Source of the DNA: Labrenzia sp. R4_2
GTDB taxonomy: Bacteria; Pseudomonadota; Alphaproteobacteria; Rhizobiales; Stappiaceae
Length of the DNA: 64,000 nt
Direction of reading: 5' to 3'
Assembly (NCBI RefSeq): GCF_017743865.1
Contig: NZ_JAGHRJ010000010.1
Coordinates: forward strand, 62,001 to 126,000
The notes beneath the pieces were generated by a model. That model saw nothing but the letters and a program-made list of their open reading frames with translations. It was not told the DNA's origin and ran no database searches. Shown here in pieces: positions 1 through 64,000 of this stretch. The translations under genes and the position numbers were made by a program. Within the stretch, counting starts at the first letter, position 1; the number at the start of each line of letters is the position of its first letter.

Positions 1-3000
1 CGAGCCGGACGAGCTCGTCGCGGATCCAGCGATAAGCGGAAAAGCCACGCGATTTTTCGACACTGATCGTGCCAAGATCGGAGAAGATCATTTGCGCCGC
101 GCCTGGCAGATCGAAGGGCTTGCCTTCGCGGGTCAAGTAGGTGTTGGAGCCGGTGCCGCGCCAGATACGCAAAGCATTGGCGATCAGCTTGTTGAGCTTG
201 TTGACCGGCTCGTTGTCATTGTCAGGGTCGACCAGCCGCAGATCGATCGCCGCATGGCGGCCATCGGTGATGACGGAAAGCAGAATGTCGTCGCCGGGCT
301 GCGCTGGCCCCTCGCGCATTTCGATGGCCTTGATGCGCGCCTCGAGCACCTGCTGATAGAGCTTGAAGTCGTCGGTCGGCTTGGCGGTGACGATCTGCCG
401 TTTGCCGGTCGAGACGGCCGGGATTTTCACATACTGCTTGAGATCCTCCGGCAACACGACATCGGCGAAGGAGCGGAACATGGCGATCAGTTCCGGCACA
501 TTGACGAAGGTGGCGAAGCGCGAGACGGGCTTGTATTTGCCGGAAGGCTGAAGTTCGAGCTCGGTAGCCACATCGCCGAAGGTCGAGGCCCAGGCGTCGA
601 ACTCGTGCAGGCCCCGCTCTTTCAGAGCCTCGAATCCGAGGAAACGTTGGACCGAGAACATCTCGCCAAGCGTATTGGTGATCGGTGTTCCCGACGCCAG
701 CACGAGTGCGCGGCCGGGGTTCTTCGTCTCGATGAACCGCGACTTCACATAGAGGTCCCAGGCGCGCTGCGAGCCGTTCGGATCGACACCTTTCAGCGTC
801 GACATGTTGGTGGCGAAGGAGAGTTTCCGGAACTCCTGCGCCTCGTCGACGATGATCTGGTCGACGCCGATCTCGGAGATGGTCAGGAGATCGTCCTTGA
901 CCGAGCCGAGCGCCTCCAGCCGATCGCGCAATCCTTCTTTCAGCCGCTCGAGCCGCTTGCGCGACACCCGGTCGTCGCTTTCGACCCGAGTGAGCAGCTC
1001 CTCATAGAGCGCGAGTTCGTCCTCGATCATCTGCTTTTCGAACTCGGCCGGGACCGCGATGAACTTGAAGGCCGAATGGGTGATGATGATCGCGTCCCAG
1101 TTGGCCGTGGCGGCGCGGGACAGGAAGCGATGGCGCTTGTCTTTGGTGAAATTCGTCTCGTCAGCGACCAGGATCCGCGCCGTCGGATAAAGCGCCAGGA
1201 ACTCGCGGGCGGCCTGCGCCAGGCAATGGCCGGGCACGACCAGCATGGCTTTCGAGATCAGGCCGAGGCGGCGTTGTTCCATGATCGCGGCCGCCATCGT
1301 CATGGTCTTGCCGGCGCCGACGGCGTGGGCGAGATAGGTGGCGCCGGACGAGATGATCCGCCAGATGCCCCGTTTCTGATGGCCATAAAGAACAAAGGCG
1401 CCTGAGGCGCCCGGAAGTTTCAGATGGTCCCCGTCGAAGGATCGGGGCGCGATATTATTGAAGGTGTCATTGTAGACGCGCGCCAGCCGGTCGGTCCGAT
1501 CCGGATCAGACCAGACCCATGTCTGGAAGGCGGTCTTGATCTTGGTGAGCTTCTCCTTGGCCGCCTCGGTATCGACGACATTGAGGACCCGGCGCTCGCT
1601 GTCCCCGTCTTTCACCGTATCGAAGATCTGCGGGATGCGGCTGTTAAGCGCATCGGCGAGCAGCTCGCCGGCGTGCCGACGCTTCGTGCCCCATTCGGAC
1701 GTGCCCTCTGCGCGGTAGGCCAGCATACGGGCATCGACCGTCCAGGAGGCGAGCTCCGGCATGTGCCGGATCGTGATGTCGGTTCCCATCGTCTCCTTGA
1801 TGAAGTCGACGACATCGGAGGCGGGGATCCAGGGGGCGCCAAGCCGCGCGGTGATCTCCGAGGGGCTGAGATCGGCTGGCTGCACGCCCTCGAGAGCTTC
1901 GACATTGCGGCAATAAGCCGGGTCGAGCTCGGCGGCAGCCTCGGCGATCGCCAGCTTGTCGCGCACGGGACCGGAAAGATATGCGTCGGAGGTCTGCCAC
2001 TTGCCATCCGCCGGATCGCGATAGATCGCGCTGCCCAGCTCCTCGATGACGGTGTCGCGGTCATCATGCAGCAGTTCTGCGATATGATCGATATCGACAT
2101 GGCCCCGTTCGTTGAGGACGACGGCGAGCGCGTCGCCAGCATTGGTGATGACGGGAGTTGACGGCGGCGCAATCACCCGCTCCGAAAAGATCGGGCCGGG
2201 CTTCGCGGTGTCCGTATCGAGATCGTAAATCTCGATCGATGCGACCAGCCAGCAGTCCGGATCGTCGAGGAACGGCTGCAGGTTCGGGCGGCGATGCGTT
2301 TCCCGGGTCTCCCCCGTCGCCTCGTTCTCCGTAATCGACACCTTCGTATGATTGATCGGCCCGAAATCGCGGACGAAGCTCGACCAGGCGATGCGCAGCT
2401 TCACTTGAAGATCGCGCCAGGGCTGATCGGTCTCCTGGGCCTTGAGGACCGCGCGCACCGCGTCGCGAACCGGGATCAGCTTCCGGACGATGTTGATCTG
2501 CTTTTCCGAAAACCCCTCTCCGGGTCGGCCCTTGCGGACGGGAACCGGTGCGAGCTGGCCGTCGAGCACCTGCATCAGGCCCCTCGAGGCATCGAAGACA
2601 AAGCTGCCCTCGCGGACATGCGCATCCTCGGGTCTGGCGACGTCAGTCAGGCTCGTCCCGAGTTCGAGATCGACATCGATCAGGTCGGGCTCCCCGTCAT
2701 AGAGGGCGTCCGGAAGGGAGAGGATGGCGGCATCCAGATAGGCTTCGAGATCGCCGTCATCGCAAAGGCAGGTTTAGGCTTCGCCGAAGGGACCGGATGT
2801 GGTCGCATGGCAGCCGAGCACATGATCGGGGTGGTCGGCGAACCAGCGGTTAACGCGGATGGCGTCGCTGTCCTCGCTGGCGGGAACGACCTCGGCAAGA
2901 TCGAGCCAGTTCGCGTCGCCCTGGGGCTCGCCGGGCTTGCGCTTGCGGAAGAACAGGATGTCGACAACGACATCGGTGCCGGCATTGGCGCGAAAACTGC

Positions 3001-3997
3001 CTTCGGGCAGACGGATGGCGGCGATCAGATCGGCGGATTTGGCGATGTACTCGCGGGCCGAGGCATCTACCTTGTCCATCGTGCCCGACGATGTGACGAA
3101 GGCGGCGAGCGCGCCGGGTTTCAGGAGGTCGATCGACCGCGCGATGAAATAGTCATGTAGCCGCAGACCCATCGACCGGTAGGCGCGATCCGAGCGGACA
3201 GTTCTATCCGAAAAGGGTGGATTGCCGATCGCCAGATCGAAATGCGCCGGCAGGTCGGTGCGCGCGAAATCGCCCTCGACGATACGGGCGACCGGCTGCA
3301 GGAGCCGGGCGATTCGCGCCGTGACCGGATCGAGCTCGACACCGGCGACAAAAGACGCATCGTGGAATGCCTCAGGCATCATCGCGGGAAACAGGCCCGT
3401 GCCGATGCCAGGTTCGAGTACGCGGCCGCCGCGCCAACCGAGGCGCTCGAGCCCTTTCCAGATCGCCCGGATGATGAACTCGGGCGTGAAATGGGCATAT
3501 TGCGTGCAGCGGGAAAGCGAAGCGTAGTCGGCCTCGTTCACGGACGCCTGCAGCTCTTCGCCCAGCTCTGCCCACCCCTTGCGGAATCCCTCCTCGCCGG
3601 GCCGGGTGAAGATTGCGTTGGCGAGATCGGACGCACCGAAACCGGTGAACCGGATGAGGCGCGCCTGCTCTTCGGACGTCGCGGGCCGGTCCTCCCCCGC
3701 GATCGCCGCGGCAAGAGCAATCGCTTCGAGATTGACACGGGCGCGGGCCTTCCAGCCCTTTGCCAAGGCGCGGCTTCCGGAAAGATGGAAATTGCTGCCG
3801 CGATCGGGCGCTTCGGCCGGCTGTCGTTTCGCGGGCTGCTGGCTTCTGGACCGCTTGGCCGGTGCAACTGGCGGCAGCGTGTCTTCCTCGGGTTTGAGTG
3901 CCGGACTTTCGGCAAAGGCGGTGACGCCAAGGCCGAGCCCGGAGGAGAAGGCCGAGCTACCGAACATATCGAGAGTGAAAGGATCGTGGTCGGACAT
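1..3997 (-). pseudogene. Giant DNA methylase/helicase (strawberry-notch-like plasmid protein), split by an in-frame TAA and cut by the window edge
   Basis: The N-terminal part (407 residues, start at 3997 with an AGGAGA site upstream) carries an adenine-methylase fold: SAM motif VLEPGIGTG at about residues 193-201 and catalytic NPPF at 259-262. A TAA codon lies at 2774-2776. Reading on in the same frame, I find no other stop down to base 2 (924 further codons). That part encodes an SF2 helicase with Walker A AVGAGKT (about 1304-1324) and a DEAQE Walker B box (about 832-847). Proteins of this type are single chains well over 1,000 residues in alphaproteobacterial plasmids and are thought to act on incoming or replicating DNA. 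The stop is one base from TAC/TAT, so a recent nonsense change, a sequencing error or readthrough are all possible. The C-terminus lies beyond the window. Confidence 0.85.
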
Positions 3998-4083
3998 AGT
4001 GATGTCTCCTGTGATGCGGGCGCACGAAGCCGCGCCGCCGGGCGAGCCGGCAGCGACGGATAGGTGCGGAATTGAGAGAGGGG

Positions 4084-4482
4084 TTAGCGGGTGATCAGCG
4101 AGAACGAGATGTCGTTCTCGCTGAGCTGGATGCCGAGGTGTGTGATCCCGAAGCTCCGGTTGAAGCTTGGAACCAGCAGATCGGCATCGATGAACGCGAT
4201 GCCGTCATCGCCGCCGAAGTGCCGGCGCTTGTAGTCCCACCAGTCGGTATCGCCCTTCGGGTGGCATTCGGTCGAATAGACGACGAGCGGCTTCTGACCC
4301 TCGGCGAGCTTTCCGTTGGAGATGATGTAGACGCCCTCGTCGCCAACGAGCCAGAAGCCTGGTTTCTCGCCCTCTCCCGGGCGGGTGCCATAGTAGGGAT
4401 TGCGGAAACCGCCATTGGCGGCGGCATCCTCTTCGCCGCGCGCGATTACCTTGCGCACAGCCATGATCGGAAATGTGAACAT
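4084..4482 (-). CDS. DUF3085 family plasmid protein
   Basis: Small soluble protein (132 residues from the ATG at 4482) resembling DUF3085, a family of unknown function found next to DUF1419 and large methylase/helicase genes on alphaproteobacterial plasmids. It is rich in aromatic residues (FWLVGDEGVYIIS, WWDYKRRHFGGDD) and has no membrane segment. A GTG at 4494 overlaps the upstream stop, but the ATG at 4482 has a GAGG six bases upstream and matches where the conserved N-terminus begins. It lies about 85 bp before the methylase/helicase and is translationally coupled to the DUF1419 gene. The function is unknown. Confidence 0.75.
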   Translation of the reverse strand: MFTFPIMAVRKVIARGEEDAAANGGFRNPYYGTRPGEGEKPGFWLVGDEGVYIISNGKLAEGQKPLVVYSTECHPKGDTDWWDYKRRHFGGDDGIAFIDADLLVPSFNRSFGITHLGIQLSENDISFSLITR

Positions 4483-4490
4483 GGCGAACC

Positions 4491-5087
4491 TCACGCGGCT
4501 TCGGGCAGCGGCAGGTGGCGCAGATGCACCGGCAGCTTCTCGGAGATCTGCTGATCGCTCAGGCTCTCGAGCAGTTCGAACCGCGTGCCGGGATTGCCGT
4601 AGACGATGACTGTGCGTTTGCCGCGATGCTCGGGCCGGAAGTCCGCGCCGGCATAGCCGCGATACTTGTCGTGGGTGGCGCTCCAGATGTGCTCGATCCG
4701 CTCGTCGCGGGTCATCGCCTTGACCGGCCGGCGCTCGCGCTCGACGATGGCGTCGCGCATCTCATAGGGCGAGCGGCGATCGGACAGATCGCAATAGGCG
4801 TGGAAGTACCGGGTCACCCCGTTGATGCTGAGCGTATAGAAGACGCTCGTGATGCTGTCGGTCAGGAATTCGCGCATGGCGAACATCTCTCCGCGCATCC
4901 AGAGCGGCGGCAGGATTTCGAGCATGTAGTCATGCTCGGCGCGGGCAATCTCGAACCACTCGCCAGCGTAAAGAGCGCTGTCGTCGGTCTGCCAGCGATC
5001 GGGCCGCTGCGCATGGCGGTCGAACAATCTGAACATCTGATGGCGGTCGGCGATTCCGAAATGGATCTTGCGGATCGGAGAGGTCAT
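4491..5087 (-). CDS. DUF1419 family plasmid protein
   Basis: Protein of 198 residues resembling DUF1419, another uncharacterised family of alphaproteobacterial plasmids and integrative elements. It is soluble, with many His, Trp and Arg residues in its centre (HDYMLEILPPLWMRGEMF, RYFHAYCDLSDRRSP) and no signal peptide. The stop codon abuts the start of the DUF3085 gene, so the two are probably co-translated. Its constant company with methylase/helicase and TOPRIM genes suggests a role in plasmid DNA metabolism or establishment, but that is inference from neighbourhood only. Confidence 0.75.
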   Translation of the reverse strand: MTSPIRKIHFGIADRHQMFRLFDRHAQRPDRWQTDDSALYAGEWFEIARAEHDYMLEILPPLWMRGEMFAMREFLTDSITSVFYTLSINGVTRYFHAYCDLSDRRSPYEMRDAIVERERRPVKAMTRDERIEHIWSATHDKYRGYAGADFRPEHRGKRTVIVYGNPGTRFELLESLSDQQISEKLPVHLRHLPLPEAA

Positions 5088-5230
5088 GGCGGGCTCCTTT
5101 GGGGCCTGTCCCGGGCAGGAGCGCGGCGCACCCTGTCGGCATCACCATCTTCTTCAGCCCTTCCGGACCCCTTTCCGCAGCCGCCTCTCCGTTCGGCCGG
5201 GTCAAGGGCCGGCGTCAGCCGGGCGGAGCT

Positions 5231-6190
5231 TCACCCTTGAGGCGGACGGCGGGCATGCGGCAGCCGTCCCTCTCCCCCCTCCCTTCCATCCTTCCTTCTT
5301 CTCGTTGCCTTCAGATCCTCGTTCCAGTCCTCCAGCTCCGGCCGCAGCCGCACGAACCCGCAACCGGCATCGGTGGCGAGCGCCTCGAGCCTCGCGGCAA
5401 AGGTCTCCCCTTGCGCATTGTTGTCGGTGGCTGCGACCAGCAGGGCGTCTGCCCGAACGGCGAGATAGAGCAAGGCCTCGGAGCTCGCAGGTGACCAGCC
5501 GCCTCCGGTGCTGAGATAGAGCGTGTCAGGACGCTGTTCCTCGAGTGCGGCAAGGCTCATGGCGTCGATCGCCGCCTCGGCGACGCAAAGCCGCGGTCCG
5601 TCGACAGGCCCGAGCCGGAAAAGCACTTTCGCGCCACCGGTCGCAAAACCACGCCAATCCGGCCCGCGTTCTTCCCATCCGGTTACGGTTCCCGATGGGT
5701 CCCGGTGGGCAGCCCACATGCTCCCTTGCGGACCTTCACGAAGAAGATCCCGGGCAACGGCCGCGCGCAGAACGGTGTCCGGAAGCGCTCGCTCGTTCTG
5801 CAGGTAGCGCCAGGTCGCCGAGCCGGGCCATGGCTTGCGCCGCGCCGACCATCGCTCGAGAACCGACAGGTCAGGTGCGCGCTCACGCGATTGCCGCTGC
5901 CATTGCGGCTCCGATGGCACGAAGCCGACCAAATCGGCGACGACATAGAGCGCCGCCGCAAAGGGGAGACCGTCGAGATGTTCGACGAGACGAAAGACGT
6001 CGCCCTTGGCGTCGGACAGGGGATCGAACCATCCCTGGCCGTCATGGATGACGATGATGATGTCGTCGCCCCGGCGGTATTTGACTGCGCGGCGCGTGCT
6101 TTCATTAGGGTCGACGGCAAAGCCGGCGGTTTCGAGCACCGCGCCGCAGGCGACCTTTCCCCTCAGCTCTTCCAGGTCTGCTTTTTCCAT
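5231..6190 (-). CDS. DUF3991/TOPRIM-domain primase-like protein
   Basis: 319 residues. The N-terminal half resembles DUF3991 (a DnaG-like region without an obvious zinc finger). The C-terminal half is a TOPRIM domain: the acidic VAEAAIDAMS segment supplies the conserved Glu, and AATDNNAQGE the second acidic motif. TOPRIM domains coordinate Mg2+ in primases and topoisomerases, so a role in priming or nicking plasmid DNA is plausible. The last 20 or so residues are a charged Arg/Gly tail. It starts at ATG 6190 and is separated by 143 bp from the DUF1419 gene, all four genes reading the same way. Confidence 0.75.
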   Translation of the reverse strand: MEKADLEELRGKVACGAVLETAGFAVDPNESTRRAVKYRRGDDIIIVIHDGQGWFDPLSDAKGDVFRLVEHLDGLPFAAALYVVADLVGFVPSEPQWQRQSRERAPDLSVLERWSARRKPWPGSATWRYLQNERALPDTVLRAAVARDLLREGPQGSMWAAHRDPSGTVTGWEERGPDWRGFATGGAKVLFRLGPVDGPRLCVAEAAIDAMSLAALEEQRPDTLYLSTGGGWSPASSEALLYLAVRADALLVAATDNNAQGETFAARLEALATDAGCGFVRLRPELEDWNEDLKATRRRKDGREGGEGRLPHARRPPQG

Positions 6191-6672
6191 TTACTCTCCG
6201 CGTTTTGCGCGGTCCTCTCTCCGGTTTCCGCTCCCTATTCTGTAGGGGCGGCAACCCGGCGGCCGCGAAGAGCAAGGCAGGACAAGGGCGCGTCTGGCAA
6301 GCCGGCATTTGTGCCGGGTCGCATGTTTCGCTGCCAGAAGCGGCGCCAGTTTCCCTTGCCGGCCGTTGCGCGCAAGCGGCACCAGGACTTTTCGGTTTTC
6401 TCCAATCCTCTCAACCGCACTGCGCGTCAGAGATGGCCGCCCGTATGGGGAAGACCGCTTGCGGGCTTCAGCTCTGCCAACAGCCCGGCCCGAAGGGCGA
6501 CGCCAAACATCAATCCAGCGTGGCCGACAAAGCTTGGTTACGATAACTGAGAATTATCAGGGCCTCAAAAGCGCGTAGCAATCGCCAGCGCTCTGTCGGG
6601 TCAGACCTGTTAATAGCCCGTGTGTTCTGGCTACTGACCAAAGATTGTATTTAATCTTTGGTCAGTAGCTGC
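6191..6672. other. Intergenic region without a supportable gene
   Basis: About 480 bp between the TOPRIM gene start and the end of the Cys-rich gene. I see no coding region with plausible codon usage. It should hold the promoter for the minus-strand TOPRIM operon. Its only striking structure is the perfect hairpin at 6631-6668, listed separately. Confidence 0.5.
6631..6668. repeat. Perfect 16-bp inverted repeat with 6-nt loop
   Basis: Arm CTACTGACCAAAGATT at 6631-6646, loop GTATTT, exact reverse complement at 6653-6668. It sits five bases beyond the stop of the minus-strand gene at 6673. No T-run follows on either strand, so a classic intrinsic terminator is unlikely. It could stabilise the transcript's 3' end, be a protein-binding dyad, or be a scar of a small mobile element. 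Confidence 0.8.
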
Positions 6673-7116
6673 CTATCGTGCCGTCAACAAACGGCAGGCC
6701 AGTTCCCGGTCGCCCCAACGTGTCGAAAAGGTATCGGAGACTTCGAACCAGCTTCCGTCGTTGCCGGCACCGTGGTTAGCGCCCATGCATGAACATTGGC
6801 ACTCATGACCGAGCGCTTCCTGGCATGCTCTCGCGCAGATCTCCTGCTCGCGGTAGGGTTGAATGATGTTGATCTTGCCATATCTGACCAGCGCTCGATC
6901 GACGAGGTCATTGAACCAGGATTTCGGCAACTCCCAGTAAGCTTCTGTGCCGCCGATCCATTCGGGAGCAGTTCGCCGCCCGTTCTGAAGCCAGTGCCGA
7001 TTGTCGTCGGCGAATGGTAGTCGCACGCGAATGCGCTCGCCTCGCCCCGTACGGCGCAGCACAACAGGTATTTGCTTCTGCTTCCAGACGTAGGAGAGGG
7101 TGAGCTGATCCATCAT
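6673..7116 (-). CDS. Conserved hypothetical Cys-rich protein
   Basis: 147 residues, start at 7116. The N-terminal half is rich in Arg and Trp (RIRVRLPFADDNRHW, TEAYWELPKSWFNDLV). The C-terminal half has a cysteine cluster CARACQ-N5-HECQCSCMGANHG that could bind a metal. I recognise this cluster from uncharacterised alphaproteobacterial accessory proteins but cannot assign a function. It reads in the same direction as the AbiE pair upstream, with about 160 bp between them, and ends at a strong hairpin. Confidence 0.6.
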   Translation of the reverse strand: MMDQLTLSYVWKQKQIPVVLRRTGRGERIRVRLPFADDNRHWLQNGRRTAPEWIGGTEAYWELPKSWFNDLVDRALVRYGKINIIQPYREQEICARACQEALGHECQCSCMGANHGAGNDGSWFEVSDTFSTRWGDRELACRLLTAR

Positions 7117-7279
7117 CTGCCTCAGCTTGTCTCAGAACGCAGGACACGGGACTAATTCTAGTGCTCCGGATTGCCAACGCCCGATGGTTCCGTCTGTCCT
7201 GCTCCCAATGGACGTATCACCAGAATATCAACGCAGCTCTCACCTTTGTATTCTGGCGCTTTACGTCCTTGTTCTCGCA

Positions 7280-8326
7280 TCAGGTTGCGACCTTGTTCAA
7301 TTGATGTTCGATGGCTGCTGCGGATGCAAGCACGTCCTCAAATTCAGGCGCCGTTCCGAAGATCATTGCGGTCGTGTTGGCGTAGTCTTCCTTGAGCGCC
7401 GCCACCATGCCGTCGACAGGCTCAATGGCGAATGTACCCGGCATGGCCGAGGCGAGGTCCATGTCAGGTCGGTTGAAGAACATCCGCGCATGTCGGACGC
7501 AATCTGCACCGAGATCAAAATCTCCGAGGGTAGCCAGGCCCACATCTGAGTTTAGGAGGCAATGAAGATCGTAATAGTGCCGCGACACGCGTTGACCTTC
7601 TTGGCGAAGGACGCCACGCCGCTCATACCAGCGGCGCAAGCCATGCGCGATGACAACCTTGTCCCAGAAGGTCCGTGTTGCCTCGACAGTGGTTACGTCA
7701 GCTACTGCCAAATCCAATGATGACGCCTCGTCGGCGATGTAGGGGCGGATCGTGACGGGCCGATTAGGATCAAGCGCTGACTTTGCGCCGGATTCGATTC
7801 GAACGGCTGGGCGCACATATGCGCCGTCGCGCGGCTCAACCTCTGGATACCAGACGAGAAGTGTCTGTCCGTCGGGATCGGCCTCGTCGATCTCGATGCG
7901 CCCTACACCACCGGTTAGGTCGGCCAGTTGCTCGGCAAGAAGTTCTCGAAGCGGGCCGGTGATATACGCGCGGCACGCGTCCCGGATCGCATCCAGTCTG
8001 GCACGGCGTTTCTTGTTCGAGAGGGCTTCGAGTTCTTCGACCGACGCCGGTTCGTGGAGATCATCGCGGAAAACGGTGATGTCGATATCCTCGGAGAACC
8101 GTTGAATGAGACCGTAAGCTTTCGACAGCGATGTGCCGCCTTTGAAGAGGAGGCGCGGCACTCCGGTAGGTCGCTCATGATAGAGCGCGTTCAGGGTCCA
8201 GCACACCCAGAAGTCCTTCTCGATATTACCCACTGGCGCTCCGAGACGGTTAGCGGTTGCCAGGAATAGATCGAGCCGGTCCCGCGCGGGGGTCTCGACG
8301 ACCTGCTTGTAGGCGGTCGTGCTCAT
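7280..8326 (-). CDS. abiEii: AbiEii/AbiGii-family nucleotidyltransferase toxin
   Basis: 348 residues. The N-terminal region has the nucleotidyltransferase signature of AbiEii toxins: LLFKGGTSLSKAYGLI followed by RFSEDIDITVF, the Gly-Gly-Thr-Ser loop and the Asp-x-Asp metal pair of the polymerase-beta fold. In characterised AbiE systems this enzyme transfers nucleotides to a target and stops growth, giving phage abortive infection or plasmid stabilisation. The start overlaps the antitoxin stop by 4 bp (ATGA type), the usual arrangement of a type IV toxin-antitoxin operon. On a plasmid it may serve as an addiction module, a defence module or both. Confidence 0.88.
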   Translation of the reverse strand: MSTTAYKQVVETPARDRLDLFLATANRLGAPVGNIEKDFWVCWTLNALYHERPTGVPRLLFKGGTSLSKAYGLIQRFSEDIDITVFRDDLHEPASVEELEALSNKKRRARLDAIRDACRAYITGPLRELLAEQLADLTGGVGRIEIDEADPDGQTLLVWYPEVEPRDGAYVRPAVRIESGAKSALDPNRPVTIRPYIADEASSLDLAVADVTTVEATRTFWDKVVIAHGLRRWYERRGVLRQEGQRVSRHYYDLHCLLNSDVGLATLGDFDLGADCVRHARMFFNRPDMDLASAMPGTFAIEPVDGMVAALKEDYANTTAMIFGTAPEFEDVLASAAAIEHQLNKVAT

Positions 8327-8991
8327 TGCTCGGCCTCGTTGGTATCGACGGGAGTGACAAGGTCGCGCAGGAATTCCTGCATCCAGATCGGCAGGGCTGA
8401 AAGGCCGGCGCGAAGGTCGTCACGGATCGCTTTTCCGTGTTTCGGATCAGCGAACAAACGGCGCAGCACATCCCCTACCCGGTCTCGCTCGTCGTCATGG
8501 GACAGCATGTCCTGCATCCAGTACAGGGCCTGGACGACGCGCATGGCCGGTCGGTCGGCCCAGTAGAGCCGGCTCGGGGCGGCGAACTTGAAATGAATTT
8601 CCTGCTTGCCGAGTTTGATCGGCTTCAGCCGTGCATCAACCAGCACTTCGATGCGCGCCGGGACGGCCGTGGTAAGACCGAGATCGTTTGCGGCGGTCAT
8701 GCCGTCGACAACGGCCCGCGCCTGGTCGCGACGGGTGACAGCACGGATCACGGCCCGATAGTCCGGAACGGTGGGCCGTCCCGTCAGGGAGTTTTTGCGC
8801 GGACGATCATAGAGACCGCGATCAATACGGCGAAGCTCGCCGGCGGCGGCGAGCCGCTGCAGGGTTTTGTCTATGGCGGCACGCCCGCCGAGATCGGCGA
8901 AATCGGCAGGCGTCCAGACCTCGTCGGGCTGAGACGCAACCCGAGCAAGCAGTTTGGAACGCAGATCTGTCTCTTGATTTGGATCCGTCAT
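8323..8991 (-). CDS. abiEi: AbiEi-type antitoxin/transcriptional repressor (DUF6088)
   Basis: 222 residues resembling DUF6088. An N-terminal winged-helix segment (WTPADFADLGGRAAIDKTLQRL, then GELRRIDRGLYDRP) precedes the AbiEi C-terminal domain. Known AbiEi proteins neutralise AbiEii without stable complex formation and repress their own promoter by binding inverted repeats. Two such repeats occur here, one ending directly at the start codon at 8991. There is no separate Shine-Dalgarno between palindrome and ATG, so translation may be leaderless or start slightly downstream. It is the first gene of the operon. Confidence 0.85.
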   Translation of the reverse strand: MTDPNQETDLRSKLLARVASQPDEVWTPADFADLGGRAAIDKTLQRLAAAGELRRIDRGLYDRPRKNSLTGRPTVPDYRAVIRAVTRRDQARAVVDGMTAANDLGLTTAVPARIEVLVDARLKPIKLGKQEIHFKFAAPSRLYWADRPAMRVVQALYWMQDMLSHDDERDRVGDVLRRLFADPKHGKAIRDDLRAGLSALPIWMQEFLRDLVTPVDTNEAEQ

Positions 8992-9018
8992 GTCCGAAAA
9001 ATGTCACATTTTTCGGAC
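8992..9018. promoter_or_regulatory. AbiE operator palindrome 1
   Basis: Perfect 13-bp arms GTCCGAAAAATGT around a single central C. It ends directly at the antitoxin start codon, where a bound repressor or an RNA hairpin would block expression. Autoregulation through such repeats is known for AbiEi; assignment here is by position. Confidence 0.75.
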
Positions 9019-9024
9019 GCCAAC

Positions 9025-9063
9025 AAGAGAGTCCGAAAAATGTGACATTTTTCGGACTCTCTT
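9025..9063. promoter_or_regulatory. AbiE operator palindrome 2
   Basis: The same 13-bp arms (GTCCGAAAAATGT) recur at 9031-9057 around a central G. Here the symmetry extends to 19-bp arms (9025-9063). The two palindrome centres are 39 bp apart, suggesting cooperative binding of the antitoxin at the operon promoter. Confidence 0.75.
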
Positions 9064-9332
9064 CGACCGCACAGTACGACCAATTCGCCTTGAATTGCAT
9101 ATTCGCGTTGTCATTTCATTACTCATGCAAACGAGAATGCAGCTAAGCGGGCGGCAGCCTCAGTACGCGACGTGACGAAAGATTGTCGTTGGCTGCGGAA
9201 GGAACAAATGGCTGAATGGGGGCCGACAGCGGACTGGCGGGTTTCTAAATTGCCAGACGGCAGAGCGGACATTCAACCGCACCGTTGCGGCGACATTTTC
9301 GGCCCAAACCTGCCGATTGGTGGACAACAAAT
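9064..9332. other. Upstream region of abiE and left flank of the transposon, no gene seen
   Basis: About 270 bp that should contain the abiE promoter. I find no frame here that continues the gene truncated at the right end of the transposon (17873 onward), so the two flanks do not reconstitute one gene. Confidence 0.5.
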
Positions 9333-9370
9333 GGGGTCGAGTCCGGCTGAGTGCAGAATAGGGCGCTAAG
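9333..9370 (+). repeat. Left terminal inverted repeat of the Tn3-family transposon
   Basis: 38 bp, starting GGGGTCGAGTCCGGC and ending GCGCTAAG. It matches the reverse complement of 17835-17872 at 37 of 38 positions. Length, leading GGGG and trailing TAAG fit the Tn3 family. Confidence 0.93.
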
Positions 9371-9495
9371 AGTTTTTAGCCCGGATTGCCAGCATAATGA
9401 CCCTTCGCTGCGCGATGCTCGAACTGGTGAGATGCGGGCCTCTACTGCCTCTCGCGTCAGGCTGTCGAAGGTTCGCTTTTCCGTGTCGCTGTGAC

Positions 9496-10314
9496 CTACT
9501 GGAACCGTTTCCGCAGCATGTTGCTGAGTGCGTCAACGATTGTCACGGTAGCCAAGATGACGATCAGAACGGCCGACACCTGGGGATAGTCCAGCAGGCG
9601 CAGCGATCCGACGAGTTCGGTTCCGATCCCGCCTGCACCGACCATGCCCATGACGGTCGAGGCGCGGAAATTGTATTCCCACCGATACATTGTGACGTCA
9701 GCGAATTGCGGAAAGACCTGGGGCATTACACCATGGGAGATAACTTGAAGAGACGTGGCGCCAGAGGCTTCGGCGGCTTCGATGGGCGCGGGATGAGCGT
9801 GTTCGATGGCTTCGGCGAAGAACTTGCCGACCATGCCAATCGAATGCAGGCCCAGGGCCAGCACGCCCGGCAGCATTCCAAAGCCAACGGCGGCAACGAA
9901 AATGATGCCCATGATGAGTTCTGGGATAGAGCGCAGCGTGTTCAGCACCAGGCGGGCAGCCTGATAGGCCCACTTGTTCGGCGTCGTGTTCCGCGCCGCC
10001 AGAAAGCCAAGCGGAATCGACAGGACAACGGCCAGTGCGGTGCCAGCAACCGACATGGCGAGCGTTTCGATCATTGGTTCGACCCATTGACGCCAGCGGG
10101 TGAAATCGGGCGGCACCATCTCGGCAAAGAGGGTTCCGATAGCGGGCAGACCGTCGGCCAGCCGCCCGCCATCGAGCATTCCGGTCAGCCAAAGACAGAG
10201 GACAATGATCGCCACTATGCCTCCGATCTGGAGAAGGAGACGCCGCCGCCCTTTGCGATCCGCCGCAAGAATGGTGTCGGCGGTTTGGGGCGTATTGGTC
10301 TGGGCAAGGGTCAT
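9496..10314 (-). CDS. ptxC: Phosphite ABC transporter permease
   Basis: 272-residue inner-membrane permease of the PhnE family. Several hydrophobic helices are visible (LLLQIGGIVAIIVLCLWLTG; SVAGTALAVVLSIPLGFLAA; SELIMG-type stretch). The EAA-like cytoplasmic loop reads EAAEASGATSLQVISHGVMP, where the ATPase docks. PhnE-type permeases import phosphonate, phosphite or hypophosphite. Here the neighbouring phosphite dehydrogenase points to phosphite. It is last in the minus-strand ptxABC operon, 23 bp after ptxB. Confidence 0.85.
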   Translation of the reverse strand: MTLAQTNTPQTADTILAADRKGRRRLLLQIGGIVAIIVLCLWLTGMLDGGRLADGLPAIGTLFAEMVPPDFTRWRQWVEPMIETLAMSVAGTALAVVLSIPLGFLAARNTTPNKWAYQAARLVLNTLRSIPELIMGIIFVAAVGFGMLPGVLALGLHSIGMVGKFFAEAIEHAHPAPIEAAEASGATSLQVISHGVMPQVFPQFADVTMYRWEYNFRASTVMGMVGAGGIGTELVGSLRLLDYPQVSAVLIVILATVTIVDALSNMLRKRFQ

Positions 10315-10337
10315 CGCGGCGTCTCCTCTTTTTGGGA

Positions 10338-11213
10338 TCAGTCGGTTTGCAGATTGCTGCGGATATCGCGGATGATGTCGTAATCGGCATCCGTGATCGC
10401 GGCGAAACCGTCCGCCTTGAACGGGCCAAGCACCGCATCGCCAACCTCGGTACCGGGTTCAAGATCAAGAAAGGCGTTGCGTATGCTGTCCTGCAACTCC
10501 TGCGTCATATCGGTGCGCATGACCCAGGGGTATTGCGGAATATCGGCGGAATATCCCAGGATTACCAAATTGGCGGGGTTCACCGTACCGCGTTCGACGA
10601 GGCGTTCAAAGATTGGACGGCTAAGGCCACCGACCTGGGCGTTGCCGAGTTCGACGTTGCGTGCCACGGCATCATGGGCGCCGGTGAAGTTTTCGTTGTA
10701 ATCCTCGCCCGTCACGACATCTTCAAGCAGCATCGTGTATTTCGGGGCGAAGTGGCTTGATGTCGATGCCTGATCGCCAAAGGCGACGTCCACGCCGGAC
10801 CCTTCGATATCCGCGATGGAACTGATGCCCGCCTCCGCGTTGGCGATGAGGACTGCCTGATAGGTCGTGCTGCCACCGCTGATCCGGGCCGCGAAAGGCT
10901 CGATATCCAGGTCGCTGCCGTCCATACGATCTTTGGCGATCGTGTAGGAGGCGGGGCCGAAATAGGCGACGTCGATGCGACCAAACCGCATGGCCTCAAT
11001 CATGGAAGAGTAATCGGTGGTCACGATCAGTTCGATGTCTTTGCCAAGCGTTTCTTCGAGATGTGCGGCAAGCGGTTCATTGTCCTGAATCACGGTCGCG
11101 TTGTTCTCGTCCGGAAGAAGAGCCACGCGCAGCGTGTCTGGATCATGCTCCCCGGCGGCGAAGGCGGTGCCCGCGAGCAGGGTCGCGGCGAGTGCGTAGG
11201 TGGTCAGTTTCAT
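10338..11213 (-). CDS. ptxB: Periplasmic phosphite-binding protein
   Basis: 291 residues with a signal peptide (MKLTTYALAATLLAGTAFA, cleavage after AFA) and the PhnD/PtxB fold. Family features include LRVALLPDENN near the N-terminus, RIDVAYFGPASY, and VDVAFGDQASTSSHFAPKY, which contributes to the anion pocket. It would capture phosphite in the periplasm and deliver it to PtxC. Paralogues bind phosphonates or hypophosphite. Phosphite is inferred from linkage to ptxD, not from pocket residues. Confidence 0.85.
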   Translation of the reverse strand: MKLTTYALAATLLAGTAFAAGEHDPDTLRVALLPDENNATVIQDNEPLAAHLEETLGKDIELIVTTDYSSMIEAMRFGRIDVAYFGPASYTIAKDRMDGSDLDIEPFAARISGGSTTYQAVLIANAEAGISSIADIEGSGVDVAFGDQASTSSHFAPKYTMLLEDVVTGEDYNENFTGAHDAVARNVELGNAQVGGLSRPIFERLVERGTVNPANLVILGYSADIPQYPWVMRTDMTQELQDSIRNAFLDLEPGTEVGDAVLGPFKADGFAAITDADYDIIRDIRSNLQTD

Positions 11214-11238
11214 CTTTGAATCTCCTGTTGCGATGAAG

Positions 11239-12042
11239 TCAGTTGGCGTCTTGTCCGGACGATCCGTAGATGCGTGTCAGGACAGTGTCGGAAAGCCGTA
11301 AGGGCGGGCCGTCAAACACGATGCACCCCCCGGCCAGACCGATGATCCGGTCCGCGAAGGCCTTGGCGTAGTCAAGCTGGTGCAAGCTGACGATCACCGG
11401 AATGCGGTCTTCCTTGCAGATCGTGCGCAAGACGTTCAGCACGCGCTCGGAGGAGGCCGGATCAAGCGACGCCACAGGCTCGTCCGCGAGGATCATCTTG
11501 GGCTCCTGAGCCAGTGCACGCGCGATACCGACGCGCTGCTGCTGGCCACCCGACAGGCTGTCGCAGCGCGTCAGCGCTTTTTCGAAAAGGCCCACGCGTG
11601 TCAGGCAATCAAGGGCCAGCCGTCGTTCCTCTTCCGAAAAGCCAATCAAAGTGCGCCAGAATGAATGACGGCCAAGCCGCGACAAGAGAACATTGTGCAT
11701 TGCCCCCATCCGGCCGATAAGCTGGTGTTGCTGGAAGATCATCGCCGTATCGCGGCGATGCGCCCGGATGGATTGAGTCGCATCCAGCGTTCCGATCTCC
11801 CGTGACAGGACCGCCCCAGATGTGGGCCGCACGAGCAGATTCAAGGTGCGCAGCAAAGTGGATTTGCCCGCGCCTGAAGGACCCAGCAACACCGTCAATT
11901 CGCCGTCTTCGAAATCAACGGTCGTCGGCTGCAATGCGACCGTGCCGTTCGGATAGATCACTTCGACCTGGTCCAGGCACAGGATTGGTGCCGCATCCGT
12001 CTTCGTATCATTTCGATCAAAAGCCATCTGCTGCTGTCCCAT
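11239..12042 (-). CDS. ptxA: Phosphite ABC transporter ATP-binding protein
   Basis: PhnC-family ATPase, 267 residues from the ATG at 12042. That start has an AGAGGA site about 10 bp upstream; an in-frame ATG at 12081 would add 13 residues but lacks a ribosome site. Walker A GPSGAGKST, Q-loop MIFQQHQL, signature LSGGQQQRVGIARAL, Walker B MILADEP and H-loop VSLHQLDYAK are all intact. It is first in the ptxABC operon and powers phosphite import through PtxC. It is divergent from ptxD across a 118-bp AT-rich spacer. Confidence 0.87.
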   Translation of the reverse strand: MGQQQMAFDRNDTKTDAAPILCLDQVEVIYPNGTVALQPTTVDFEDGELTVLLGPSGAGKSTLLRTLNLLVRPTSGAVLSREIGTLDATQSIRAHRRDTAMIFQQHQLIGRMGAMHNVLLSRLGRHSFWRTLIGFSEEERRLALDCLTRVGLFEKALTRCDSLSGGQQQRVGIARALAQEPKMILADEPVASLDPASSERVLNVLRTICKEDRIPVIVSLHQLDYAKAFADRIIGLAGGCIVFDGPPLRLSDTVLTRIYGSSGQDAN

Positions 12043-12160
12043 ATCGACCGATTCCTCTTCTCTAGATTTTGTGATATGCAATCAAAGCAACAGAAATATT
12101 ACATATTGCGATTATCATCTTGCCTTGATAGCAATGCGTAAAAAGAGAGGGACGCCCGCA
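12043..12160. promoter_or_regulatory. ptxA-ptxD divergent promoter region with LysR-type half-sites
   Basis: AT-rich spacer between divergent ptxA and ptxD. It contains an imperfect inverted repeat, TGATATGCAAT at 12072-12082 against ATTGCGATTATCA at 12105-12117, and a short ATAT-TAC-ATAT dyad between them. LysR regulators bind such AT-rich dyads in divergent promoters, so this is the likely PtxE target controlling both uptake and oxidation. Confidence 0.5.
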
Positions 12161-13159
12161 ATGCACGAAAAGATCATTGTGCCGAACTGGATCGAGGACG
12201 AGACACTGGCCACCCTACGAATGGTCGGCGAGGTCATTTCGAATGACAGCAGAGAGCCGTTATCGTTCGAAAGGCTGAAAGAGGTTTGTGCGGATGCAAC
12301 TGCACTGATGGCCTTCATGACGGAAGCGGTGGACCGCCCATTTCTCGAAGCCTGCCCGCATCTGAAGATCGTGGCAGGGGCACTGAAAGGCTTTGACAAC
12401 ATTGATGTCACCGCCTGCACCGATCATGGCGTGTTGGTCACGATCGTGCCCGATCTGCTGACCGAACCGACGGCGGAACTGACGCTTGGGCTAATGATCG
12501 CTCTGACCCGGAAGATGCGGGACGGCGACGCGCATATGCGCACGGGCACCTACGCTGGATGGCGCGCGCGCTTTTACGGGGGCACATTGCAAGGCGCTGT
12601 GGTCGGCGTCATCGGCGCGGGGGCTGTCGGGCGCGAAACACTGCGATTGCTATCCGGCTTTCGGGGAACGCGGCTTTATCACGATGTGACGCCACTGGAT
12701 CCGACAACCGAGAAAGCGCTGAGCGCGCGCAAGGCTGCGCTGGACGAAATCGTGGCCACATCGGATTTCGTTGTTCTGGCGGTTCCTTTGACCGAGGTGA
12801 CGCTTGGGATGGTCGATGCCGCATTTATCTCCCGCATGAAACCAGGGGCCTGCCTGATAAATCCTGCGCGCGGCAGCCTGGTCAATGAAGCCGCCGTCGC
12901 ATCCGCGCTCGAAACCGGCCATCTGGGTGGATACGCTGCCGACACCTATGAGATGGAAGACTGGGCCAGGCCCGACCATCCACAGCACGTCCACCCCGCC
13001 CTGTTGGCTTCGGAGAAAACCGTTCTGACACCGCATATCGGATCGGCTGTGGTTGAGGTGCGGCGCGCCATCGCAGCCTCGGCGGCGGACAGCATTATCA
13101 CAACACTCAAAGGCGACCTACCCGAGACAGCGCTGAACCCCCAAGTCCTGAAAGGATAA
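12161..13159 (+). CDS. ptxD: NAD-dependent phosphite dehydrogenase
   Basis: Oxidises phosphite to phosphate with NAD+. 332 residues from the ATG at 12161 (GAGAGG 10 bp upstream). The protein belongs to the D-2-hydroxyacid dehydrogenase family, but its residues fit the Pseudomonas stutzeri WM88 enzyme at the same numbering: Met53, Lys76 (ALKGFDN), Arg237 (NPARGS), Glu266 (YEMEDWAR) and His292 (TPHIGSAV), plus the PtxD-type stretches VPDLL and GWRARFYG. The nucleotide loop is GAGAVG (152-157). Asp175 sits where the WM88 protein has Glu175, consistent with NAD rather than NADP. ptxE follows after a 5-bp gap. Confidence 0.92.
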   Translation: MHEKIIVPNWIEDETLATLRMVGEVISNDSREPLSFERLKEVCADATALMAFMTEAVDRPFLEACPHLKIVAGALKGFDNIDVTACTDHGVLVTIVPDLLTEPTAELTLGLMIALTRKMRDGDAHMRTGTYAGWRARFYGGTLQGAVVGVIGAGAVGRETLRLLSGFRGTRLYHDVTPLDPTTEKALSARKAALDEIVATSDFVVLAVPLTEVTLGMVDAAFISRMKPGACLINPARGSLVNEAAVASALETGHLGGYAADTYEMEDWARPDHPQHVHPALLASEKTVLTPHIGSAVVEVRRAIAASAADSIITTLKGDLPETALNPQVLKG

Positions 13160-13164
13160 GTGTG

Positions 13165-14028
13165 ATGCTGAACCTGAGCCTTGTGCGCAGCTTTGTCGGT
13201 CTTGTCGAAGCGGGTAGTTTCCATGGCGCTGCGACCCGCTTGAAGATCGCACAACCGACAATTTCACAGCATTTGCAAAAGCTTGAAGAGGATTTAGGCG
13301 TTCCACTGATCGAGCGTAGTCATGCTGGCAGCCGTCCGACACGGCATGGCGAACGCTTCCTGCCTCATGCGCGCCATCTGTTGAAATCTGCTGCACGCGC
13401 CGAGACCATCGCGCGCGACGACAGTCTGATCGTTGGGTGCAGTGGCAATATCGCCAGCTACTATATGGCCAAGGCGTTCAAAGGGTTTCTGGACGCGGAG
13501 GAGTGGCGAGGCCGGTGGGAAATCACCTCGGCACCCAATCCCCGCATCGCCGAGATGCTACTGAGCCGGGAGATCGACATTGCGGCAATGGAATGGCCCC
13601 TTTCACACCCGGATGTCGCGGCAGAGCGGTGGCGCAGCGCGGAGATGATCGTGATCCTGCCCACCGACCATCCTTGGGCGGGCCGCCGCGAGATCACCGT
13701 CGAGGAGTTCCTCACACTTGAAATGATCGGGGGCGAAAGTGGATCCGGCACCGGCACGCTCCTGCGCGATGTGCTGGGTGACAGGGCCAGCGAACTGCGC
13801 ACGCGCGCGAATGTCGGATCGACCGAAGCCGTCAAACAGGCTGTCATGTCCGGCTTGGGGGCCTCGATCATTCTCGCCGAAGCTGTGACCCATGAAATTG
13901 ATACCGGCGCATTGATCGGTATTTCCATCAAAGGAATAGCGATGAAGAAGACATTCTTCACAGCCCGCTTGAAGACAATCAGCGACGACGAAATCGCAAC
14001 AAAGCTGTCCCGCTTTCTGACAGGCTAA
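13165..14028 (+). CDS. ptxE: LysR-family regulator of phosphite utilisation
   Basis: 287 residues from the ATG at 13165, with an AAAGGA site at the end of ptxD (a GTG at 13162 is less likely). An N-terminal winged helix-turn-helix (FVGLVEAGSFHGAATRLKIAQPTISQHLQKLEEDLG) is followed by a LysR substrate-binding domain. By position after ptxD it corresponds to PtxE of characterised ptxABCDE loci. It probably acts on the ptxA-ptxD spacer; the effector is unknown. Confidence 0.82.
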   Translation: MLNLSLVRSFVGLVEAGSFHGAATRLKIAQPTISQHLQKLEEDLGVPLIERSHAGSRPTRHGERFLPHARHLLKSAARAETIARDDSLIVGCSGNIASYYMAKAFKGFLDAEEWRGRWEITSAPNPRIAEMLLSREIDIAAMEWPLSHPDVAAERWRSAEMIVILPTDHPWAGRREITVEEFLTLEMIGGESGSGTGTLLRDVLGDRASELRTRANVGSTEAVKQAVMSGLGASIILAEAVTHEIDTGALIGISIKGIAMKKTFFTARLKTISDDEIATKLSRFLTG

Positions 14029-14233
14029 GACCGACCCGCAAACTGGCGCACGACTACATTTGATCTTTGTACTGCAAAGCAATCACTCGTTGGCGGTTGG
14101 TCAGCACGGATCTTGATCCTGCCCGTTTCGCTGAAGCCGCCATCCATGCAGATCGCAGCATTGGTCAAAGTGGGCTTGGAGTCAGATTTCGCTGGCTGCT
14201 GATGAATGACCAGTGGTGTCGCTGCACGAGGTT

Positions 14234-17131
14234 TCATAAGTTTTCCGCCATCTGCCTCCACCGATATTCACCTGTGAGGATAATATGTGCCCATCCGAGG
14301 GGCGAGATATGTGAGAGAAGATATGCGGGTGTATCGAGCCCAGCCTTTTGTCGCGCGGCGACCGCAAAACCGAGTTGCTTGGTGTTCCAATAGATGATGA
14401 TGGCGGTGAGCAGGTTCAGCCCTGCGATGCGGAAATGCTGGCCCTCAGTTGTACGGTCGCGGATTTCGCCTTGCCGACCGATGCGCAGTGCGTTCTTCAG
14501 GGCATGATGTGCTTCCCCTTTGTTGAGGCCAATCTGTGCGCGACGCTGCATATCGGTATCGAGTAGCCAATCAATGATAAACAGTGTCCGCTCGATACGT
14601 CCGATTTCGCGAAGGGCAATGGCCAGATCATGTTGCCGTGGCCGTGCTGCCAGTTTCTTCAGAAGCTGACTGGGCTGCATTTTCCCGGAGAGCATCGTCG
14701 CGATGCAGCGCAACACGTCCGGCCAGTTGGCGATGATCGTGTTTTCGCGGATGTGGTCACCGATCAGGCCTTTTAGTTCGTTCGGGACCCCATGACGATC
14801 AAAGACATGCAGCCGCTTTGAAGGTAAGTCCTTGATGCGCGGGATGAACCGGTAGCCGAGTAACGAGGTGGCCGCAAAGACGAGGTCTGTGAAGCCGCCC
14901 GTATCTGCGTATTGTTCTTTTATCCGTTTGCCGCTCGGGTTCATCAGCAAACCGTCCAGAATGTACGGTGCCTCGTTCACTGTAGCTGGGATGACTTGTG
15001 TGGCGAAGGGGCCATATTGATCTGATACATGGGTATAGGCTTTCAGGCCTGGCTCATGGCCGTACTTCGCATTGATCAGATTCATTGCCTCGCCCTGGCG
15101 TGTGGTGGGAAAGAACTGACCGTCACTGGAAGCGGTTTCACCAGCACCCCAGTATTTTGCCATTGGCAACCACGCCTGTGCATCAATCACCATAGCCAGT
15201 GCCCGATTGATGGCTTCACTTTCCACGTGCCAGTTTGAGAGCCGGGCCAATTGCTTAAAGTTATGGGTACTGCTTGCCCCGGCCATTTTGCTCAGACCCA
15301 GATTCAGACCTTCAGCCAGAATGACGTTCAACAATCCAAGCCTGTCTTTACATGGTGCTCCAGTGCGCAGATGTGCAAATGCGTCGGTGAACCCTGTCTC
15401 ATTGGCTACGTCCATGAGAATGTCTGTGACCCGCGCTTCTGGCAGACGGCGATAAAGATCGAGTATGAGGTTGTCGGCTTCAGCGGGAACGTCAGCTTCA
15501 AGGCGTTCGACGCGCAATCGCCCATCCTCGATGATCCCGCTTGGGAGGGCGCCGTTCCTGACTGCCTTGGCAAGCCTGTGCAGTCCGTCTTCCAGCCGTT
15601 GTTTTCGATCTGCAAGCCAGACTTCCGGCTCCAATGGCATCGACAATCCCATAGTCTGCGCGGCCCCGACCGGAACCAGAGCCTGTTTCAGGTCGCTGTA
15701 GCGGCGAGAATGAGCAAGCCAGACATCACCGGATCTGAAGGCCTCACGCAGATGGAACAGCACCGCGACAACCCAGAGACGGTCCCGGTTTGTTTCGGGG
15801 TCGCGAAGATGCCCTCGCCATTTTGATCGAGGCTGAAGAAATGGCGCAGAGCGGCTTGGAATATCTTGCCTGTCGCGGATCACATCGGCCGCGGCAAGCA
15901 AAGGCTGAGCCACACTGGCCCCTGTGATGTCCAATGTTGCCAGCATTCGGGGGGCATAGAGCTTGAACCTATGATACCCCTGCTCGACATAAGCCAGTGC
16001 ATCCGCCTTGACGGTCTTACTGAGTGACCCTGCTGTTGCAACGAGGTTTTCCAGAGCATCCCAGCCACAAGAAGCATCCACGGCACCGGCGACAGCCACC
16101 TCATCTCCCTTGGCGATCAATAATGTCGTGCCCAAAGTCTCAAACCCGGCCAGGGTCGCCGCGATCTCCGATTGCGCCGCGGTAACACGGGCATCGCAAA
16201 CCCTCTTTGCCTCCCGCCAGATTGAGCCAACGATCCGGTCATGTGTTTCGACAACGGTATCTGCGATTGCGGCTGCCCATTCCACGACGCAGGCGGCAAG
16301 GATGGCCAGTCGCCGATCACTGGTGATGTCGCGCAATCCATCCGTGAAGTAACGTTCGCCCTGACGGCGAAGGCGTGCGACCCGATGTGCGGGAATGTCG
16401 TCCAGTATTGTTGGCGACAACGCGATCCCCTGCAGGAATTCCAGCCGGTCGAGCTGGCGGTTGATATCGGCTGAGTTCTTGCCCACTTCAAACTGTCGCA
16501 ACCAGATGAAGCGGCTGATCCGGCTATCAGCGTCTTCATTGAGCAAACCGTTAAGTTTGGCTTTCATTTCGAGGTCGATACGTGCCGCAATGCGAGCCTC
16601 GATCCGTTGTTCGGCCGCAACCAATGCATCCGCACAGTGTCGTTCTATGACCGACAGGCCGGGCAGAACAATCTGTCGTCCGCGGCATTCCTCCACAAAC
16701 CCGCGAACCAAACCCTCACTCGATTGAGCCGCCTCGGCTTGCTGGTCCAACCACCTCTGCATTTTCTTGGCATGTTTACCGGCAAACATCTTGTAACCGT
16801 ACATCTTACGCAGTGAGCCGAGATGTTCTCGTCGTGTCTTCTCACGGGCGGCATATTGCAGCAGGTCATCTGGTTTCAGTCCAATTTGAGCGGCTATGAA
16901 CCGGGACACAGGTTCCGGTATGACTTCGCCAGCCTTCAGCAAACGGCCCGGAAAACGAAAGGCACAAAGCTGAAGCGCAAAGCCGATCTGGTTCTCTGGC
17001 CGTCGCCGTGTGCGGATATGTTCAATGTCCTCATCATCCAGAGTGTAATGCCGCAGTAACGCCATCTCGTCTGTAGGGAGATCAAAAAGTGCCGCGCGTT
17101 GTCGCGCGGTCAGAACCGCTCGGTGTGCCAT
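14234..17131 (-). CDS. tnpA: Tn3-family transposase
   Basis: 965 residues, close to the usual ~1,000 of the family. The N-terminal Tn3 transposase DNA-binding region starts LTARQRAALFDLPTDE. The DDE catalytic region is visible as Asp in SSDGQFFPT, Asp in YADTGGFTDLVF and Glu in NKGEAHHALKNALRIG. It catalyses replicative transposition at the 38-bp ends. It is transcribed away from tnpR across a res-like spacer and appears full length, so the transposon may still be mobile. Confidence 0.93.
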   Translation of the reverse strand: MAHRAVLTARQRAALFDLPTDEMALLRHYTLDDEDIEHIRTRRRPENQIGFALQLCAFRFPGRLLKAGEVIPEPVSRFIAAQIGLKPDDLLQYAAREKTRREHLGSLRKMYGYKMFAGKHAKKMQRWLDQQAEAAQSSEGLVRGFVEECRGRQIVLPGLSVIERHCADALVAAEQRIEARIAARIDLEMKAKLNGLLNEDADSRISRFIWLRQFEVGKNSADINRQLDRLEFLQGIALSPTILDDIPAHRVARLRRQGERYFTDGLRDITSDRRLAILAACVVEWAAAIADTVVETHDRIVGSIWREAKRVCDARVTAAQSEIAATLAGFETLGTTLLIAKGDEVAVAGAVDASCGWDALENLVATAGSLSKTVKADALAYVEQGYHRFKLYAPRMLATLDITGASVAQPLLAAADVIRDRQDIPSRSAPFLQPRSKWRGHLRDPETNRDRLWVVAVLFHLREAFRSGDVWLAHSRRYSDLKQALVPVGAAQTMGLSMPLEPEVWLADRKQRLEDGLHRLAKAVRNGALPSGIIEDGRLRVERLEADVPAEADNLILDLYRRLPEARVTDILMDVANETGFTDAFAHLRTGAPCKDRLGLLNVILAEGLNLGLSKMAGASSTHNFKQLARLSNWHVESEAINRALAMVIDAQAWLPMAKYWGAGETASSDGQFFPTTRQGEAMNLINAKYGHEPGLKAYTHVSDQYGPFATQVIPATVNEAPYILDGLLMNPSGKRIKEQYADTGGFTDLVFAATSLLGYRFIPRIKDLPSKRLHVFDRHGVPNELKGLIGDHIRENTIIANWPDVLRCIATMLSGKMQPSQLLKKLAARPRQHDLAIALREIGRIERTLFIIDWLLDTDMQRRAQIGLNKGEAHHALKNALRIGRQGEIRDRTTEGQHFRIAGLNLLTAIIIYWNTKQLGFAVAARQKAGLDTPAYLLSHISPLGWAHIILTGEYRWRQMAENL

Positions 17132-17256
17132 CGGATTGCTCTTTCGTTAGGAGATGTGGTCTTTGAAAGTAGACATATTGAGACATCAGGCTTGCCATGT
17201 CTTTTTCAATGTCTCAACATGGTTGTCGCATGAACCCTTAGTTTATATGAGACCCA
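17132..17256. promoter_or_regulatory. Putative res site and divergent tnpA/tnpR promoters
   Basis: 125-bp spacer between the divergent tnpA and tnpR. It holds an inverted repeat TTGAGACAT (17178-17186) / ATGTCTCAA (17209-17217) and a further ATGAGAC close to tnpR. Tn3 resolvases bind several such subsites between the two genes to resolve cointegrates and to repress both promoters. Exact subsite limits cannot be set by eye. Confidence 0.65.
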
Positions 17257-17808
17257 ATGGCCAAAGTTGGATATGCCCGTGTCAGTTCAGTCGGACAATC
17301 TCTGGACGTGCAGCGTGAAAAGCTGAGTGATTGTGACAAACTGTTCGAAGAAAAGCGCAGCGGCACCACCGATGCCCGCCCTCAGCTCAAGCAATGTCTG
17401 AATTATGTCCGTGAAGGCGACCAGCTGATTGTAACGCGCATCGACCGACTGGCCCGATCCACTTTGCACCTATGTCAGGTCGCGGAGACGCTGCGCGAAA
17501 AGGGCGTCGATCTTGTCGTCCTCGACCAGAACATCGACACATCCGATGCATCTGGTCGTCTGTTGTTCAACATGCTGGGTGCTATCGGCCAATTCGAGAC
17601 TGAGATCCGGGCCGAACGGCAAATGGACGGAATCAAGAAGGCGAAAGATCGCGGCGTTCAGTTCGGCAAGCGGCCTGCGCTAACCAATGAACAGATCGCA
17701 GAGCTCCGCGAAAAACGTGCTCAAGGTACGCTGATCAAAGACCTCATGGCTGAATACAGCCTCTCTAAGGCCACCATCTATCGCTATCTCACCGAAAACG
17801 CAGCCTGA
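17257..17808 (+). CDS. tnpR: Tn3-type serine resolvase
   Basis: 183 residues. The N-terminal resolvase domain has catalytic Ser10 in GYARVSS, and the active-site arginines are visible in VTRIDRLARS. The C-terminal helix-turn-helix reads LIKDLMAEYSLSKATIYRYL. It resolves cointegrates made by TnpA at the upstream res site. It ends 26 bp before the right inverted repeat. Confidence 0.93.
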   Translation: MAKVGYARVSSVGQSLDVQREKLSDCDKLFEEKRSGTTDARPQLKQCLNYVREGDQLIVTRIDRLARSTLHLCQVAETLREKGVDLVVLDQNIDTSDASGRLLFNMLGAIGQFETEIRAERQMDGIKKAKDRGVQFGKRPALTNEQIAELREKRAQGTLIKDLMAEYSLSKATIYRYLTENAA

Positions 17809-17834
17809 GCTCGACTACATAAGCCCAATCCGGG

Positions 17835-17872
17835 CTTAACGCCCTATTCTGCACTCAGCCGGACTCGACCCC
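17835..17872 (-). repeat. Right terminal inverted repeat of the Tn3-family transposon
   Basis: 38 bp, reverse complement of 9333-9370 except for one position (GCGTTAAG instead of GCGCTAAG at the inner end). Confidence 0.93.
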
Positions 17873-18493
17873 ATATACAAGATGCTCGAAGAAAACGACG
17901 TGGCGTCGGTCGAGGACCTTCGGGCCTTGATGGTCGAGCAGTTGGAAGAGCTGCAGCGTTGGCTCAACGGCTCGGAGACCGATCCGCTTGTTTCCTTCTA
18001 TTACGGCGACAAGCGCGTCGATGAAAACACCGCGCGCAACAGGATCGTGGATCAACTGCAAGGGCAAATGAAGGCCCTTGGCTTGTCGATCGTGATCGAG
18101 CGTTACATGGCGGGCGGCAATCGCTGTGACATCACCGCGTCCGCCATTCTGGAAGGACGCAATCGCCTTCTCGTGACGGAGGTGAAGGGCCAGTGGAACG
18201 ACGAGCTATACTCGGCTGCCGCCGCACAGTTGGATCAGCGATACGCGATTCACCCCGACGCTGCGCGTCAGGGCGTCTATATCGCACTGTGGTTTGGCAA
18301 CGGCGAAAAGGTCAACGGTCTGGTTGATGCGAGCGTCACATCGGCCGGCGATCTGAAGGCGCGCATTCTCGATAAGATGACGGATGAGCTGAAGGCGCGG
18401 GTTGACGTGGTTGTGCTCGACCTGTCGCGGCCGCCCAAATTGCCGAAGCCGCCTAAAAAGACGTCTGCGAAGAAGGCCGCGCCCAAAAACTAA
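17873..18493 (+). pseudogene. 3' remnant of a large gene cut by the transposon, nuclease-like C-terminus
   Basis: The frame is open straight into the transposon end, and its first ATG (17882) has no ribosome site, so this is the tail of a longer gene. About 204 residues remain. They include a PD-(D/E)xK-like pattern: Asp in NRCDITASAI, then Glu-Val-Lys in LLVTEVKGQW, followed by SAAAAQLDQRYAIHPDAARQ. The C-terminus is a Lys/Pro/Ala-rich tail. I have seen this tail type at the end of large uncharacterised proteins but cannot name the family. With AbiE on the other side of the transposon, the site may have been a defence locus; that is inference. Confidence 0.7.
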
Positions 18494-19005
18494 AGCCAGC
18501 CGCTAGGGTGAAACCCAAGCCCTTGCCAGCTTAGAAGATTGGGGCAAGGATGCCCGTCTCATTTGTGGCATCGCGCTCGTCAAGTCACGCGTTGTTTACT
18601 GAAGGCAAGCGGAACAACTATTTCTAGGTCCCCATCCAATGCCTTGGTCGCACACTAGCGTACATCCAGCTGTGGTGAGCGGCTGCTATCCCAGCTCCGC
18701 GTACAGAAGCTGACCGTCCGGAAGCGGCCCCTCTTCGGTCATTCGTGCCGACCGCAGCAAATGTCCGTTCTCCGCCCTGTCAGGACCTTGCTGCTTAGTG
18801 CAACGAGTGACTGCTTCCGGTAACTAAGTCCAGGATAGTGAACGGCTGAACCGGGGGCGCATTCCTGTCCGGCTCATTTGGAGCCGTTCGCGGACCGTCC
18901 GCTTTTCAGCGAAAAACATGAGAAAGCTGACCTAATACGGTCACTCAATCGGTGGAAAGGAAGGGCCTGATATCCAACCTTCTCCACCCAGAAACCCAAT
19001 ACTTG
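18494..19005. other. Intergenic region, no gene seen
   Basis: About 510 bp between convergent genes. No frame shows coding character, no RNA gene is recognisable, and there is no strong hairpin with a T-run. It probably marks the junction between the disrupted gene and the metal/redox island. Confidence 0.5.
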
Positions 19006-19707
19006 CTACCCAACCGTGACGCCAAACAACGCTCCTACCGCTGCTGTCGCAGCCATTGCGAGAGCGCCCCAGAGGGTGACCCGCGCAGCGCCCCGAATGA
19101 TACCAGCGCCGCCGGCGGATGCGCCCAGACCGCCGAGGACCGCGAGGCCGACGATCGTCAATGCCGCCACGAACAGCGCAATCGACGTTTCAGGCGCCAA
19201 TAGAACGACGATCAGCGGAACGACCGCACCCACGGCGAATGTGAGAGCTGAGACCAGCGCCGCCTGGATCGGGCGTGCCGTCACGGTCTCGGAGATGCCG
19301 AGTTCGTCGCGGGCATGCGATCCGAGCGCGTCGCGTTCGGTCAGCTGGTGGGCCACCTTTTCCGCCAGGTCGCGATCCAGCCCCCGTTCTACGTAGATCC
19401 GGGTGAGCTCCTCGAGCTCTGCCTCAGGCGTTTCCGCCAGCTCGCGGGTCTCGCGGGCAAGATCGGCTTGTTCCGCATCAGTCTGCGAACTGACCGAGAC
19501 GTATTCGCCTGCGGCCATGGACATCGCACCGGCCACGAGGCCAGCCAGCCCCGCGATCAGGACCTCCGGCTTTCCCGATCCTGCCGCGGCGACGCCGACC
19601 ACGAGGCTTGCCGTCGAGACGAGCCCGTCGTTGGCGCCGAGAACGGCGGCCCGCAGCCAGCCGATGCGATGCACCATGTGGATTTCGGAATGCGAGAGGC
19701 GGCTCAT
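19006..19707 (-). CDS. VIT1/CCC1-family divalent-metal transporter
   Basis: 233 residues. Family hallmarks include LGANDGLVSTASLVVGVAAAG in the first membrane segment, GLVAGAMSMAAGEYVSVSSQ in the second, a charged cytoplasmic segment with many Glu residues (ETRELAETPEAELEEL), and three hydrophobic segments at the C-terminus. VIT1/CCC1 proteins move Fe2+ or Mn2+ out of the cytoplasm, often coupled to protons. It is last in the six-gene minus-strand operon, overlapping the P-type ATPase gene by 4 bp, so iron or manganese handling is a reasonable role. Confidence 0.88.
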   Translation of the reverse strand: MSRLSHSEIHMVHRIGWLRAAVLGANDGLVSTASLVVGVAAAGSGKPEVLIAGLAGLVAGAMSMAAGEYVSVSSQTDAEQADLARETRELAETPEAELEELTRIYVERGLDRDLAEKVAHQLTERDALGSHARDELGISETVTARPIQAALVSALTFAVGAVVPLIVVLLAPETSIALFVAALTIVGLAVLGGLGASAGGAGIIRGAARVTLWGALAMAATAAVGALFGVTVG

Positions 19708-21620
19708 GGCGTGGCTCCTTGCGCGATGTCGTCCTGCCCGGAGGAGACAGCCTTTGGTTTCGGAGGGGTGGGTTCATGGGGCGCGATGCGCAGCGCACGG
19801 AGGGCGTTCAGGATAACTGCAACGTCGATGACCTCCTGCAGGAGCGCACCCTGCACCGGAGTGAGATAGCCGAAAGCCGCCGCGATCATGCCCATGACCG
19901 ACAGCCCGATCCCGGCGACAACGCTTTCAACAGCGATGCGCCGCGCGCCGCGCGCGATCTCGATCCCCGGCCCGAGCCGGTCGATACGGTCGACCAACAG
20001 CACGACGTCTGCCGCCTCCGCCGATGCAGCGGCCCCGCGTGCGCCCATCGCGACACCCACATCGGCCGCCGCGAGGGCCGGCGCGTCGTTGACGCCGTCG
20101 CCAACCATCATCACGGGCCCGCGCTTGCGCTCGGAGAGAACCAGCAGAACCTTCTGGTCGGGCGTGAGCCCGGCGCGCAGCCCGTCGAGGCCAAGCCCCT
20201 CGGTCACGCGCTCGGCCACGTCGGCGCGGTCGCCGGTGGCGAGCAGGATTCGCGCGATCCCCTCGCCGCGCAGCCCGTCGAGCATGGCGCCCGCGCCGTC
20301 GCGCAGGGGATCGGACATCACGAGATGCCCCGCCATGCGCCCGTCGACCGCGACCGCGACGAGGACCGACCCGGCGGCAATGGCCGAATGATCGCCGGGC
20401 CTCCGTCCGACGCGGGAGGCGACGAAGGCATCGCCGCCGACGATGACCTTCCGGCCCTCGACATGGCCCACGACGCCTTCACCCGGGATCTCAGCCACGT
20501 CCGACGGAACCGGCAGCGTGAAGCCGCGCGCCTTCGCGGCCGCAACGATGGCCTGCGCCACGGGGTGCTTGGACGCCTGGTCGAGCGCCGCAGCGAGGCG
20601 CAGTATGTCGTCCTCCGCCATCCCGTCGTGGCTATCAATCGAGACGATCTGCGGCCGGCCGTCCGTCAGCGTGCCGGTCTTGTCGAGGATCAGCGTTCGG
20701 ATGCGCGCCATCGTCTCGAGCGGTCCCGCGCCCTTTATCAGCACCCCGAAATGCGCGGCACGCGACAGCCCGGCCACCAGCGCCACAGGCACGGCCAGGA
20801 TCAGCGGACAGGGCGTGGCGACGACGAGCACGGCGACGGCCCGGATCGGGTCGCCGGTGAACCACCATGCAGCGAAGGCAATGCTGACCGTGACCGCCAG
20901 AAACCCCAGCGACCAACGGTCGGCCAGCCGCGACATCGGCGCCTTCGAGGCCTGCGCCTCCTCGACCAGCCGGACGATCCCGGCATAAGTGCTGTCCTTG
21001 GCTTCTCTCGTCGCCGTCAGATCGAACGCCTCGCCTGCGTTTGTGGAGCCGCTCATGGCTTCGGCGCCGTGGGCGAGGCGCACTGGCAGGGACTCGCCCG
21101 TCAGCGCGGAGGTGTCGACGAAGGCCGTCTCCGAGGCCACCGTGCCGTCCACCGGCACCACGTCGCCCTGACGGATCAGGAGGCGGTCGCCGGGCGCGAT
21201 GTGGTCGAGCGGGATCTCCTCCAGCCCGCCGTTGCGGTGGCGGGTCGCGGTCCGCGGCACGCGGGAGAGGAGGTCGTGCATCTCGCGCCGGGCGCGGCCT
21301 TCGGCGAAGGCTTCGAGGAATGTGCCGCCGGAATACATCACCGCGACCACCGCCGCGGCGAGGGTCTCGCCGAAGACGAGCGCCGCCGACATCGACAGCG
21401 CTGCGACGATATCGAGGCCCACCTCGCCGGAGCGCAGGCTGCGCAGAATCTCGACCACGAGTGCAGCGAGCGCGGGAACGACGCCGGCGATCCAGATCAG
21501 GTTCGCTGCTTCGGGTCGGCCGGAAAAGTAGAAGGCAAGTCCCGCAATCAGGCCGGTCGCGGCAATGAGCAGGATAGCGGTCTTGAAGCGGTCGGTCCGT
21601 GTCGTTTCCATGCGGCTCAT
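19704..21620 (-). CDS. P1B-type heavy-metal-translocating ATPase (TPC motif)
   Basis: 638 residues. All catalytic motifs are intact: TGES (174-177), DKTGT phosphorylation site (313-317), SKHPVAQAI (the HP motif of P1B pumps) and GDGVND. The ion-site motif is TPCPL (269-273) rather than the CPC/CPH of copper pumps or the SPC of cobalt pumps; TPC-type pumps have been linked to nickel, iron or related metals. There is no N-terminal CxxC metal-binding domain. It overlaps apbE upstream by 4 bp and the VIT1 gene downstream, so it is a tightly coupled member of the operon. Direction is presumably export; the metal is not certain. Confidence 0.88.
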   Translation of the reverse strand: MSRMETTRTDRFKTAILLIAATGLIAGLAFYFSGRPEAANLIWIAGVVPALAALVVEILRSLRSGEVGLDIVAALSMSAALVFGETLAAAVVAVMYSGGTFLEAFAEGRARREMHDLLSRVPRTATRHRNGGLEEIPLDHIAPGDRLLIRQGDVVPVDGTVASETAFVDTSALTGESLPVRLAHGAEAMSGSTNAGEAFDLTATREAKDSTYAGIVRLVEEAQASKAPMSRLADRWSLGFLAVTVSIAFAAWWFTGDPIRAVAVLVVATPCPLILAVPVALVAGLSRAAHFGVLIKGAGPLETMARIRTLILDKTGTLTDGRPQIVSIDSHDGMAEDDILRLAAALDQASKHPVAQAIVAAAKARGFTLPVPSDVAEIPGEGVVGHVEGRKVIVGGDAFVASRVGRRPGDHSAIAAGSVLVAVAVDGRMAGHLVMSDPLRDGAGAMLDGLRGEGIARILLATGDRADVAERVTEGLGLDGLRAGLTPDQKVLLVLSERKRGPVMMVGDGVNDAPALAAADVGVAMGARGAAASAEAADVVLLVDRIDRLGPGIEIARGARRIAVESVVAGIGLSVMGMIAAAFGYLTPVQGALLQEVIDVAVILNALRALRIAPHEPTPPKPKAVSSGQDDIAQGATP

Positions 21621-22597
21621 CTCCCCTCGGCTGAGGCGATTGCCGCTGGCTCTTCGGAAAATAGTCGTCCGACTCCCACGCCCCGTGCGCTGGCATCATC
21701 ATCGCGCAAGAGAAACAGGGCGTCGAGCCCGCTTCGTCTTGCGAGCGCAGCACCTTTGTCCGGCCCAAGCACCATGAGGGCCGTCGCCCACGCATCGGCC
21801 TCGGCACAGGTGCGGGCCACGACGGTGACGGAGGCCGGCGACGCGATCAGCGGCACTCCCCGCATCGGGTCCATTGTGTGCGACAGGCGGCGCCCCTGCA
21901 CCTCGACCCAGTGACGGTAGTCGCCCGAGGTGGCGACGGCGGCATCCTGCAGCGCGAGGATCGAATGCGGCGTCCGGCGCTCGGCGTCCGGCGCCTCGAC
22001 CGCGATGGTCCACGCCTCACCGTCCGGCCGGAGGCCCATTGCACGCATCTCTCCATCGATCCCGACGAGGGCATCGGAAATCCAATGATCGCGCAGCGTC
22101 TCGGCGAGCCGGTCGACGCCATAGCCTTTGGCGATGCCGTTGAGGTCGAGCTTCAGGACTGCGGCCTTGCGCACGCGGGCGTCGTCCATCTCCAGCACCT
22201 CATGTGCCGGGCGGCGCGAGGTTTCCATCGCGGCGCGGATGCCATCCGGCGCGGCGGCCTCCGGTCCGAAGCCCCAGGCTGTCACCGCATCGCCCATGCC
22301 GATATCGAAGGCCCCGCCGGAGGCACGCCCGATCTCGAGGCCGAGGCGCAGCACCTCGGCGAGACGGGCTGGAACCGTCACCCATTCTCCCACCGGCGCC
22401 GCATTGAGCTGCATCAGGTCGCTGCCCGGGTTCCAGGTCGACATCTGTCCGTCCACCTCGTCCACAGCCGCCTGCAGCGCCGCGCGGATCGGGGCCGGGT
22501 CGAAGTCCGGCTCCGCGAAGAATAGCGCCGACCAGCGCGTGCCCATGGTCGCCCCATTCAGGGCGTGCCTCGTCAGCTCAGTAGACATCTTCGACAT
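21617..22597 (-). CDS. apbE: FAD:protein FMN transferase ApbE
   Basis: 326 residues. ApbE attaches FMN covalently to Thr/Ser in extracytoplasmic proteins, using FAD and Mg2+. Signatures present: ATMGTRWS near the N-terminus, MSTWNPGSDLMQLN, LDLNGIAKGYGVDRL, ATSGDYRHW and HTMDPMRGVP, with a late CAEADAWATALMVLG. I see no clear signal peptide, so export may be by another route, or the annotated N-terminus may be short. It overlaps the reductase gene upstream by 20 bp. The likely substrate is the DUF2271 protein two genes upstream, which has an NGITGAS motif. Confidence 0.87.
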   Translation of the reverse strand: MSKMSTELTRHALNGATMGTRWSALFFAEPDFDPAPIRAALQAAVDEVDGQMSTWNPGSDLMQLNAAPVGEWVTVPARLAEVLRLGLEIGRASGGAFDIGMGDAVTAWGFGPEAAAPDGIRAAMETSRRPAHEVLEMDDARVRKAAVLKLDLNGIAKGYGVDRLAETLRDHWISDALVGIDGEMRAMGLRPDGEAWTIAVEAPDAERRTPHSILALQDAAVATSGDYRHWVEVQGRRLSHTMDPMRGVPLIASPASVTVVARTCAEADAWATALMVLGPDKGAALARRSGLDALFLLRDDDASARGVGVGRLFSEEPAAIASAEGR

Positions 22598-24800
22598 ACC
22601 GCCCCTCCGCCTTCAGGACCGCCGGCGTCAGCCCGGAGGTCGCGAGGATCTCGGCCAGCGCCTCGGCCACGCCGGCGGCCATGTCCCGTCCGCCGCAGAC
22701 CATCACGCGCGCGCCATTGCGGATGAGCTCTGCGACCTGAGTGGCCTCGCTGCGCAGCGCGTCCTGGACGTAATGGGGACGCGCCCCGCGCGAGACGGCC
22801 GTGACCAGCCGGCTTACACGCCCTTCGTCCTGCCATCCGGGGAACTCCTCGCCGTAGAAGAAATCGCTATCGGGATGGCGCATGCCGAAGAACAGATGGA
22901 TCGGCCTGCGGCGCGTATTGCCGCGCACAAAGCCCGCGAGCGGCCCGATGCCGGTCCCTGCGCCGATCAGGATCAGGGGCGCCCGGCTTCGGCCCGGACG
23001 GAAGCCGGGGTTGGGGCGCAAGAAGGCGCTCACCGTGTCGCCAGGTTCCAGCGCTGTGAGCTGACCCGAGCAGAGGCCGCCGGGAAGCTTCTTGACCACG
23101 ATCTCGATGAAGCCGTCGCGGCGTCCGGAGGCGAGCGAGTAGAGCCGCGGGACGAGACTTCCCTCCGGAAGGACGCCGATCAGGTCACCGGCCTCGAACC
23201 GCGCGAAGCCGTCGCCTCGCAGCCGTTGCCAGAGTGAGACGTGCGGAAGCGCGAAACGGAGGATCGCCGTCGGGGCCTGCACCTCGGCGCCGTAGTCGCG
23301 GCGCGATACGAGGGTCAGCGTCTCGGTTTTCGGCAGAACCGGCTGATGCGACAGTTCGAGCGCAATGCCGAGAGCGTCTCCCAGCGCACGGCCCCAACGG
23401 GCGAAATCCTGCGGCGATTGCCGGTCGATTGTGTCGAGCGGCAGAAGCTCGGGCCAACCCTTCGCCTGCGCCGCTGCCGCGACGTCCCTTGCGAAGGCGC
23501 AATAGGCCGGAAAGCTGCGGTCGCCGAAGCCGAGCACCGCCAGAGAAATGTCCGGCGCCCGGTCGGAAGCGTTCAGCCGGTCGAGAAAGCCCTTCGCCGA
23601 GGCGGGCGCCGCGCCGTCGCCATAGGTTGCGGCGAGCAGGATGATCCGCTGGGCCGTAGCGTAGCGTTCTGGCGCGAAGGCCGACATCGGTGCTGTGTGC
23701 ACCTTCTGCCCGGCTTGCGTCAGTGCGGTGTGGAGCGTGGCCGCAAATCCCCAGGTGCTGCCGCCCTCGCTGCCGACGAGCAGGATCGTCTCGGCACGTC
23801 CCGCGGGCTGATTGCTTCGGATGCGCGGCCGCCCCCTCCGTCCCGCGAGCCAGACGACAACGCCAGTCACGCCCATGGCCGGGACGCCGAGCGCCATCAG
23901 GCCCAGAACGAGGCCAAGCGTCGCCGCACCCTGTCCGGTGTGCAGCATGTAGATGGTTTCCGAAACGCGTTCCCACCCGGTCAGGTCAGTCCAGGCCAGC
24001 AGCGCCCCGGTGCCCTGATCGAGATACCCGGTCCCACGGTCGGTCTTCAGCGTGAAGACGTCCGTAGCGTCGCCGGGATAGGGAAAGCTCAGTTCGCGCA
24101 ACTCGGCGACGGGCGTCTGCTGCAGCGTGGCCATCCGGTCCAGCGCAAACCCCGTCGCTCCACTGACCTCGGTCGGTATGGCCGGGATGGCGCCGCCATC
24201 CGGCAGGAGATCGAAGGTCGACGCCGTCATCCAGAGGGCGGTCGTGGAAGACAGAACGAAGCCGACGACGGCGATCCGGGCGATCTCGACGTGCAGCCGC
24301 CCGGCAAGCGGTCCGCGCAAGCGCGCGAACCAGTGTCGCCAGCCGCCCGCCCGCCGCGCGACCAGCGCCGCGCCGGAGAGCGAGAGGATCAGCATCGCGG
24401 CAGCCCCTGCGGCCGTGGCGATGCGCCCGCCGTCCCCGAGGAACAGCGAACGGTGAAGGTTGGTGAGCCAGCGTTCGGCCTGGTTCGGGTCGGCCGAGGC
24501 CACGCCTTCACCCGTCGCCGGGTCGATCACGGCGGCACCCGGCGCGCCCTGATCGAACCAGTAGGCAGTGATCCGACCGGAGGGCGACCGCCGGATTTGC
24601 TCGACGCCCGGATAGACGGCCTCGATGCGGTCCGCGAGGGCGGCGACCGTGAGCCCGGTCTCCGGCTGCGGGGCGGCAAGCCGTTCGGCCGCAGGGAAGA
24701 CCGACAGTGCCGCGCCACTCAGCGCGAGGATCGTGACGAGCGCGAGGGCCAGAAGACCCGGCCAGCGATGGAGTGCACGGATCATGGCCCCGATCCTCAC
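22578..24800 (-). CDS. PepSY-TM / flavodoxin / FNR fusion reductase
   Basis: 740 residues in three parts. The N-terminal third is a PepSY-associated membrane domain with about four helices (WPGLLALALVTILALSGAAL near the start). A flavodoxin domain follows (LVGSEGGSTWGFAATL; ATYGDGAAPASAKGF; LGFGDRSFPAYCAFA). The C-terminal part is a CysJ-like ferredoxin-reductase domain with RLYSLASGR for FAD, GAGTGIGPLAGFVRG for NAD(P)H and a late MVCGGRDMAAGV. It should carry electrons from NAD(P)H through FAD/FMN to the membrane side. The gene overlaps both neighbours (DUF2271 gene and apbE), pointing to one flavin-based extracytoplasmic electron-transfer unit. Confidence 0.85.
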   Translation of the reverse strand: MRIGAMIRALHRWPGLLALALVTILALSGAALSVFPAAERLAAPQPETGLTVAALADRIEAVYPGVEQIRRSPSGRITAYWFDQGAPGAAVIDPATGEGVASADPNQAERWLTNLHRSLFLGDGGRIATAAGAAAMLILSLSGAALVARRAGGWRHWFARLRGPLAGRLHVEIARIAVVGFVLSSTTALWMTASTFDLLPDGGAIPAIPTEVSGATGFALDRMATLQQTPVAELRELSFPYPGDATDVFTLKTDRGTGYLDQGTGALLAWTDLTGWERVSETIYMLHTGQGAATLGLVLGLMALGVPAMGVTGVVVWLAGRRGRPRIRSNQPAGRAETILLVGSEGGSTWGFAATLHTALTQAGQKVHTAPMSAFAPERYATAQRIILLAATYGDGAAPASAKGFLDRLNASDRAPDISLAVLGFGDRSFPAYCAFARDVAAAAQAKGWPELLPLDTIDRQSPQDFARWGRALGDALGIALELSHQPVLPKTETLTLVSRRDYGAEVQAPTAILRFALPHVSLWQRLRGDGFARFEAGDLIGVLPEGSLVPRLYSLASGRRDGFIEIVVKKLPGGLCSGQLTALEPGDTVSAFLRPNPGFRPGRSRAPLILIGAGTGIGPLAGFVRGNTRRRPIHLFFGMRHPDSDFFYGEEFPGWQDEGRVSRLVTAVSRGARPHYVQDALRSEATQVAELIRNGARVMVCGGRDMAAGVAEALAEILATSGLTPAVLKAEGRYVEDVY

Positions 24801-25267
24801 ATGTCGTAGGCGAAGCTGGCGATGTACCGGCGGCCGCTCACCGGCGTGCCCGCGCCATCGGTCGTGAGCGGCACCGCCACCTCGTTCGGACTGTCGCGCA
24901 TGTCCTCGACGGCGGCGTCAATGTGCAGCGTGTAGCCCGCGTCGAAGAGCGCGTCGGCGAGGTCGAGCGTGATCTCGAGCGTGCGGCCCGCGCCGACGCT
25001 GGCGCCGGTGATGCCGTTGACCTGCGCAGTGTCGCCGCCGGTGGCTCGGTACCAGTCGCTCAGATGCTCGTAGTACTTGGACTTGCCGCCAGCCATCCAG
25101 AGACTGCCGACATAGGCGCCCGAGGTGTCGGTGACGTAGAGCGCGAGATAGGCCCCGTCGCCGCCGTAATTGTTGAGGGTCGTGGTGAGCGTCACAGGCC
25201 TCGCCATGGCGAGGCCGGGGAGCGTCAGCGCGGTGGTGAGCGCGAGCGTTGCAAGAAGCGATTTCAT
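24797..25267 (-). CDS. DUF2271 exported protein with ApbE-type flavinylation motif
   Basis: 156 residues, signal peptide with cleavage near LAMARP. The core matches DUF2271 (LTTTLNNYGGDGAYLALYVT; SLWMAGGKSKYYEHLSDWY). At residues 84-90 it reads NGITGAS, which fits the ApbE target pattern (D/N)xx(S/T)GA(S/T), with Thr87 as the FMN-bearing residue. This makes it a likely covalent flavoprotein on the periplasmic side, reduced by the PepSY-flavodoxin reductase encoded next (4-bp overlap). DUF2271 proteins are often found with ApbE and PepSY genes. Confidence 0.8.
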   Translation of the reverse strand: MKSLLATLALTTALTLPGLAMARPVTLTTTLNNYGGDGAYLALYVTDTSGAYVGSLWMAGGKSKYYEHLSDWYRATGGDTAQVNGITGASVGAGRTLEITLDLADALFDAGYTLHIDAAVEDMRDSPNEVAVPLTTDGAGTPVSGRRYIASFAYDM

Positions 25268-25304
25268 CGGGTTGATCCTTTTTGGAGAGGAGCTCGAGAG
25301 CGGT

Positions 25305-25658
25305 TCAGTTCACCTGAACCTGCGGCGGAGCGCCGTTCCCGAAGAGGCCGTTCTGCGGAGGGGCGACCGTGCCGGCGGGCGCTGGATTGCGAGCGCCACC
25401 GCGGCAGTCGTCGTCGTCATCGTCGTCATCGTCATCGTCGTCGTCGTGGCCGCGACGAGAACCGTCCCGCCAACGGTCGTCATCGTTGTCGTCATCGTCG
25501 CTTGCGAGAACGAGCGGCATCGCTTGCGGGGCGTCATCGAAGAGAGCGGCGACGGACCGAAGGACGTCGGGCGGGGATTGCATCGCGCTCCAGGCGGGGA
25601 CGCCGATCGCGGCGGTCAGCGCCGTGGACGCGACCAGAAGTGTCAGGGTCTTCTTCAT
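25305..25658 (-). CDS. Exported poly-aspartate protein, hypothetical
   Basis: 117 residues with a signal peptide (cleavage after PAWSA). The mature protein has an acidic stretch DDDDNDDDRW, then a His followed by 13 consecutive Asp and a Cys, then a Pro/Gly/Asn-rich tail. The Asp run is encoded by mixed GAC and GAT codons, so it is not a simple trinucleotide expansion. Such acidic tracts bind cations, and a role in holding Fe, Mn or Ca outside the membrane would fit this operon. It is first in the six-gene operon and is preceded by a putative response-regulator box. Not a recognised family. Confidence 0.7.
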   Translation of the reverse strand: MKKTLTLLVASTALTAAIGVPAWSAMQSPPDVLRSVAALFDDAPQAMPLVLASDDDDNDDDRWRDGSRRGHDDDDDDDDDDDDDCRGGARNPAPAGTVAPPQNGLFGNGAPPQVQVN

Positions 25659-25732
25659 GGCAGGGTCTCCTTTTGTCTGCTGGAGACAATCTGGAGATCC
25701 GACCTGAGGGCTTCCTGACGCGTCGGCGATTC

Positions 25733-25752
25733 CCGCTTCAGCTTGCCGTCAG
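25733..25752 (-). promoter_or_regulatory. Putative response-regulator box upstream of the poly-Asp/DUF2271/apbE operon
   Basis: On the minus strand it reads CTGACGGCAAGCTGAAGCGG: two CTGA half-sites 11 bp apart, the spacing used by OmpR-family regulators. Closely related copies lie at 27523-27541 and 27552-27571 in front of the PepSY and two-component genes. It sits about 75 bp upstream of the first gene of the operon. Confidence 0.55.
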
Positions 25753-25760
25753 GAAGAAAA

Positions 25761-25784
25761 GGCCCCGCGGGTGAGAGCGGGGCC
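25761..25784 (-). terminator. Rho-independent terminator after the ferric reductase gene
   Basis: Stem GGCCCCGC (25761-25768) / GCGGGGCC (25777-25784) with an 8-nt loop. On the minus strand it is followed by TTTTCTTCC. It lies 55 bp beyond the stop of the ferric-reductase-like gene and separates it from the operon that follows. Confidence 0.75.
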
Positions 25785-25838
25785 AAAAGGCGCAGGCGAG
25801 AGCCACACGGCTGGCGTGGCGATGTGACAGGCCCTTAC

Positions 25839-27161
25839 TCAGACGAATTCGAACTGCTCGAAGCGGACCCGCCGCGGCATCTGGCCCTGTGCCTTCAGGC
25901 CCTTGAGGATCCCGTCCTTCAGGCCGGTCGGGCCGCAGAACCACAGATCGGCATCCTTGACCGCGAACGGCGCCGCGCCGATCAGGCGCTCGGCCGTGAG
26001 CCGGCCATCGCGCGTCGTGACGACCACCTCGAAACTGAACCTCGGGTTGCGGGCGACCGCAGCGCGCAGCGTCTCTACCCCGATCGCGTCCTCTTGCGTT
26101 CGGACACAATGGACGAGGTGAATGTCGCGCCTCTCCGCCTCGGTCAGGCTTTCCGCCCAGGCGAGGAAGGGTGTGATGCCGATACCGCCGGCGAGCCAGA
26201 TCTGGCGCGCACCACCCTTGCGGAAGTCGAACCGTCCATAGGGGCCCTCGATCTGCACGCGCGTCCCGGCGCGGAGCGCCCGAGGCAGATCCCGTGTCCA
26301 GCCGCCGAGGGCCCGGACCGAAAACGCCAATGTGCCGTCAGGACGCGGGGCACTGGCGATCGTGAAAGGATGAGGCTCGGACAGCCCCGCCTCCGGCGCA
26401 CGGACGAAGGCGAATTGCCCCGGCCGCCACCGCATGGCCCGCCCCTCGGGGCGGAGGGTCACCGTGGTGGTGTCCCCGGTCTGGCTGATCTCTGTGATGG
26501 TGAACGCCCGACGCCGCAGGCGTGGGGCGATCAATTCGGTATAGATCCACGCGATCACTCCGGCGATGCCGAATGTGTTCAGAAGCATCGAGAGCGATGG
26601 ATCTACCCCCGTCGGCATGTCGACGAAGAACTGGTGAAAGACCACCATGGCAAATAGGGCGCCCATGAAACGATGGCTGAACCGCCAGATCTGATAGGGG
26701 ATTTCCAGCCCGATGAAGGGCAACCGCCGGAACCAGCTGACAGCAATCAGCGCGAGAAGCGCGTTGAAGGCGAACTCGCCCGCCTCCTCACCCAGTTCAC
26801 CAAGGCCGGTTTCACGAACTGTCCGCTCGAAGTCCGGCTCGATCTGCTGATGCAAAATCATCAGAACCATCGCGGAGATGCCCAGCCATTTGTGGACCCG
26901 GTACATGCGGTCGAGTCCGCCGAACAATGGCTCCACCAGAGGCGGCCGTGCGGCGAGGATCAGGGTCTGCGCCATTGCGACGACCGCCGCGGCCCCAACG
27001 GCAATGCCGAGCGCGGCATCCGCGCCATAGGGCGAATAGCTGTTGAACCCGAGCAGTGCGGCCAGCAGGCATGGCAACGCCACGAGCAACGGGCCCATCA
27101 TGGGCAGTGTCGGAAAGCCGGGCGCCGGGACATCACTGGCGCGATGCACTGCATCAGTCAT
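25839..27161 (-). CDS. Ferric-reductase-like transmembrane protein with FAD/NAD(P)H domain
   Basis: 440 residues. The N-terminal half has about six hydrophobic segments with the histidine pattern of the ferric reductase/NOX haem domain (YRVHKWLGISAMVLMILHQQ; RFSHRFMGALFAMVVFHQFF). The C-terminal half is an FNR module: FAFVRAPEAGLSEPHPFTIAS for FAD, then WLAGGIGITPFLAWAES and late DLWFCGPTGLKDGI for NAD(P)H. It should pass electrons from cytoplasmic NAD(P)H through haem to an outside acceptor such as Fe3+ or a quinone. It overlaps the PepSY gene by 8 bp and ends at a clear terminator. Confidence 0.85.
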   Translation of the reverse strand: MTDAVHRASDVPAPGFPTLPMMGPLLVALPCLLAALLGFNSYSPYGADAALGIAVGAAAVVAMAQTLILAARPPLVEPLFGGLDRMYRVHKWLGISAMVLMILHQQIEPDFERTVRETGLGELGEEAGEFAFNALLALIAVSWFRRLPFIGLEIPYQIWRFSHRFMGALFAMVVFHQFFVDMPTGVDPSLSMLLNTFGIAGVIAWIYTELIAPRLRRRAFTITEISQTGDTTTVTLRPEGRAMRWRPGQFAFVRAPEAGLSEPHPFTIASAPRPDGTLAFSVRALGGWTRDLPRALRAGTRVQIEGPYGRFDFRKGGARQIWLAGGIGITPFLAWAESLTEAERRDIHLVHCVRTQEDAIGVETLRAAVARNPRFSFEVVVTTRDGRLTAERLIGAAPFAVKDADLWFCGPTGLKDGILKGLKAQGQMPRRVRFEQFEFV

Positions 27162-27471
27162 CGTCGCCTCCCTCTCGGTCCCGGTCGCGCCGATCGCCCT
27201 CGTCGTCCTCGTATTCGAACTCGATCACCTGCAGCGTCGCCGGATGAACGGTCACCTCGATCGGGCGCCCCCCGGCGTCCCGGCCGTCAATCTCGTAGCA
27301 GCCGTCGTCGATCTTGATCCGGCGCACCGTCCAGCCGTTCTCCTCGGCCAGACGGGCGACGGCGTCGCGCGGCTGCCAGTCGGCCATCGGCACGAAGCAG
27401 TCGTCGTCAGCCAGCGCGACACCGGCCGGAAGGACCGCGAGAAAGCCGAGAATTGTCAATGTCTTCTTCAT
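27154..27471 (-). CDS. Periplasmic PepSY-domain protein
   Basis: 105 residues: signal peptide MKKTLTILGFLAVLPAGVALA, then a single PepSY fold (ADWQPRDAVARLAEENGWTVRRIKIDDGCYEIDG; RPIEVTVHPATLQVIEFEYED) and a charged acidic tail ending in Asp residues. PepSY proteins are commonly paired with two-component systems and ferric-reductase-like proteins and may sense or present a metal or peptide. It is first of a two-gene operon, divergent from the response-regulator gene. Confidence 0.8.
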   Translation of the reverse strand: MKKTLTILGFLAVLPAGVALADDDCFVPMADWQPRDAVARLAEENGWTVRRIKIDDGCYEIDGRDAGGRPIEVTVHPATLQVIEFEYEDDEGDRRDRDREGGDDD

Positions 27472-27522
27472 GGGCCAAACTCCTCGCTACGGCCATCGTG
27501 ACGCAATTCATGCGCGGCGAAG

Positions 27523-27571
27523 CTGACGGTAGCCTGAAGGGACGTACCCCGCCGCTTCAGCTTCGTGTCAG
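27523..27571. promoter_or_regulatory. Two putative response-regulator boxes in the PepSY / response-regulator divergent promoter
   Basis: Plus strand 27523-27541 reads CTGACGGTAGCCTGAAGGG. The minus strand of 27552-27571 reads CTGACACGAAGCTGAAGCGG. Both have CTGA repeats 11 bp apart and match the site at 25733-25752. The two point in opposite directions, one towards each divergent gene, suggesting autoregulation plus control of the PepSY-reductase operon. Confidence 0.6.
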
Positions 27572-27615
27572 CCAGACGGATCATGGAGGGTCATCGCAAG
27601 AGGACGGGGACGAGC

Positions 27616-28275
27616 ATGCGCATCCTACTGATTGAGGACGACACGGTGCTGGGGGCTGCGGTGCGCGACCAGATCGCGGCCGATGGGCAGTCGGTCGATT
27701 GGGTGATGCGCCTAGATGCGGCCGGCGACGCTGTGAAAACCACGGCCTATGACCTGATCCTGCTCGACCTCATGCTGCCGGACGGTCGCGGGATCGGCTT
27801 CCTGAAGAGCCTGCGCGCGCGCGGAGACGTAACGCCGGTCATCATCCTGACTGCGCTCGACCAGGTGTCGGACCGGATCGAGGGGCTGAACGCGGGCGCC
27901 GACGACTATCTCGTGAAGCCCTTCGATCTCGCTGAGTTGTCCGCGCGGATCGGGTCTGTCGCTCGACGCTACAGCGGCAACCCGAACCCCATCGTCACAC
28001 ACGGGCCGCTGGACATCGATCTCTCCGCCCGCAGCGTCCATCGCGACGGCAAGGCGGTGCAACTGACCGCAAGGGAATGGGCGCTGTTCGAAGCCTTTCT
28101 CGCGCGCCCCGGTCAGCTTCTGTCCAAGGCGCAGCTGGAGGAAAAGCTCTACGCCTTCGACGCCGAGGTGGAGAGCAACACCATCGAGGTCCATGTGAGC
28201 CGCCTGCGAAAGAAGCTCGGGAGCACGGTGATCGAGACCGAGCGCGGCATGGGCTACAGGCTGGGCCGTCCATGA
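27616..28275 (+). CDS. OmpR-family response regulator
   Basis: 219 residues from the ATG at 27616 (the first in-frame ATG that gives the MRILLIEDD receiver start). The receiver has acidic residues at 8-9, phospho-acceptor Asp51 (LLDLMLPDG) and Lys in VKPFDLAEL. The C-terminal winged helix (LTAREWALFEAFLARPGQLLSK; NTIEVHVSRLRKKLG) ends GMGYRLGRP. Resembles the QseB/PmrA group. Overlaps the kinase gene by 4 bp. Likely controls the divergent PepSY/reductase genes and the six-gene operon through the CTGA-N7-CTGA boxes. Confidence 0.9.
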   Translation: MRILLIEDDTVLGAAVRDQIAADGQSVDWVMRLDAAGDAVKTTAYDLILLDLMLPDGRGIGFLKSLRARGDVTPVIILTALDQVSDRIEGLNAGADDYLVKPFDLAELSARIGSVARRYSGNPNPIVTHGPLDIDLSARSVHRDGKAVQLTAREWALFEAFLARPGQLLSKAQLEEKLYAFDAEVESNTIEVHVSRLRKKLGSTVIETERGMGYRLGRP

Positions 28276-29630
28276 GATGGCCGGCCAGCCTTCAGGGCCG
28301 ACTCGGCCTGTCGCTCGGCCTGGCGCTAACGGTGTTGTGGCTGGTCGCGGCGACGGTGACGGCCGTCATCGTCAGGGGCGAGCTGGACGAGGTCTTCGAC
28401 AGCGCTCTGCGAGAGACTGCGGAACGGATCCTGCCGCTGGCCGTCACCGATATCGTCGGGCGGGAAGATCAGGGCGTGACGCAGCGGCTCGCGCCCATCC
28501 GGGAGCACGACGAGTTCTTCACCTACCTCGTGCGGGATGCCGAGGGGCGCATCCTGCTGCAATCCCACGCGGCCGATGCGGCGGTATTCCCGCCCTGGGA
28601 CGGACCCGGGTTCCGGCAGACCGCCACCCACCGGTTCTACAGCGACGCAGCGCTTCAGGACACGATCCGGATCACCGTGGCCGAGCCGCTGGCCCATCGC
28701 GCGTCGGTCGCGCGTGAGATCCAGATGGGCCTCGGCCTGCCGCTGCTCATCATGCTGCCGATCGCGCTGATGGTGATCATTCTTGCCGTTCGCTTCAGCC
28801 TCGATCCGCTGCGTCGGTTCCGCGCTCGGCTGGAGGCGCGCGGCGCCCGCGACCTGTCGGAGGTTCCTGCCGAGGGGCTGCCGACGGAGATCAGTCCTCT
28901 GGCCAAGACGCTCAACGGCCTTCTGGCCCGCTTGCGCGAGGCGTTCGAGGCCGAGCGCAGCTTTGCTGCGAACGCGGCTCACGAGTTGAGAACGCCGTTG
29001 GCCGGCGCCCTCGCTCAGGCGCAGCGGCTGAGGGCGGAGACACAGGAGCCGGCCACCGAAGCGCGGGCCGCCGAAATCGAGGCGATGCTCAAGCGCCTGA
29101 CCCGGCTTTCCGAACGCCTCATGCAGCTTGCCCGGGCTGAAGGCGGGCGTCTTCGACAGGAACAACTGTCGGATCTGCGCCCCGTGGCCCGCGTCGTGAC
29201 CGATGAGCTGGCGAAAACAAGTGTTGAACATCGAATTGTTCTGAGCCTGCCCGACGTGCCAGTGATGTCGGACCTCGATCCCGACGCATTCGGGATTCTG
29301 TGCCGAAACCTCGTCGAAAACGCCCTTCGGCACGGAGCCGGAGATTTGGCTGTCCAGGTGACGCTGACTGCGGACGGCCGCCTTGTTGTCGCGAACGATG
29401 GTCCCGTCGTGGCGCGCGAGATGCTCGACCGCCTGACGGCACGCTTTGAACGGGCGAACGCAAGCACCGATGGCAGCGGGCTTGGCCTAGCCATCGTCGC
29501 GGCCATCGCGAACCGGATCGGAAGCTCTCTCGTTCTGAGATCGCCGCGGCCTGGTGCATCTTCCGGTTTCGAGGCATCACTCATTTTGCCGACCGATAGC
29601 CCCGGGTTCGGCGCCGGGCGCGACGCGTAA
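28272..29630 (+). CDS. Two-component sensor histidine kinase
   Basis: 452 residues from the ATG at 28272 that overlaps the regulator stop. Layout: transmembrane helix (LGLALTVLWLVAATVTAVIV), periplasmic sensor of about 130 residues, second helix (LGLPLLIMLPIALMVIILAV), HAMP-like linker, H-box AANAAHELRTPLAGALAQAQ with the phospho-acceptor His, N-box CRNLVENALRHG and G-box GSGLGLAIVAAI. QseC/PmrB-like organisation. The sensor lacks obvious metal-binding clusters, so the signal (metal, redox or peptide) is unknown. Confidence 0.9.
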   Translation: MRWPASLQGRLGLSLGLALTVLWLVAATVTAVIVRGELDEVFDSALRETAERILPLAVTDIVGREDQGVTQRLAPIREHDEFFTYLVRDAEGRILLQSHAADAAVFPPWDGPGFRQTATHRFYSDAALQDTIRITVAEPLAHRASVAREIQMGLGLPLLIMLPIALMVIILAVRFSLDPLRRFRARLEARGARDLSEVPAEGLPTEISPLAKTLNGLLARLREAFEAERSFAANAAHELRTPLAGALAQAQRLRAETQEPATEARAAEIEAMLKRLTRLSERLMQLARAEGGRLRQEQLSDLRPVARVVTDELAKTSVEHRIVLSLPDVPVMSDLDPDAFGILCRNLVENALRHGAGDLAVQVTLTADGRLVVANDGPVVAREMLDRLTARFERANASTDGSGLGLAIVAAIANRIGSSLVLRSPRPGASSGFEASLILPTDSPGFGAGRDA

Positions 29631-29885
29631 TCCGCGACAAGTGCCGGAGGATCAGCACACCCGCGCCTGTTCCCGCAATACCGCGTAGTCGCTCATCATC
29701 TCCGCGATCGCCGAGCCCTCCAGTAGAAGACTCCGCTCCGTGGCCGCCGGCGCCCATCCCAACCAGAAACGACAGTCGCGCAGCCGCCCCAAAGCTCAAT
29801 GATCCACATGAGGCACTAACCGGACCAGCAGTTCTTGGGAATTCATTTGAGACTACCCAACGACCGGAAGGAGGGCGCAAACCAG

Positions 29886-30992
29886 TCACAGGATCCCCCA
29901 CGCCCGATACCGCCCTCGCCCCGTCATCTCCCGCACGCCGAGCTCGCTAACCAGGTTCAAGGCCCCGCGCGGCGTGACCTTCGCGGCTTTTGCAACCATA
30001 TGAGCAGACACGATTGGCCGCGAAAGGAGAAGATCAATAGCAGTAGGGAGACTGCTCGTTGAGCGCTTGCCAATCGCGCGGCGCTCTAGCTGACGCTTGG
30101 CGAGTGTCAATCGATCGATGTCCTTCATTCCGGCGGCGGCAACTGCGTTCATCGCGTCGAGGTAAGCAATCAGCCTGGTCGTCCGATCACGGGCTCGCCG
30201 ACGCTCGCGCGGTATGTCACGCAGCCCAACCGCATAGGCCAGCAGGTGAGACCGCACTTTTCCGCGCGATCGCAGGAAATCCGAAACGAGCACCTGCCCG
30301 AGCCAGTGCTGGCGCTGTAGGGGTTCGAGATATTCCCATGCATCCCAGAGAACCGCTGCGGCGAGTGTGGCCGGAAGCCCTTCAACCTTCTTGACCAGAT
30401 CGAGCCACTCGCCGATCCGCTCGCCCTCATCCCAATCCGGATCGCGAATGACCAGCTCTCCGACGCTTGTTTCCGATACCCGCTTCCTTTGTTCGACAGC
30501 CGCATTGCCATTGACCAGCCATTGGGTGCGAGCGAGTACCTCGTCGATCTCCGCCAGCTCGGGCGATAGTGCATCGTGATCGACTAAGTCGAGCTCCACT
30601 CCCTCCCCTCCCCTATCGGCCGGTTCGGCTTCGGCGGAAGGTTCCTCCGCGACGCCAGCCAGCGCCATGATCCCCGCCCGGGAAATCGACCAGCCGGGAT
30701 CGTTCCGTGACACGCGGCGCCGCGCCCGGACAATGCGGTGCGCAATAACAAGCTCATGGCTGGGCGCCCGAATGTCCATCTGTGCATCGTGGAGAACCAG
30801 GTCCTCGATATGGACGAGTTCGCCGCCGACCCACATACTGGAAACGGAATCGAAGAAATCTGCCCGCTTAGAAAAGCCCGGTCCGACCTCCGACCGGGCC
30901 ACGCGCTCATCAAGCCGGGCAAGCGCGTCCTCCGCGGCCGCGATCGGCCCCAGGAGGGTCTCATGGGTCAATTTTCCGATTTCATAAGCCAT
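29886..30992 (-). CDS. RHE_PE00001-family protein (DUF1612-like)
   Basis: 368 residues from ATG 30992 (a GTG at 31001 is less likely). It matches a family found widely on rhizobial and roseobacterial plasmids, with the N-terminal pattern LTHETLLGPIAAAEDALARLDERV and a Ser/Asp-rich SVSSMWVGGELVHIEDLVLHDA. The C-terminal part resembles a DNA-binding helix-turn-helix (LLSRPIVSAHMVAKAAKVTPRGALNLVSELGVRE). Function is unknown. It is divergent from a serine recombinase gene, a pairing often seen near repABC. Confidence 0.75.
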   Translation of the reverse strand: MAYEIGKLTHETLLGPIAAAEDALARLDERVARSEVGPGFSKRADFFDSVSSMWVGGELVHIEDLVLHDAQMDIRAPSHELVIAHRIVRARRRVSRNDPGWSISRAGIMALAGVAEEPSAEAEPADRGGEGVELDLVDHDALSPELAEIDEVLARTQWLVNGNAAVEQRKRVSETSVGELVIRDPDWDEGERIGEWLDLVKKVEGLPATLAAAVLWDAWEYLEPLQRQHWLGQVLVSDFLRSRGKVRSHLLAYAVGLRDIPRERRRARDRTTRLIAYLDAMNAVAAAGMKDIDRLTLAKRQLERRAIGKRSTSSLPTAIDLLLSRPIVSAHMVAKAAKVTPRGALNLVSELGVREMTGRGRYRAWGIL

Positions 30993-31275
30993 TGAAAACA
31001 CGGTGATTCGAATTCGATACGGAAGCTATCATGCGTTTCGCTTCTGTCACACCGGTAATTTTCTGGCGCCTCTATATATAATGAGCGCTGCGGCCTTCAG
31101 GATTGAACAAGGGACACGGCACTCAGCGCTCAGATCGACGAGAGAGCCTGTTTTTCCGGGGTTTTTGGAGCGTTCGGTTGTCAGAAAGGCCCTCAAGAGA
31201 CGTTTACAAACGATCAGTTATCGGTATCTTCTATGTTTGGAAAACCGGCTCTCGATCATCTCCCAGGCGCTGCAA

Positions 31276-32217
31276 ATGGCCGCTGACACCCAGAATCGCA
31301 CGTCTCGTCGACCACAGGGACGGCTAATCGGCTATGCGCGCGTCTCTACGGACGAGCAGGCGACCCAGGCGCAGGAAATGGAGCTGCGGTCGGCCGGCTG
31401 CGAAATGATCGTCGAGGAACACGGTTCCGGAGCTTCTCGCGCCCGTCCTGCCCTCTCACGGCTTGTTCAGGACATCGGTGCCGGCGACACGCTCGTCGTG
31501 GTGCGGCTCGATCGCCTGGCACGATCCGTCAGCCATCTGCTGGATGTCATCGAAGACCTGACGGCAAAGGGTGCGCATTTTCGATCGCTGAGGGATCCGA
31601 TCGACACCAGCACGCCCCAAGGCATGTTCTCGCTGCAAGTGCTCGGCGCCGTGGCCCAGCTCGAGCGGGCGTTGATTTCCGAGCGCACCAAGGCCGGGAT
31701 CCAGGCGGCTAAGGCGAAAGGTCGTCTCCCTGGCAATCCTGGCATCCGCGAGCGCCGGCCGGAGATGCTCTCGAAGATGAAGTTGGCGCAGAAAGCGGCC
31801 TATGGGGCACGCCTTCAGGCCACGGCCTCACAATGGCTTCCAACGGTGAAGCGGATGCGGCCGGACCACACCTGGGACGACATCGCCCGTGTTCTCAAAC
31901 AGCGCGGTTTCGACTGGACGCCGGAACGCCTGCGTCGGGCAGTCAAATGGATGGTCTCGGAAGGTATGGCCGATGCGTCGCTTTTGCGGAAATCGCCGCC
32001 GCGGCCGGCCGAGGACCGGTTGATGACCCTGGTCGCCGGGATCCATTCGTCCAATCCGGATCTCACACTGCGCGAAATCGCCAACCAGCTAGAGCGCTTG
32101 CACGAACGCACGCCGCGCGGAGGAACGAAATGGGCGCCCTCTTCCGTGAAAAACCTCCTTGATCGCGCAAAACGCAGCGGCCTGATCGACGCTGTCGAGA
32201 CAGAAATGCCGGGGTGA
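31276..32217 (+). CDS. Serine recombinase (resolvase/invertase family) with extended C-terminus
   Basis: 313 residues from ATG 31276, where the resolvase homology begins. The N-terminal catalytic domain contains GYARVSTDEQATQAQ (nucleophilic Ser) and VVRLDRLARSVSHLLD. The C-terminus is longer than in Tn3 resolvases and has two further helix-turn-helix-like stretches (WDDIARVLKQRGFDWTPERLRRAV; LTLREIANQLERL). It may resolve plasmid multimers, or be the leftover of an integrative element. The ~280 bp upstream, shared with the divergent RHE_PE00001 gene, is a candidate recombination site, but I cannot define it. Confidence 0.85.
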   Translation: MAADTQNRTSRRPQGRLIGYARVSTDEQATQAQEMELRSAGCEMIVEEHGSGASRARPALSRLVQDIGAGDTLVVVRLDRLARSVSHLLDVIEDLTAKGAHFRSLRDPIDTSTPQGMFSLQVLGAVAQLERALISERTKAGIQAAKAKGRLPGNPGIRERRPEMLSKMKLAQKAAYGARLQATASQWLPTVKRMRPDHTWDDIARVLKQRGFDWTPERLRRAVKWMVSEGMADASLLRKSPPRPAEDRLMTLVAGIHSSNPDLTLREIANQLERLHERTPRGGTKWAPSSVKNLLDRAKRSGLIDAVETEMPG

Positions 32218-32304
32218 ACAATAAGCGCGAACGCAATACAAATCGCGCATCTCGAGCCTAGCCAAAACATGGCAAACAAACCGTAAAGCCTGGAGCGCAC
32301 GCGC

Positions 32305-32520
32305 ATGGAAACAGAGACGCTGATCATCAACAGCCGCGAGGACTTTGCGCAATGGGCCATGGACCGCGCCAATGGCATCATTGTGGAGCAGGGTTCGAGC
32401 CTCGCCACAGCCGCCCGGACAGGCGACGAAAGCCGGATTGCCGATGCGGCAAACGCCCTCGGTCAGACGATCGTAGACGCCCTGCTCGATGCTTTCGACT
32501 GTCTTGTCGATACCGACTGA
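32305..32520 (+). CDS. Small acidic hypothetical protein
   Basis: 71 residues, start ATG 32305 with a TGGAG about 13 bp upstream. Predicted all-helical and acidic (NSREDFAQWAMDRANGIIVE; ALGQTIVDALLDAFDCLVD). No recognised family. It lies between the recombinase and repC, convergent with repC. Codon choice resembles its neighbours, so it is probably real, but the size keeps this tentative. Confidence 0.45.
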   Translation: METETLIINSREDFAQWAMDRANGIIVEQGSSLATAARTGDESRIADAANALGQTIVDALLDAFDCLVDTD

Positions 32521-32548
32521 CGCACCGGCCCTCTTGCCCCGATCCACG

Positions 32549-33853
32549 TCATGAATCCCACTTCTTCATCGACTGGCGAAGAGCATCAGACATCTCATAG
32601 CCCCCTTCCCGGCCCGCTCCCGTGGCCGGCGCTTTAGCAGCCGCCTTGTCCGCTTCAAGCTTCGCGTTTAACAGCGCCATAATCATCGGCCAGGCCGAGA
32701 ACTTCCCTTCCCGCGCCTTGTCGGTCAGGCTACGCAAATAGCCGCCGGGACTATTGATCTGTTCGTTGCGCTGATAAATCGCGGCGAGCGTAATCGTGGC
32801 ATGTTGGTCGCCGAGAACCTCGCAGGCCTCCCGCCATGCGCTCGGGCTGATCCCAAGCATCACGCGGCCCACCTCCGCGGCCGCAATAAAGTCTCGCCAG
32901 TTGCGGATTTCACCATCCTTCGCCAGCTGTCGCCAATCGCTACACGCATCCAGCACGATACCCAAAGGCAACTCCCGCTTCGGCAAGCTCCGCAGGTTGC
33001 TGTTTTCCTCGGCGGTGCCGCTCGCTTCTTCTCTTTTTCGAGAGCCTTGTTCAGATTCAGATTTGGAGTCTGGGTTTGAATTCTGTTTGTGGCGCTCAGA
33101 ATGAGACTCATTGGCGCTCATATTTTGTGATTTTGTGAATGATTCTAGCACTTCATTCACTTCCGCCCAGAGCAGCTCCAGATCTTCGCAGATGGTCTCC
33201 AGAACCTGGCGCGGCGCCGTCCGTGGCAGCTTGGCCATGATATCCTGATAAGTGCGCGTCATCAGGCCCCAATTGCCCGGTACGCTCTCCTCAAGGCCGG
33301 CGTCGATCATCTTGACGATATCCCGGCGCAATAGCGTCAGGCGCTCTCTCACGGCCTTGTAAGCGCGTTTTTCGGCCTGGACGGCTTCAGCGAGTTCCGC
33401 GAACTCTTCGGCGCGCGCGACGATCGGCGAGAGATCGAAACCATAGGCCTGCTCGACTTGGCCGCCCCTACCCCTGCGCGCGAACCGCTTACCATTGGGA
33501 CTGTCGCGGCGGATAATCAGCCCACAGTCGACCAGGCAGCTCAGATGTCGTCTAAGGGTCGCCGGCGACATGCCATTGGCCCGAGCGGTCAATTGCTCAT
33601 TGGAGGGCCATACGATCAGCTCGCCTTCGGCCGTAAGCTCATTCTCCGGATGGAAGGACAAGAGCGCATTGAGGATCGCCAAAGCGCGATCGGTGGCACC
33701 CAGTGGCTCCTTGGCATCGCGGATCGTGTGGAAGACCTTCCATTTCTCGACCGTCGCACCTTCTCGTATGGATTTCGCGGCGACTTGGCTTGCCATTTGG
33801 CCAAGCGTCATCGCCCGGCGCCCAAAGGGCGTCGTTGCAATATGCGTCTGCAT
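32549..33853 (-). CDS. repC: Plasmid replication initiator RepC
   Basis: 434 residues. The N-terminal family signature is TTPFGRRAMTLGQMASQ, followed by a winged-helix DNA-binding region (LTARANGMSPATLRRHLSCLVDCGLIIRRDSPNGKR) and a C-terminal segment typical of the family (GGYLRSLTDKAREGKFSAWPMI). RepC initiates replication from an origin inside its own coding sequence. It is third in the repABC operon; 193 bp separate it from repB, the position of the incompatibility antisense RNA in this plasmid class. The central linker (about residues 240-285) is rich in Ser, Glu and Lys and is encoded by AT-rich DNA. Confidence 0.95.
   Translation of the reverse strand: MQTHIATTPFGRRAMTLGQMASQVAAKSIREGATVEKWKVFHTIRDAKEPLGATDRALAILNALLSFHPENELTAEGELIVWPSNEQLTARANGMSPATLRRHLSCLVDCGLIIRRDSPNGKRFARRGRGGQVEQAYGFDLSPIVARAEEFAELAEAVQAEKRAYKAVRERLTLLRRDIVKMIDAGLEESVPGNWGLMTRTYQDIMAKLPRTAPRQVLETICEDLELLWAEVNEVLESFTKSQNMSANESHSERHKQNSNPDSKSESEQGSRKREEASGTAEENSNLRSLPKRELPLGIVLDACSDWRQLAKDGEIRNWRDFIAAAEVGRVMLGISPSAWREACEVLGDQHATITLAAIYQRNEQINSPGGYLRSLTDKAREGKFSAWPMIMALLNAKLEADKAAAKAPATGAGREGGYEMSDALRQSMKKWDS
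33040..33165. promoter_or_regulatory. oriV: Candidate replication origin (AT-rich core within repC)
   Basis: A distinctly AT-rich stretch in an otherwise GC-rich gene, with the tandem octamer ATTTTGTG ATTTTGTG at about 33121-33136. In characterised repABC plasmids the origin maps to an AT-rich part of repC, so this is the natural candidate. Limits are approximate. Confidence 0.5.
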
Positions 33854-33921
33854 TTTCTTTCACCTATCGCTAGGCAATAGAAAACTGCTCGCCGAAAAGG
33901 CGCTCATGGCTCAAAAGAGCC

Positions 33922-34046
33922 TTGACTGTGATTCTCGGAAGTGCGATTCTCTAGCTGCTGAGACTAAAGAAGGGGCTTCCGGAAGCGATTTCGGCGGCCT
34001 TTTTCTTTGCCGGGTTTCCTTTTCGCCGGAAATTCCGGCCGTTGAT
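33922..34046 (+). ncRNA. Candidate antisense incompatibility RNA in the repB-repC gap
   Basis: repABC plasmids encode a small RNA antisense to the repB-repC spacer that limits repC expression. Here the plus strand has a possible promoter, TTGACT at 33922-33927 and GATTCT at 33945-33950 with 17-bp spacing. A 12-bp palindrome GCTTCCGGAAGC and a T-rich tract (CCTTTTTCTTT) follow. The RNA would be short, ending near the T-tract. The -10 match is weak, so position is the main support. Confidence 0.4.
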
Positions 34047-35051
34047 TCAGTCGCGGCCCTCCTCTCTGCTGGATTGAAATTCTCGATAAAGGTCGTCGAG
34101 TTGCGCAGAGACAAACCGCGCAAACTCCGGAACGACCTTGTCTTCGAAAGTGAGCGTCGTTCGGCCGTTGCGGTCCTCTATCTTGGCCGCACGCTTTCCG
34201 GTTGGCGTTTTCCAGATATTCGAGCTTGCGGGTTTCTTCCCCGTCTTCTTGGGCTCAACCGCGCGCAGAACAGCCTGAAACCGCACGTCGCTATTGGCTC
34301 CGGCGATCTTTTCATCGCTGAAGATAGTATCCGCCTCGAAGGAATCTCCGGCATGCTCGAGCCCGTCAGCCAGCTTGAGCCAGCGCGCACGGCCGGCCTT
34401 TGGTGCTGGTCCGATGCGTTTCACCAAGTGTTCCGGGACGCGGCGTGCCACAGCTATGTATCTGCTGACGTCAGCCTTGTCCGAACACAACGCCGAGACA
34501 ATTGTCGACCGATCGCAGCCGGAGTCTTCCAGATTTTTGGCAAAGAACGCCTTCTCTATGAATGAGAGATCTTCGCGATCAAGGTTTTCACGACCTTGTG
34601 CGACGATCAGTTCCTGGTCTGTGAGCTTTCGGATTATGGCCCGCACCGGCCGGTTGAGCATCTTCGCGGCTTTTAGCCTGCGGCGACCATATGCGATCTG
34701 GAATCGCCCTTGTCCCGCAGGACTTGGCCGAACGAGAATTGGGACCTGCTGCCCATTGTCTGAAATGGACTGCACGAGCTCGTCAAAGGCCGGATCAACA
34801 TCAGTCGGGATGCGATCTGCTATAGGAGACTGTTCGATCGTATCGGGTTCGATTTCAACGACGACATCGCCTTTCTCGAGCTGCTCCTGCAGCCGGGTCG
34901 CCAGCTTGGCGCCATCGGTCATCTGCTTCAGGGACGTTCCCATCGCCGATATAGCGCCGGTGCGTACGCGCTCCGACGGCTTCTCGCTTTCGCCAGCAGC
35001 CGGCTCCGGCTTCTTGAGATAGAGGGAGTTGATTGCGTCTTTTCGGCTCAT
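34047..35051 (-). CDS. repB: Plasmid partition protein RepB (ParB-like)
   Basis: 334 residues from the ATG at 35051 (MSRKDAIN, the usual RepB start). A ParB/sulfiredoxin-like N-terminal domain (PILVRPSPAGQGRFQIAYGRRRLKAA; GRENLDREDLSFIEKAFFAKNLE) is followed by a helix-turn-helix with VSRYIAVARRVPEHLVKRIG and a C-terminal dimerisation part. It binds parS; three perfect parS palindromes lie between its start and repA. With RepA it segregates the plasmid. Confidence 0.95.
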   Translation of the reverse strand: MSRKDAINSLYLKKPEPAAGESEKPSERVRTGAISAMGTSLKQMTDGAKLATRLQEQLEKGDVVVEIEPDTIEQSPIADRIPTDVDPAFDELVQSISDNGQQVPILVRPSPAGQGRFQIAYGRRRLKAAKMLNRPVRAIIRKLTDQELIVAQGRENLDREDLSFIEKAFFAKNLEDSGCDRSTIVSALCSDKADVSRYIAVARRVPEHLVKRIGPAPKAGRARWLKLADGLEHAGDSFEADTIFSDEKIAGANSDVRFQAVLRAVEPKKTGKKPASSNIWKTPTGKRAAKIEDRNGRTTLTFEDKVVPEFARFVSAQLDDLYREFQSSREEGRD

Positions 35052-35096
35052 GAGTGCACACCCGAGTTTGGCCATCCGCTTCGGGGCAGGGGGCTT

Positions 35097-35112
35097 GTTG
35101 GGAGCTCCCAAC
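35097..35112. promoter_or_regulatory. parS: parS site 1
   Basis: Perfect 16-bp palindrome GTTGGGAGCTCCCAAC, matching the repABC parS consensus GTTNNNNGCNNNNAAC. Closest to repB. Confidence 0.92.
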
Positions 35113-35154
35113 AACTCTGTATTTGGACAGTTGCTCCGACAGTGCGCCGAATGT

Positions 35155-35170
35155 GTTGGGAGCTCCCAAC
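35155..35170. promoter_or_regulatory. parS: parS site 2
   Basis: Identical 16-bp palindrome, exactly 58 bp from site 1. Confidence 0.92.
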
Positions 35171-35212
35171 AACCGCAGCAGTTGGCTCCTTACTTCGGAA
35201 AACACGTCGCGT

Positions 35213-35228
35213 GTTGGGAGCTCCCAAC
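35213..35228. promoter_or_regulatory. parS: parS site 3
   Basis: Identical 16-bp palindrome, exactly 58 bp from site 2 and 32 bp beyond the repA stop. Confidence 0.92.
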
Positions 35229-35259
35229 ACGCTCGCATCAGAGAGGCAGGCCGCGTTCG

Positions 35260-36483
35260 TCATGACCGCCCCCAGGCAGCACGCATCAGCTCTTCGATCT
35301 CACCGTTCACGGCGCTCACGGACTCCATTGCACGATCGTATGTGCTTCTCGTCAGGTTGCCCGGCCCGATCTCGTATAGCGTCTGTTTCGTCAGGCCAGC
35401 GTCGGAAATCGCGGCTGACTTGACCATCGGGTTGGTGAGAACATGGTCATCGAAAAGATTACGAAGCAGCGCAACCACTTTCGTCTGTGGAGCGTCTTGC
35501 GGCTCGTAGCGCGTCAGCAAATATCGGACGAAGTCGAACTTCAGCTGTCCTCCAGCGTCACGAACCACCCCAAGCAAGTCACGGGTCATCAGAAGGAATT
35601 GGCTCATCGATGATACGTCCAGCATCTGCGGGTGAACCGTGACAATCATCGACGTAGCAGCACAAAGGCCGCTGAGGGTCAGGAACCCGAGCTGAGGAGG
35701 GCAATCGATAACCACAACATCATAGTCATCAGCTACGTCGTCGAGGGCACTTGCGATCCGCGCGAAGAAGATCGCCCCGCCGTCGGACGCACTTCCATCG
35801 GCGAGAGCTTTCGGCGTCGTATGTTCGAACTCCATGAGTTCGAGATTGCCGGGAACGAGATCGAGACCATCGAAATACGTGTTGCGTATAACATCACTTA
35901 GTGGCCGACGATCTTCGTCATATCGGATCGCCGCGTACAGCGTCTCGTTATGGCCGACATTCAATTCGGGGAGAACACCCAAGAGCGCGGACAGGCTCGC
36001 TTGAGGATCAAGGTCAACAGCGAGCACGCGATACCCCTGAAGCGCCAGGTACTGAGCGAGGTGCGCGGAGGTGGTGGTCTTGCCTGAGCCGCCCTTAAAA
36101 TTGGTAACGGCGAGTACCTGGAGATGCTCGTTCTCCCGCCGATGCGGAACGAACTCGATCGCCTCGCGTCCACGGGCGTTTCTCGCGAATATCCGCCGTA
36201 TCTCGTTTATGTCTGAGAGGGAGTACAGGCGTCGCCCGTTTGTCGTTGTCTCCGGTTGCGGACCTTCACCGGCCAATGACATCTTACGCAGTGTCGAATC
36301 CGAAACGTCGATCAATTTCGCCGCTTCGCCCGAAGTGAATTTTCGAAGCGCCTTGCTTGCCGCAGGAGGGAAAAGCGCTTCGCTGATGCTATGCAACTGC
36401 GAGCCGAGGAGTTCAGCGTGAGCGCCGATTACATCGTCGACATCAGGAAGGTCTGATCTGTTAATCTGCATCGGAGCGTTCAC
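35260..36483 (-). CDS. repA: Plasmid partition protein RepA (ParA-like)
   Basis: 407 residues from a GTG at 36483 (GAAGAGA upstream), giving the usual RepA length; ATG at 36471 or 36537 are alternatives. An N-terminal helix-turn-helix (FTSGEAAKLIDVSDSTLRKM) binds the operator. The deviant Walker A is NFKGGSGKTTTSAHLAQ, with LAVDLDPQASLSALLG and VVIDCPPQLGFLTLSG completing the ATPase. RepA drives segregation with RepB-parS and represses the repABC promoter. It is divergent from trbB across about 500 bp. Confidence 0.95.
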   Translation of the reverse strand: MNAPMQINRSDLPDVDDVIGAHAELLGSQLHSISEALFPPAASKALRKFTSGEAAKLIDVSDSTLRKMSLAGEGPQPETTTNGRRLYSLSDINEIRRIFARNARGREAIEFVPHRRENEHLQVLAVTNFKGGSGKTTTSAHLAQYLALQGYRVLAVDLDPQASLSALLGVLPELNVGHNETLYAAIRYDEDRRPLSDVIRNTYFDGLDLVPGNLELMEFEHTTPKALADGSASDGGAIFFARIASALDDVADDYDVVVIDCPPQLGFLTLSGLCAATSMIVTVHPQMLDVSSMSQFLLMTRDLLGVVRDAGGQLKFDFVRYLLTRYEPQDAPQTKVVALLRNLFDDHVLTNPMVKSAAISDAGLTKQTLYEIGPGNLTRSTYDRAMESVSAVNGEIEELMRAAWGRS

Positions 36484-36690
36484 GCTAATCTCTTCAATCA
36501 CGGTTATTTCGCAGAACGGGCGAATTTCCGTGATCATACCCAGGAAGCGTGGCCCAGCAAGATTATTTTGGTTAACGAGCCCTTAACACGAGTCGGCTGC
36601 AAATCCGAAAGTCGCTACCAAGAGGGCTATTTTCCTTTTATCTTTCATACTGTTATCGCAGAACTCGTAAAAACGTCGCCAGATTCTTTC

Positions 36691-36708
36691 CCCGGCATAT
36701 TTGCCGGG
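36691..36708. promoter_or_regulatory. tra-box-like dyad A
   Basis: CCCGGCA-TATT-TGCCGGG, an 18-bp dyad (20 bp with the flanking C/G). No T-run follows on either strand, so it is more operator-like than a terminator. TraR-type regulators bind 18-bp dyads between repA and the tra/trb genes. Confidence 0.5.
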
Positions 36709-36849
36709 GCCCATCGATAAATCTTCCGATCGGCAAACATCGACAAGCCGAGATTCGCAGAATTCCGCCAATTTCGAACCCGACTCAGCAAAGTGAGTCG
36801 CCTCAAAGCCCCAGCCAGAAACCGTTCCAGCGCCAATCGAGGCACGATC

Positions 36850-36867
36850 CCGGCAGAACTGCCGGGA
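36850..36867. promoter_or_regulatory. tra-box-like dyad B
   Basis: CCCGGCA-GAAC-TGCCGGG, sharing both 7-bp arms with dyad A; symmetry extends to 22 bp (36848-36869). Its centre lies about 131 bp upstream of trbB, a plausible activator position. Confidence 0.5.
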
Positions 36868-36989
36868 TGACCGATTCCATCTCATGCATCAAAAGCCACA
36901 ACTCACCTTTGAGTAGCAGTGGCGGATGTGATGCAAACCTTGTTTGGTCGAAATGACGGTGCCCGGATTGCACCGAGAGGAGAGACGCA

Positions 36990-37961
36990 ATGACTGCGTC
37001 GTCCTCCCGGTCACGGCTGATCCGCAAGCTGCGCGATGCCCTCGGCGAGACGATCTGCGCCGCGCTCGAAGACGCCGATGTCGTCGAGGTGATGCTCAAT
37101 CCGGACGGACGGCTCTTCATCGAACGGCTGGGGGAGGGGATCGCGCGCATTGGTGAGCTCAAGCCCGGAGCTGCCGAGATCATCATCGGCAGCGTCGCCC
37201 ATGCGCTGCAGACGGAGGTCGATGAGGAGCAGCCGATCATCTCAGGCGAGTTGCCGATCGACGGCCATCGCTTCGAAGGCCTCTTGCCGCCGGTCGTGAG
37301 CGCACCGAGCTTCACGATCCGCCGACGTGCCTCGCGGCTGATCCCGCTGTCGGACTATGTGTCGGGCGGCGTCATGACCAAGCTGCAGGCCAGCCTGATC
37401 CGTCACGCAGTCCATGATCGGCTGAACATTGTTGTCTCGGGTGGCACCGGGTCGGGCAAGACGACCCTGGCCAACGCGGTGATCGCCGAGATCGTCAGCG
37501 AGACGCCAGCGCACCGTCTGCTTATCCTCGAGGACACGGCCGAGATCCAGTGCGCGGCGGAGAACGCGGTTTGCCTGCACACGACGGACACAGTCGACAT
37601 GGGTCGGCTACTCAAGAGCACGATGCGTCTTCGGCCAGACCGGATCATTGTGGGCGAGGTTCGGGACGGTGCAGCGCTGACGCTCCTGAAGGCTTGGAAC
37701 ACCGGTCACCCGGGCGGGATTACGACAATCCACGCAAACAACGCGCACTCCGCCCTCAGGCGCCTCGAGCAGCTCACCGCAGAAGCGAGCCAACAGCCAA
37801 TGCGCGAGGTCATCGCGGAAGCGGTCGATCTCGTCGTTTCCATCGAACGCACCGCCACAGGTCGCCGTGTCCGCGATGTGATGCGGCTCAGAGGCTTCGA
37901 CGGTGCGACTTACGAAACCGAACATCACGCACAGATCGATGAGGACAGCCATGCCGCATAA
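36990..37961 (+). CDS. trbB: Conjugal transfer ATPase TrbB
   Basis: 323 residues. VirB11-type hexameric secretion ATPase: Walker [16 protein letters not shown], an Asp-Glu-type box in [12 protein letters not shown], and [22 protein letters not shown] plus [13 protein letters not shown] of the VirB11 family. It powers pilus assembly and DNA transfer at the cytoplasmic face of the type IV secretion channel. First gene of the trb operon, strong ribosome site. The 3' end overlaps trbC by 11 bp. Confidence 0.93.
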
Positions 37962-38322
37962 GTTCCGCCGCCCCGTAACTATGGGGCTCTTGATTGCCGT
38001 CGCCTGCGCCGCCGCAACGCCGGCGCTTGCCAGCTCCGGCGGCAGCCTGCCCTGGGAAGGGCCTTTGCAGACGATCCAGGAATCGATCACGGGGCCGGTG
38101 GCGGGCTTCATCGCCCTTGCCGCCGTCGCGGTCGCCGGCGGCATGCTGATCTTCGGCGGCGAGCTCAACGATTTCGCGCGACGGCTGATGTATGTCGTGC
38201 TCGTCGCCGGCATCCTGCTTGGCGCAACGCAGATCGTTGGTCTGTTCGGCGCATCGGGCGCCTCGATTGATCTCCCTGGTCAGGCGGACCTGAGTGCGGC
38301 GGGGGAGGGGAGCGATGGCTGA
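37951..38322 (+). CDS. trbC: Conjugal transfer pilin TrbC
   Basis: 123 residues from ATG 37951. Long signal sequence ending TPALAS, then two hydrophobic segments ([45 protein letters not shown]), as in VirB2/TrbC pilins that are processed, and in some cases cyclised, to form the pilus. Overlaps trbB upstream and trbD downstream. Confidence 0.9.
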
Positions 38323-38614
38323 ATCCGTTGCTCCCCTCGCTACCGCGCGGATCCATCGCGCGCTGTCGCGGCCGAACCATCTGATGGGCGCGGACCGCGA
38401 GCTCGTGCTCGTGACCGGTCTGGCGACGGTCATCCTGATCTTCGTCGTGCTGACCTGGTTCTCGGTGTTGCTGGGCATTGCGATCTGGATCAGCGTTGTC
38501 GGCGTGCTGCGCATCATGGCGAAAGCCGACCCGATGATGCGGCAGGTCTATCTGCGCCACATCGGATACCGGCCGAGCTATCGGCCGACATCGTCACCCT
38601 GGCGGAGGTACTGA
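38315..38614 (+). CDS. trbD: Conjugal transfer protein TrbD
   Basis: 99 residues, VirB3-like inner-membrane protein. Start ATG 38315, GGGGAGGGG-rich site just upstream. One or two hydrophobic segments ([33 protein letters not shown]) and a basic C-terminus. Works with TrbE in pilus biogenesis. Confidence 0.88.
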
Positions 38615-38620
38615 CCGACC

Positions 38621-41068
38621 ATGGTGGCCCTCAAGCAATTCCGGAACTCAAAACCGTCCTTTTCCGACCTGTTGCCCTATGCCGGTCTGGTTGCCGACGG
38701 GGTCATCCTGTTGAAGGACGGTTCGCTGATGGCCGGATGGTATTTCGCCGGGCCGGATTCAGAGAGCTCCACCAATATCGAGCGCAACGAGGTCTCGCGG
38801 CAGATCAACGCCGTCCTCTCGCGGCTCGGGTCGGGCTGGATGATCCAGGTCGAGGCGGTTCGCGTCCCCACAACGGCCTATCCCGCGCGCGAGGATTGCC
38901 ATTTCCCCGACCCGGTGACCCGCGCCATCGACGAGCAGCGTCGCGACCATTTCATGGCCGAGCGCGGCCACTACGAAAGCCAGCATGCGCTGATCCTGAC
39001 CTATCGGCCGCCGGAGCCGCGCCGTTCGGCCATGGCCCGTTACGTCTATTCGGACGAAGGAAGTCGGTCGCAAACCTATGCCGACGGGGTGCTGACCTCT
39101 TTCCAGACCTCGATCCGGGAGGTCGAACAATATCTCGGTAATGTTCTGATGATCCGCCGCATGGTCACGCGGACGGTCGTTCATCCGGAGAGCGGCGACG
39201 AAGCGCGCTACGACGAACTCTTCCAGTTCATCCGGTTCTGCATTTTCGGCGGGAACTATCCGGTCAGACTGCCGGCAATCCCGATGTATCTCGACTGGCT
39301 GGTGACGGCCGAATTCCATCACGGGCTCTCGCCCATGGTCGATGGCAGCTATCTCGCCGTCGTCGGCATCGACGGGTTTCCGGCCGAGAGCTGGCCCGGC
39401 ATCCTCAATTCGCTCGACCTGATGCCGTTGACCTATCGCTGGTCAAGCCGGTTCATTTTCCTTGACGACCAGGAAGCGCGGCAAAAACTCGAGCGCACCC
39501 GCAAGAAGTGGCAGCAAAAGGTACGTCCCTTCTTCGATCAGCTCTTTCAGACCCAGAGCCGTTCGGTCGACCAGGACGCCATGACCATGGTCGCCGAGAC
39601 CGAGGACGCGATCGCCGCGGCATCATCTCAACTCGTTGCCTATGGCTATTATACGCCCGTCATCGTGATGTTCGACACGGATGAAGCCCGTTTGCGCGAT
39701 CAGGCAGAGGCCGTCCGGAGGCTCATCCAGGCGGAAGGCTTCGGCGCCCGCATCGAAACCCTCAACGCCACTGAGGCCTATCTCGGCAGCCTGCCGGGGA
39801 ACAGCTACGCAAATGTCCGCGAACCGCTGATCAACACCCGCAACCTTGCCGATCTCATTCCGGTCAATTCCGTCTGGGCGGGTAGCGCCGTCGCGCCATG
39901 TCCGTTCTATCCGCCCAACGCCCCGCCGCTGATGCAGGTCGCCAGCGGCTCGTCTCCCTTCCGGTTGAATCTTCACGTCGACGACGTCGGTCACACGCTG
40001 ATCTTCGGCCCGACGGGATCGGGCAAGTCGACACTGCTGGCGCTGATCGCCGCACAGTTCCGGCGCTACGAGCACGCGCAGATCTTCGCATTCGATAAGG
40101 GCAAGTCGCTCTATCCGCTGACCAGGGCCGCCAGCGGAGATCACTACGAGATCGGTGCAGGGGAGGGGACAGCGCTCGCTTTCTGCCCGCTGGCCGAGCT
40201 CTCGACGGATGGTGATCGTGCGTGGGCCGCCGAGTGGGTCGAGACGCTCGTCGCAATGCAGGGTGTGACGATCACGCCGGACCACCGCAATGCGATCGCC
40301 CGGCAGATCGGTCTCCTGGCGGACGCTCGCGGGCGCTCGCTGTCCGATTTCGTCAGTGGCGTGCAGATGCGCGAGATCAAGACCGCCCTGCAGCACTACA
40401 CGGTCGACGGGCCGATGGGTCAGCTCCTCGATGCGGAAGAGGATGGTCTGACGCTTGGATCGTTCCAGACTTTCGAGGTCGAGGAACTGATGAATATGGG
40501 CGAGCGCAATCTCGTGCCCGTATTGCTCTATCTCTTCCGCCGGATCGAAAAGCGCCTCACCGGGAGCCCAAGCCTCATCGTCCTCGACGAGGCCTGGCTG
40601 ATGCTCGGCCATCCGATGTTCCGCGACAAGATCAGGGAATGGCTGAAGGTGTTGCGCAAGGCCAATTGCGCGGTCGTCCTTGCCACTCAGTCGATCTCGG
40701 ATGCGGAGCAGTCCGGCATCATCGATGTCTTGAAGGAGAGCTGCCCGACCAAGATTTGCCTGCCTAATGGAGCGGCGCGGGAATCGGGCACGCGCGAGTT
40801 CTACGAACGGATCGGGTTCAACGACCGGCAGATCGAAATCGTCGCCACGGCTATTCCCAAGCGCGAATACTACGTCGCCTCGCCCGAAGGCCGGCGACTT
40901 TTCGATATGTCGCTCGGGCCCGTTGCGCTCGCCTTCGTCGGGGCTTCGGGCAAGGACAATCTCAAACGCATTGATCAGCTCAGCGAGGCGCATGGCGAGG
41001 AATGGCCGGCGGCCTGGCTGGAGGAAAGGGGAGTGGATGATGCCAAGCGCATTCTCACGCACAGCTAG
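38621..41068 (+). CDS. trbE: Conjugal transfer ATPase TrbE
   Basis: 815 residues, VirB4-type ATPase. The N-terminal CagE/TrbE/VirB domain (SDLLPYAGLVADGVILLKDGS) is followed by a C-terminal ATPase with Walker A FGPTGSGKSTLLALIAAQF, Walker B SLIVLDEAWLMLG and a late VVLATQSISDAEQSG. It energises pilus and channel assembly. Length and motifs are complete. It overlaps trbJ by about 30 bp. Confidence 0.94.
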   Translation: MVALKQFRNSKPSFSDLLPYAGLVADGVILLKDGSLMAGWYFAGPDSESSTNIERNEVSRQINAVLSRLGSGWMIQVEAVRVPTTAYPAREDCHFPDPVTRAIDEQRRDHFMAERGHYESQHALILTYRPPEPRRSAMARYVYSDEGSRSQTYADGVLTSFQTSIREVEQYLGNVLMIRRMVTRTVVHPESGDEARYDELFQFIRFCIFGGNYPVRLPAIPMYLDWLVTAEFHHGLSPMVDGSYLAVVGIDGFPAESWPGILNSLDLMPLTYRWSSRFIFLDDQEARQKLERTRKKWQQKVRPFFDQLFQTQSRSVDQDAMTMVAETEDAIAAASSQLVAYGYYTPVIVMFDTDEARLRDQAEAVRRLIQAEGFGARIETLNATEAYLGSLPGNSYANVREPLINTRNLADLIPVNSVWAGSAVAPCPFYPPNAPPLMQVASGSSPFRLNLHVDDVGHTLIFGPTGSGKSTLLALIAAQFRRYEHAQIFAFDKGKSLYPLTRAASGDHYEIGAGEGTALAFCPLAELSTDGDRAWAAEWVETLVAMQGVTITPDHRNAIARQIGLLADARGRSLSDFVSGVQMREIKTALQHYTVDGPMGQLLDAEEDGLTLGSFQTFEVEELMNMGERNLVPVLLYLFRRIEKRLTGSPSLIVLDEAWLMLGHPMFRDKIREWLKVLRKANCAVVLATQSISDAEQSGIIDVLKESCPTKICLPNGAARESGTREFYERIGFNDRQIEIVATAIPKREYYVASPEGRRLFDMSLGPVALAFVGASGKDNLKRIDQLSEAHGEEWPAAWLEERGVDDAKRILTHS

Positions 41069-41837
41069 GATTGCGATAGCCGTAATCCTCTCAGCCTCGT
41101 CGGTCACAAGCACCCAGGCTGGCGGTGGCGGGTTCTTCGGAGCGACGGAATTCACGCAGATCCTCAACAATGGCGAGTTGGTCGGTCTCGTCGGCCAGTC
41201 GGCCGAGCAAATCCAGAATCAGGTCACCCAGATCACGCAGCTCGCCGAGCAGATCCAGAACCAGCTGAGGATCTACGAGAACATGCTGCAGAACACGCTG
41301 ACGCTGCCGAGCCATGTCTGGGGCCAGGTCGAAAGCGATTTGATGCAGTTGCAGAGCCTCGTCCAGCAGGGTCAATCGATCGCCTTCTCGATGGGCAATG
41401 CCGATGACGTGCTGCGGCAGCGGTTCGAGAGCTTTGCCGATTTCAAGTCAGACCTCGCCAACGGGCAGACCTTCTCGTCGAGCTATCAGGACTGGTCCGA
41501 CACCAACCGCGACACGATCGGAGCGACACTCAGGGCGGCGGGACTGACGGCCGACCAGTTCAGCTCCGAGGAATCGACGATGAGCCAGCTCCGGTCGATG
41601 TCGCAGTCCTCGGTCGGCCAGATGCAGGCGCTGCAGGTCGGCCATGAGATCGCCGCCCAGCAGGTCGCCCAGGCACAGAAGCTGCGCGGGCTCGTGTCGC
41701 AACAGGTGACGATGATGGGCACCTGGTATCAGTCCGAGCAAGCGGCAAAGGACCTCGCGCAGAATCGCCGTGAGGAGTTCTTCGATTCGACCACACCGTC
41801 GACATCCGGCGGACAGACGATGGAACCGCGCTGGTGA
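41037..41837 (+). CDS. trbJ: Conjugal transfer protein TrbJ
   Basis: 266 residues, VirB5-like periplasmic/pilus-tip protein. Signal peptide with cleavage near STQA, then a long coiled-coil-prone Gln-rich stretch (SAEQIQNQVTQITQLAEQIQ; QALQVGHEIAAQQVAQAQKL). Either of two adjacent ATG codons (41037 or 41040) could start it; a GAGGAAAGGGG site lies just upstream. Confidence 0.9.
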   Translation: MMPSAFSRTARIAIAVILSASSVTSTQAGGGGFFGATEFTQILNNGELVGLVGQSAEQIQNQVTQITQLAEQIQNQLRIYENMLQNTLTLPSHVWGQVESDLMQLQSLVQQGQSIAFSMGNADDVLRQRFESFADFKSDLANGQTFSSSYQDWSDTNRDTIGATLRAAGLTADQFSSEESTMSQLRSMSQSSVGQMQALQVGHEIAAQQVAQAQKLRGLVSQQVTMMGTWYQSEQAAKDLAQNRREEFFDSTTPSTSGGQTMEPRW

Positions 41838-42037
41838 TCAGGCTCTTCATCATCGCCATCTGCGCGATCGTCGTTGTCGTCGTCGGCATCGTTGTCTGGA
41901 ACGTAACCACACAACCGGAAGCGCCGGCGGCGGCCGCCGCGCCGGAACGGCAGCACTTCGATCTCGAGGGCGGCCAGGAGATGCGACCGCGCTGGGGTAA
42001 GTCGGAAGGCGGGGCCGATGGCACGTCCGGAAACTAG
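41834..42037 (+). CDS. trbK: Putative entry-exclusion protein TrbK
   Basis: 67 residues from a GTG overlapping the trbJ stop. An N-terminal hydrophobic segment (LFIIAICAIVVVVVGIVVW) precedes an Ala/Pro-rich, then polar, tail containing FDLEGGQEMRPRWG. There is no lipobox Cys, unlike RP4 TrbK; it resembles the alternative TrbK form of alphaproteobacterial plasmids. It should hinder mating with cells already holding the plasmid. Confidence 0.75.
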   Translation: MIRLFIIAICAIVVVVVGIVVWNVTTQPEAPAAAAAPERQHFDLEGGQEMRPRWGKSEGGADGTSGN

Positions 42038-43184
42038 GCTCGCCCTTATCCTGATCGGAGGCGTCTCTCTCTGGGCCAATCCCGCACTGGCCCAGGAAGG
42101 CAGCTTGCTGACCAGTCTCGAAAACGAGATCGCGACAGCCGCTCAGGGCTGGGAAACAACGATCCTTGACGCGGCGCGGTCTCTGTTCTGGATCCTCGCC
42201 GGCATCGAGGTCGGGATCGCCGCCGTGTGGCTGGCGATCTCGGCGGCGTCTCTCGACACCTGGTTCGCCGAGCTTGTCCGCCGCATCATGTTCATCGGTC
42301 TATTCGTCTTCATTCTCGAACAGGGTCCGGATTTTACGAAAGCGGTCGTCGACAGCCTGTTCCAGATCGGCGCCGACGGCGGTTCGGCTTCCCCCGCGAA
42401 CGTGTTCAATGCAGGGCTTGAGGTCGCGAGCGCCATGTCCGCCAAGGCGCAGTTCGGCCTGTTCGAGGACAACGCGCTGGCGATCGCGGCCGTCTTCGCA
42501 ATGGTCATCACGGTCATCTGCTTCAGCCTGGTCGCGGCGATCTTCGTTTCGGTCATGGTGGAGATGTATGTCGGGCTTCTGGCCGGCATGATCATGCTCG
42601 GTCTGGGAGGCTCGAGCTTCACCAAGGACTTCTCGGTCCGCTACCTGATCTATGCGTTTTCCGTCGGCATGAAGCTGATGGCGCTGGTGATGATCGCGCG
42701 GATCGGGTCTGAGGTTCTGATCAACCTCGCCAATTCGCCGACGACGGGCGACGAGTTTCTGGCGACGCTGGCGATCGCCGGCATCTCTGTCGTGGTGTTC
42801 GTCATCGCGATGTATGTCCCCAACATCGTGCAGGGCATGGTTCAGGGCGTCTCGGTCACGGGCGGAATGGAGACCATCCGTCACGGGGCCCAGGCGGCAA
42901 GCTTCGCGGCAGGCGGCGCGGCGCTGGCCGTGGGCGGGGCGCGGGCAGGGGCGGCGGCCTATTCCGATGCCCGCGCCGCCGGCAGTTCATTCGGAGGCGC
43001 GGCTCTCAAGGGCATGGCGAGCGGCATGGACGCCGCTGGCGGTGCCGCCGCCTCGGCCGCCCGCGACAAGGCGATCGGTGTTCCGGGCACGTGGGGCGCT
43101 TCGACCCTTGGACTTGCCAACGCCAAGCTTGGCCAGTCCCAAGGCCGTCCCGCCTCCCGACCGAACCGTGACGAGAAAGCGTGA
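42018..43184 (+). CDS. trbL: Conjugal transfer protein TrbL
   Basis: 388 residues, VirB6-like polytopic inner-membrane channel protein. Signal-like N-terminus ending NPALAQ, then about six hydrophobic segments ([59 protein letters not shown]). The C-terminus is Ala/Gly-rich and soluble, which is normal for TrbL. Overlaps trbK by 20 bp. Confidence 0.92.
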
Positions 43185-43192
43185 CAGAAACC

Positions 43193-43855
43193 ATGGCCAG
43201 AACCACTATTCCGGAAAATCCCTACCTCGCCGCACGCCAGGAATGGAACGAGCGCTACGGGTCATATGTGAAGGCAGCCGCAGCCTGGAGGATCGTTGGC
43301 GTGACCGGCATGCTCATGGCGGTCATCGGATTTTCCTACGCGCTCTATCAGAGCACGCAGGTCAAGCTGGTCCCTTATGTCGTCGAGGTCGACAAGCTCG
43401 GCACGGCTGCAACGACAGGGTTCCCGCAACAGATCGAGTACGCGGACCCACGCGTCGTGCGCGCGACGCTCGGGAGCTTCGTATCGAACTTCCGCTCGGT
43501 GACGCCCGACACCGTCGTCCAGAAGCAATATATCGATCGGGCTTATGCGCATCTCAGGTCGCCCGACCCGGCGACCGAAAAGGTCAATGCCTGGTTCCGG
43601 AGCAACTCACCGTTTGACCGCGCGCGGTCTCTGACCGTCGCGGTCGAGGTGACCAATATCGTGCCGCTCTCCAATCAGAGCTACCAGATCGACTGGACTG
43701 AGTATGAGCGGGATCGGCAGGGCAAGGAGCTCGCGACCAGACGGTTCCGTGGTGTCGCCACCGTGACGCTGACCCCGCCGCAGGACGAGGCGGTGATCCG
43801 CCTCAACCCCATCGGACTTTACTTGAAGGATTTTGACTGGACGGCGCAGCTCTGA
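43193..43855 (+). CDS. trbF: Conjugal transfer protein TrbF
   Basis: 220 residues from ATG 43193 (a GTG at 43181 would overlap the trbL stop and add four residues). VirB8-like: a short cytoplasmic segment ([24 protein letters not shown]), one membrane helix ([18 protein letters not shown]), then the periplasmic NTF2-like domain ([22 protein letters not shown]). Scaffold of the transfer channel. Confidence 0.92.
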
Positions 43856-43931
43856 GCCGCATTGGCGCCAGACGGCAACGTCTGGGGCAAAGACATGCGG
43901 CCCACCTGAATGGGCCCCGGAGGATAGGTGA

Positions 43932-44756
43932 ATGAAAAAAAAGAAAATCCGCAGCATCGCGCTTTGCGCCGGCATGATGATCGCGGCCGCTACGCTGCCC
44001 GCATACGGACAGCAGCTCACAAGCAACGAAGCGCGCGGCACGCAGCTCTCCGGCCAATGGCAGCACCGGCAGGGCGTCGTGACGCGCGGCGCTGACGGCA
44101 AGGTGATTTTCCTTTACGGCGAGGTTCAGCCGTCAGTCGTCTGCTCGCCGCTGCAGGTCTGCGATATCGAGCTTCAGGCCGGGGAGGTCTTGCGCGACGT
44201 CCTTCTTGGCGACACCGTGCGCTGGAAGGTCGAACCGGCAACCTCCGGTGCGCCGAGCGGGCAGGCGATTCACCTGATCGTCAAACCGTCCGAAGCTGGT
44301 CTGGTCACCTCGATGGTCGTGACCACCTCGCGGCGGACCTATCATATTCAGCTCAAATCGCATCACAGCCAATATATGGCCCGCGTCGGCTTCGATTATC
44401 CTGAAGACATCAATGCGCGGTTTGCTGAAATCAATGCGCGCATCGAGGCGAGCGTTGTGCCGGGCGCAGGCGTGCCCGCCGACCAGCTGGACTTCGCATT
44501 CCACATCAGCGGCGCGGCGCGTTGGCGGCCGACCCGGATCTACAGCGACGGGATGAAGACCTACATCCAGTTTCCGTCCTCGTTGTCAGGGCAGGAGGCC
44601 CCGGTCCTGTTCGTCGTTTCCGGCGGTGAGAACCGGATCGTCAATTACCGCATGAACGGCGCGATGATGGTCGTCGACTACAACATCGATCGCGCGATCC
44701 TGGTGTCGGGCGTCGGCCGGCAGCAGCAGAAGATCACGATCCGGCGGGGAGGGTAG
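43932..44756 (+). CDS. trbG: Conjugal transfer protein TrbG
   Basis: 274 residues, VirB9-like. Signal peptide with cleavage near LPAYGQ, then beta-rich domains with the family patterns [20 protein letters not shown] and [17 protein letters not shown]. It forms the outer core complex with TrbH and TrbI. A 76-bp gap before it is the largest between trbB and trbI and may carry a small internal signal, but none is clear. Confidence 0.92.
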
Positions 44757-44760
44757 GGCG

Positions 44761-45228
44761 ATGCGCGCGATCAGAAACCTGCTCCGTCTCCCGGCCGCCC
44801 TGGTGCTCCTGACGATGCTGGCTGCGTGCCAGACGATGAGTGGACCCGGCCTCATCCGGAGCGAAGTCACGGCCCAACTCACGCCGGAATCGGCGAATGC
44901 CATTGCCGGCGACATGGTGGGGCGGCTGGCGGAGCAGGTCGGGCCGGGCACGACCACGATCAAGCTGCGCGGAAGTGACACCCTGTTCGGCCTGGCCCTC
45001 GAGGCGGCGCTTCGCGAATGTGGCTATGCCGTTGTCACCGATCAGGCGACCGAGGGAACCGCGGTGACGCCGCTGGCCTATTCGATCGATCCTTTCGAGG
45101 GCGGCATGCTGGTGCGGCTCTCGACCCTGAAGGTCGAGCTGACCCGCATGTACACGCTCAGCGCCACGGGCGCGACACCGGCCAGCCCGTTGTCTGTCAT
45201 GCAGCGCGGATCGGATGGCGCATCATGA
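44761..45228 (+). CDS. trbH: Conjugal transfer lipoprotein TrbH
   Basis: 155 residues with a lipoprotein signal (LVLLTMLAACQTM, lipobox LAAC). VirB7-like partner of TrbG in the outer-membrane ring, though longer than VirB7. It overlaps trbI by 4 bp and lies 4 bp behind trbG. Confidence 0.88.
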   Translation: MRAIRNLLRLPAALVLLTMLAACQTMSGPGLIRSEVTAQLTPESANAIAGDMVGRLAEQVGPGTTTIKLRGSDTLFGLALEAALRECGYAVVTDQATEGTAVTPLAYSIDPFEGGMLVRLSTLKVELTRMYTLSATGATPASPLSVMQRGSDGAS

Positions 45229-46529
45229 CCGAGTCCCTGAAACTCGGCGGCGCCGGTCCGCAAGACGGACCGCGCATCAGGCGCCTCAATCGCGTACCAG
45301 TGATCGTCGCCATCCTGCTGGTCGTCATCTTTCTGGCGGTGATCTTTTACGGGCTGTCGTCGCGAGGGTTGCAGTTCGGGGGCGATCCGCAAATCGAGCC
45401 GTCGTCAGCGCGGCCCGCTTCCAACGACGCTGAGCGCCTGAAGCAAGGTGTGCCGGACGGGATCATCGGCGAGCCACAGCCCGTCGTGGTCCAGCCGACA
45501 CCAAGCGAGGAGCCTGAGCGACCGAGAAACCCGTTTCAGCGGGAACCAGAGCCGACGCCGACCGTCGTAACCGCCCCTCAGCCGACGCTCGAGCCGGAAG
45601 AGGTGTGGCGGGCGCGGCTGCAGCGCGAACAGGACGAACAGGTGCTTAGAGAGTATCAGCGTCAGCAGATGGCGAGCATCCAGGCTGAAGGTGCCGCCTT
45701 CGACTCTCCGATCGCAGTCAACCTGAAGGACCTCGAAAACACGAATGCTGCGGCGACGCCGACGTCTCAGCAAACGGGAGTGACGGCCGCGAACCGGCCG
45801 GCGAGTGCGCTCGATCTCTATAGCGCCGCTCTTCAATCCGGCATCGGCCAGGCTGCCGACCCGAACGGGCAGGCGTCCAAACAGCAGTTCTTCAACCAGG
45901 ACATCGCGGACCTCGGCTATCTGCCGAACTCCGTGGTGCCGCAAATGTCGCCGTTCGAGCTGAAGCGCGGCTCGGTTATTCCGGCCACGCTGATCACCGG
46001 CATCAATTCCGATCTTCCCGGCCGCATCACCGCGCAGGTGTCGCAGAATGTCCATGACAGCGCGACAGGGAGGCGGCTGTTGATCCCACAGGGCGCAAAG
46101 CTGTTCGGGCGCTACGATTCAGAGGTGACGTTCGGGCAGAACCGGGTGCTCGTTGTTTGGACCGACATCATCTTCCCGAACGGTTCGACCCTGCAGATCG
46201 GAGGCATGGCCGGAACTGACGGCGCCGGCTACGGCGGTTTCCACGATCAGGTCGACAACCACTATCTGCGCACCTTCGGATCGGCGATCCTGGTAGCTCT
46301 GATCGGCGCCGGCACCGAAATGCTGTTGCCCGAGGATCAGGGCAATACGCTGAATGGTAACACTTCCACCGATGCGGCGCGACGGTCTTTTGCCGAGACC
46401 TTCAGCCAGATTTCGGAGCAGACCGTGTCAAAGAACCTCAATTTGCAGCCGACACTTAAGATTAGGCCAGGCTATCGCTTCAACGTCCTGGTCGACCAGG
46501 ACATCGTGTTTCCCAACGCATACCAATAG
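45225..46529 (+). CDS. trbI: Conjugal transfer protein TrbI
   Basis: 434 residues from ATG 45225. VirB10-like: N-terminal membrane helix (VPVIVAILLVVIFLAVIFYGL), a Pro/Glu-rich periplasmic linker (residues ~65-150), and the C-terminal core-channel domain with GSVIPATLITGINSDLPG, LLIPQGAKLFGRYDSEV and GYRFNVLVDQDIVFP. It links inner and outer membranes. Last gene of the trb operon. Confidence 0.94.
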   Translation: MTESLKLGGAGPQDGPRIRRLNRVPVIVAILLVVIFLAVIFYGLSSRGLQFGGDPQIEPSSARPASNDAERLKQGVPDGIIGEPQPVVVQPTPSEEPERPRNPFQREPEPTPTVVTAPQPTLEPEEVWRARLQREQDEQVLREYQRQQMASIQAEGAAFDSPIAVNLKDLENTNAAATPTSQQTGVTAANRPASALDLYSAALQSGIGQAADPNGQASKQQFFNQDIADLGYLPNSVVPQMSPFELKRGSVIPATLITGINSDLPGRITAQVSQNVHDSATGRRLLIPQGAKLFGRYDSEVTFGQNRVLVVWTDIIFPNGSTLQIGGMAGTDGAGYGGFHDQVDNHYLRTFGSAILVALIGAGTEMLLPEDQGNTLNGNTSTDAARRSFAETFSQISEQTVSKNLNLQPTLKIRPGYRFNVLVDQDIVFPNAYQ

Positions 46530-46600
46530 GTCTTCGATCCCCATTTGCGTCGCGTTGGAGCGCCTCGCGTCGCGCCTTAACGCCACGGGCCAATACACAC

Positions 46601-47305
46601 GTGAATGAGCTGCTCCTCCATTTGATCGATACGCTCTCCCTGCCGCTCGAAGAGCGGGCGGCGCGGCGTGCGTTGCGGGGCTTCTGCGAAGACGCCGGGT
46701 TCGACTACTTCGCCTATGTTCATCTGCGCGGCCAGGAGAGCTTTGCCGTGTCCAATTATCCGCGCGAGTGGCAAGAGCTCTACGTGAAAAGAAACTATCT
46801 GAGGATCGACCCCGTGGTCACCCGTGCGAAGCACGGACCGCCGATCTTCACCTGGTCTGCCAAAGAGGCCAAACGGGCGGGCAGACGGGATGTCATAAGG
46901 TTCTTCGCCGAATCCGCCCGGTTTGATATCCGGGCCGGCCTGTCGATTTCCGTCCCGGTCGGTTTCAAGGACCGCATGGTATTTACGCTGGCGAACGGAG
47001 AGCCTGAGATTTCTGTCGGCAAAAAGATTGATCCGGTTACCGCAGCCGTCGCCGTGACCTTCGTCCATTCACGTCTCGACCGCATAGCTCAGGATGTGTG
47101 CATGGGAGCCGACATACATCTTTCCCCGAGAGAAGCGGAGTGCCTGAGATGGTTCGCCGACGGCATGTCGATGCCGGACATCGCTGACACCCTCGGCATT
47201 GGTTATCGCTCGGTTCGCTCATATATCGATGAAGCAACACGGAAGCTCGGCGCCGCCAACAACCGGCATGCGGCGTCGACTGCCATTCGTCTCGGACTGA
47301 TTTAG
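46601..47305 (+). CDS. traR: TraR-like LuxR-family quorum-sensing regulator
   Basis: 234 residues from a GTG start at 46601. The N-terminal autoinducer-binding domain keeps the acyl-homoserine-lactone contacts of Agrobacterium TraR at the same numbers: Trp57, Tyr61, Asp70 and Trp85 (YPREWQELY, LRIDPV, IFTWS). The C-terminal LuxR helix-turn-helix is LSPREAECLRWFADGMSMPDIADTLGI. It lies 71 bp after trbI and probably controls trb and rep through the dyads between repA and trbB. No luxI-type synthase or traM antiactivator is present in this window. Confidence 0.85.
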   Translation: MNELLLHLIDTLSLPLEERAARRALRGFCEDAGFDYFAYVHLRGQESFAVSNYPREWQELYVKRNYLRIDPVVTRAKHGPPIFTWSAKEAKRAGRRDVIRFFAESARFDIRAGLSISVPVGFKDRMVFTLANGEPEISVGKKIDPVTAAVAVTFVHSRLDRIAQDVCMGADIHLSPREAECLRWFADGMSMPDIADTLGIGYRSVRSYIDEATRKLGAANNRHAASTAIRLGLI

Positions 47306-47438
47306 AATCAATGGCGTGGGTTCGTCATTCGTCTCGAACATTGAACGTCCTGCGGCGGGTGCATGGCGTCGGCGTGATTGGTGTTGACGGCATCTACGAA
47401 TATGCCTGTCCGTAACGCGCAGTAACTTCCACTGTTAC

Positions 47439-47576
47439 ATGCCGGCGGATTTCTACCACCCCGGCATGGGTTTCCTCGGCAACACCGCGGCCCCTATTAT
47501 CGACGAAGCCCGCGGCATCAACCGCGTCGTCTACGACGTAACCTCGAAGCCACCCGGCATCATCGAGTGGGAGTGA
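47439..47576 (+). pseudogene. C-terminal remnant of an unrecognised protein
   Basis: A 45-codon frame with protein-like composition ([20 protein letters not shown] then [14 protein letters not shown]) ending in a stop. It has no ribosome site and looks like the tail of a larger enzyme left behind by a deletion. I cannot name the parent family. It overlaps, on the other strand, the end of the regulator fragment at 47531-47962, marking a junction. Confidence 0.4.
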
Positions 47577-47962
47577 GGGGTGGAGACCAACCGCAGTGAT
47601 ACCCCATCAGCGGTGTATCGACGTGCTCCTAAACTCCAGAGCAAGGTCTCCCGTCGCTCGCGGAGCAGGTTGCGGGCGACATAGCCCAGCCCTCTTACCG
47701 TTTGTATCGGCAGGGCGAGGCCGGTCGCTTCCGTCACCTTGGCCCGCAGGCGCAAAAGGGCGGCGTTGAGGCTGCGGTGGCCGACGTCCGTTTTCGGATA
47801 TCCGAGCGCTTCGAGCAGGTCATTGCGGGGATTGGCTGTTTCGCCGGCCCGCGCCATCACGTTGAACAGCCGGCATTCCTGGTTGATCCGGGCCACGGAG
47901 GCGTCGTTCGGCGCGATGAGTCTGAGGTACTGCTGCTGGAACTGTCCGCCGGTCAGCACCAA
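47531..47962 (-). pseudogene. Fragment of an OmpR-type response regulator (winged helix only)
   Basis: The part from about 47656 to 47950 encodes a C-terminal winged-helix domain ending in LPIQTVRGLGYVARNLL, typical of OmpR/PhoB regulators. The receiver domain is missing: the frame runs into insertion-sequence DNA at about 47962. Residues beyond about 47655 show no homology and belong to the junction with the neighbouring remnant. Non-functional. Confidence 0.6.
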
Positions 47963-48017
47963 TGAGACAATTTTGGCTTAGCGGAAATCCGGGACACAGA
48001 AGGAGCCGGCGGAGAAG

Positions 48018-48350
48018 GTCATCAAGGACATCCGCCGCGCCACCCGCAAGCATTATTCGGCGGAAGAGAAGATCCGCATCGTGCTGGAAGGCTTGCGCGG
48101 TGAGGAGAGCATTGCCGCGCTGCGCCGGCGTGAAGGCATCGCCGAGAGCCTCTACTACAATTGGTCGGAAGAGTTCCTCGAAGCCGGCAAGAAGCGGTTG
48201 GCCGGCGACACTGCACGTGCTGCCACCAGCGACGAGGTCAAGTATCTGCGTCGTGAGGCCCGCGATCTGAAAGAGGTCGTCGCCGAACAGGCGCTGGAAC
48301 TGCGGCTGCTCAAAAAAAGCATGATCGCGGATGGGGGAGACGACGAATGA
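48018..48350 (+). CDS. IS3-family transposase OrfA
   Basis: About 110 residues of an IS3-type OrfA, a helix-turn-helix protein with a leucine-zipper-like tail (EEKIRIVLEGLRGEESIAAL; LRREARDLKEVVAEQALELR; LLKKSMIADGGDDE). The true start upstream of 48018 is unclear. Its stop overlaps the OrfB start (ATGA). The matching OrfB is broken, so the element is dead. Confidence 0.75.
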   Translation, partial: VIKDIRRATRKHYSAEEKIRIVLEGLRGEESIAALRRREGIAESLYYNWSEEFLEAGKKRLAGDTARAATSDEVKYLRREARDLKEVVAEQALELRLLKKSMIADGGDDE

Positions 48351-48682
48351 GATACCTCGCCTCCGAGAAGCTGGAGATCATCCGGCTCGTCGGGCAGTCG
48401 CATCTGCCGGCCAAGCGAACGCTGGACAAGCTCGGCATTCCCCGCGCGACCTTCAATCGCTGGTATGACCGCTTCCTCACCGGCGGCGTCGATGCGCTGG
48501 AAGACCGCAAGCCTCAGCCCAGGCGGGTCTGGAACCGCATTCCCGACGAGGTCCGAGAGAAGGTCATCGACCTTGCCCTCGATGAGCCGGAGCTGTCACC
48601 GCGAGAGCTGGCGGTGACGTTCACCGATACGCTGACCATGGCGCTGCAGGCATCAGGTTGCGCTTCTGGATCGACCTTGTAG
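48347..48682 (+). pseudogene. IS3-family transposase OrfB, internally deleted
   Basis: The N-terminal HTH part of OrfB is intact (SEKLEIIRLVGQSHLPAKRT; IPRATFNRWYDRFLTGGVDAL; ELSPRELAVTFTDT). After FTDT the sequence jumps in frame to LTMALQASGC, which in intact relatives lies much further downstream, and then runs out in the adjacent IS5 fragment. The whole DDE catalytic core is lost. Confidence 0.75.
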
Positions 48683-49202
48683 AAGCGCTGGCAACCTCCG
48701 GTGCGGTGACAAGGAGCACTTCCATCGACAGCACCTATGTCAAGGCACACCGCTCGGCCCATGGCGGTAAAGGGGGGCGAAAAATCAGGCGATCGGGCCG
48801 TCGCGTGGCGGCCAAACCACTAAAATCCATGCCCTTACCGACGTAATCGGGCGACCCTTCGCTTTCATGTTGACTGGCGGCAATGCCGCAGACAGTCCGG
48901 TCGCACCGCATCTACTGGCTGGCTTACAGGGTGCAAAATACCTGCTCGCAGACAAGGGATACGATGCCAACAGCTTGCGAAGGCATCTGCGCCAATCTCA
49001 AATCGTCCCGGTCATTCCCGGGCGCTCGAACCGAAAGCGTGTCATCCGATATGACAAGCGCCGCTACAAAAACCGCCACCTCATCGAAAACGCCTTCTGC
49101 CGGTTGAAGGACTTCCGCCGGGTGGCAACCCGCTATGATAAACTCGCCAGAAACTTCCTCTCCGCCGTCGCCCTGGCAACACTCGTCGCATTCTGGCTAT
49201 GA
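48650..49202 (+). pseudogene. IS5-family transposase, 5'-truncated, frame change at a G6 run
   Basis: The sequence from about 48658 (RFWIDLVEAL; STSIDSTYVKAHRSAHGGKG) and that from 48777 (AKNQAIGPSRGGQTTKIHAL; LTGGNAADSPVAPHLLAGLQ; IENAFCRLKDFRRVATRYDK) form one IS5-type DDE transposase if a -1 shift occurs at GGGGGG (48772-48777). Many IS5 elements of this group use such a programmed shift, so the frame change itself need not be damage. The N-terminal part and left end are missing, so this copy is not autonomous. Confidence 0.75.
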
Positions 49203-49393
49203 TTGAGTCTGAACCCTAATGCAATCTTAAAAATGTTTAGTCTACCCATTTATACAGTGTTGAGAATGCACAACTACGAATACTATATATTGGCTTGAGA
49301 TATATGCCGTAACTAATTTTTATCATTGTTGGCTGCTTACGACATGGCGTATTTATTCTAGCCATATCCTTTTTGTAAGCTTCGACGATAACA

Positions 49394-50185
49394 TTATCTC
49401 CGCTCCACGGTCGCAAGAACGGTTCGGGCCCGGGCGCGCGCAGGTTCGTCCACCATGATACCGTCAATAGAGACAGCACCATCGCCAGTAGCTATTACCC
49501 GATGCGCCCAGTCAATTTCTGACTCTGTTGGCGCGAATGCGCGTTTTACTTCCGCTATTTGGCTCGGATGAATACAGAGCTTTCCGGTCATACCAAGATT
49601 GCGCGCGTGCGCTGCGTCGTCATAGGCAAGTGCTCTATCGTTCAACTGCATCGTTACTCCATCGATTGGCGCCATGATTCCGGCAAGACGCGATGCCAGA
49701 ACCAACTCGGACCTTGCCGGCAAGAGGACTTCGCGCAGGTGTCCGCACCCCATATCAGCGCAGAAATCGATAGACCCGAATGCGAGACGAACCACCCCTT
49801 TCTGCGCCGCAATGGCGCGAGCCTGCGCCACACCCCGCGCCGTCTCGATTAGTGCTATTAGTGGACTGCCGTTCAATTTGGAAACAACGCCTGCCACTTC
49901 CTCGGGATACTCCGATTTGGGCAGCATGACTGCCACTCCACGCAAGTTGCTCACTGCGGCGATATCGGCCTCGTGCCATTTCGTGCCTCTGCCGTTTATC
50001 CGGACGATGACCGGAAGACTGGTGAAATCGCAGCCAATATTCGCCCGTGCGACCTCCTTGTGATGTTCCGCCACGGCGTCCTCAAGATCAAGTATTACCG
50101 CGTCTGGACGCGAAAGCACTGCTTTGGGAAATAGCGTGGGCCGTGACGCAGGGACAAACAGCGGCGCTTGTATAAAGCCTACCAT
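49394..50185 (-). CDS. HpcH/HpaI (CitE-like) CoA-ester lyase
   Basis: 263 residues with the CitE-type TIM-barrel motifs: VILDLEDAVAEHHK (metal-binding acid), ALIETARGV (Glu), GSIDFCADMG and GKLCIHPSQI. Members cleave citramalyl-CoA, malyl-CoA or similar. It overlaps the hydratase gene upstream by 7 bp. The pair matches the last two steps of the mesaconyl-C4-CoA route (hydration to citramalyl-CoA, cleavage to acetyl-CoA and pyruvate). Its DNA is visibly richer in A/T than the operons to the right, so it may have been acquired separately. Confidence 0.8.
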   Translation of the reverse strand: MVGFIQAPLFVPASRPTLFPKAVLSRPDAVILDLEDAVAEHHKEVARANIGCDFTSLPVIVRINGRGTKWHEADIAAVSNLRGVAVMLPKSEYPEEVAGVVSKLNGSPLIALIETARGVAQARAIAAQKGVVRLAFGSIDFCADMGCGHLREVLLPARSELVLASRLAGIMAPIDGVTMQLNDRALAYDDAAHARNLGMTGKLCIHPSQIAEVKRAFAPTESEIDWAHRVIATGDGAVSIDGIMVDEPARARARTVLATVERR

Positions 50186-51024
50186 TCAGCGAACGCCTCC
50201 ATTGCTATTGGACCATCGCGACGTGAAGTCCACAATCGTAGTCCTTTGATATCCTCCTGTGCATTGATCGCGAAATCCGTGTCATCGAAAATCGGAGACT
50301 GACTACGGAAACGGAACATCCGGGGCGTTCTTCCTTTGAGATCCGCCGCCATTTGGCAAAGCAGGGTGGCCCGCAATGGACCGTGAATGACGAGACCTGG
50401 ATAACCCTCCGTCTCAATGGCATATGGCTTGTCATAGTGAATACGATGACTATTGAATGTAATCGCCGAATATCGGAACAACATTGGTGCCGAAGGGACG
50501 ACTCGCCGACTATACGAACCAGCAGGCGCTATTTGGGACGCACAGGCCGTCACACCTGCAGCTGTGTCGCCATCGCGATAAACAATGTCCAGGCACTCAC
50601 TCACAACCAAATGTCTTCTACAGGATATTTCGTGCTCAACGGTGACAAAACACAACCGTCCGCTCCGGCCCTGCTTTAACTCCAGGTCCTTGACAGTCGA
50701 CCGACGATGCAAGAGATCACCGACATTGATCTCCTCATGGAACGTCAACGTACTGCCAGCCCACATCCTTCGCGGGAGTGGCACCGGGGGCAGAAAGTCG
50801 CCGCGTTCGGGATGACCGTCAGGACCGAGACTCGCACACGGTGCACTTGGCTGGGTCAGACGATAGTGTATAAGCATCGGCGCAAGATCGCCGATCTCGG
50901 TAGGCGCATCCCGATCGAACGTGGCGTTGAATCGCCTTACAAATGCTGGAGTCAACACTTCTGTATCGGTTTGTTTCCGGCCAATCCATTTTCGCAATTG
51001 TTCAATTTCGACAGGAATGATCAT
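50179..51024 (-). CDS. FAS1-like/HTD2-type acyl-CoA hydratase (mesaconyl-C4-CoA hydratase-like)
   Basis: 281 residues from ATG 51024 (ATG 51048 is also possible; neither has a good ribosome site). Resembles the Meh/HTD2 group: VPLPRRMWAGSTLTFHEEIN in the N-terminal hot-dog half, the VVPSAPMLFRYSAITFNSHRIHY signature with catalytic-type Asn and His, and GLVIHGPLRATLLCQMAADL. Family members hydrate mesaconyl-C4-CoA to citramalyl-CoA. Coupled to the lyase gene; the substrate is inferred from that pairing. Confidence 0.75.
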   Translation of the reverse strand: MIIPVEIEQLRKWIGRKQTDTEVLTPAFVRRFNATFDRDAPTEIGDLAPMLIHYRLTQPSAPCASLGPDGHPERGDFLPPVPLPRRMWAGSTLTFHEEINVGDLLHRRSTVKDLELKQGRSGRLCFVTVEHEISCRRHLVVSECLDIVYRDGDTAAGVTACASQIAPAGSYSRRVVPSAPMLFRYSAITFNSHRIHYDKPYAIETEGYPGLVIHGPLRATLLCQMAADLKGRTPRMFRFRSQSPIFDDTDFAINAQEDIKGLRLWTSRRDGPIAMEAFAEW

Positions 51025-51280
51025 CGCTACAACATTGAATCCGCGCATATCAGATGAAGTTCTCGCGCTTCGCAGGATAAATAAGGGCAGGACATCGGAC
51101 GCGACATGTTTCTTCTGATGTTACAACTCGCACCGCGTCACCTGTCACGACTACTGTCCCCGACATCGGGTGGTTCTCCGCATATGGAAACCTGCGTCAC
51201 GTTTAAGCCCTGATCAGGTCTTGGTGCTGAGCCAGCCTTGAGCTTTAACAATACAGTCCTGTATGGCGAAGCCTGCGCCA

Positions 51281-52483
51281 TCAACCATCCTTCTGGTTGA
51301 CGATTAGTGGAGCGTTTTCCGGCAGCGACTGAACAATAGCGACGTCGTCGGCGCGAATGCGGGCATGCAACTTAAACGCTTCGTTGGCGGCCTCACGGCC
51401 GGCTTGCTCGTCCGCGCCCTCTTCCAGCACTAGGGACAGGCGGATCGTGTCGCGGTCGTTCTCGCGGGTCACGATGGCTTGAGCCGCCTTGGCACCCGGC
51501 GTGGCGATGACAACCTCCTCGACCACGCGCGGATAGACGAAGATCTCGCGCACCTTCACCGCCGCGCCGACCCGGCCCTGCAACGCCGACAGGCGGCTGA
51601 CGCTGCCATCCGCGTTGCTCTCCAGCGCGAAGGCACTGTCGCCGGTGCCAAACCGGATCATCGGCCAGGTGGCATCGCGCGCGGTCACAACAACCTCACC
51701 CGGTTCCCCGTGACCGACCTGTTCACCACTGACCGGGTCGCAGATCTGCACCACGCGGTCGGGATGAACCAGATAGCCTTCGCCGCCATCCTCATATGCG
51801 ACAAGGCCCGAATCCGCAGTGGCATAGGCAGCCCAAGTCGACACGCCATAGTCTTCCGCGATCCGGCGGCGCTTGGCCATCCAGTCGCCCATCTCACCGC
51901 CGAGGAACGCGGATTTCACCTTCCATGCGTCCCGGCCATAGGTTTCTATCACCTTTTCCGCCAGCGTTAGGAAAAACGCGGTCGAGGCGCAGATCGAAGT
52001 CACGCCGGTTTCGACGATGATCTGTGCCTGAAGCTCGGTATTGCCGACGCCGCCGGGGATCACCGTGGCGCCCGCAGCCTGTGCGGCTTCGTCGAACAAA
52101 AGTCCCGCGGGCACCAGATGATACATCCAGGTGTTCAGGATGATATCCCCCGACCCCACGCCTGCCGCCTTGAACAGCAGGTCCAGACCGTGACCGCCCC
52201 CGCCCGAAAGGGCCGGTTCGAAAATCGGGCCGGGGGACACGTAGATCCGCCCGATATCCTTCAGATCAGACGCCAGGAACCCGCCAAAGGGCGGGTTCTC
52301 GCGCTGGATCTTCAGAAGTTCTTCCTTTTTCATCACTGGAAGACGCGAGAGGTCCGCCACCGATGTGACGGCTGCCGGATCGAATCTGGCAGCCGTGAAT
52401 CGCGATTTCAGGCCAGGAGCTTTTTCGGCCGCAGCGGCATAGGCTTGAGCTATATCTTGGTAGATATCTTCAGACATTTCCAT
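51281..52483 (-). CDS. PaaK-like CoA ligase (AMP-forming)
   Basis: 400 residues resembling phenylacetate-CoA ligase: the N-terminal linker SRLPVMKKEELLKIQ, a glycine-rich loop LSGGGGHGLD in place of the usual SSGTTG loop, FLGGEMGDWMAKRRRIAEDYG, the adenylate motif WAAYATADSGLVAYED, and late IRFGTGDSAFAL and GRVGAAVKVREIFVYP. It would activate a carboxylic acid to the CoA ester that feeds the operon. Last gene of the minus-strand operon starting at 56770. Substrate unknown. Confidence 0.78.
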   Translation of the reverse strand: MEMSEDIYQDIAQAYAAAAEKAPGLKSRFTAARFDPAAVTSVADLSRLPVMKKEELLKIQRENPPFGGFLASDLKDIGRIYVSPGPIFEPALSGGGGHGLDLLFKAAGVGSGDIILNTWMYHLVPAGLLFDEAAQAAGATVIPGGVGNTELQAQIIVETGVTSICASTAFFLTLAEKVIETYGRDAWKVKSAFLGGEMGDWMAKRRRIAEDYGVSTWAAYATADSGLVAYEDGGEGYLVHPDRVVQICDPVSGEQVGHGEPGEVVVTARDATWPMIRFGTGDSAFALESNADGSVSRLSALQGRVGAAVKVREIFVYPRVVEEVVIATPGAKAAQAIVTRENDRDTIRLSLVLEEGADEQAGREAANEAFKLHARIRADDVAIVQSLPENAPLIVNQKDG

Positions 52484-52504
52484 GCCTCCTCGTCCAATCG
52501 GGCG

Positions 52505-53314
52505 TTAGAGCGGGCAGTCCTTGCGGAAGTTTGGCGCGCGCTTCTCGCGGTGTGACAGCACACCTTCCTTGACGTCCTCGCTCATGAAGCCAAGCATCTC
52601 CAGCGCGGTCGACGCATCAAAGATGGGGCCGGCCTGGCGCAGCCAGTTGTTCAGCGAATACTTGGTCCAGCGGATCGCGCTTTGAGAGCCGTTGGCCAGT
52701 TCGATGGCCGTGTCCAAAGCGATCTGCTGCAGCTCGTCATCTTCGACGCACATTGACACCAGACCGATGCGCTCGGCCTCTTCGCCCGACACCTGCTTGC
52801 AGGTCATCAGATAGTATTTCGCCTTGGCCATCGACGTCAGCAGCGGCCAGATGATCGCCGCGACGTCACCGGCGGCAACACCCAGACGCGGGTGACCATC
52901 AACGATCCTGGCCCGTTTTCCGGCGATCGAGATATCCGCCAGGATGGCAACCACTAGGCCGGCACCGGCCGCAGGGCCATTGATCGCGGAAATGATCGGC
53001 TTGTTGCAGTTGATGATGTTGTAGACGAGATCCTTGGCTTCTTTCCACGTCTTCATGATCTCATGCGAATTGCCAATCATGTTTTCGATCAGGCTGAAAT
53101 CGCCGCCGGCGGAAAACGCCTTGCCCGCGCCGGTCACGATGACCGCGTTGATGTCGGGGTCGCGGTCGATGTCGATCCACATGTCCGTCATCTGGGTGTG
53201 GGTTTCCGCATCCACGGAATTGAAGGACTCGGGCCGGTCGAAGGTGATGCGCAGTACGCGATCCGCCGGGTAGTCAAATTTCAGTTTGTCGTACTTTGCA
53301 TAACGATCCGACAT
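52505..53314 (-). CDS. Enoyl-CoA hydratase/isomerase family protein
   Basis: 269 residues from ATG 53314 with a strong GGAGG site upstream. Crotonase fold with oxyanion-hole segments KAFSAGGDFSLIE and ISAINGPAAGAGL. Where classic hydratases have two catalytic Glu residues the sequence reads HPRLGVAAGDVAA, with Asp at the second position, as in a distinct subfamily. It hydrates or isomerises an enoyl-CoA in the same pathway as the flanking dehydrogenases. Confidence 0.82.
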   Translation of the reverse strand: MSDRYAKYDKLKFDYPADRVLRITFDRPESFNSVDAETHTQMTDMWIDIDRDPDINAVIVTGAGKAFSAGGDFSLIENMIGNSHEIMKTWKEAKDLVYNIINCNKPIISAINGPAAGAGLVVAILADISIAGKRARIVDGHPRLGVAAGDVAAIIWPLLTSMAKAKYYLMTCKQVSGEEAERIGLVSMCVEDDELQQIALDTAIELANGSQSAIRWTKYSLNNWLRQAGPIFDASTALEMLGFMSEDVKEGVLSHREKRAPNFRKDCPL

Positions 53315-53342
53315 AGTTCTATTTCCTCCGTAGGGTATTGAG

Positions 53343-54494
53343 TCAACCAGGCAGCCCGAGGACGGCCTTGGACAGGATGTTTCTCTGGATTTCGTTCGAG
53401 CCACCGTAGATCGTCGTCGGTCTCGCCTTATAAAAGCTCGACAGAACGTCCACGCTGACATTGCCAACCTGAAGCGGGCCGATCGTGCCCCCATCGGGGC
53501 CGGCCGCCTCGATCATCAGCTCGGTGATACGCTGAAAGCACTCGGTCACCCAAATCTTCAGCATGGACACATCCGCGCCCAGCGTCTCGCCGCGTTTGAG
53601 CTGATCTGCAAAACGGGCATAAAGCGCGGCATGATCTTCCACATCCAGTGCCGCCTGAGCGAAGCGGTCACGGAACACCGGATCGTCAAAGGCACCGCGT
53701 CCGCGGGCAAAACTTTCCAGTTGACCCAGTGCATTCTGCGCAAGGTTAGGCGCACCGATGAAGATGCGCTCGAAGCTCAAGAGCGCCTTGGCCATCGTCC
53801 AGCCCTTGTTCAACTCACCCACGAGGTTTGCGCGCGGCGTGCGTGCATCGTCGAAGAAGACCTCGCAAAACTCTGTTTCGCCGGCCAGCGTCCGGATTGT
53901 GCGCACCTCAACACCGGGCTGGTCCATCGGCGCCAGAACAAAGCTGATCCCCTGCTGTTTCCTGGGCGTGTCAGGATCGGTGCGTACCAGCATGAAAATA
54001 TGCGTGGCGTCATGTGCCATCGTCGTCCAGATCTTCTGGCCATTGATGACGAAATCGTCCCCGTCGATTTCCGCGCGCGTGCGCAGGTTGGCCAGATCCG
54101 ACCCCGCACCGGGCTCGGAATAGCCCTGGCACCAGATGTCTTCGCAGCTCAGAATCCGGGGCAGCCAGTAATCCTTCTGATCCTGCGTGCCGAACTTGAT
54201 GATCAGTGGGCCGACCATCTGCACGCCCATGTCACGGCCTCGGACAACGCCCCAGTGCTGTTGTTCCTCGTAGAAGATCAGAAGCTTACCGGCATTCAGC
54301 CCCATCCCGCCGAATTCGGCGGGCCAGGCCGGTGCAACCCAGCCTTTGGCGTGCAGTTTCCGGTGCCAATGCTCAATCTCGGCAAACGTCGGGCGGTGCG
54401 GCAGGTGGCGCAGCTCCTCGGGGTAGTCGGTTTCGAAGAATTGCCGGACCTCCCGGCGGAAATCCTCGTCGCTCATCGCGTTCCAGTCGGTCAT
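53343..54494 (-). CDS. Acyl-CoA dehydrogenase, catalytic-type subunit
   Basis: 383 residues. FAD and substrate motifs: WCQGYSEPGAGSDLANL, VINGQKIWTTMAHDATHIF and the C-terminal TIYGGSNEIQRNILSK. The position that is catalytic Glu in medium-chain enzymes is Gly (YGG), so the base is more likely the Glu in the SFERIFIGAP helix, as in long-chain and steroid-type enzymes. It overlaps the next dehydrogenase by 4 bp, suggesting a two-subunit enzyme. Confidence 0.85.
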   Translation of the reverse strand: MTDWNAMSDEDFRREVRQFFETDYPEELRHLPHRPTFAEIEHWHRKLHAKGWVAPAWPAEFGGMGLNAGKLLIFYEEQQHWGVVRGRDMGVQMVGPLIIKFGTQDQKDYWLPRILSCEDIWCQGYSEPGAGSDLANLRTRAEIDGDDFVINGQKIWTTMAHDATHIFMLVRTDPDTPRKQQGISFVLAPMDQPGVEVRTIRTLAGETEFCEVFFDDARTPRANLVGELNKGWTMAKALLSFERIFIGAPNLAQNALGQLESFARGRGAFDDPVFRDRFAQAALDVEDHAALYARFADQLKRGETLGADVSMLKIWVTECFQRITELMIEAAGPDGGTIGPLQVGNVSVDVLSSFYKARPTTIYGGSNEIQRNILSKAVLGLPG

Positions 54495-55618
54495 CCTGCG
54501 GCCTCCTCTGCTTCACGGGCGTCAAGCCAGAGCCGTCGGTGATAGGCGTCGTCACCCAGCCATGCAGAAAGCACCAGCGCCCTATTCAGATAAAGCCCGA
54601 TATCGAACTCGTCAGTATATCCGACGGCCCCGTGCAACTGGATCGCTTCGCGGGTGATCTTCTTTGCCGCCGCCCCGGCGCGTGCCTTGGCGCGGCTGGC
54701 TTGGCGCGCGTGCATCTGCGGATCGACAGCTGTGTCGTCCATCACTGAGAGCGCTTCGCGCACTCCTGCCTCTGCGACTTCCTGCATCACATGCAAATCG
54801 ACCGCACGGTGCTGAATGACCTGGAACGCGCCGATCGGCTTGTCGAACTGTTCGCGGGTCTTGACATAATCGAGCACGATCTCAAAGGCCCGCCCGCTGA
54901 GCCCGACAAGCTCGGCCGCGGCCAGCGCGGTTGCGTCGTTTACCGCGCCGGCCAGCGCCGCCTCGACGTCCGGACCCTCGGCCAGACATCCCGCCGCCGC
55001 GCCCGAGAAAGAAAGTTCACCAAGCGCGCTGCCATCAGCCTGCTGGCGACCATCCACGCTCAAGCCGGCGGCGCCCGCTTCTACGTAGGCAAGAACCGTT
55101 CCGTCGCCCCCTTCGGCCACCACCAGAAAACCATCGGCCTCGACCGCCCCGCCAACCCAAGCCTTCGCGCCGGTCAGCTTGCCATCCGCGTATCGACAGC
55201 TTCTGCTTGCCGCCACACCGGTCGGGCCTCGCTCCTGCCACGCCGTTGCCAGCACGGTTTCACCGGCGATGACCATCTCCAACAACCGGTGGTCCGGGCA
55301 CAAGCGACGCAACAGCCCTGTTACCAGCCCGATTGTCGCCACGACCGGCTCGGGGGCGAGTACGCGACCGGCTTCTTCGGCAATCACCCCGGCCGCAGCC
55401 AGACCCATCCCCAGGCCACCGTTTTCCTCGGGCACCGCAACGCCGAAGACGCCTGCTTCGGCCAGTTCACCTATCATTTCCTTGCTGAAGCCGGTGTCGG
55501 CATCGCGCAGTTTCCTGGTACGCCCGCTGCCCCCCGCCCGGTCGAACAGGGTCTGGACGCTGTCGCGAAGGAGGCGGAGTTCCTCCTGATCCTGGGTGTT
55601 CGTTTCAGTTTGTGTCAT
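54491..55618 (-). CDS. Acyl-CoA dehydrogenase-like subunit, probable partner
   Basis: 375 residues, shorter and more divergent than its neighbour. It keeps the C-terminal FAD-domain pattern (VKTREQFDKPIGAFQVIQHR; QLHGAVGYTDEFDIGLYLNR) but lacks the usual YEG/YGG-T-x-EIQ ending, reading LVLSAWLGDDAYHRR instead. I see no clear catalytic base. Heteromeric acyl-CoA dehydrogenases of steroid catabolism have such unequal pairs. Overlaps both neighbours, so it is translationally coupled. Confidence 0.8.
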   Translation of the reverse strand: MTQTETNTQDQEELRLLRDSVQTLFDRAGGSGRTRKLRDADTGFSKEMIGELAEAGVFGVAVPEENGGLGMGLAAAGVIAEEAGRVLAPEPVVATIGLVTGLLRRLCPDHRLLEMVIAGETVLATAWQERGPTGVAASRSCRYADGKLTGAKAWVGGAVEADGFLVVAEGGDGTVLAYVEAGAAGLSVDGRQQADGSALGELSFSGAAAGCLAEGPDVEAALAGAVNDATALAAAELVGLSGRAFEIVLDYVKTREQFDKPIGAFQVIQHRAVDLHVMQEVAEAGVREALSVMDDTAVDPQMHARQASRAKARAGAAAKKITREAIQLHGAVGYTDEFDIGLYLNRALVLSAWLGDDAYHRRLWLDAREAEEAAG

Positions 55619-56054
55619 CGTCTCTTCGTTTGATCATAACGGGCGTATCGGTTGTAAAAACAATTTCGCCCTCGGGGTTCATGGCGCGCAGCGTATAGTG
55701 GAGAACACCCTGGTCGGGCTTGCGGCGCGACGGCGTGACCGAGTTGACCCGCATCTCGATATCGAGCGGTTCATCGGGGCGAACGGGGCGCGACCAGCGC
55801 AGTTTGTCAAATCCGATGCCGCCGATATTGGCGACGTCTGACATCAATTCGACCATGATGGGCTTGAACGCCTCCAGCATAGTCTGAAAACCGGAGGCAA
55901 TCAGGCTTCCGTGCATGGCGGTGGCATAATCCTCGTCGGCATGCAGCCGCTGCGGGTCCCATTCCAGGGCAAAGGCCTTCATCGACTCCGCGCTCATCGG
56001 TGCACTCCGAAAGCGAAACACCTGGCCTGGATGGAAATCCTCCAAGTATTTCAT
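55605..56054 (-). CDS. MaoC-family dehydratase
   Basis: 149 residues, single hot-dog domain. Hydratase-2 active-site residues are visible as Asp33 and His38 in ALEWDPQRLHADEDYA, followed by MHGSLIASGFQTM. It would hydrate a trans-2-enoyl-CoA (R-specific). Overlaps the dehydrogenase gene downstream and the transglutaminase-like gene upstream. Confidence 0.8.
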   Translation of the reverse strand: MKYLEDFHPGQVFRFRSAPMSAESMKAFALEWDPQRLHADEDYATAMHGSLIASGFQTMLEAFKPIMVELMSDVANIGGIGFDKLRWSRPVRPDEPLDIEMRVNSVTPSRRKPDQGVLHYTLRAMNPEGEIVFTTDTPVMIKRRDDDTN

Positions 56055-56770
56055 GACTCGCCTTCTACCGAGAATCCGGCATCATACCCCTTGGACCCGT
56101 TGGCAATGCGAACGCGGTTGAACTCCTCCAACTGGGGATAGGTTTCCCGGAAAACGCGCAGGAACTCCGTTATCGGCGCATCAAAAAAGAGACCACGGTC
56201 GTTCACGTATTCCATATGCCGGTTGTTCTTTTCGTCAAATTCGTGGAACAGCGCATCGTGATAGCCGTCGAAGACCAGCGGCTTGACACCGAACCGTTCG
56301 CACAGCTCGATGTTGAAAGCCGGCGTTACCTTGTAGGGCTTTCCTTCCAGCCAGAGCTGCACATATCCGTGGTAAACGAAAAGATCCGTACCCATCAGCT
56401 CTTGCAACTTGGGAGTATTCAGGTGGTTGCGGACATCGGCAAAACCTAGCGCCGCCGGTATACCCGCCGCCCGCAGGCAAGCCGCTAGGAGAATGGCCTT
56501 GGGGACGCAGAACGCCGCCTCGGCGCCCGCGATCCGACTGGCTCGATAAGAATCCTCGTCCAATGCAAAACAATATGGGTCGTAACGGATGCCATCGCGT
56601 ACCACCTCGAAAAGGCGGATCGTCTTGTCCCGATCGGTTGCATCCGCAGGCAGATCACGCAATGCTGAGGAAACGAAATCCTGCACTTCCACGCTGTCGC
56701 TCTCAACAAAGCGCGATGGCATCACATACTGACCGGCCTCAGCAGACAAGCCCTCCTTGGACTGCGCCAT
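56051..56770 (-). CDS. Transglutaminase-like domain protein
   Basis: 239 residues. The papain-like core is visible: Cys in EAAFCVPKAILLAACLRAAG, His in FVYHGYVQLWLEGKPY. At the third position, where Asp is usual, the sequence reads KVTPAFN, a form I associate with a bacterial subgroup. It may be a peptidase, amidase or acyltransferase. It is the first gene of a six-gene catabolic operon (good GGGAGAG site), so a role in processing a conjugated substrate is possible but unproven. A regulatory palindrome lies 19 bp upstream of the start. Confidence 0.75.
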   Translation of the reverse strand: MAQSKEGLSAEAGQYVMPSRFVESDSVEVQDFVSSALRDLPADATDRDKTIRLFEVVRDGIRYDPYCFALDEDSYRASRIAGAEAAFCVPKAILLAACLRAAGIPAALGFADVRNHLNTPKLQELMGTDLFVYHGYVQLWLEGKPYKVTPAFNIELCERFGVKPLVFDGYHDALFHEFDEKNNRHMEYVNDRGLFFDAPITEFLRVFRETYPQLEEFNRVRIANGSKGYDAGFSVEGES

Positions 56771-56785
56771 CGCAGCTCTCCCTTA

Positions 56786-56806
56786 CATTTCTAACAAATG
56801 TTAGAA
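56786..56806. promoter_or_regulatory. Shared operator of the acyl-CoA regulon, copy 1
   Basis: TTCTAACA-AA-TGTTAGAA at 56789-56806, a perfect 18-bp palindrome. The 19-mer CATTTCTAACARATGTTAG (56786-56804) recurs at 60439-60457. It lies directly upstream of the ribosome site of the 56770 operon, fitting a TetR-type repressor site. The regulator gene is not in the window. Confidence 0.75.
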
Positions 56807-56837
56807 TAATGTCCGATAGCCCACCCGTCAACGGGAT

Positions 56838-57974
56838 TCATTCCGGCTCACGATCCACCACCACGCTATGGCGCGCATTGTCTTCTCCCAAAGATGGCGC
56901 GCGGCCGATTTGGTCCGCCGGACCACGAAATCCGGGCGCAATCGGCAATGGCAGGGCCGATACCTTGGTGCCGGCAATCGCCAGCATCCGGCCGAACACG
57001 CCGCGCGCCGCGAAATGCGGGTCTGCGGCAGCCTCGGCGGGGATTTTCACGACCGTGCAGCAACAATCCGCCTCCTCCAGAAGCGGTGCCCAATCGGACG
57101 AAGGCCTCTCTGCCAGACGCCGCGCCACTTCTGCGGCGCAGGTTTCCGGATCGGCCCAATCGTCGCGCAGATCGGCCGGCTGGCCGATCACGTCGCAGAA
57201 GGCCTGCCAGAATTTCTCTTCCAGCGCGCCAACCGCGACCTGCCGTCCGTCGCCTGCAGTATAGAGCCGGTAGCGCGCAAGCCCGCCCGTCAGCCGACTG
57301 CCGCCGCTGTCGATGTCCTGGCCAGCGATCACGCCTTCGGCATGGGCCCAATAGGCAAAGGCAAAGGCGCCCTCGGCCATCGCGATATCCAGATGGATCC
57401 CCTGCCCGTTCCGGTCGCGAGCCCGAAGGGCGAGCAGGATGTTCATCACGGCAGGATAGGTGCCGCCGCCAACATCGGCGATCAGACCAGATGGCATCGT
57501 CGGATGATCGTCGGGACCCCGGCTGAGCGACAGTACGCCCGAATCGCCTGCATAGTTCAGATCGTGCCCGGCGGACGCCGCCTTTGGCCCGGTCTGGCCA
57601 TAGCCGGTGATCGAGCAATAGATGAGCCCCGGATTGATCCGGCGAAGGGTGTCATACCCCAGCCCCAGCCGATCCATGACGCCCGGGCGGAACTGTTCGA
57701 CCAGCACATCGGCCTTCTCGATCAGGGGGCGCAGCGATTCCACCGTGCCCTCTGCCTTCAGATCAATTGCTACCGACCGCTTCCCATGGTTCAGCACGGC
57801 AAAGCCGATGCTTTCACCATTTAATTTGGGATTCGTATGGCGCGCGTCCTCGCCTGTACCGGGGCGCTCGAACTTGATTACCTCAGCGCCGGCCTCGGCC
57901 AACATTAGCGTCGCCATCGGACCCGGAAGAAGGGTGCTGAAATCGAGCACCAGAATATCGTCGAGCGGCTGCAT
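56838..57974 (-). CDS. CaiB/BaiF family III CoA-transferase (or 2-methylacyl-CoA racemase)
   Basis: 378 residues. Family motifs: ILVLDFSTLLPGPMATLMLAE, VIKFERPGTGEDAR, YCSITGYGQTGP and HDLNYAGDSGVLSL. Members transfer CoA between organic acids or racemise 2-methylacyl-CoA; I cannot tell which here. Last gene of the four-gene minus-strand operon that begins at 60398, 12 bp after the hydratase. Confidence 0.82.
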   Translation of the reverse strand: MQPLDDILVLDFSTLLPGPMATLMLAEAGAEVIKFERPGTGEDARHTNPKLNGESIGFAVLNHGKRSVAIDLKAEGTVESLRPLIEKADVLVEQFRPGVMDRLGLGYDTLRRINPGLIYCSITGYGQTGPKAASAGHDLNYAGDSGVLSLSRGPDDHPTMPSGLIADVGGGTYPAVMNILLALRARDRNGQGIHLDIAMAEGAFAFAYWAHAEGVIAGQDIDSGGSRLTGGLARYRLYTAGDGRQVAVGALEEKFWQAFCDVIGQPADLRDDWADPETCAAEVARRLAERPSSDWAPLLEEADCCCTVVKIPAEAAADPHFAARGVFGRMLAIAGTKVSALPLPIAPGFRGPADQIGRAPSLGEDNARHSVVVDREPE

Positions 57975-57986
57975 CTTTCCCCCCCC

Positions 57987-58844
57987 TCACGCGAACCTGG
58001 CGGCCCCATTGTTCAGGACCACCACCTCGCGTACAGGGACCGAGGCACGGAACCGGGCCTCGCCCCCGCCTTCCCAGATCTCGAACCGCACGGTTTCACC
58101 CGGATAGACCGGCGCCGAGAATCGCACATCCAGCCCGACGAGACGGCTGGCGTCGTAGTCCAGCAGCGATTTGAGGATCGCGCGCGCCGCCAAGCCATAG
58201 GTGGCCAGCCCATGCAGGATCGGCCGGTCGAACCCGACCGAGCGCGCCACGTCGGGGTCGGCGTGCAGGGGGTTGTAATCGCCGCTGAGCCGATAGATCA
58301 GCGCCTGCCGCGGCAGCGTTTCGATGTCGCAGACATGATCGGGGGCGCGGTCGGGCAGCTCGGCAGGCGTCGGTCCGGGGCGGTTTTCCCCGCCGAAACC
58401 GCCGTCACCACGGCAAAAGGCCGACATCGCTACGCGAGCCAGCTTTTCGCCGGTATCGGCGTCGATGATTTCGCGGCTTTGATAGATGACGGCGCCTTTG
58501 CCCTCGCCCTTGTCGGAGATGAAGTCGATCTTGCTGCGGCCGACGATATTGCCCTTCACCGGCAGAGGCTTGTAGATGTCCAGCCACTGCTCGCCATGCA
58601 GAACCTTCTGCCAGTTCACGCCGGTTCTCGGGTCGCGCAGCCAGAACCCCGGATAGCCCATCGTGACCGCCATAGACGGCACCGCCTTCAGCCCGTCCTC
58701 GTAGACATAGGCCAGTTCCTTCTTGTCGGTCGGATCTTCACCGAAACCCAGCCCTAGCGCATAGAGAATCGTGTCTCTTTCGCTTAGCGTCTGCTCGATT
58801 TCCTCGAAATCCCAATTCGAAAGCGCCTCGAAATCCAGTGGCAT
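57987..58844 (-). CDS. 2-enoyl-CoA hydratase 2 (MFE-2 type, double hot-dog)
   Basis: 285 residues. N-terminal substrate half (RDTILYALGLGFGEDPTDKK; VPSMAVTMGYPGFWLRDP) and C-terminal catalytic half with YRLSGDYNPLHADPDVARSV and FDRPILHGLATYGLAAR, the hydratase-2 motif holding catalytic Asp and His. It acts on bulky or branched enoyl-CoAs in related pathways such as sterol side-chain oxidation. Lies between the thiolase-like gene and the CoA-transferase gene. Confidence 0.85.
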   Translation of the reverse strand: MPLDFEALSNWDFEEIEQTLSERDTILYALGLGFGEDPTDKKELAYVYEDGLKAVPSMAVTMGYPGFWLRDPRTGVNWQKVLHGEQWLDIYKPLPVKGNIVGRSKIDFISDKGEGKGAVIYQSREIIDADTGEKLARVAMSAFCRGDGGFGGENRPGPTPAELPDRAPDHVCDIETLPRQALIYRLSGDYNPLHADPDVARSVGFDRPILHGLATYGLAARAILKSLLDYDASRLVGLDVRFSAPVYPGETVRFEIWEGGGEARFRASVPVREVVVLNNGAARFA

Positions 58845-58865
58845 GTTTCTTCCTCCCTGGAACGC

Positions 58866-60017
58866 CTACTGCGTGTTTCCCGATCCCAAGATCGCCGTGA
58901 CCTGGCTGGACAGAACGCCGCCATTGCCGTGGGCAAGCGCCAGGTCGATATTCTCTAGCTGCTGTCCGGGCGCGTCGCCACGGATCTGCCGCGCGGCTTC
59001 GATCACGGTAAAGATGCCGTACATCCCCGGATGCACACAGGACAGCCCGCCACCATTGGTGTTCACCGGTAGCACCCCGCCCGGGGCGATGCGTCCACCC
59101 TCGACAAAGGCGCCCCCTTCGCCCTTGGCGCAGAACCCGAGATCCTCCAGGAACAGGATCGTATTGATCGTGAACGCGTCATAGAGCTCGACCAGGTCTA
59201 TATCGCCCGGCGCCACTCCGGCCACCGCGAAGGCGCGCGCGCCGGATTCGCGGGCCGCCGTGGTGGTGAAATCCCGCATCTGTGATATCTGCCGGTGCGA
59301 ACTGGCCGCGGCACTGCCAAGCAGATAGACTGGCGGCTTCGGGCAATCCCTGGCACGGTCGGCGCGCACCATCACCATCGCGCCGCCACCGTCGGTCACC
59401 AGGCAACAGTCGCGCACAGTCAGCGGGTCGCCCACCATGCGCGCGGCCAGCACGTCCTCGCGGCTCAGCGGGCCGCGATCGAACGCCTCGGGATTGAGCC
59501 GCGCCCAGGCGCGCGCGGCCACCGCCACTTCGGCCAGTTGTTCGCGGGTGGTGCCGTATTCGTACATATGCCGGGCCGCGGCCATCGCATAGGCAGAGAT
59601 CGGATAGCGCGGCTTGTACGGGGCCTCGTATTCGGGTGGGCGCGAGGCCGTCACCAGCCGTCCCGACGCGGTTCTCTGATTCGAGCCATAGACGATCAGC
59701 GCGACATCGCACAGTCCCGCATCGAGCGCCATCGCCGCCGAGGTCAAGTAGTTCACGAAGGACGACCCGCCGGTCATCGTACCATCGACGAATCGCGGCT
59801 GGATACCAAGATACTCGGCCGCCATCAGCACCGGCATGCTGTCTTCCATCATGGTGCAGAACAGCCCGTCGACATCGGCCAGCGACAGTCCCGCGTCGGC
59901 CACCGCCGCCAGCCCCGCCTGGGCCATGATGTCATAGGCGGTCAGGCCATGCGCCTCGCCGAATCCGGCATGGCCGGTGCCCACGATGGCAGTCTTTCCC
60001 CGCAAACCTCCCGTCAT
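58866..60017 (-). CDS. Thiolase-like lipid-transfer-type protein (SCP2/Ltp2 group)
   Basis: 383 residues with the thiolase fold. The nucleophilic Cys of true thiolases is missing: the segment reads VDGTMTGGSSFVNYL. VELYDAFTINT, CVHPGMYGIF and HGNGGVLSSQ of the SCP2/Ltp2 group are present. In steroid degraders such Cys-less thiolase-like proteins pair with a DUF35 protein and act as retro-aldolases. A DUF35 gene lies 3 bp upstream here. Aldolase or thiolase activity therefore remains open. Confidence 0.8.
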   Translation of the reverse strand: MTGGLRGKTAIVGTGHAGFGEAHGLTAYDIMAQAGLAAVADAGLSLADVDGLFCTMMEDSMPVLMAAEYLGIQPRFVDGTMTGGSSFVNYLTSAAMALDAGLCDVALIVYGSNQRTASGRLVTASRPPEYEAPYKPRYPISAYAMAAARHMYEYGTTREQLAEVAVAARAWARLNPEAFDRGPLSREDVLAARMVGDPLTVRDCCLVTDGGGAMVMVRADRARDCPKPPVYLLGSAAASSHRQISQMRDFTTTAARESGARAFAVAGVAPGDIDLVELYDAFTINTILFLEDLGFCAKGEGGAFVEGGRIAPGGVLPVNTNGGGLSCVHPGMYGIFTVIEAARQIRGDAPGQQLENIDLALAHGNGGVLSSQVTAILGSGNTQ

Positions 60018-60020
60018 CGC

Positions 60021-60398
60021 TCAGCCCTCCACCGGCTTGCACAGCACCGCAGGCTTTCCGTCGATCTCGCCGACATAGACGGTGATCGCCATACCGATCG
60101 CCACATCCGCGGGCGCGACCCCCTCGACCCGGCTCATCATCCGCACTCCTTCCTCCAGCTCGACCATGCAAATGTTGTAATCCCCGCCCTGCTCGGACCT
60201 GCGGCGGACTACGGTCGTCGTATGCACCTCTCCACAACCGCTGGCCTTGTGCCAGGACAACGCCGTTTCATGGCAATGCGGACAGACGACGCGCGGGAAG
60301 AAATGAAATTTTCCGCAACTGTCGCATTTTGGGAGCGCGATCTCGCCATCCGCCAGCGCGCGCCGGAATGTCTGATTCGATCCGGTCTTGTCTTGCAT
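60021..60398 (-). CDS. DUF35 Zn-ribbon/OB-fold partner of the thiolase-like protein
   Basis: 125 residues. N-terminal zinc ribbon CDSCGKFHFFPRVVCPHC with four cysteines, then an OB-fold (CGEVHTTTVVRRRSEQGGDY; ICMVELEEGVRMMSRVEG). Such proteins bind acyl-CoA and associate with thiolase-like partners. First gene of its operon; a regulatory palindrome is centred about 50 bp upstream of the start. Confidence 0.85.
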   Translation of the reverse strand: MQDKTGSNQTFRRALADGEIALPKCDSCGKFHFFPRVVCPHCHETALSWHKASGCGEVHTTTVVRRRSEQGGDYNICMVELEEGVRMMSRVEGVAPADVAIGMAITVYVGEIDGKPAVLCKPVEG

Positions 60399-60438
60399 TG
60401 TAGCCCTGCTTTTAATTGCTTTCCGAGTGTGTTGATAT

Positions 60439-60457
60439 CATTTCTAACAGATGTTAG
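60439..60457. promoter_or_regulatory. Shared operator of the acyl-CoA regulon, copy 2
   Basis: CTAACA-GA-TGTTAG (60444-60457) within a 19-mer that matches 56786-56804 apart from the R position. It lies in the 96-bp spacer between the divergent DUF35 operon and the two plus-strand CoA-transferase genes, so one bound regulator could control both. Confidence 0.75.
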
Positions 60458-60494
60458 TTTTTATTCAAGCTGGTAAGTCGAAAGCGAGACGATC

Positions 60495-61664
60495 ATGAGC
60501 AATCCGAATTGCGGGCCGCAGGCCAGACCTTTGGCCGGCACCCTGATCATCGCGCTGGAACAGGCCGTCGCGGCGCCGTTCTGCACGTCGCGGCTGGCCG
60601 ATGCCGGCGCACGGGTGATCAAGATCGAACGCAAGGGAGCCGGCGATTTTGCCCGCGGCTACGACACTGCGGCACATGGGGAAAGCGCCTATTTCATCTG
60701 GTTGAACCGCGGCAAGGAATCGGTCGCGCTGGACATCAAGTCCGGCGAGGACCGCGCGCTGCTGATTGCGATGCTGGAACGCGCCGATGTGTTCATCCAG
60801 AACCTTCTGCCCGGCGCGCTGGAAAAGCTCGGGCTCGATTCGGTGACGCTTCGCGAACGATTCCCGCAGCTGATCACCTGCGACATTACCGGATATGGCG
60901 CCGACGGGCCGATGCGGGATGCCAAGGCCTACGACCTTCTGATCCAATGCGAAAGCGGCCTGGCATCGGTCACCGGAACGCCGGACGGCCCTGGCCGGGT
61001 AGGGGTGTCGGTGTGCGACATCTCGACCGGCATGACCGCCCATGCCGCGATCTGCGAGGCGCTCGTGGAGCGCGGCCGCACCGGCCGGGGAACCGGCGTT
61101 TCGGTGGCGATGTTCGACACGCTCGCGGACTGGATGGCGGTGCCGCTGGTTTTTCACGAATACGCGAACCGGCACACGCCGCGGGTCGGTCTGAGCCACC
61201 CCAACATCTGCCCCTATGGCGCGTATACCTGCCGCGATGGTGAACAGATCGTGATCTCGATCCAGAACGAAAGGGAATGGGCGCGGTTCTGCGACACGGT
61301 GCTGTCACAGCCGGACCTGGCCACGGATCCGCGTTTTGACAGCAATGACAGCCGCAACAGCAACCGGGGCGTGCTGCAGCCGATGATCGAGGCCGCCTTT
61401 GCGGCGCGGGACCGGCCCGACATGCTCGATCTGCTGGCGCGATCGATGATCGCCTATGGCGCGGTGAACGACATTGCCGCCCTGTCCCAACACCCCCAGC
61501 TCGACCGCACGACCATCGCGTCGCCCGCGGGCGCGTTTCGCATGCCCGCGCCGCCGATCAGGCGAAGCAGGGGGAACCCGGCGCTCGGCCCCTCGCCCGG
61601 CTTCGACGCGGATGGCGCGGCGATCCGGACGGAATTCGGCACAATGTCCAGAAAGGACCGCTGA
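60495..61664 (+). CDS. CaiB/BaiF family III CoA-transferase
   Basis: 389 residues. LIIALEQAVAAPFCTSRLAD, VIKIERKGAGDFARGYD, FIWLNRGKESVALDIKS and CDITGYGADGPMRDAKAYDL with the conserved Asp are present. First of two plus-strand CoA-transferase genes, divergent from the DUF35 operon. The two are only moderately alike, so probably have different substrates or form a heteromer. Confidence 0.85.
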   Translation: MSNPNCGPQARPLAGTLIIALEQAVAAPFCTSRLADAGARVIKIERKGAGDFARGYDTAAHGESAYFIWLNRGKESVALDIKSGEDRALLIAMLERADVFIQNLLPGALEKLGLDSVTLRERFPQLITCDITGYGADGPMRDAKAYDLLIQCESGLASVTGTPDGPGRVGVSVCDISTGMTAHAAICEALVERGRTGRGTGVSVAMFDTLADWMAVPLVFHEYANRHTPRVGLSHPNICPYGAYTCRDGEQIVISIQNEREWARFCDTVLSQPDLATDPRFDSNDSRNSNRGVLQPMIEAAFAARDRPDMLDLLARSMIAYGAVNDIAALSQHPQLDRTTIASPAGAFRMPAPPIRRSRGNPALGPSPGFDADGAAIRTEFGTMSRKDR

Positions 61665-61668
61665 GACC

Positions 61669-62835
61669 ATGAAAACGGAACCCAAGGCATCGATTCTCGA
61701 TGGCGTGACGATCGTCGACCTGACCTCGGTGGTGTTCGGCCCGCTGGCGACCCAGATGCTGGGCGAGCTGGGTGCCGATGTGATCAAGGTCGAAAGTCCG
61801 GAGGGCGACCTTTTGCGGCAGGTCCAGCCGTCGCGGAACAAGAAGATGGGCGCGGCCTTTCTCGGCACCAACCGCAACAAGCGCAGCGTCGTTATCGATC
61901 TAAAGACCGCTAACGACCAGGGACGCTTGCGCAGGTTGCTTGCCGATGCGGATGTTATGATTTCCAGCATCCGGCCCGCCGCGCTCGCGCGCCTGTCTCT
62001 CGACCCCGAGACGCTGCGGCGCGAGAACCCGAACCTTATCACCGTTTCGGCCACAGGCTACGGCCAGGACGGGCCCTATGCCGATCGGCCCGCCTTCGAC
62101 GACATCGTGCAGTCGGTTTCGGGGCTGGCCAGCCTTGCCGCCCTGCGCGACCCCGACGCGCCGCCTGCCTATGCGCCGACAATCCTGGCCGACAAGCTGG
62201 GCGGCGTGACTGCGGCCTATGCGGTGATGGCGGCGCTGTTTCACCGCGAACGCACCGGCGAGGCACAGCATGTCGAAGTGCCGATGTTCGAAACGCTTTC
62301 TTCCTTCCTTCTGGTCGAGCATCTCGACGGTGCCACGTTCGAGGAAACTCCGCAGGATTTCGGCTATGCTCGTATGCTGGTGCCGCACCGCCGACCAGTG
62401 CAGACACGGGACGGCTACATCACCATCCTGCCCTATACCAATGTCCAATGGGCACGCTTTTTCCAGGCGGTCGGCCGCACCGACATGGCCGATCATCCTT
62501 GGGTGACGGACATGGATGCGCGCAGCCGCAATATCGGCGCGGTCTACGACATGGTGGCCGAACTGGCACCGACCCGGACCACCGATGAATGGATGGAGCT
62601 GATGCAACAGGCCGACATCCCGGCGATGCCGGTGCGCAACCTCGCCGATCTTCCAGCCGATCCGCATCTTGCCGCGACAGGCTTCTTTCAGCGGCTGGAC
62701 CACCCCAGCGAAGGCACGATCTGGGCGACACGCCCGCCGGTGCAGTTCTCGGCCACGCCGGCGCGGTCCGACCACCTTCCAGCTCCGCGGCTGGGCGAGC
62801 ATACCGAAGAAATCCTAGGGGCCGACGAAGACTGA
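61669..62835 (+). CDS. CaiB/BaiF family III CoA-transferase, second copy
   Basis: 388 residues from ATG 61669, five bases after the previous stop with GAAAGGA nearby. Motifs VTIVDLTSVVFGPLATQMLG, VIKVESPEGDLLRQ, FLGTNRNKRSVVIDLK and SATGYGQDGPYADRPAFDDI. Coupled to the preceding gene. Convergent with the acyl-CoA dehydrogenase at the right edge. Confidence 0.85.
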   Translation: MKTEPKASILDGVTIVDLTSVVFGPLATQMLGELGADVIKVESPEGDLLRQVQPSRNKKMGAAFLGTNRNKRSVVIDLKTANDQGRLRRLLADADVMISSIRPAALARLSLDPETLRRENPNLITVSATGYGQDGPYADRPAFDDIVQSVSGLASLAALRDPDAPPAYAPTILADKLGGVTAAYAVMAALFHRERTGEAQHVEVPMFETLSSFLLVEHLDGATFEETPQDFGYARMLVPHRRPVQTRDGYITILPYTNVQWARFFQAVGRTDMADHPWVTDMDARSRNIGAVYDMVAELAPTRTTDEWMELMQQADIPAMPVRNLADLPADPHLAATGFFQRLDHPSEGTIWATRPPVQFSATPARSDHLPAPRLGEHTEEILGADED

Positions 62836-62860
62836 CGTCGCGTCGGCCCACCGGCGTGGG

Positions 62861-64000
62861 TCAGATATCCATCGACCGCGCAATCAGTTCCTTCATGATT
62901 TCGTTGGTGCCGCCATAGATCATCTGCACCCGGCTGTCGGCGTAGAGCCGTGCGATCGGGAACTCCATCATGAAGCCATAGCCGCCATGCAGTTGCAGGC
63001 ATTCATGCATGACCTCGTTCTGGGTTTGGCTGCCCCACCATTTCGCCATCGACGCGGTAGCCGCATCCAGCCTGCCGGTTTCCAGGCGGGCGATCCCGTC
63101 ATTGACGAAGCTGCGCAGCAATTCGGCCTTCGTCTTGCATTCCGCCAGCTTGAACCGGGTGTTCTGAAAATCCATGATCCGGCTGCCGAACGCCTTGCGG
63201 TCCTGGACGTATTTCACCGTCTCGGCGATGGCGAAGTCGATGAAGCCAAGCGCGGTGATGCCGATCATCAGCCGTTCCCAGGGTAGTTGCTTCATCAGTT
63301 GATAGAACCCCTGCCCCTCCTCCTGGCCCAGCAGGTTCGGCGTAGGCACGCGGACATCCTCGAAGAACAGCTCGGCCGTATCCGAACCTTTCATACCCAG
63401 TTTCTTCAGGTTCCGTCCCCGGCGAAAGCCCTCGGCGCCCTCGGTTTCCAGAACGATCAACGAAACGCCCTTGGCGCCGGCGTTGCGGTCGGTCTTTGCC
63501 ACGATCACAACCAGCTCCGCCGTGTGCCCGTTGGTGATGAAGATCTTCGATCCGTTGATCTTATAGTGGTTGCCATCCTTTTCCGCATAGGTCTGGACAT
63601 TCTGGAGGTCAGAACCCGTTCCCGGCTCGGTCATCGCGATGGCCGCGACATGGTCGCCGCTGACCAATTTCGGCAACCACTTTTTCTTTTGTTCTTCGCT
63701 GCCATATGCGTTGAGGTAATGGATTACGATGGACTGGATGCCATAGCCCCAACCCGTATCACCGGTGCGGCCCTGCTCGTAAACGGTAATCGCGTCGAAC
63801 CCGATGCCGCCACCGAACCCGCCATATTCTTCGGCAATCGAGCCACCCATGACGCCCTGTTCACCGACCGTACGCCAGAATTCGCGATCAACGATCCCCT
63901 GATCCGCCCATTTTTCGACATTCGGTGCCATTTCAGCATCGAAAAGCTTGCGGGTGGTGTCCGCGAACATCTTGTGTTCATCTGCGGCCCAGGTCGAACT
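62861..64000 (-). CDS. Acyl-CoA dehydrogenase, 5' end beyond the window
   Basis: The frame stays open to base 64000; the ten codons before the internal Met at 63970 read SSTWAADEHK, typical of the region just after an acyl-CoA dehydrogenase start, so only a few residues are missing. Motifs: AIAMTEPGTGSDLQNVQTY, INGSKIFITNGHTAELVVIV, KAFGSRIMDFQNTRFKLAE, LQLHGGYGFMMEFPIARLYA and IYGGTNEIMKELIARSMDI. Again Gly replaces the medium-chain Glu. The 3' end is 25 bp from the convergent CoA-transferase gene. Confidence 0.88.
   Translation of the reverse strand, partial: SSTWAADEHKMFADTTRKLFDAEMAPNVEKWADQGIVDREFWRTVGEQGVMGGSIAEEYGGFGGGIGFDAITVYEQGRTGDTGWGYGIQSIVIHYLNAYGSEEQKKKWLPKLVSGDHVAAIAMTEPGTGSDLQNVQTYAEKDGNHYKINGSKIFITNGHTAELVVIVAKTDRNAGAKGVSLIVLETEGAEGFRRGRNLKKLGMKGSDTAELFFEDVRVPTPNLLGQEEGQGFYQLMKQLPWERLMIGITALGFIDFAIAETVKYVQDRKAFGSRIMDFQNTRFKLAECKTKAELLRSFVNDGIARLETGRLDAATASMAKWWGSQTQNEVMHECLQLHGGYGFMMEFPIARLYADSRVQMIYGGTNEIMKELIARSMDI

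Follow-up and report, generated by a model that had tools for sequence, protein, structure and literature searches.

A Tn3-family unit transposon with a predicted phosphite-assimilation passenger in Labrenzia and at six other loci

The patchy occurrence of phosphite use is generally attributed to horizontal transfer, with no vehicle named. Transposons of the Tn3 family, which encode a transposase of about 1,000 aa and whose consensus form has terminal inverted repeats of about 38 bp starting with GGGG, include catabolic elements such as Tn4651 of TOL. The ptxABCDE genes of Pseudomonas stutzeri WM88 are arranged colinearly. Plasmids of Acinetobacter carry ptx genes (PMC10117892), and in Desulfotignum phosphitoxidans a ptx-ptd island lies between transposases (PMC4046663). 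Both were taken as lateral transfer, and the sections of these papers drawn on here report no unit transposon bounded by matching ends and by target duplications. Catabolic Tn3 transposons and mobile ptx genes are each of an already known kind; a search of the open-access literature, which did not cover Wilson and Metcalf 2005 on Alcaligenes, found no ptx-bearing Tn3 unit.

We analyzed a stretch of 64,000 nucleotides from Labrenzia sp. R4_2 (contig NZ_JAGHRJ010000010.1, positions 62,001 to 126,000), referred to here as the window. Its positions 9333 to 17872 form an 8,540-bp Tn3-family unit transposon (Table 1), which we read, with a probability of about 0.92, as an active-type replicative element with a self-contained phosphite-assimilation passenger. 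The inverted arms (9331-9370 and 17835-17874) show a 98% match across 40 nt, and the 38-bp ends within them are identical at 37 of 38 positions and have the length and GGGG start of the Tn3-family form. A 33-bp segment of the end is present at two places in the window but in none of 100 shuffles. All seven genes are open, with ptxC, ptxB, ptxA, and tnpA on the minus strand and ptxD, ptxE, and tnpR on the plus strand, and each passenger product has a Pfam match (Table 1). TnpA matches the Tn3 DDE domain PF01526 over the whole domain length (1.8e-129; Pfam) and scores 977.6 bits against NCBIfam model NF033527 (cut-off, 500). The preliminary description of this locus, with its 38-bp ends, full-length tnpA and tnpR (frames of 965 and 183 aa), and complete ptxABC, ptxD, and ptxE cargo, is borne out in each of these respects.

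Table 1. Features of the transposon and its right flank (window coordinates)
Feature	Position	Strand	Evidence or remark
Left 38-bp terminal inverted repeat (GGGG...TAAG form)	9333..9370	+	Arm comparison
ptxC (phnE-like), importer permease, 272 aa	9496..10314	-	PF00528; TIGR01097
ptxB, phosphite-binding protein, 291 aa	10338..11213	-	PF12974 (phosphonate-bd); closest structure 5o2j
ptxA (phnC-like), ATPase	11239..12027	-	PF00005; TIGR02315; start per annotation of the near-identical Labrenzia copy
Divergent spacer ptxABC/ptxDE, 133 bp, 58% A+T	12028..12160	.	Presumed two-way promoter and PtxE operator (predicted function)
16-bp block TATTACATATTGCGAT in spacer	12097..12112	.	Candidate operator or promoter (predicted function)
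ptxD, predicted phosphite dehydrogenase, 332 aa	12161..13159	+	2-Hacid_dh (Pfam); clade; residues
ptxE, LysR-type regulator	13165..14028	+	PF00126, PF03466; start per annotation of the Labrenzia copy
tnpA, Tn3-family transposase, 965 aa	14234..17131	-	PF01526 full length; NF033527
Presumed res site in the divergent tnpA/tnpR intergenic region	17132..17256	.	Position (predicted function)
tnpR, serine resolvase, 183 aa	17257..17808	+	PF00239, PF02796
Right 38-bp terminal inverted repeat, single mismatch to left	17835..17872	-	Arm comparison
C-terminal remnant (~200 aa) of a large gene	17873..18493	+	Homology from the first base beyond the right end

The whole unit, from base 1 to base 8540, occurs at six other loci, 95 to 99.98% identical to the window copy: on a plasmid of Labrenzia sp. 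THAF35, on a plasmid of Roseovarius indicus, in an uncultured Tateyamaria assembly, and on three contigs from two MAGs. The Labrenzia copy on pTHAF35_c (NZ_CP045383.1) differs at 2 positions in 8,540 (99.98%) and interrupts an open reading frame, 702 codons long or more, the right part of which is TraG. The copy on pRIdsm_03 of R. indicus (NZ_CP031601.1) is 95% identical, with ends and gene order alike, and has a frame shift in tnpA. Both lie at insertion sites unlike that of the window copy, with their 5-bp duplications intact. Perfect 5-bp target duplications, all different (TGAAA, ACAAC, ATATC, and TTTTT), bound four of the six copies; these four are at loci L042, L043, L010, and L012. There is none at the Tateyamaria copy L011, and the flanks of L009, an apparent hybrid with the left flank of L012 and the right flank of L043, do not match. 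Because the unit occurs whole elsewhere, in four copies with matching duplications, its two ends belong to a single element, as had been proposed.

The copies fall into two sublineages, with 2 differing positions within one, 0 to 6 within the other, and about 5% difference between them. In the five ptx genes, silent changes between the window and R. indicus copies greatly outnumber those that alter the protein (155 synonymous and 33 nonsynonymous codon differences in 1,449 codons), this being a raw count for one pair, without a neutral model and with tnpA excluded because of a gap. Besides the six ptx-bearing loci, there is a Ruegeria relative with an autotransporter gene as cargo instead of ptx (ends 35/38 identical; target duplication CATAT) and a cargo-free Sulfitobacter relative with more diverged ends (30/38; duplication TCCCA). 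The element is rare: at up to 3 mismatches to the ends, only the window's own genome was positive among 385 class-level genomes, an even sample of a larger group, and the unit was absent from all 36 relatives searched. The public gene tables of the Labrenzia THAF35 and R. indicus copies name neither ptx genes nor a transposon unit.

PtxD aligns without gaps over residues 3 to 326 to the PtxD chain of 4e5n, an engineered P. stutzeri enzyme; structure 5o2j is the PtxB of this species. It carries all five residues previously claimed to occupy the P. stutzeri positions (M53, K76, R237, E266, and H292, residues with roles in PtxD), plus W134, Y139, S295, and R301. The residue table and the tree draw on 33 loci, less the partial matches L026 and L030. 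In the tree, PtxD falls within a 31-row clade of P. stutzeri-type PtxD that includes 4e5n (support, 100/99), and the five of seven own-genome paralogues that entered the tree all lie outside it; the other two (L005 and L008) are shorter than the 251-aa length limit. The comparison with characterized PtxD and other 2-hydroxyacid dehydrogenases, which the preliminary description had called for, thus groups the protein with PtxD, and clade and residues together support its prediction as a phosphite dehydrogenase. Neither of the two outcomes named beforehand as refuting, a PtxD among non-phosphite dehydrogenases or ends from different elements, came about. Its NCBIfam matches include none named phosphite dehydrogenase; the best, glyoxylate reductase, scores 207.6 bits against a cut-off of 455. 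No PtxD was confirmed in viral contigs. The closest solved relative of the binding protein is the PtxB structure 5o2j (8.2e-84), followed by the phosphonate-type 9lf9 (2.8e-20); values for the E. coli-type PhnD 3p7i and for HtxB are 2.5e-17 and 1e-9. All eight phosphite-contact residues checked are kept (D35, Y68, Y118, S150, T151, S152, H180, and Y228). Group 2 PtxB proteins are marked by a capping Tyr and Asp, an STS-H motif, and Y49 and Y94 in P. stutzeri numbering (PMC5700983), and by these pocket traits the window PtxB belongs to that group. The permease scores 303.9 bits against TIGR01097 (cut-off, 216.7), and the ATPase scores 297.1 bits against TIGR02315 (cut-off, 266.1).

NCBIfam names these last two proteins PhnE and PhnC, and for the Labrenzia and R. 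indicus copies the public records give only an NAD(P)-dependent oxidoreductase, as would be expected of a phosphonate importer accompanied by an ordinary 2-hydroxyacid dehydrogenase. We rejected phosphonate use as the main reading and consider it highly improbable, given the position of PtxD inside its clade with the conserved residues present, a binding protein far nearer to PtxB structures than to PhnD or HtxB types and with the phosphite cap kept, and the absence of a C-P lyase gene among the seven genes of the element. The window contig carries repC, and the element sits on a plasmid with conjugation genes, a repABC/trb-type carrier that is 99.3% identical over 34 kb to a Roseibium plasmid. 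It is conceivable from this that the ptx genes travel mainly by conjugation, with the transposon as a passive passenger, but we regard this as unlikely: the window and Labrenzia THAF35 copies are nearly identical yet have unlike flanks, and five Rhodobacterales copies with 0 to 6 differing columns occupy at least three duplication-marked sites. Because of the carrier type, spread probably combines conjugation and transposition. The earlier proposal that transposition would explain the spread of phosphite use is supported by the six loci and four duplications, but not for transposition alone, as plasmid transfer probably contributes. Based on near-identical copies at unlike sites within the sublineages, we lean toward a dedicated phosphite-assimilation transposon that is now moving through at least two orders of marine Alphaproteobacteria, by recent transposition together with transfer of plasmids, while the use of phosphite as a source of phosphorus is selected for.

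The window copy differs from the four bounded copies in its flanks. Its outer 5 bp are CAAAT on the left and ATATA on the right, so it has no target-site duplication; a duplication is the property of a single insertion, and later rearrangement can erase it. The gene remnant abutting the right end has relatives of 1,169 and 1,371 aa. Homology to the 1,371-aa Phaeobacter protein begins at flank base 1, which aligns with residue 1180, and when the genome was searched with this protein, only the C-terminal stretch was found. Since the duplication is missing and the right edge abuts a truncated large gene, insertion was probably followed by a deletion, by recombination, or by a join in the assembly. 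We somewhat favor an adjacent deletion by the transposon itself (replicative, on the same molecule), which would have removed most of the right-hand gene and one duplication. The exact starting point of the homology, the lack of any further part of the gene, an assembly with a sole copy and a sole pair of ends, and an accessory block flanked on both sides by one Roseibium-type plasmid backbone all point in this direction, although the backbone pieces are unequal in identity (88.8 and 99.3%), the element may have landed beside a gene that was already truncated, and the search could have missed an N-terminal part that had diverged. Recombination between two copies or a join made by the assembler would look alike, and L009 seems to be such a hybrid. 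We consider such an origin of the mismatched flanks a lesser but real possibility in a draft assembly of 26 contigs, against which stand the single copy and the same backbone on either side. It would leave the reality of the element untouched, because duplications bound it elsewhere. The right-flank DNA (17873-19000) had no match when compared with plasmids, and a search for the empty site with 1-kb flanks in 61 genomes, including its own, gave a long match in its own only, with 9 and 8 other genomes matched over at most 113 bases.

From the protein families, we infer how the element would operate. PtxABC would import phosphite, PtxD would oxidize it to phosphate with NAD+, and the LysR-type PtxE probably acts at the intervening spacer to regulate the two divergent operons. 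The divergence of ptxABC and ptxDE was correctly noted before; the spacer, then described as AT-rich, is only moderately so at 58% A+T over 133 bp. TnpA would link the two 38-bp ends to a fresh target site, giving rise to a cointegrate and duplicating 5 bp of the target, and TnpR would resolve the cointegrate within the tnpA/tnpR intergenic region, where a 13-bp inverted pair (17174-17186 and 17209-17221) fits a res site but does not prove one. The element would move from replicon to replicon by transposition and from cell to cell on plasmids. A vehicle for ptx transfer is here defined to the base, with insertions that look recent, and searches with the 38-bp end can therefore track the spread of reduced-phosphorus use at sea. 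The near-identical copies at other sites show how phosphite use could hop among marine bacteria, and the element would, in addition, constitute a natural and selectable phosphorus cassette with a single purpose.

The locus resembles ptxABCDE of P. stutzeri WM88 in its homologous genes, ungapped PtxD alignment, and conserved catalytic and pocket residues, whereas its transporter and dehydrogenase operons are divergent rather than, as in WM88, colinear; the nearest plasmid-borne genes of the P. stutzeri type share 49% identity with its PtxD. A second ptx lineage of Rhodobacterales (Thioclava, Celeribacter, Seohaeicola, Profundibacterium, and Sulfitobacter) has the same divergent ptxCBA/ptxDE order, PtxD proteins 66 to 67% identical to that of the window, and the 16-bp spacer block in common. 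In a spacer alignment of six loci, this block is unchanged in the aligned copies of both lineages and absent in L019. A check of four second-lineage loci found no copy of the transposon's 38-bp ends. Because ptx loci outside the transposon share the layout, it marks one alphaproteobacterial ptx clade and not the transposon. IS5 and TniABQ-type transposon genes lie near second-lineage ptx loci. A Thioclava composite of two TniABQ elements was considered and set aside, as its 5-bp flanks, where checked, differ. Likewise, a Tn3 tnpA (67%) near ptx in Celeribacter (L015) was not accepted as marking a second ptx transposon: no ends within 12 mismatches of the transposon's were found there, and the stretch scanned holds one candidate end of Tn3 form, unlike the transposon's, to one side of ptx. 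Compared with Tn4651-type elements, the transposon shares inverted ends of similar size, a TnpA, 5-bp duplications, and metabolic passenger genes, but unlike them, it carries a cargo for a phosphorus source, not for aromatic catabolism or resistance.

We conclude that positions 9333-17872 are a real Tn3-family transposon carrying ptx genes, as the preliminary description proposed, and the reading is well supported. The 38-bp ends do enclose the ptx cargo together with tnpA and tnpR, and all seven genes within them are open: ptxC, ptxB, and ptxA (minus strand), ptxD and ptxE (plus), tnpA (minus), and tnpR (plus). The inverted arms (9331-9370 versus 17835-17874) are 98% complementary across 40 nt. 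A 33-bp segment derived from the ends occurs twice in the window, compared to none in 100 shuffles, and is absent elsewhere in the 5.66-Mb assembly in a search allowing up to three mismatches.

The cargo is the complete set that had been claimed (ptxABC, ptxD, and ptxE), given the open genes and the identities of their products. PtxD aligns without gaps (residues 3-326; E value, 8e-98) to the PtxD chain of PDB 4e5n, which we take to be the engineered enzyme of Pseudomonas stutzeri. All five residues named earlier are present (M53, K76, R237, E266, and H292), as are W134, Y139, S295, and R301, positions that we assume to have roles in the enzyme. In a 43-row tree, the protein does not cluster with non-phosphite dehydrogenases; it falls, with the 4e5n enzyme, inside a 31-row PtxD clade (support, 100/99), outside which lie the five of seven own-genome paralogues that were included in the tree. 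The runner-up match to PtxD within the host genome has 32% identity. For the binding protein, the best match is PtxB 5o2j (8.2e-84), with the next phosphonate-type protein beyond three PtxB-like chains at 2.8e-20; the protein conserves 8 of 8 residues named for P. stutzeri PtxB in PMC5700983 (D16, Y49, Y94, S124, T125, S126, H155, and Y203). The permease and ATPase exceed the PhnE and PhnC model cutoffs, in line with their assignment as PtxC and PtxA. A same-genus genome has 67 to 69% matches to ptxC, ptxB, and ptxA (L068, G008:C8:537625-539943), with no ptxD match among the matches listed.

The strongest evidence for mobility is the copies in other records. Six complete copies were recovered, four with perfect 5-bp target-site duplications, no two alike (TGAAA, ACAAC, ATATC, and TTTTT); the flanks of the Tateyamaria copy show none. 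As one unit recurs in all six, the two ends do not belong to different elements. The L009 copy, from the same metagenome-assembled genome (MAG) as L012, shares its left flank with L012 and its right flank with the R. indicus copy, and it may be a recombinant, one of two copies in one genome, or a product of assembly across the repeated element. When one duplication is removed, the Labrenzia flanks form a single reading frame that stays open for at least 702 codons, with TraG (T4SS-DNA_transf; 1.7e-129) as its right part; the insertion into this transfer gene was thus a clean one. With traG split, that plasmid may have lost its own coupling protein.

Ends of the element and its other complete copies
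Feature	Position in record	Detail
Left end, 38 bp	9333-9370	one mismatch to right end
Right end, 38 bp	17835-17872	one mismatch to left end
Labrenzia sp. THAF35, plasmid pTHAF35_c (L042)	8001-16540	full unit, 1-8540
Roseovarius indicus, pRIdsm_03		full unit, 1-8540
Uncultured Tateyamaria contig		full unit, 1-8540
Two MAGs, three contigs	7175-15712 (L009)	full unit, 1-8540

The copies form two sublineages separated by 414 to 417 differing columns: the window and Labrenzia copies (2 positions unlike) and five Rhodobacterales copies (0 to 6 columns unlike). Movement looks recent, because members within each sublineage have unlike flanks. Across 1,449 codons of the five ptx genes, the window and R. 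indicus copies differ by 155 synonymous and 33 nonsynonymous codons; these raw counts would speak for selection keeping the genes working. The R. indicus tnpA is frameshifted.

Related elements carry other cargo or none. On a Ruegeria YS9 plasmid, an element with ends each 35/38 identical to those of the window element (duplication, CATAT; tnpA, 88%; tnpR, 93%) has an autotransporter gene in the ptx position, and Sulfitobacter OXR-159 has a 3,684-bp tnpA-tnpR relative that carries no cargo and whose ends have diverged further (30/38; duplication, TCCCA). The passenger slot therefore lies between the left end and tnpA. End-like sequence occurs in ten plasmid records (E value, 0.05); in the others examined (L086 to L090), we found either one end alone or two poorly matched ends.

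The divergence of ptxABC and ptxDE described for the window holds (ptxCBA, minus; ptxDE, plus). It recurs at 12 of 33 genome-contig loci (L009 to L019 and L038), which, together with the rows for the window, R. indicus, and Sulfitobacter, make up exactly one 15-row PtxD clade (100/99); the divergent arrangement is thus a trait of a single alphaproteobacterial ptx clade and is probably older than the capture of the genes by this transposon. At 14 loci, ptxA, ptxB, and ptxC lie upstream of ptxD on its strand. Only B and C do so at L036, at a contig edge, and A and C at L022, with B elsewhere; L039 has the transporter on the opposite strand at least 6 kb away, the poorest PtxD matches (L040 and L041) have no transporter match at the locus, and L030 and L031 were left unclassified. 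A 16-bp spacer block (12097-12112) is the same in two aligned ptx lineages despite PtxD being only 67% identical, and it is not kept in L019; it could be a promoter or a PtxE operator common to both lineages. A second divergent island (L045, 5116-11714; L013, 6116-14455; also L014 to L018, L038, and L095) is likely another mobile ptx vehicle. Its L045 copy is 99.8 to 99.96% identical across 5.8 to 8.5 kb to seven other loci (Thioclava, Celeribacter, Seohaeicola, Profundibacterium, and others), and the island adjoins 3.5-kb TniABQ-type transposons, on both sides and in direct orientation in Thioclava.

The window copy has no target-site duplication (flanks, CAAAT and ATATA). From the first base beyond its right end, the sequence is homologous to large plasmid-encoded proteins of Phaeobacter (1,371 amino acids [aa]) and Vibrio (1,169 aa), with homology beginning at residues 1180 and 978, respectively, and the host genome has no second match to the Phaeobacter protein at an E value of 0.001. 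We somewhat favor a deletion beside the element after insertion; a less probable explanation of the mismatched flanks is that two copies recombined or that the assembly is misjoined here. The remnant (17873-18493) belongs to an unnamed family of large plasmid genes; the 1,169- and 1,371-aa relatives have no Pfam hit, and their neighbors are partition genes (Vibrio) and conjugation genes (Phaeobacter).

The element is plasmid-borne. The window includes repC (about 33299-33817), and its positions 29886-64000 and 3-6506 match a Roseibium sp. Sym1 plasmid of the repABC/trb type at 99.3% and 88.8% identity, respectively. The element sits in a 23-kb block between these stretches; comparison with two parts of the Sym1 plasmid (1-46,000 and 150,000-192,102) did not reveal this block there, and that plasmid is not among the 14 records matching the element. 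Left of the element is an AbiEi/AbiEii pair (7280-8991), with a perfect 27-bp inverted pair directly upstream of the abiEi start (8992-9063), perhaps an autoregulatory operator. A heavy-metal P-type ATPase/VIT/PepSY module (19000-25000) is 82 to 89% identical to Rhodobacterales plasmids among the 15 matches listed; beside a Roseibium-type backbone, it is perhaps a second interorder transfer in the same block.

Among the open-access papers listed, we found no description of a ptx-bearing Tn3 unit transposon. A plasmid collection holds 699 records with a PtxD relative at an E value of 1e-60 or better, 577 of them from Klebsiella; PtxD identity is at least 95% in 2, 60 to 80% in 4, and below 60% in 693. 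An Escherichia coli plasmid (L092) carries a PtxD nearly identical to the P. stutzeri type in a colinear ptx locus near IS26. By these counts, ptx genes are common on plasmids, and the Tn3 unit described here is a separate vehicle and a rare one.
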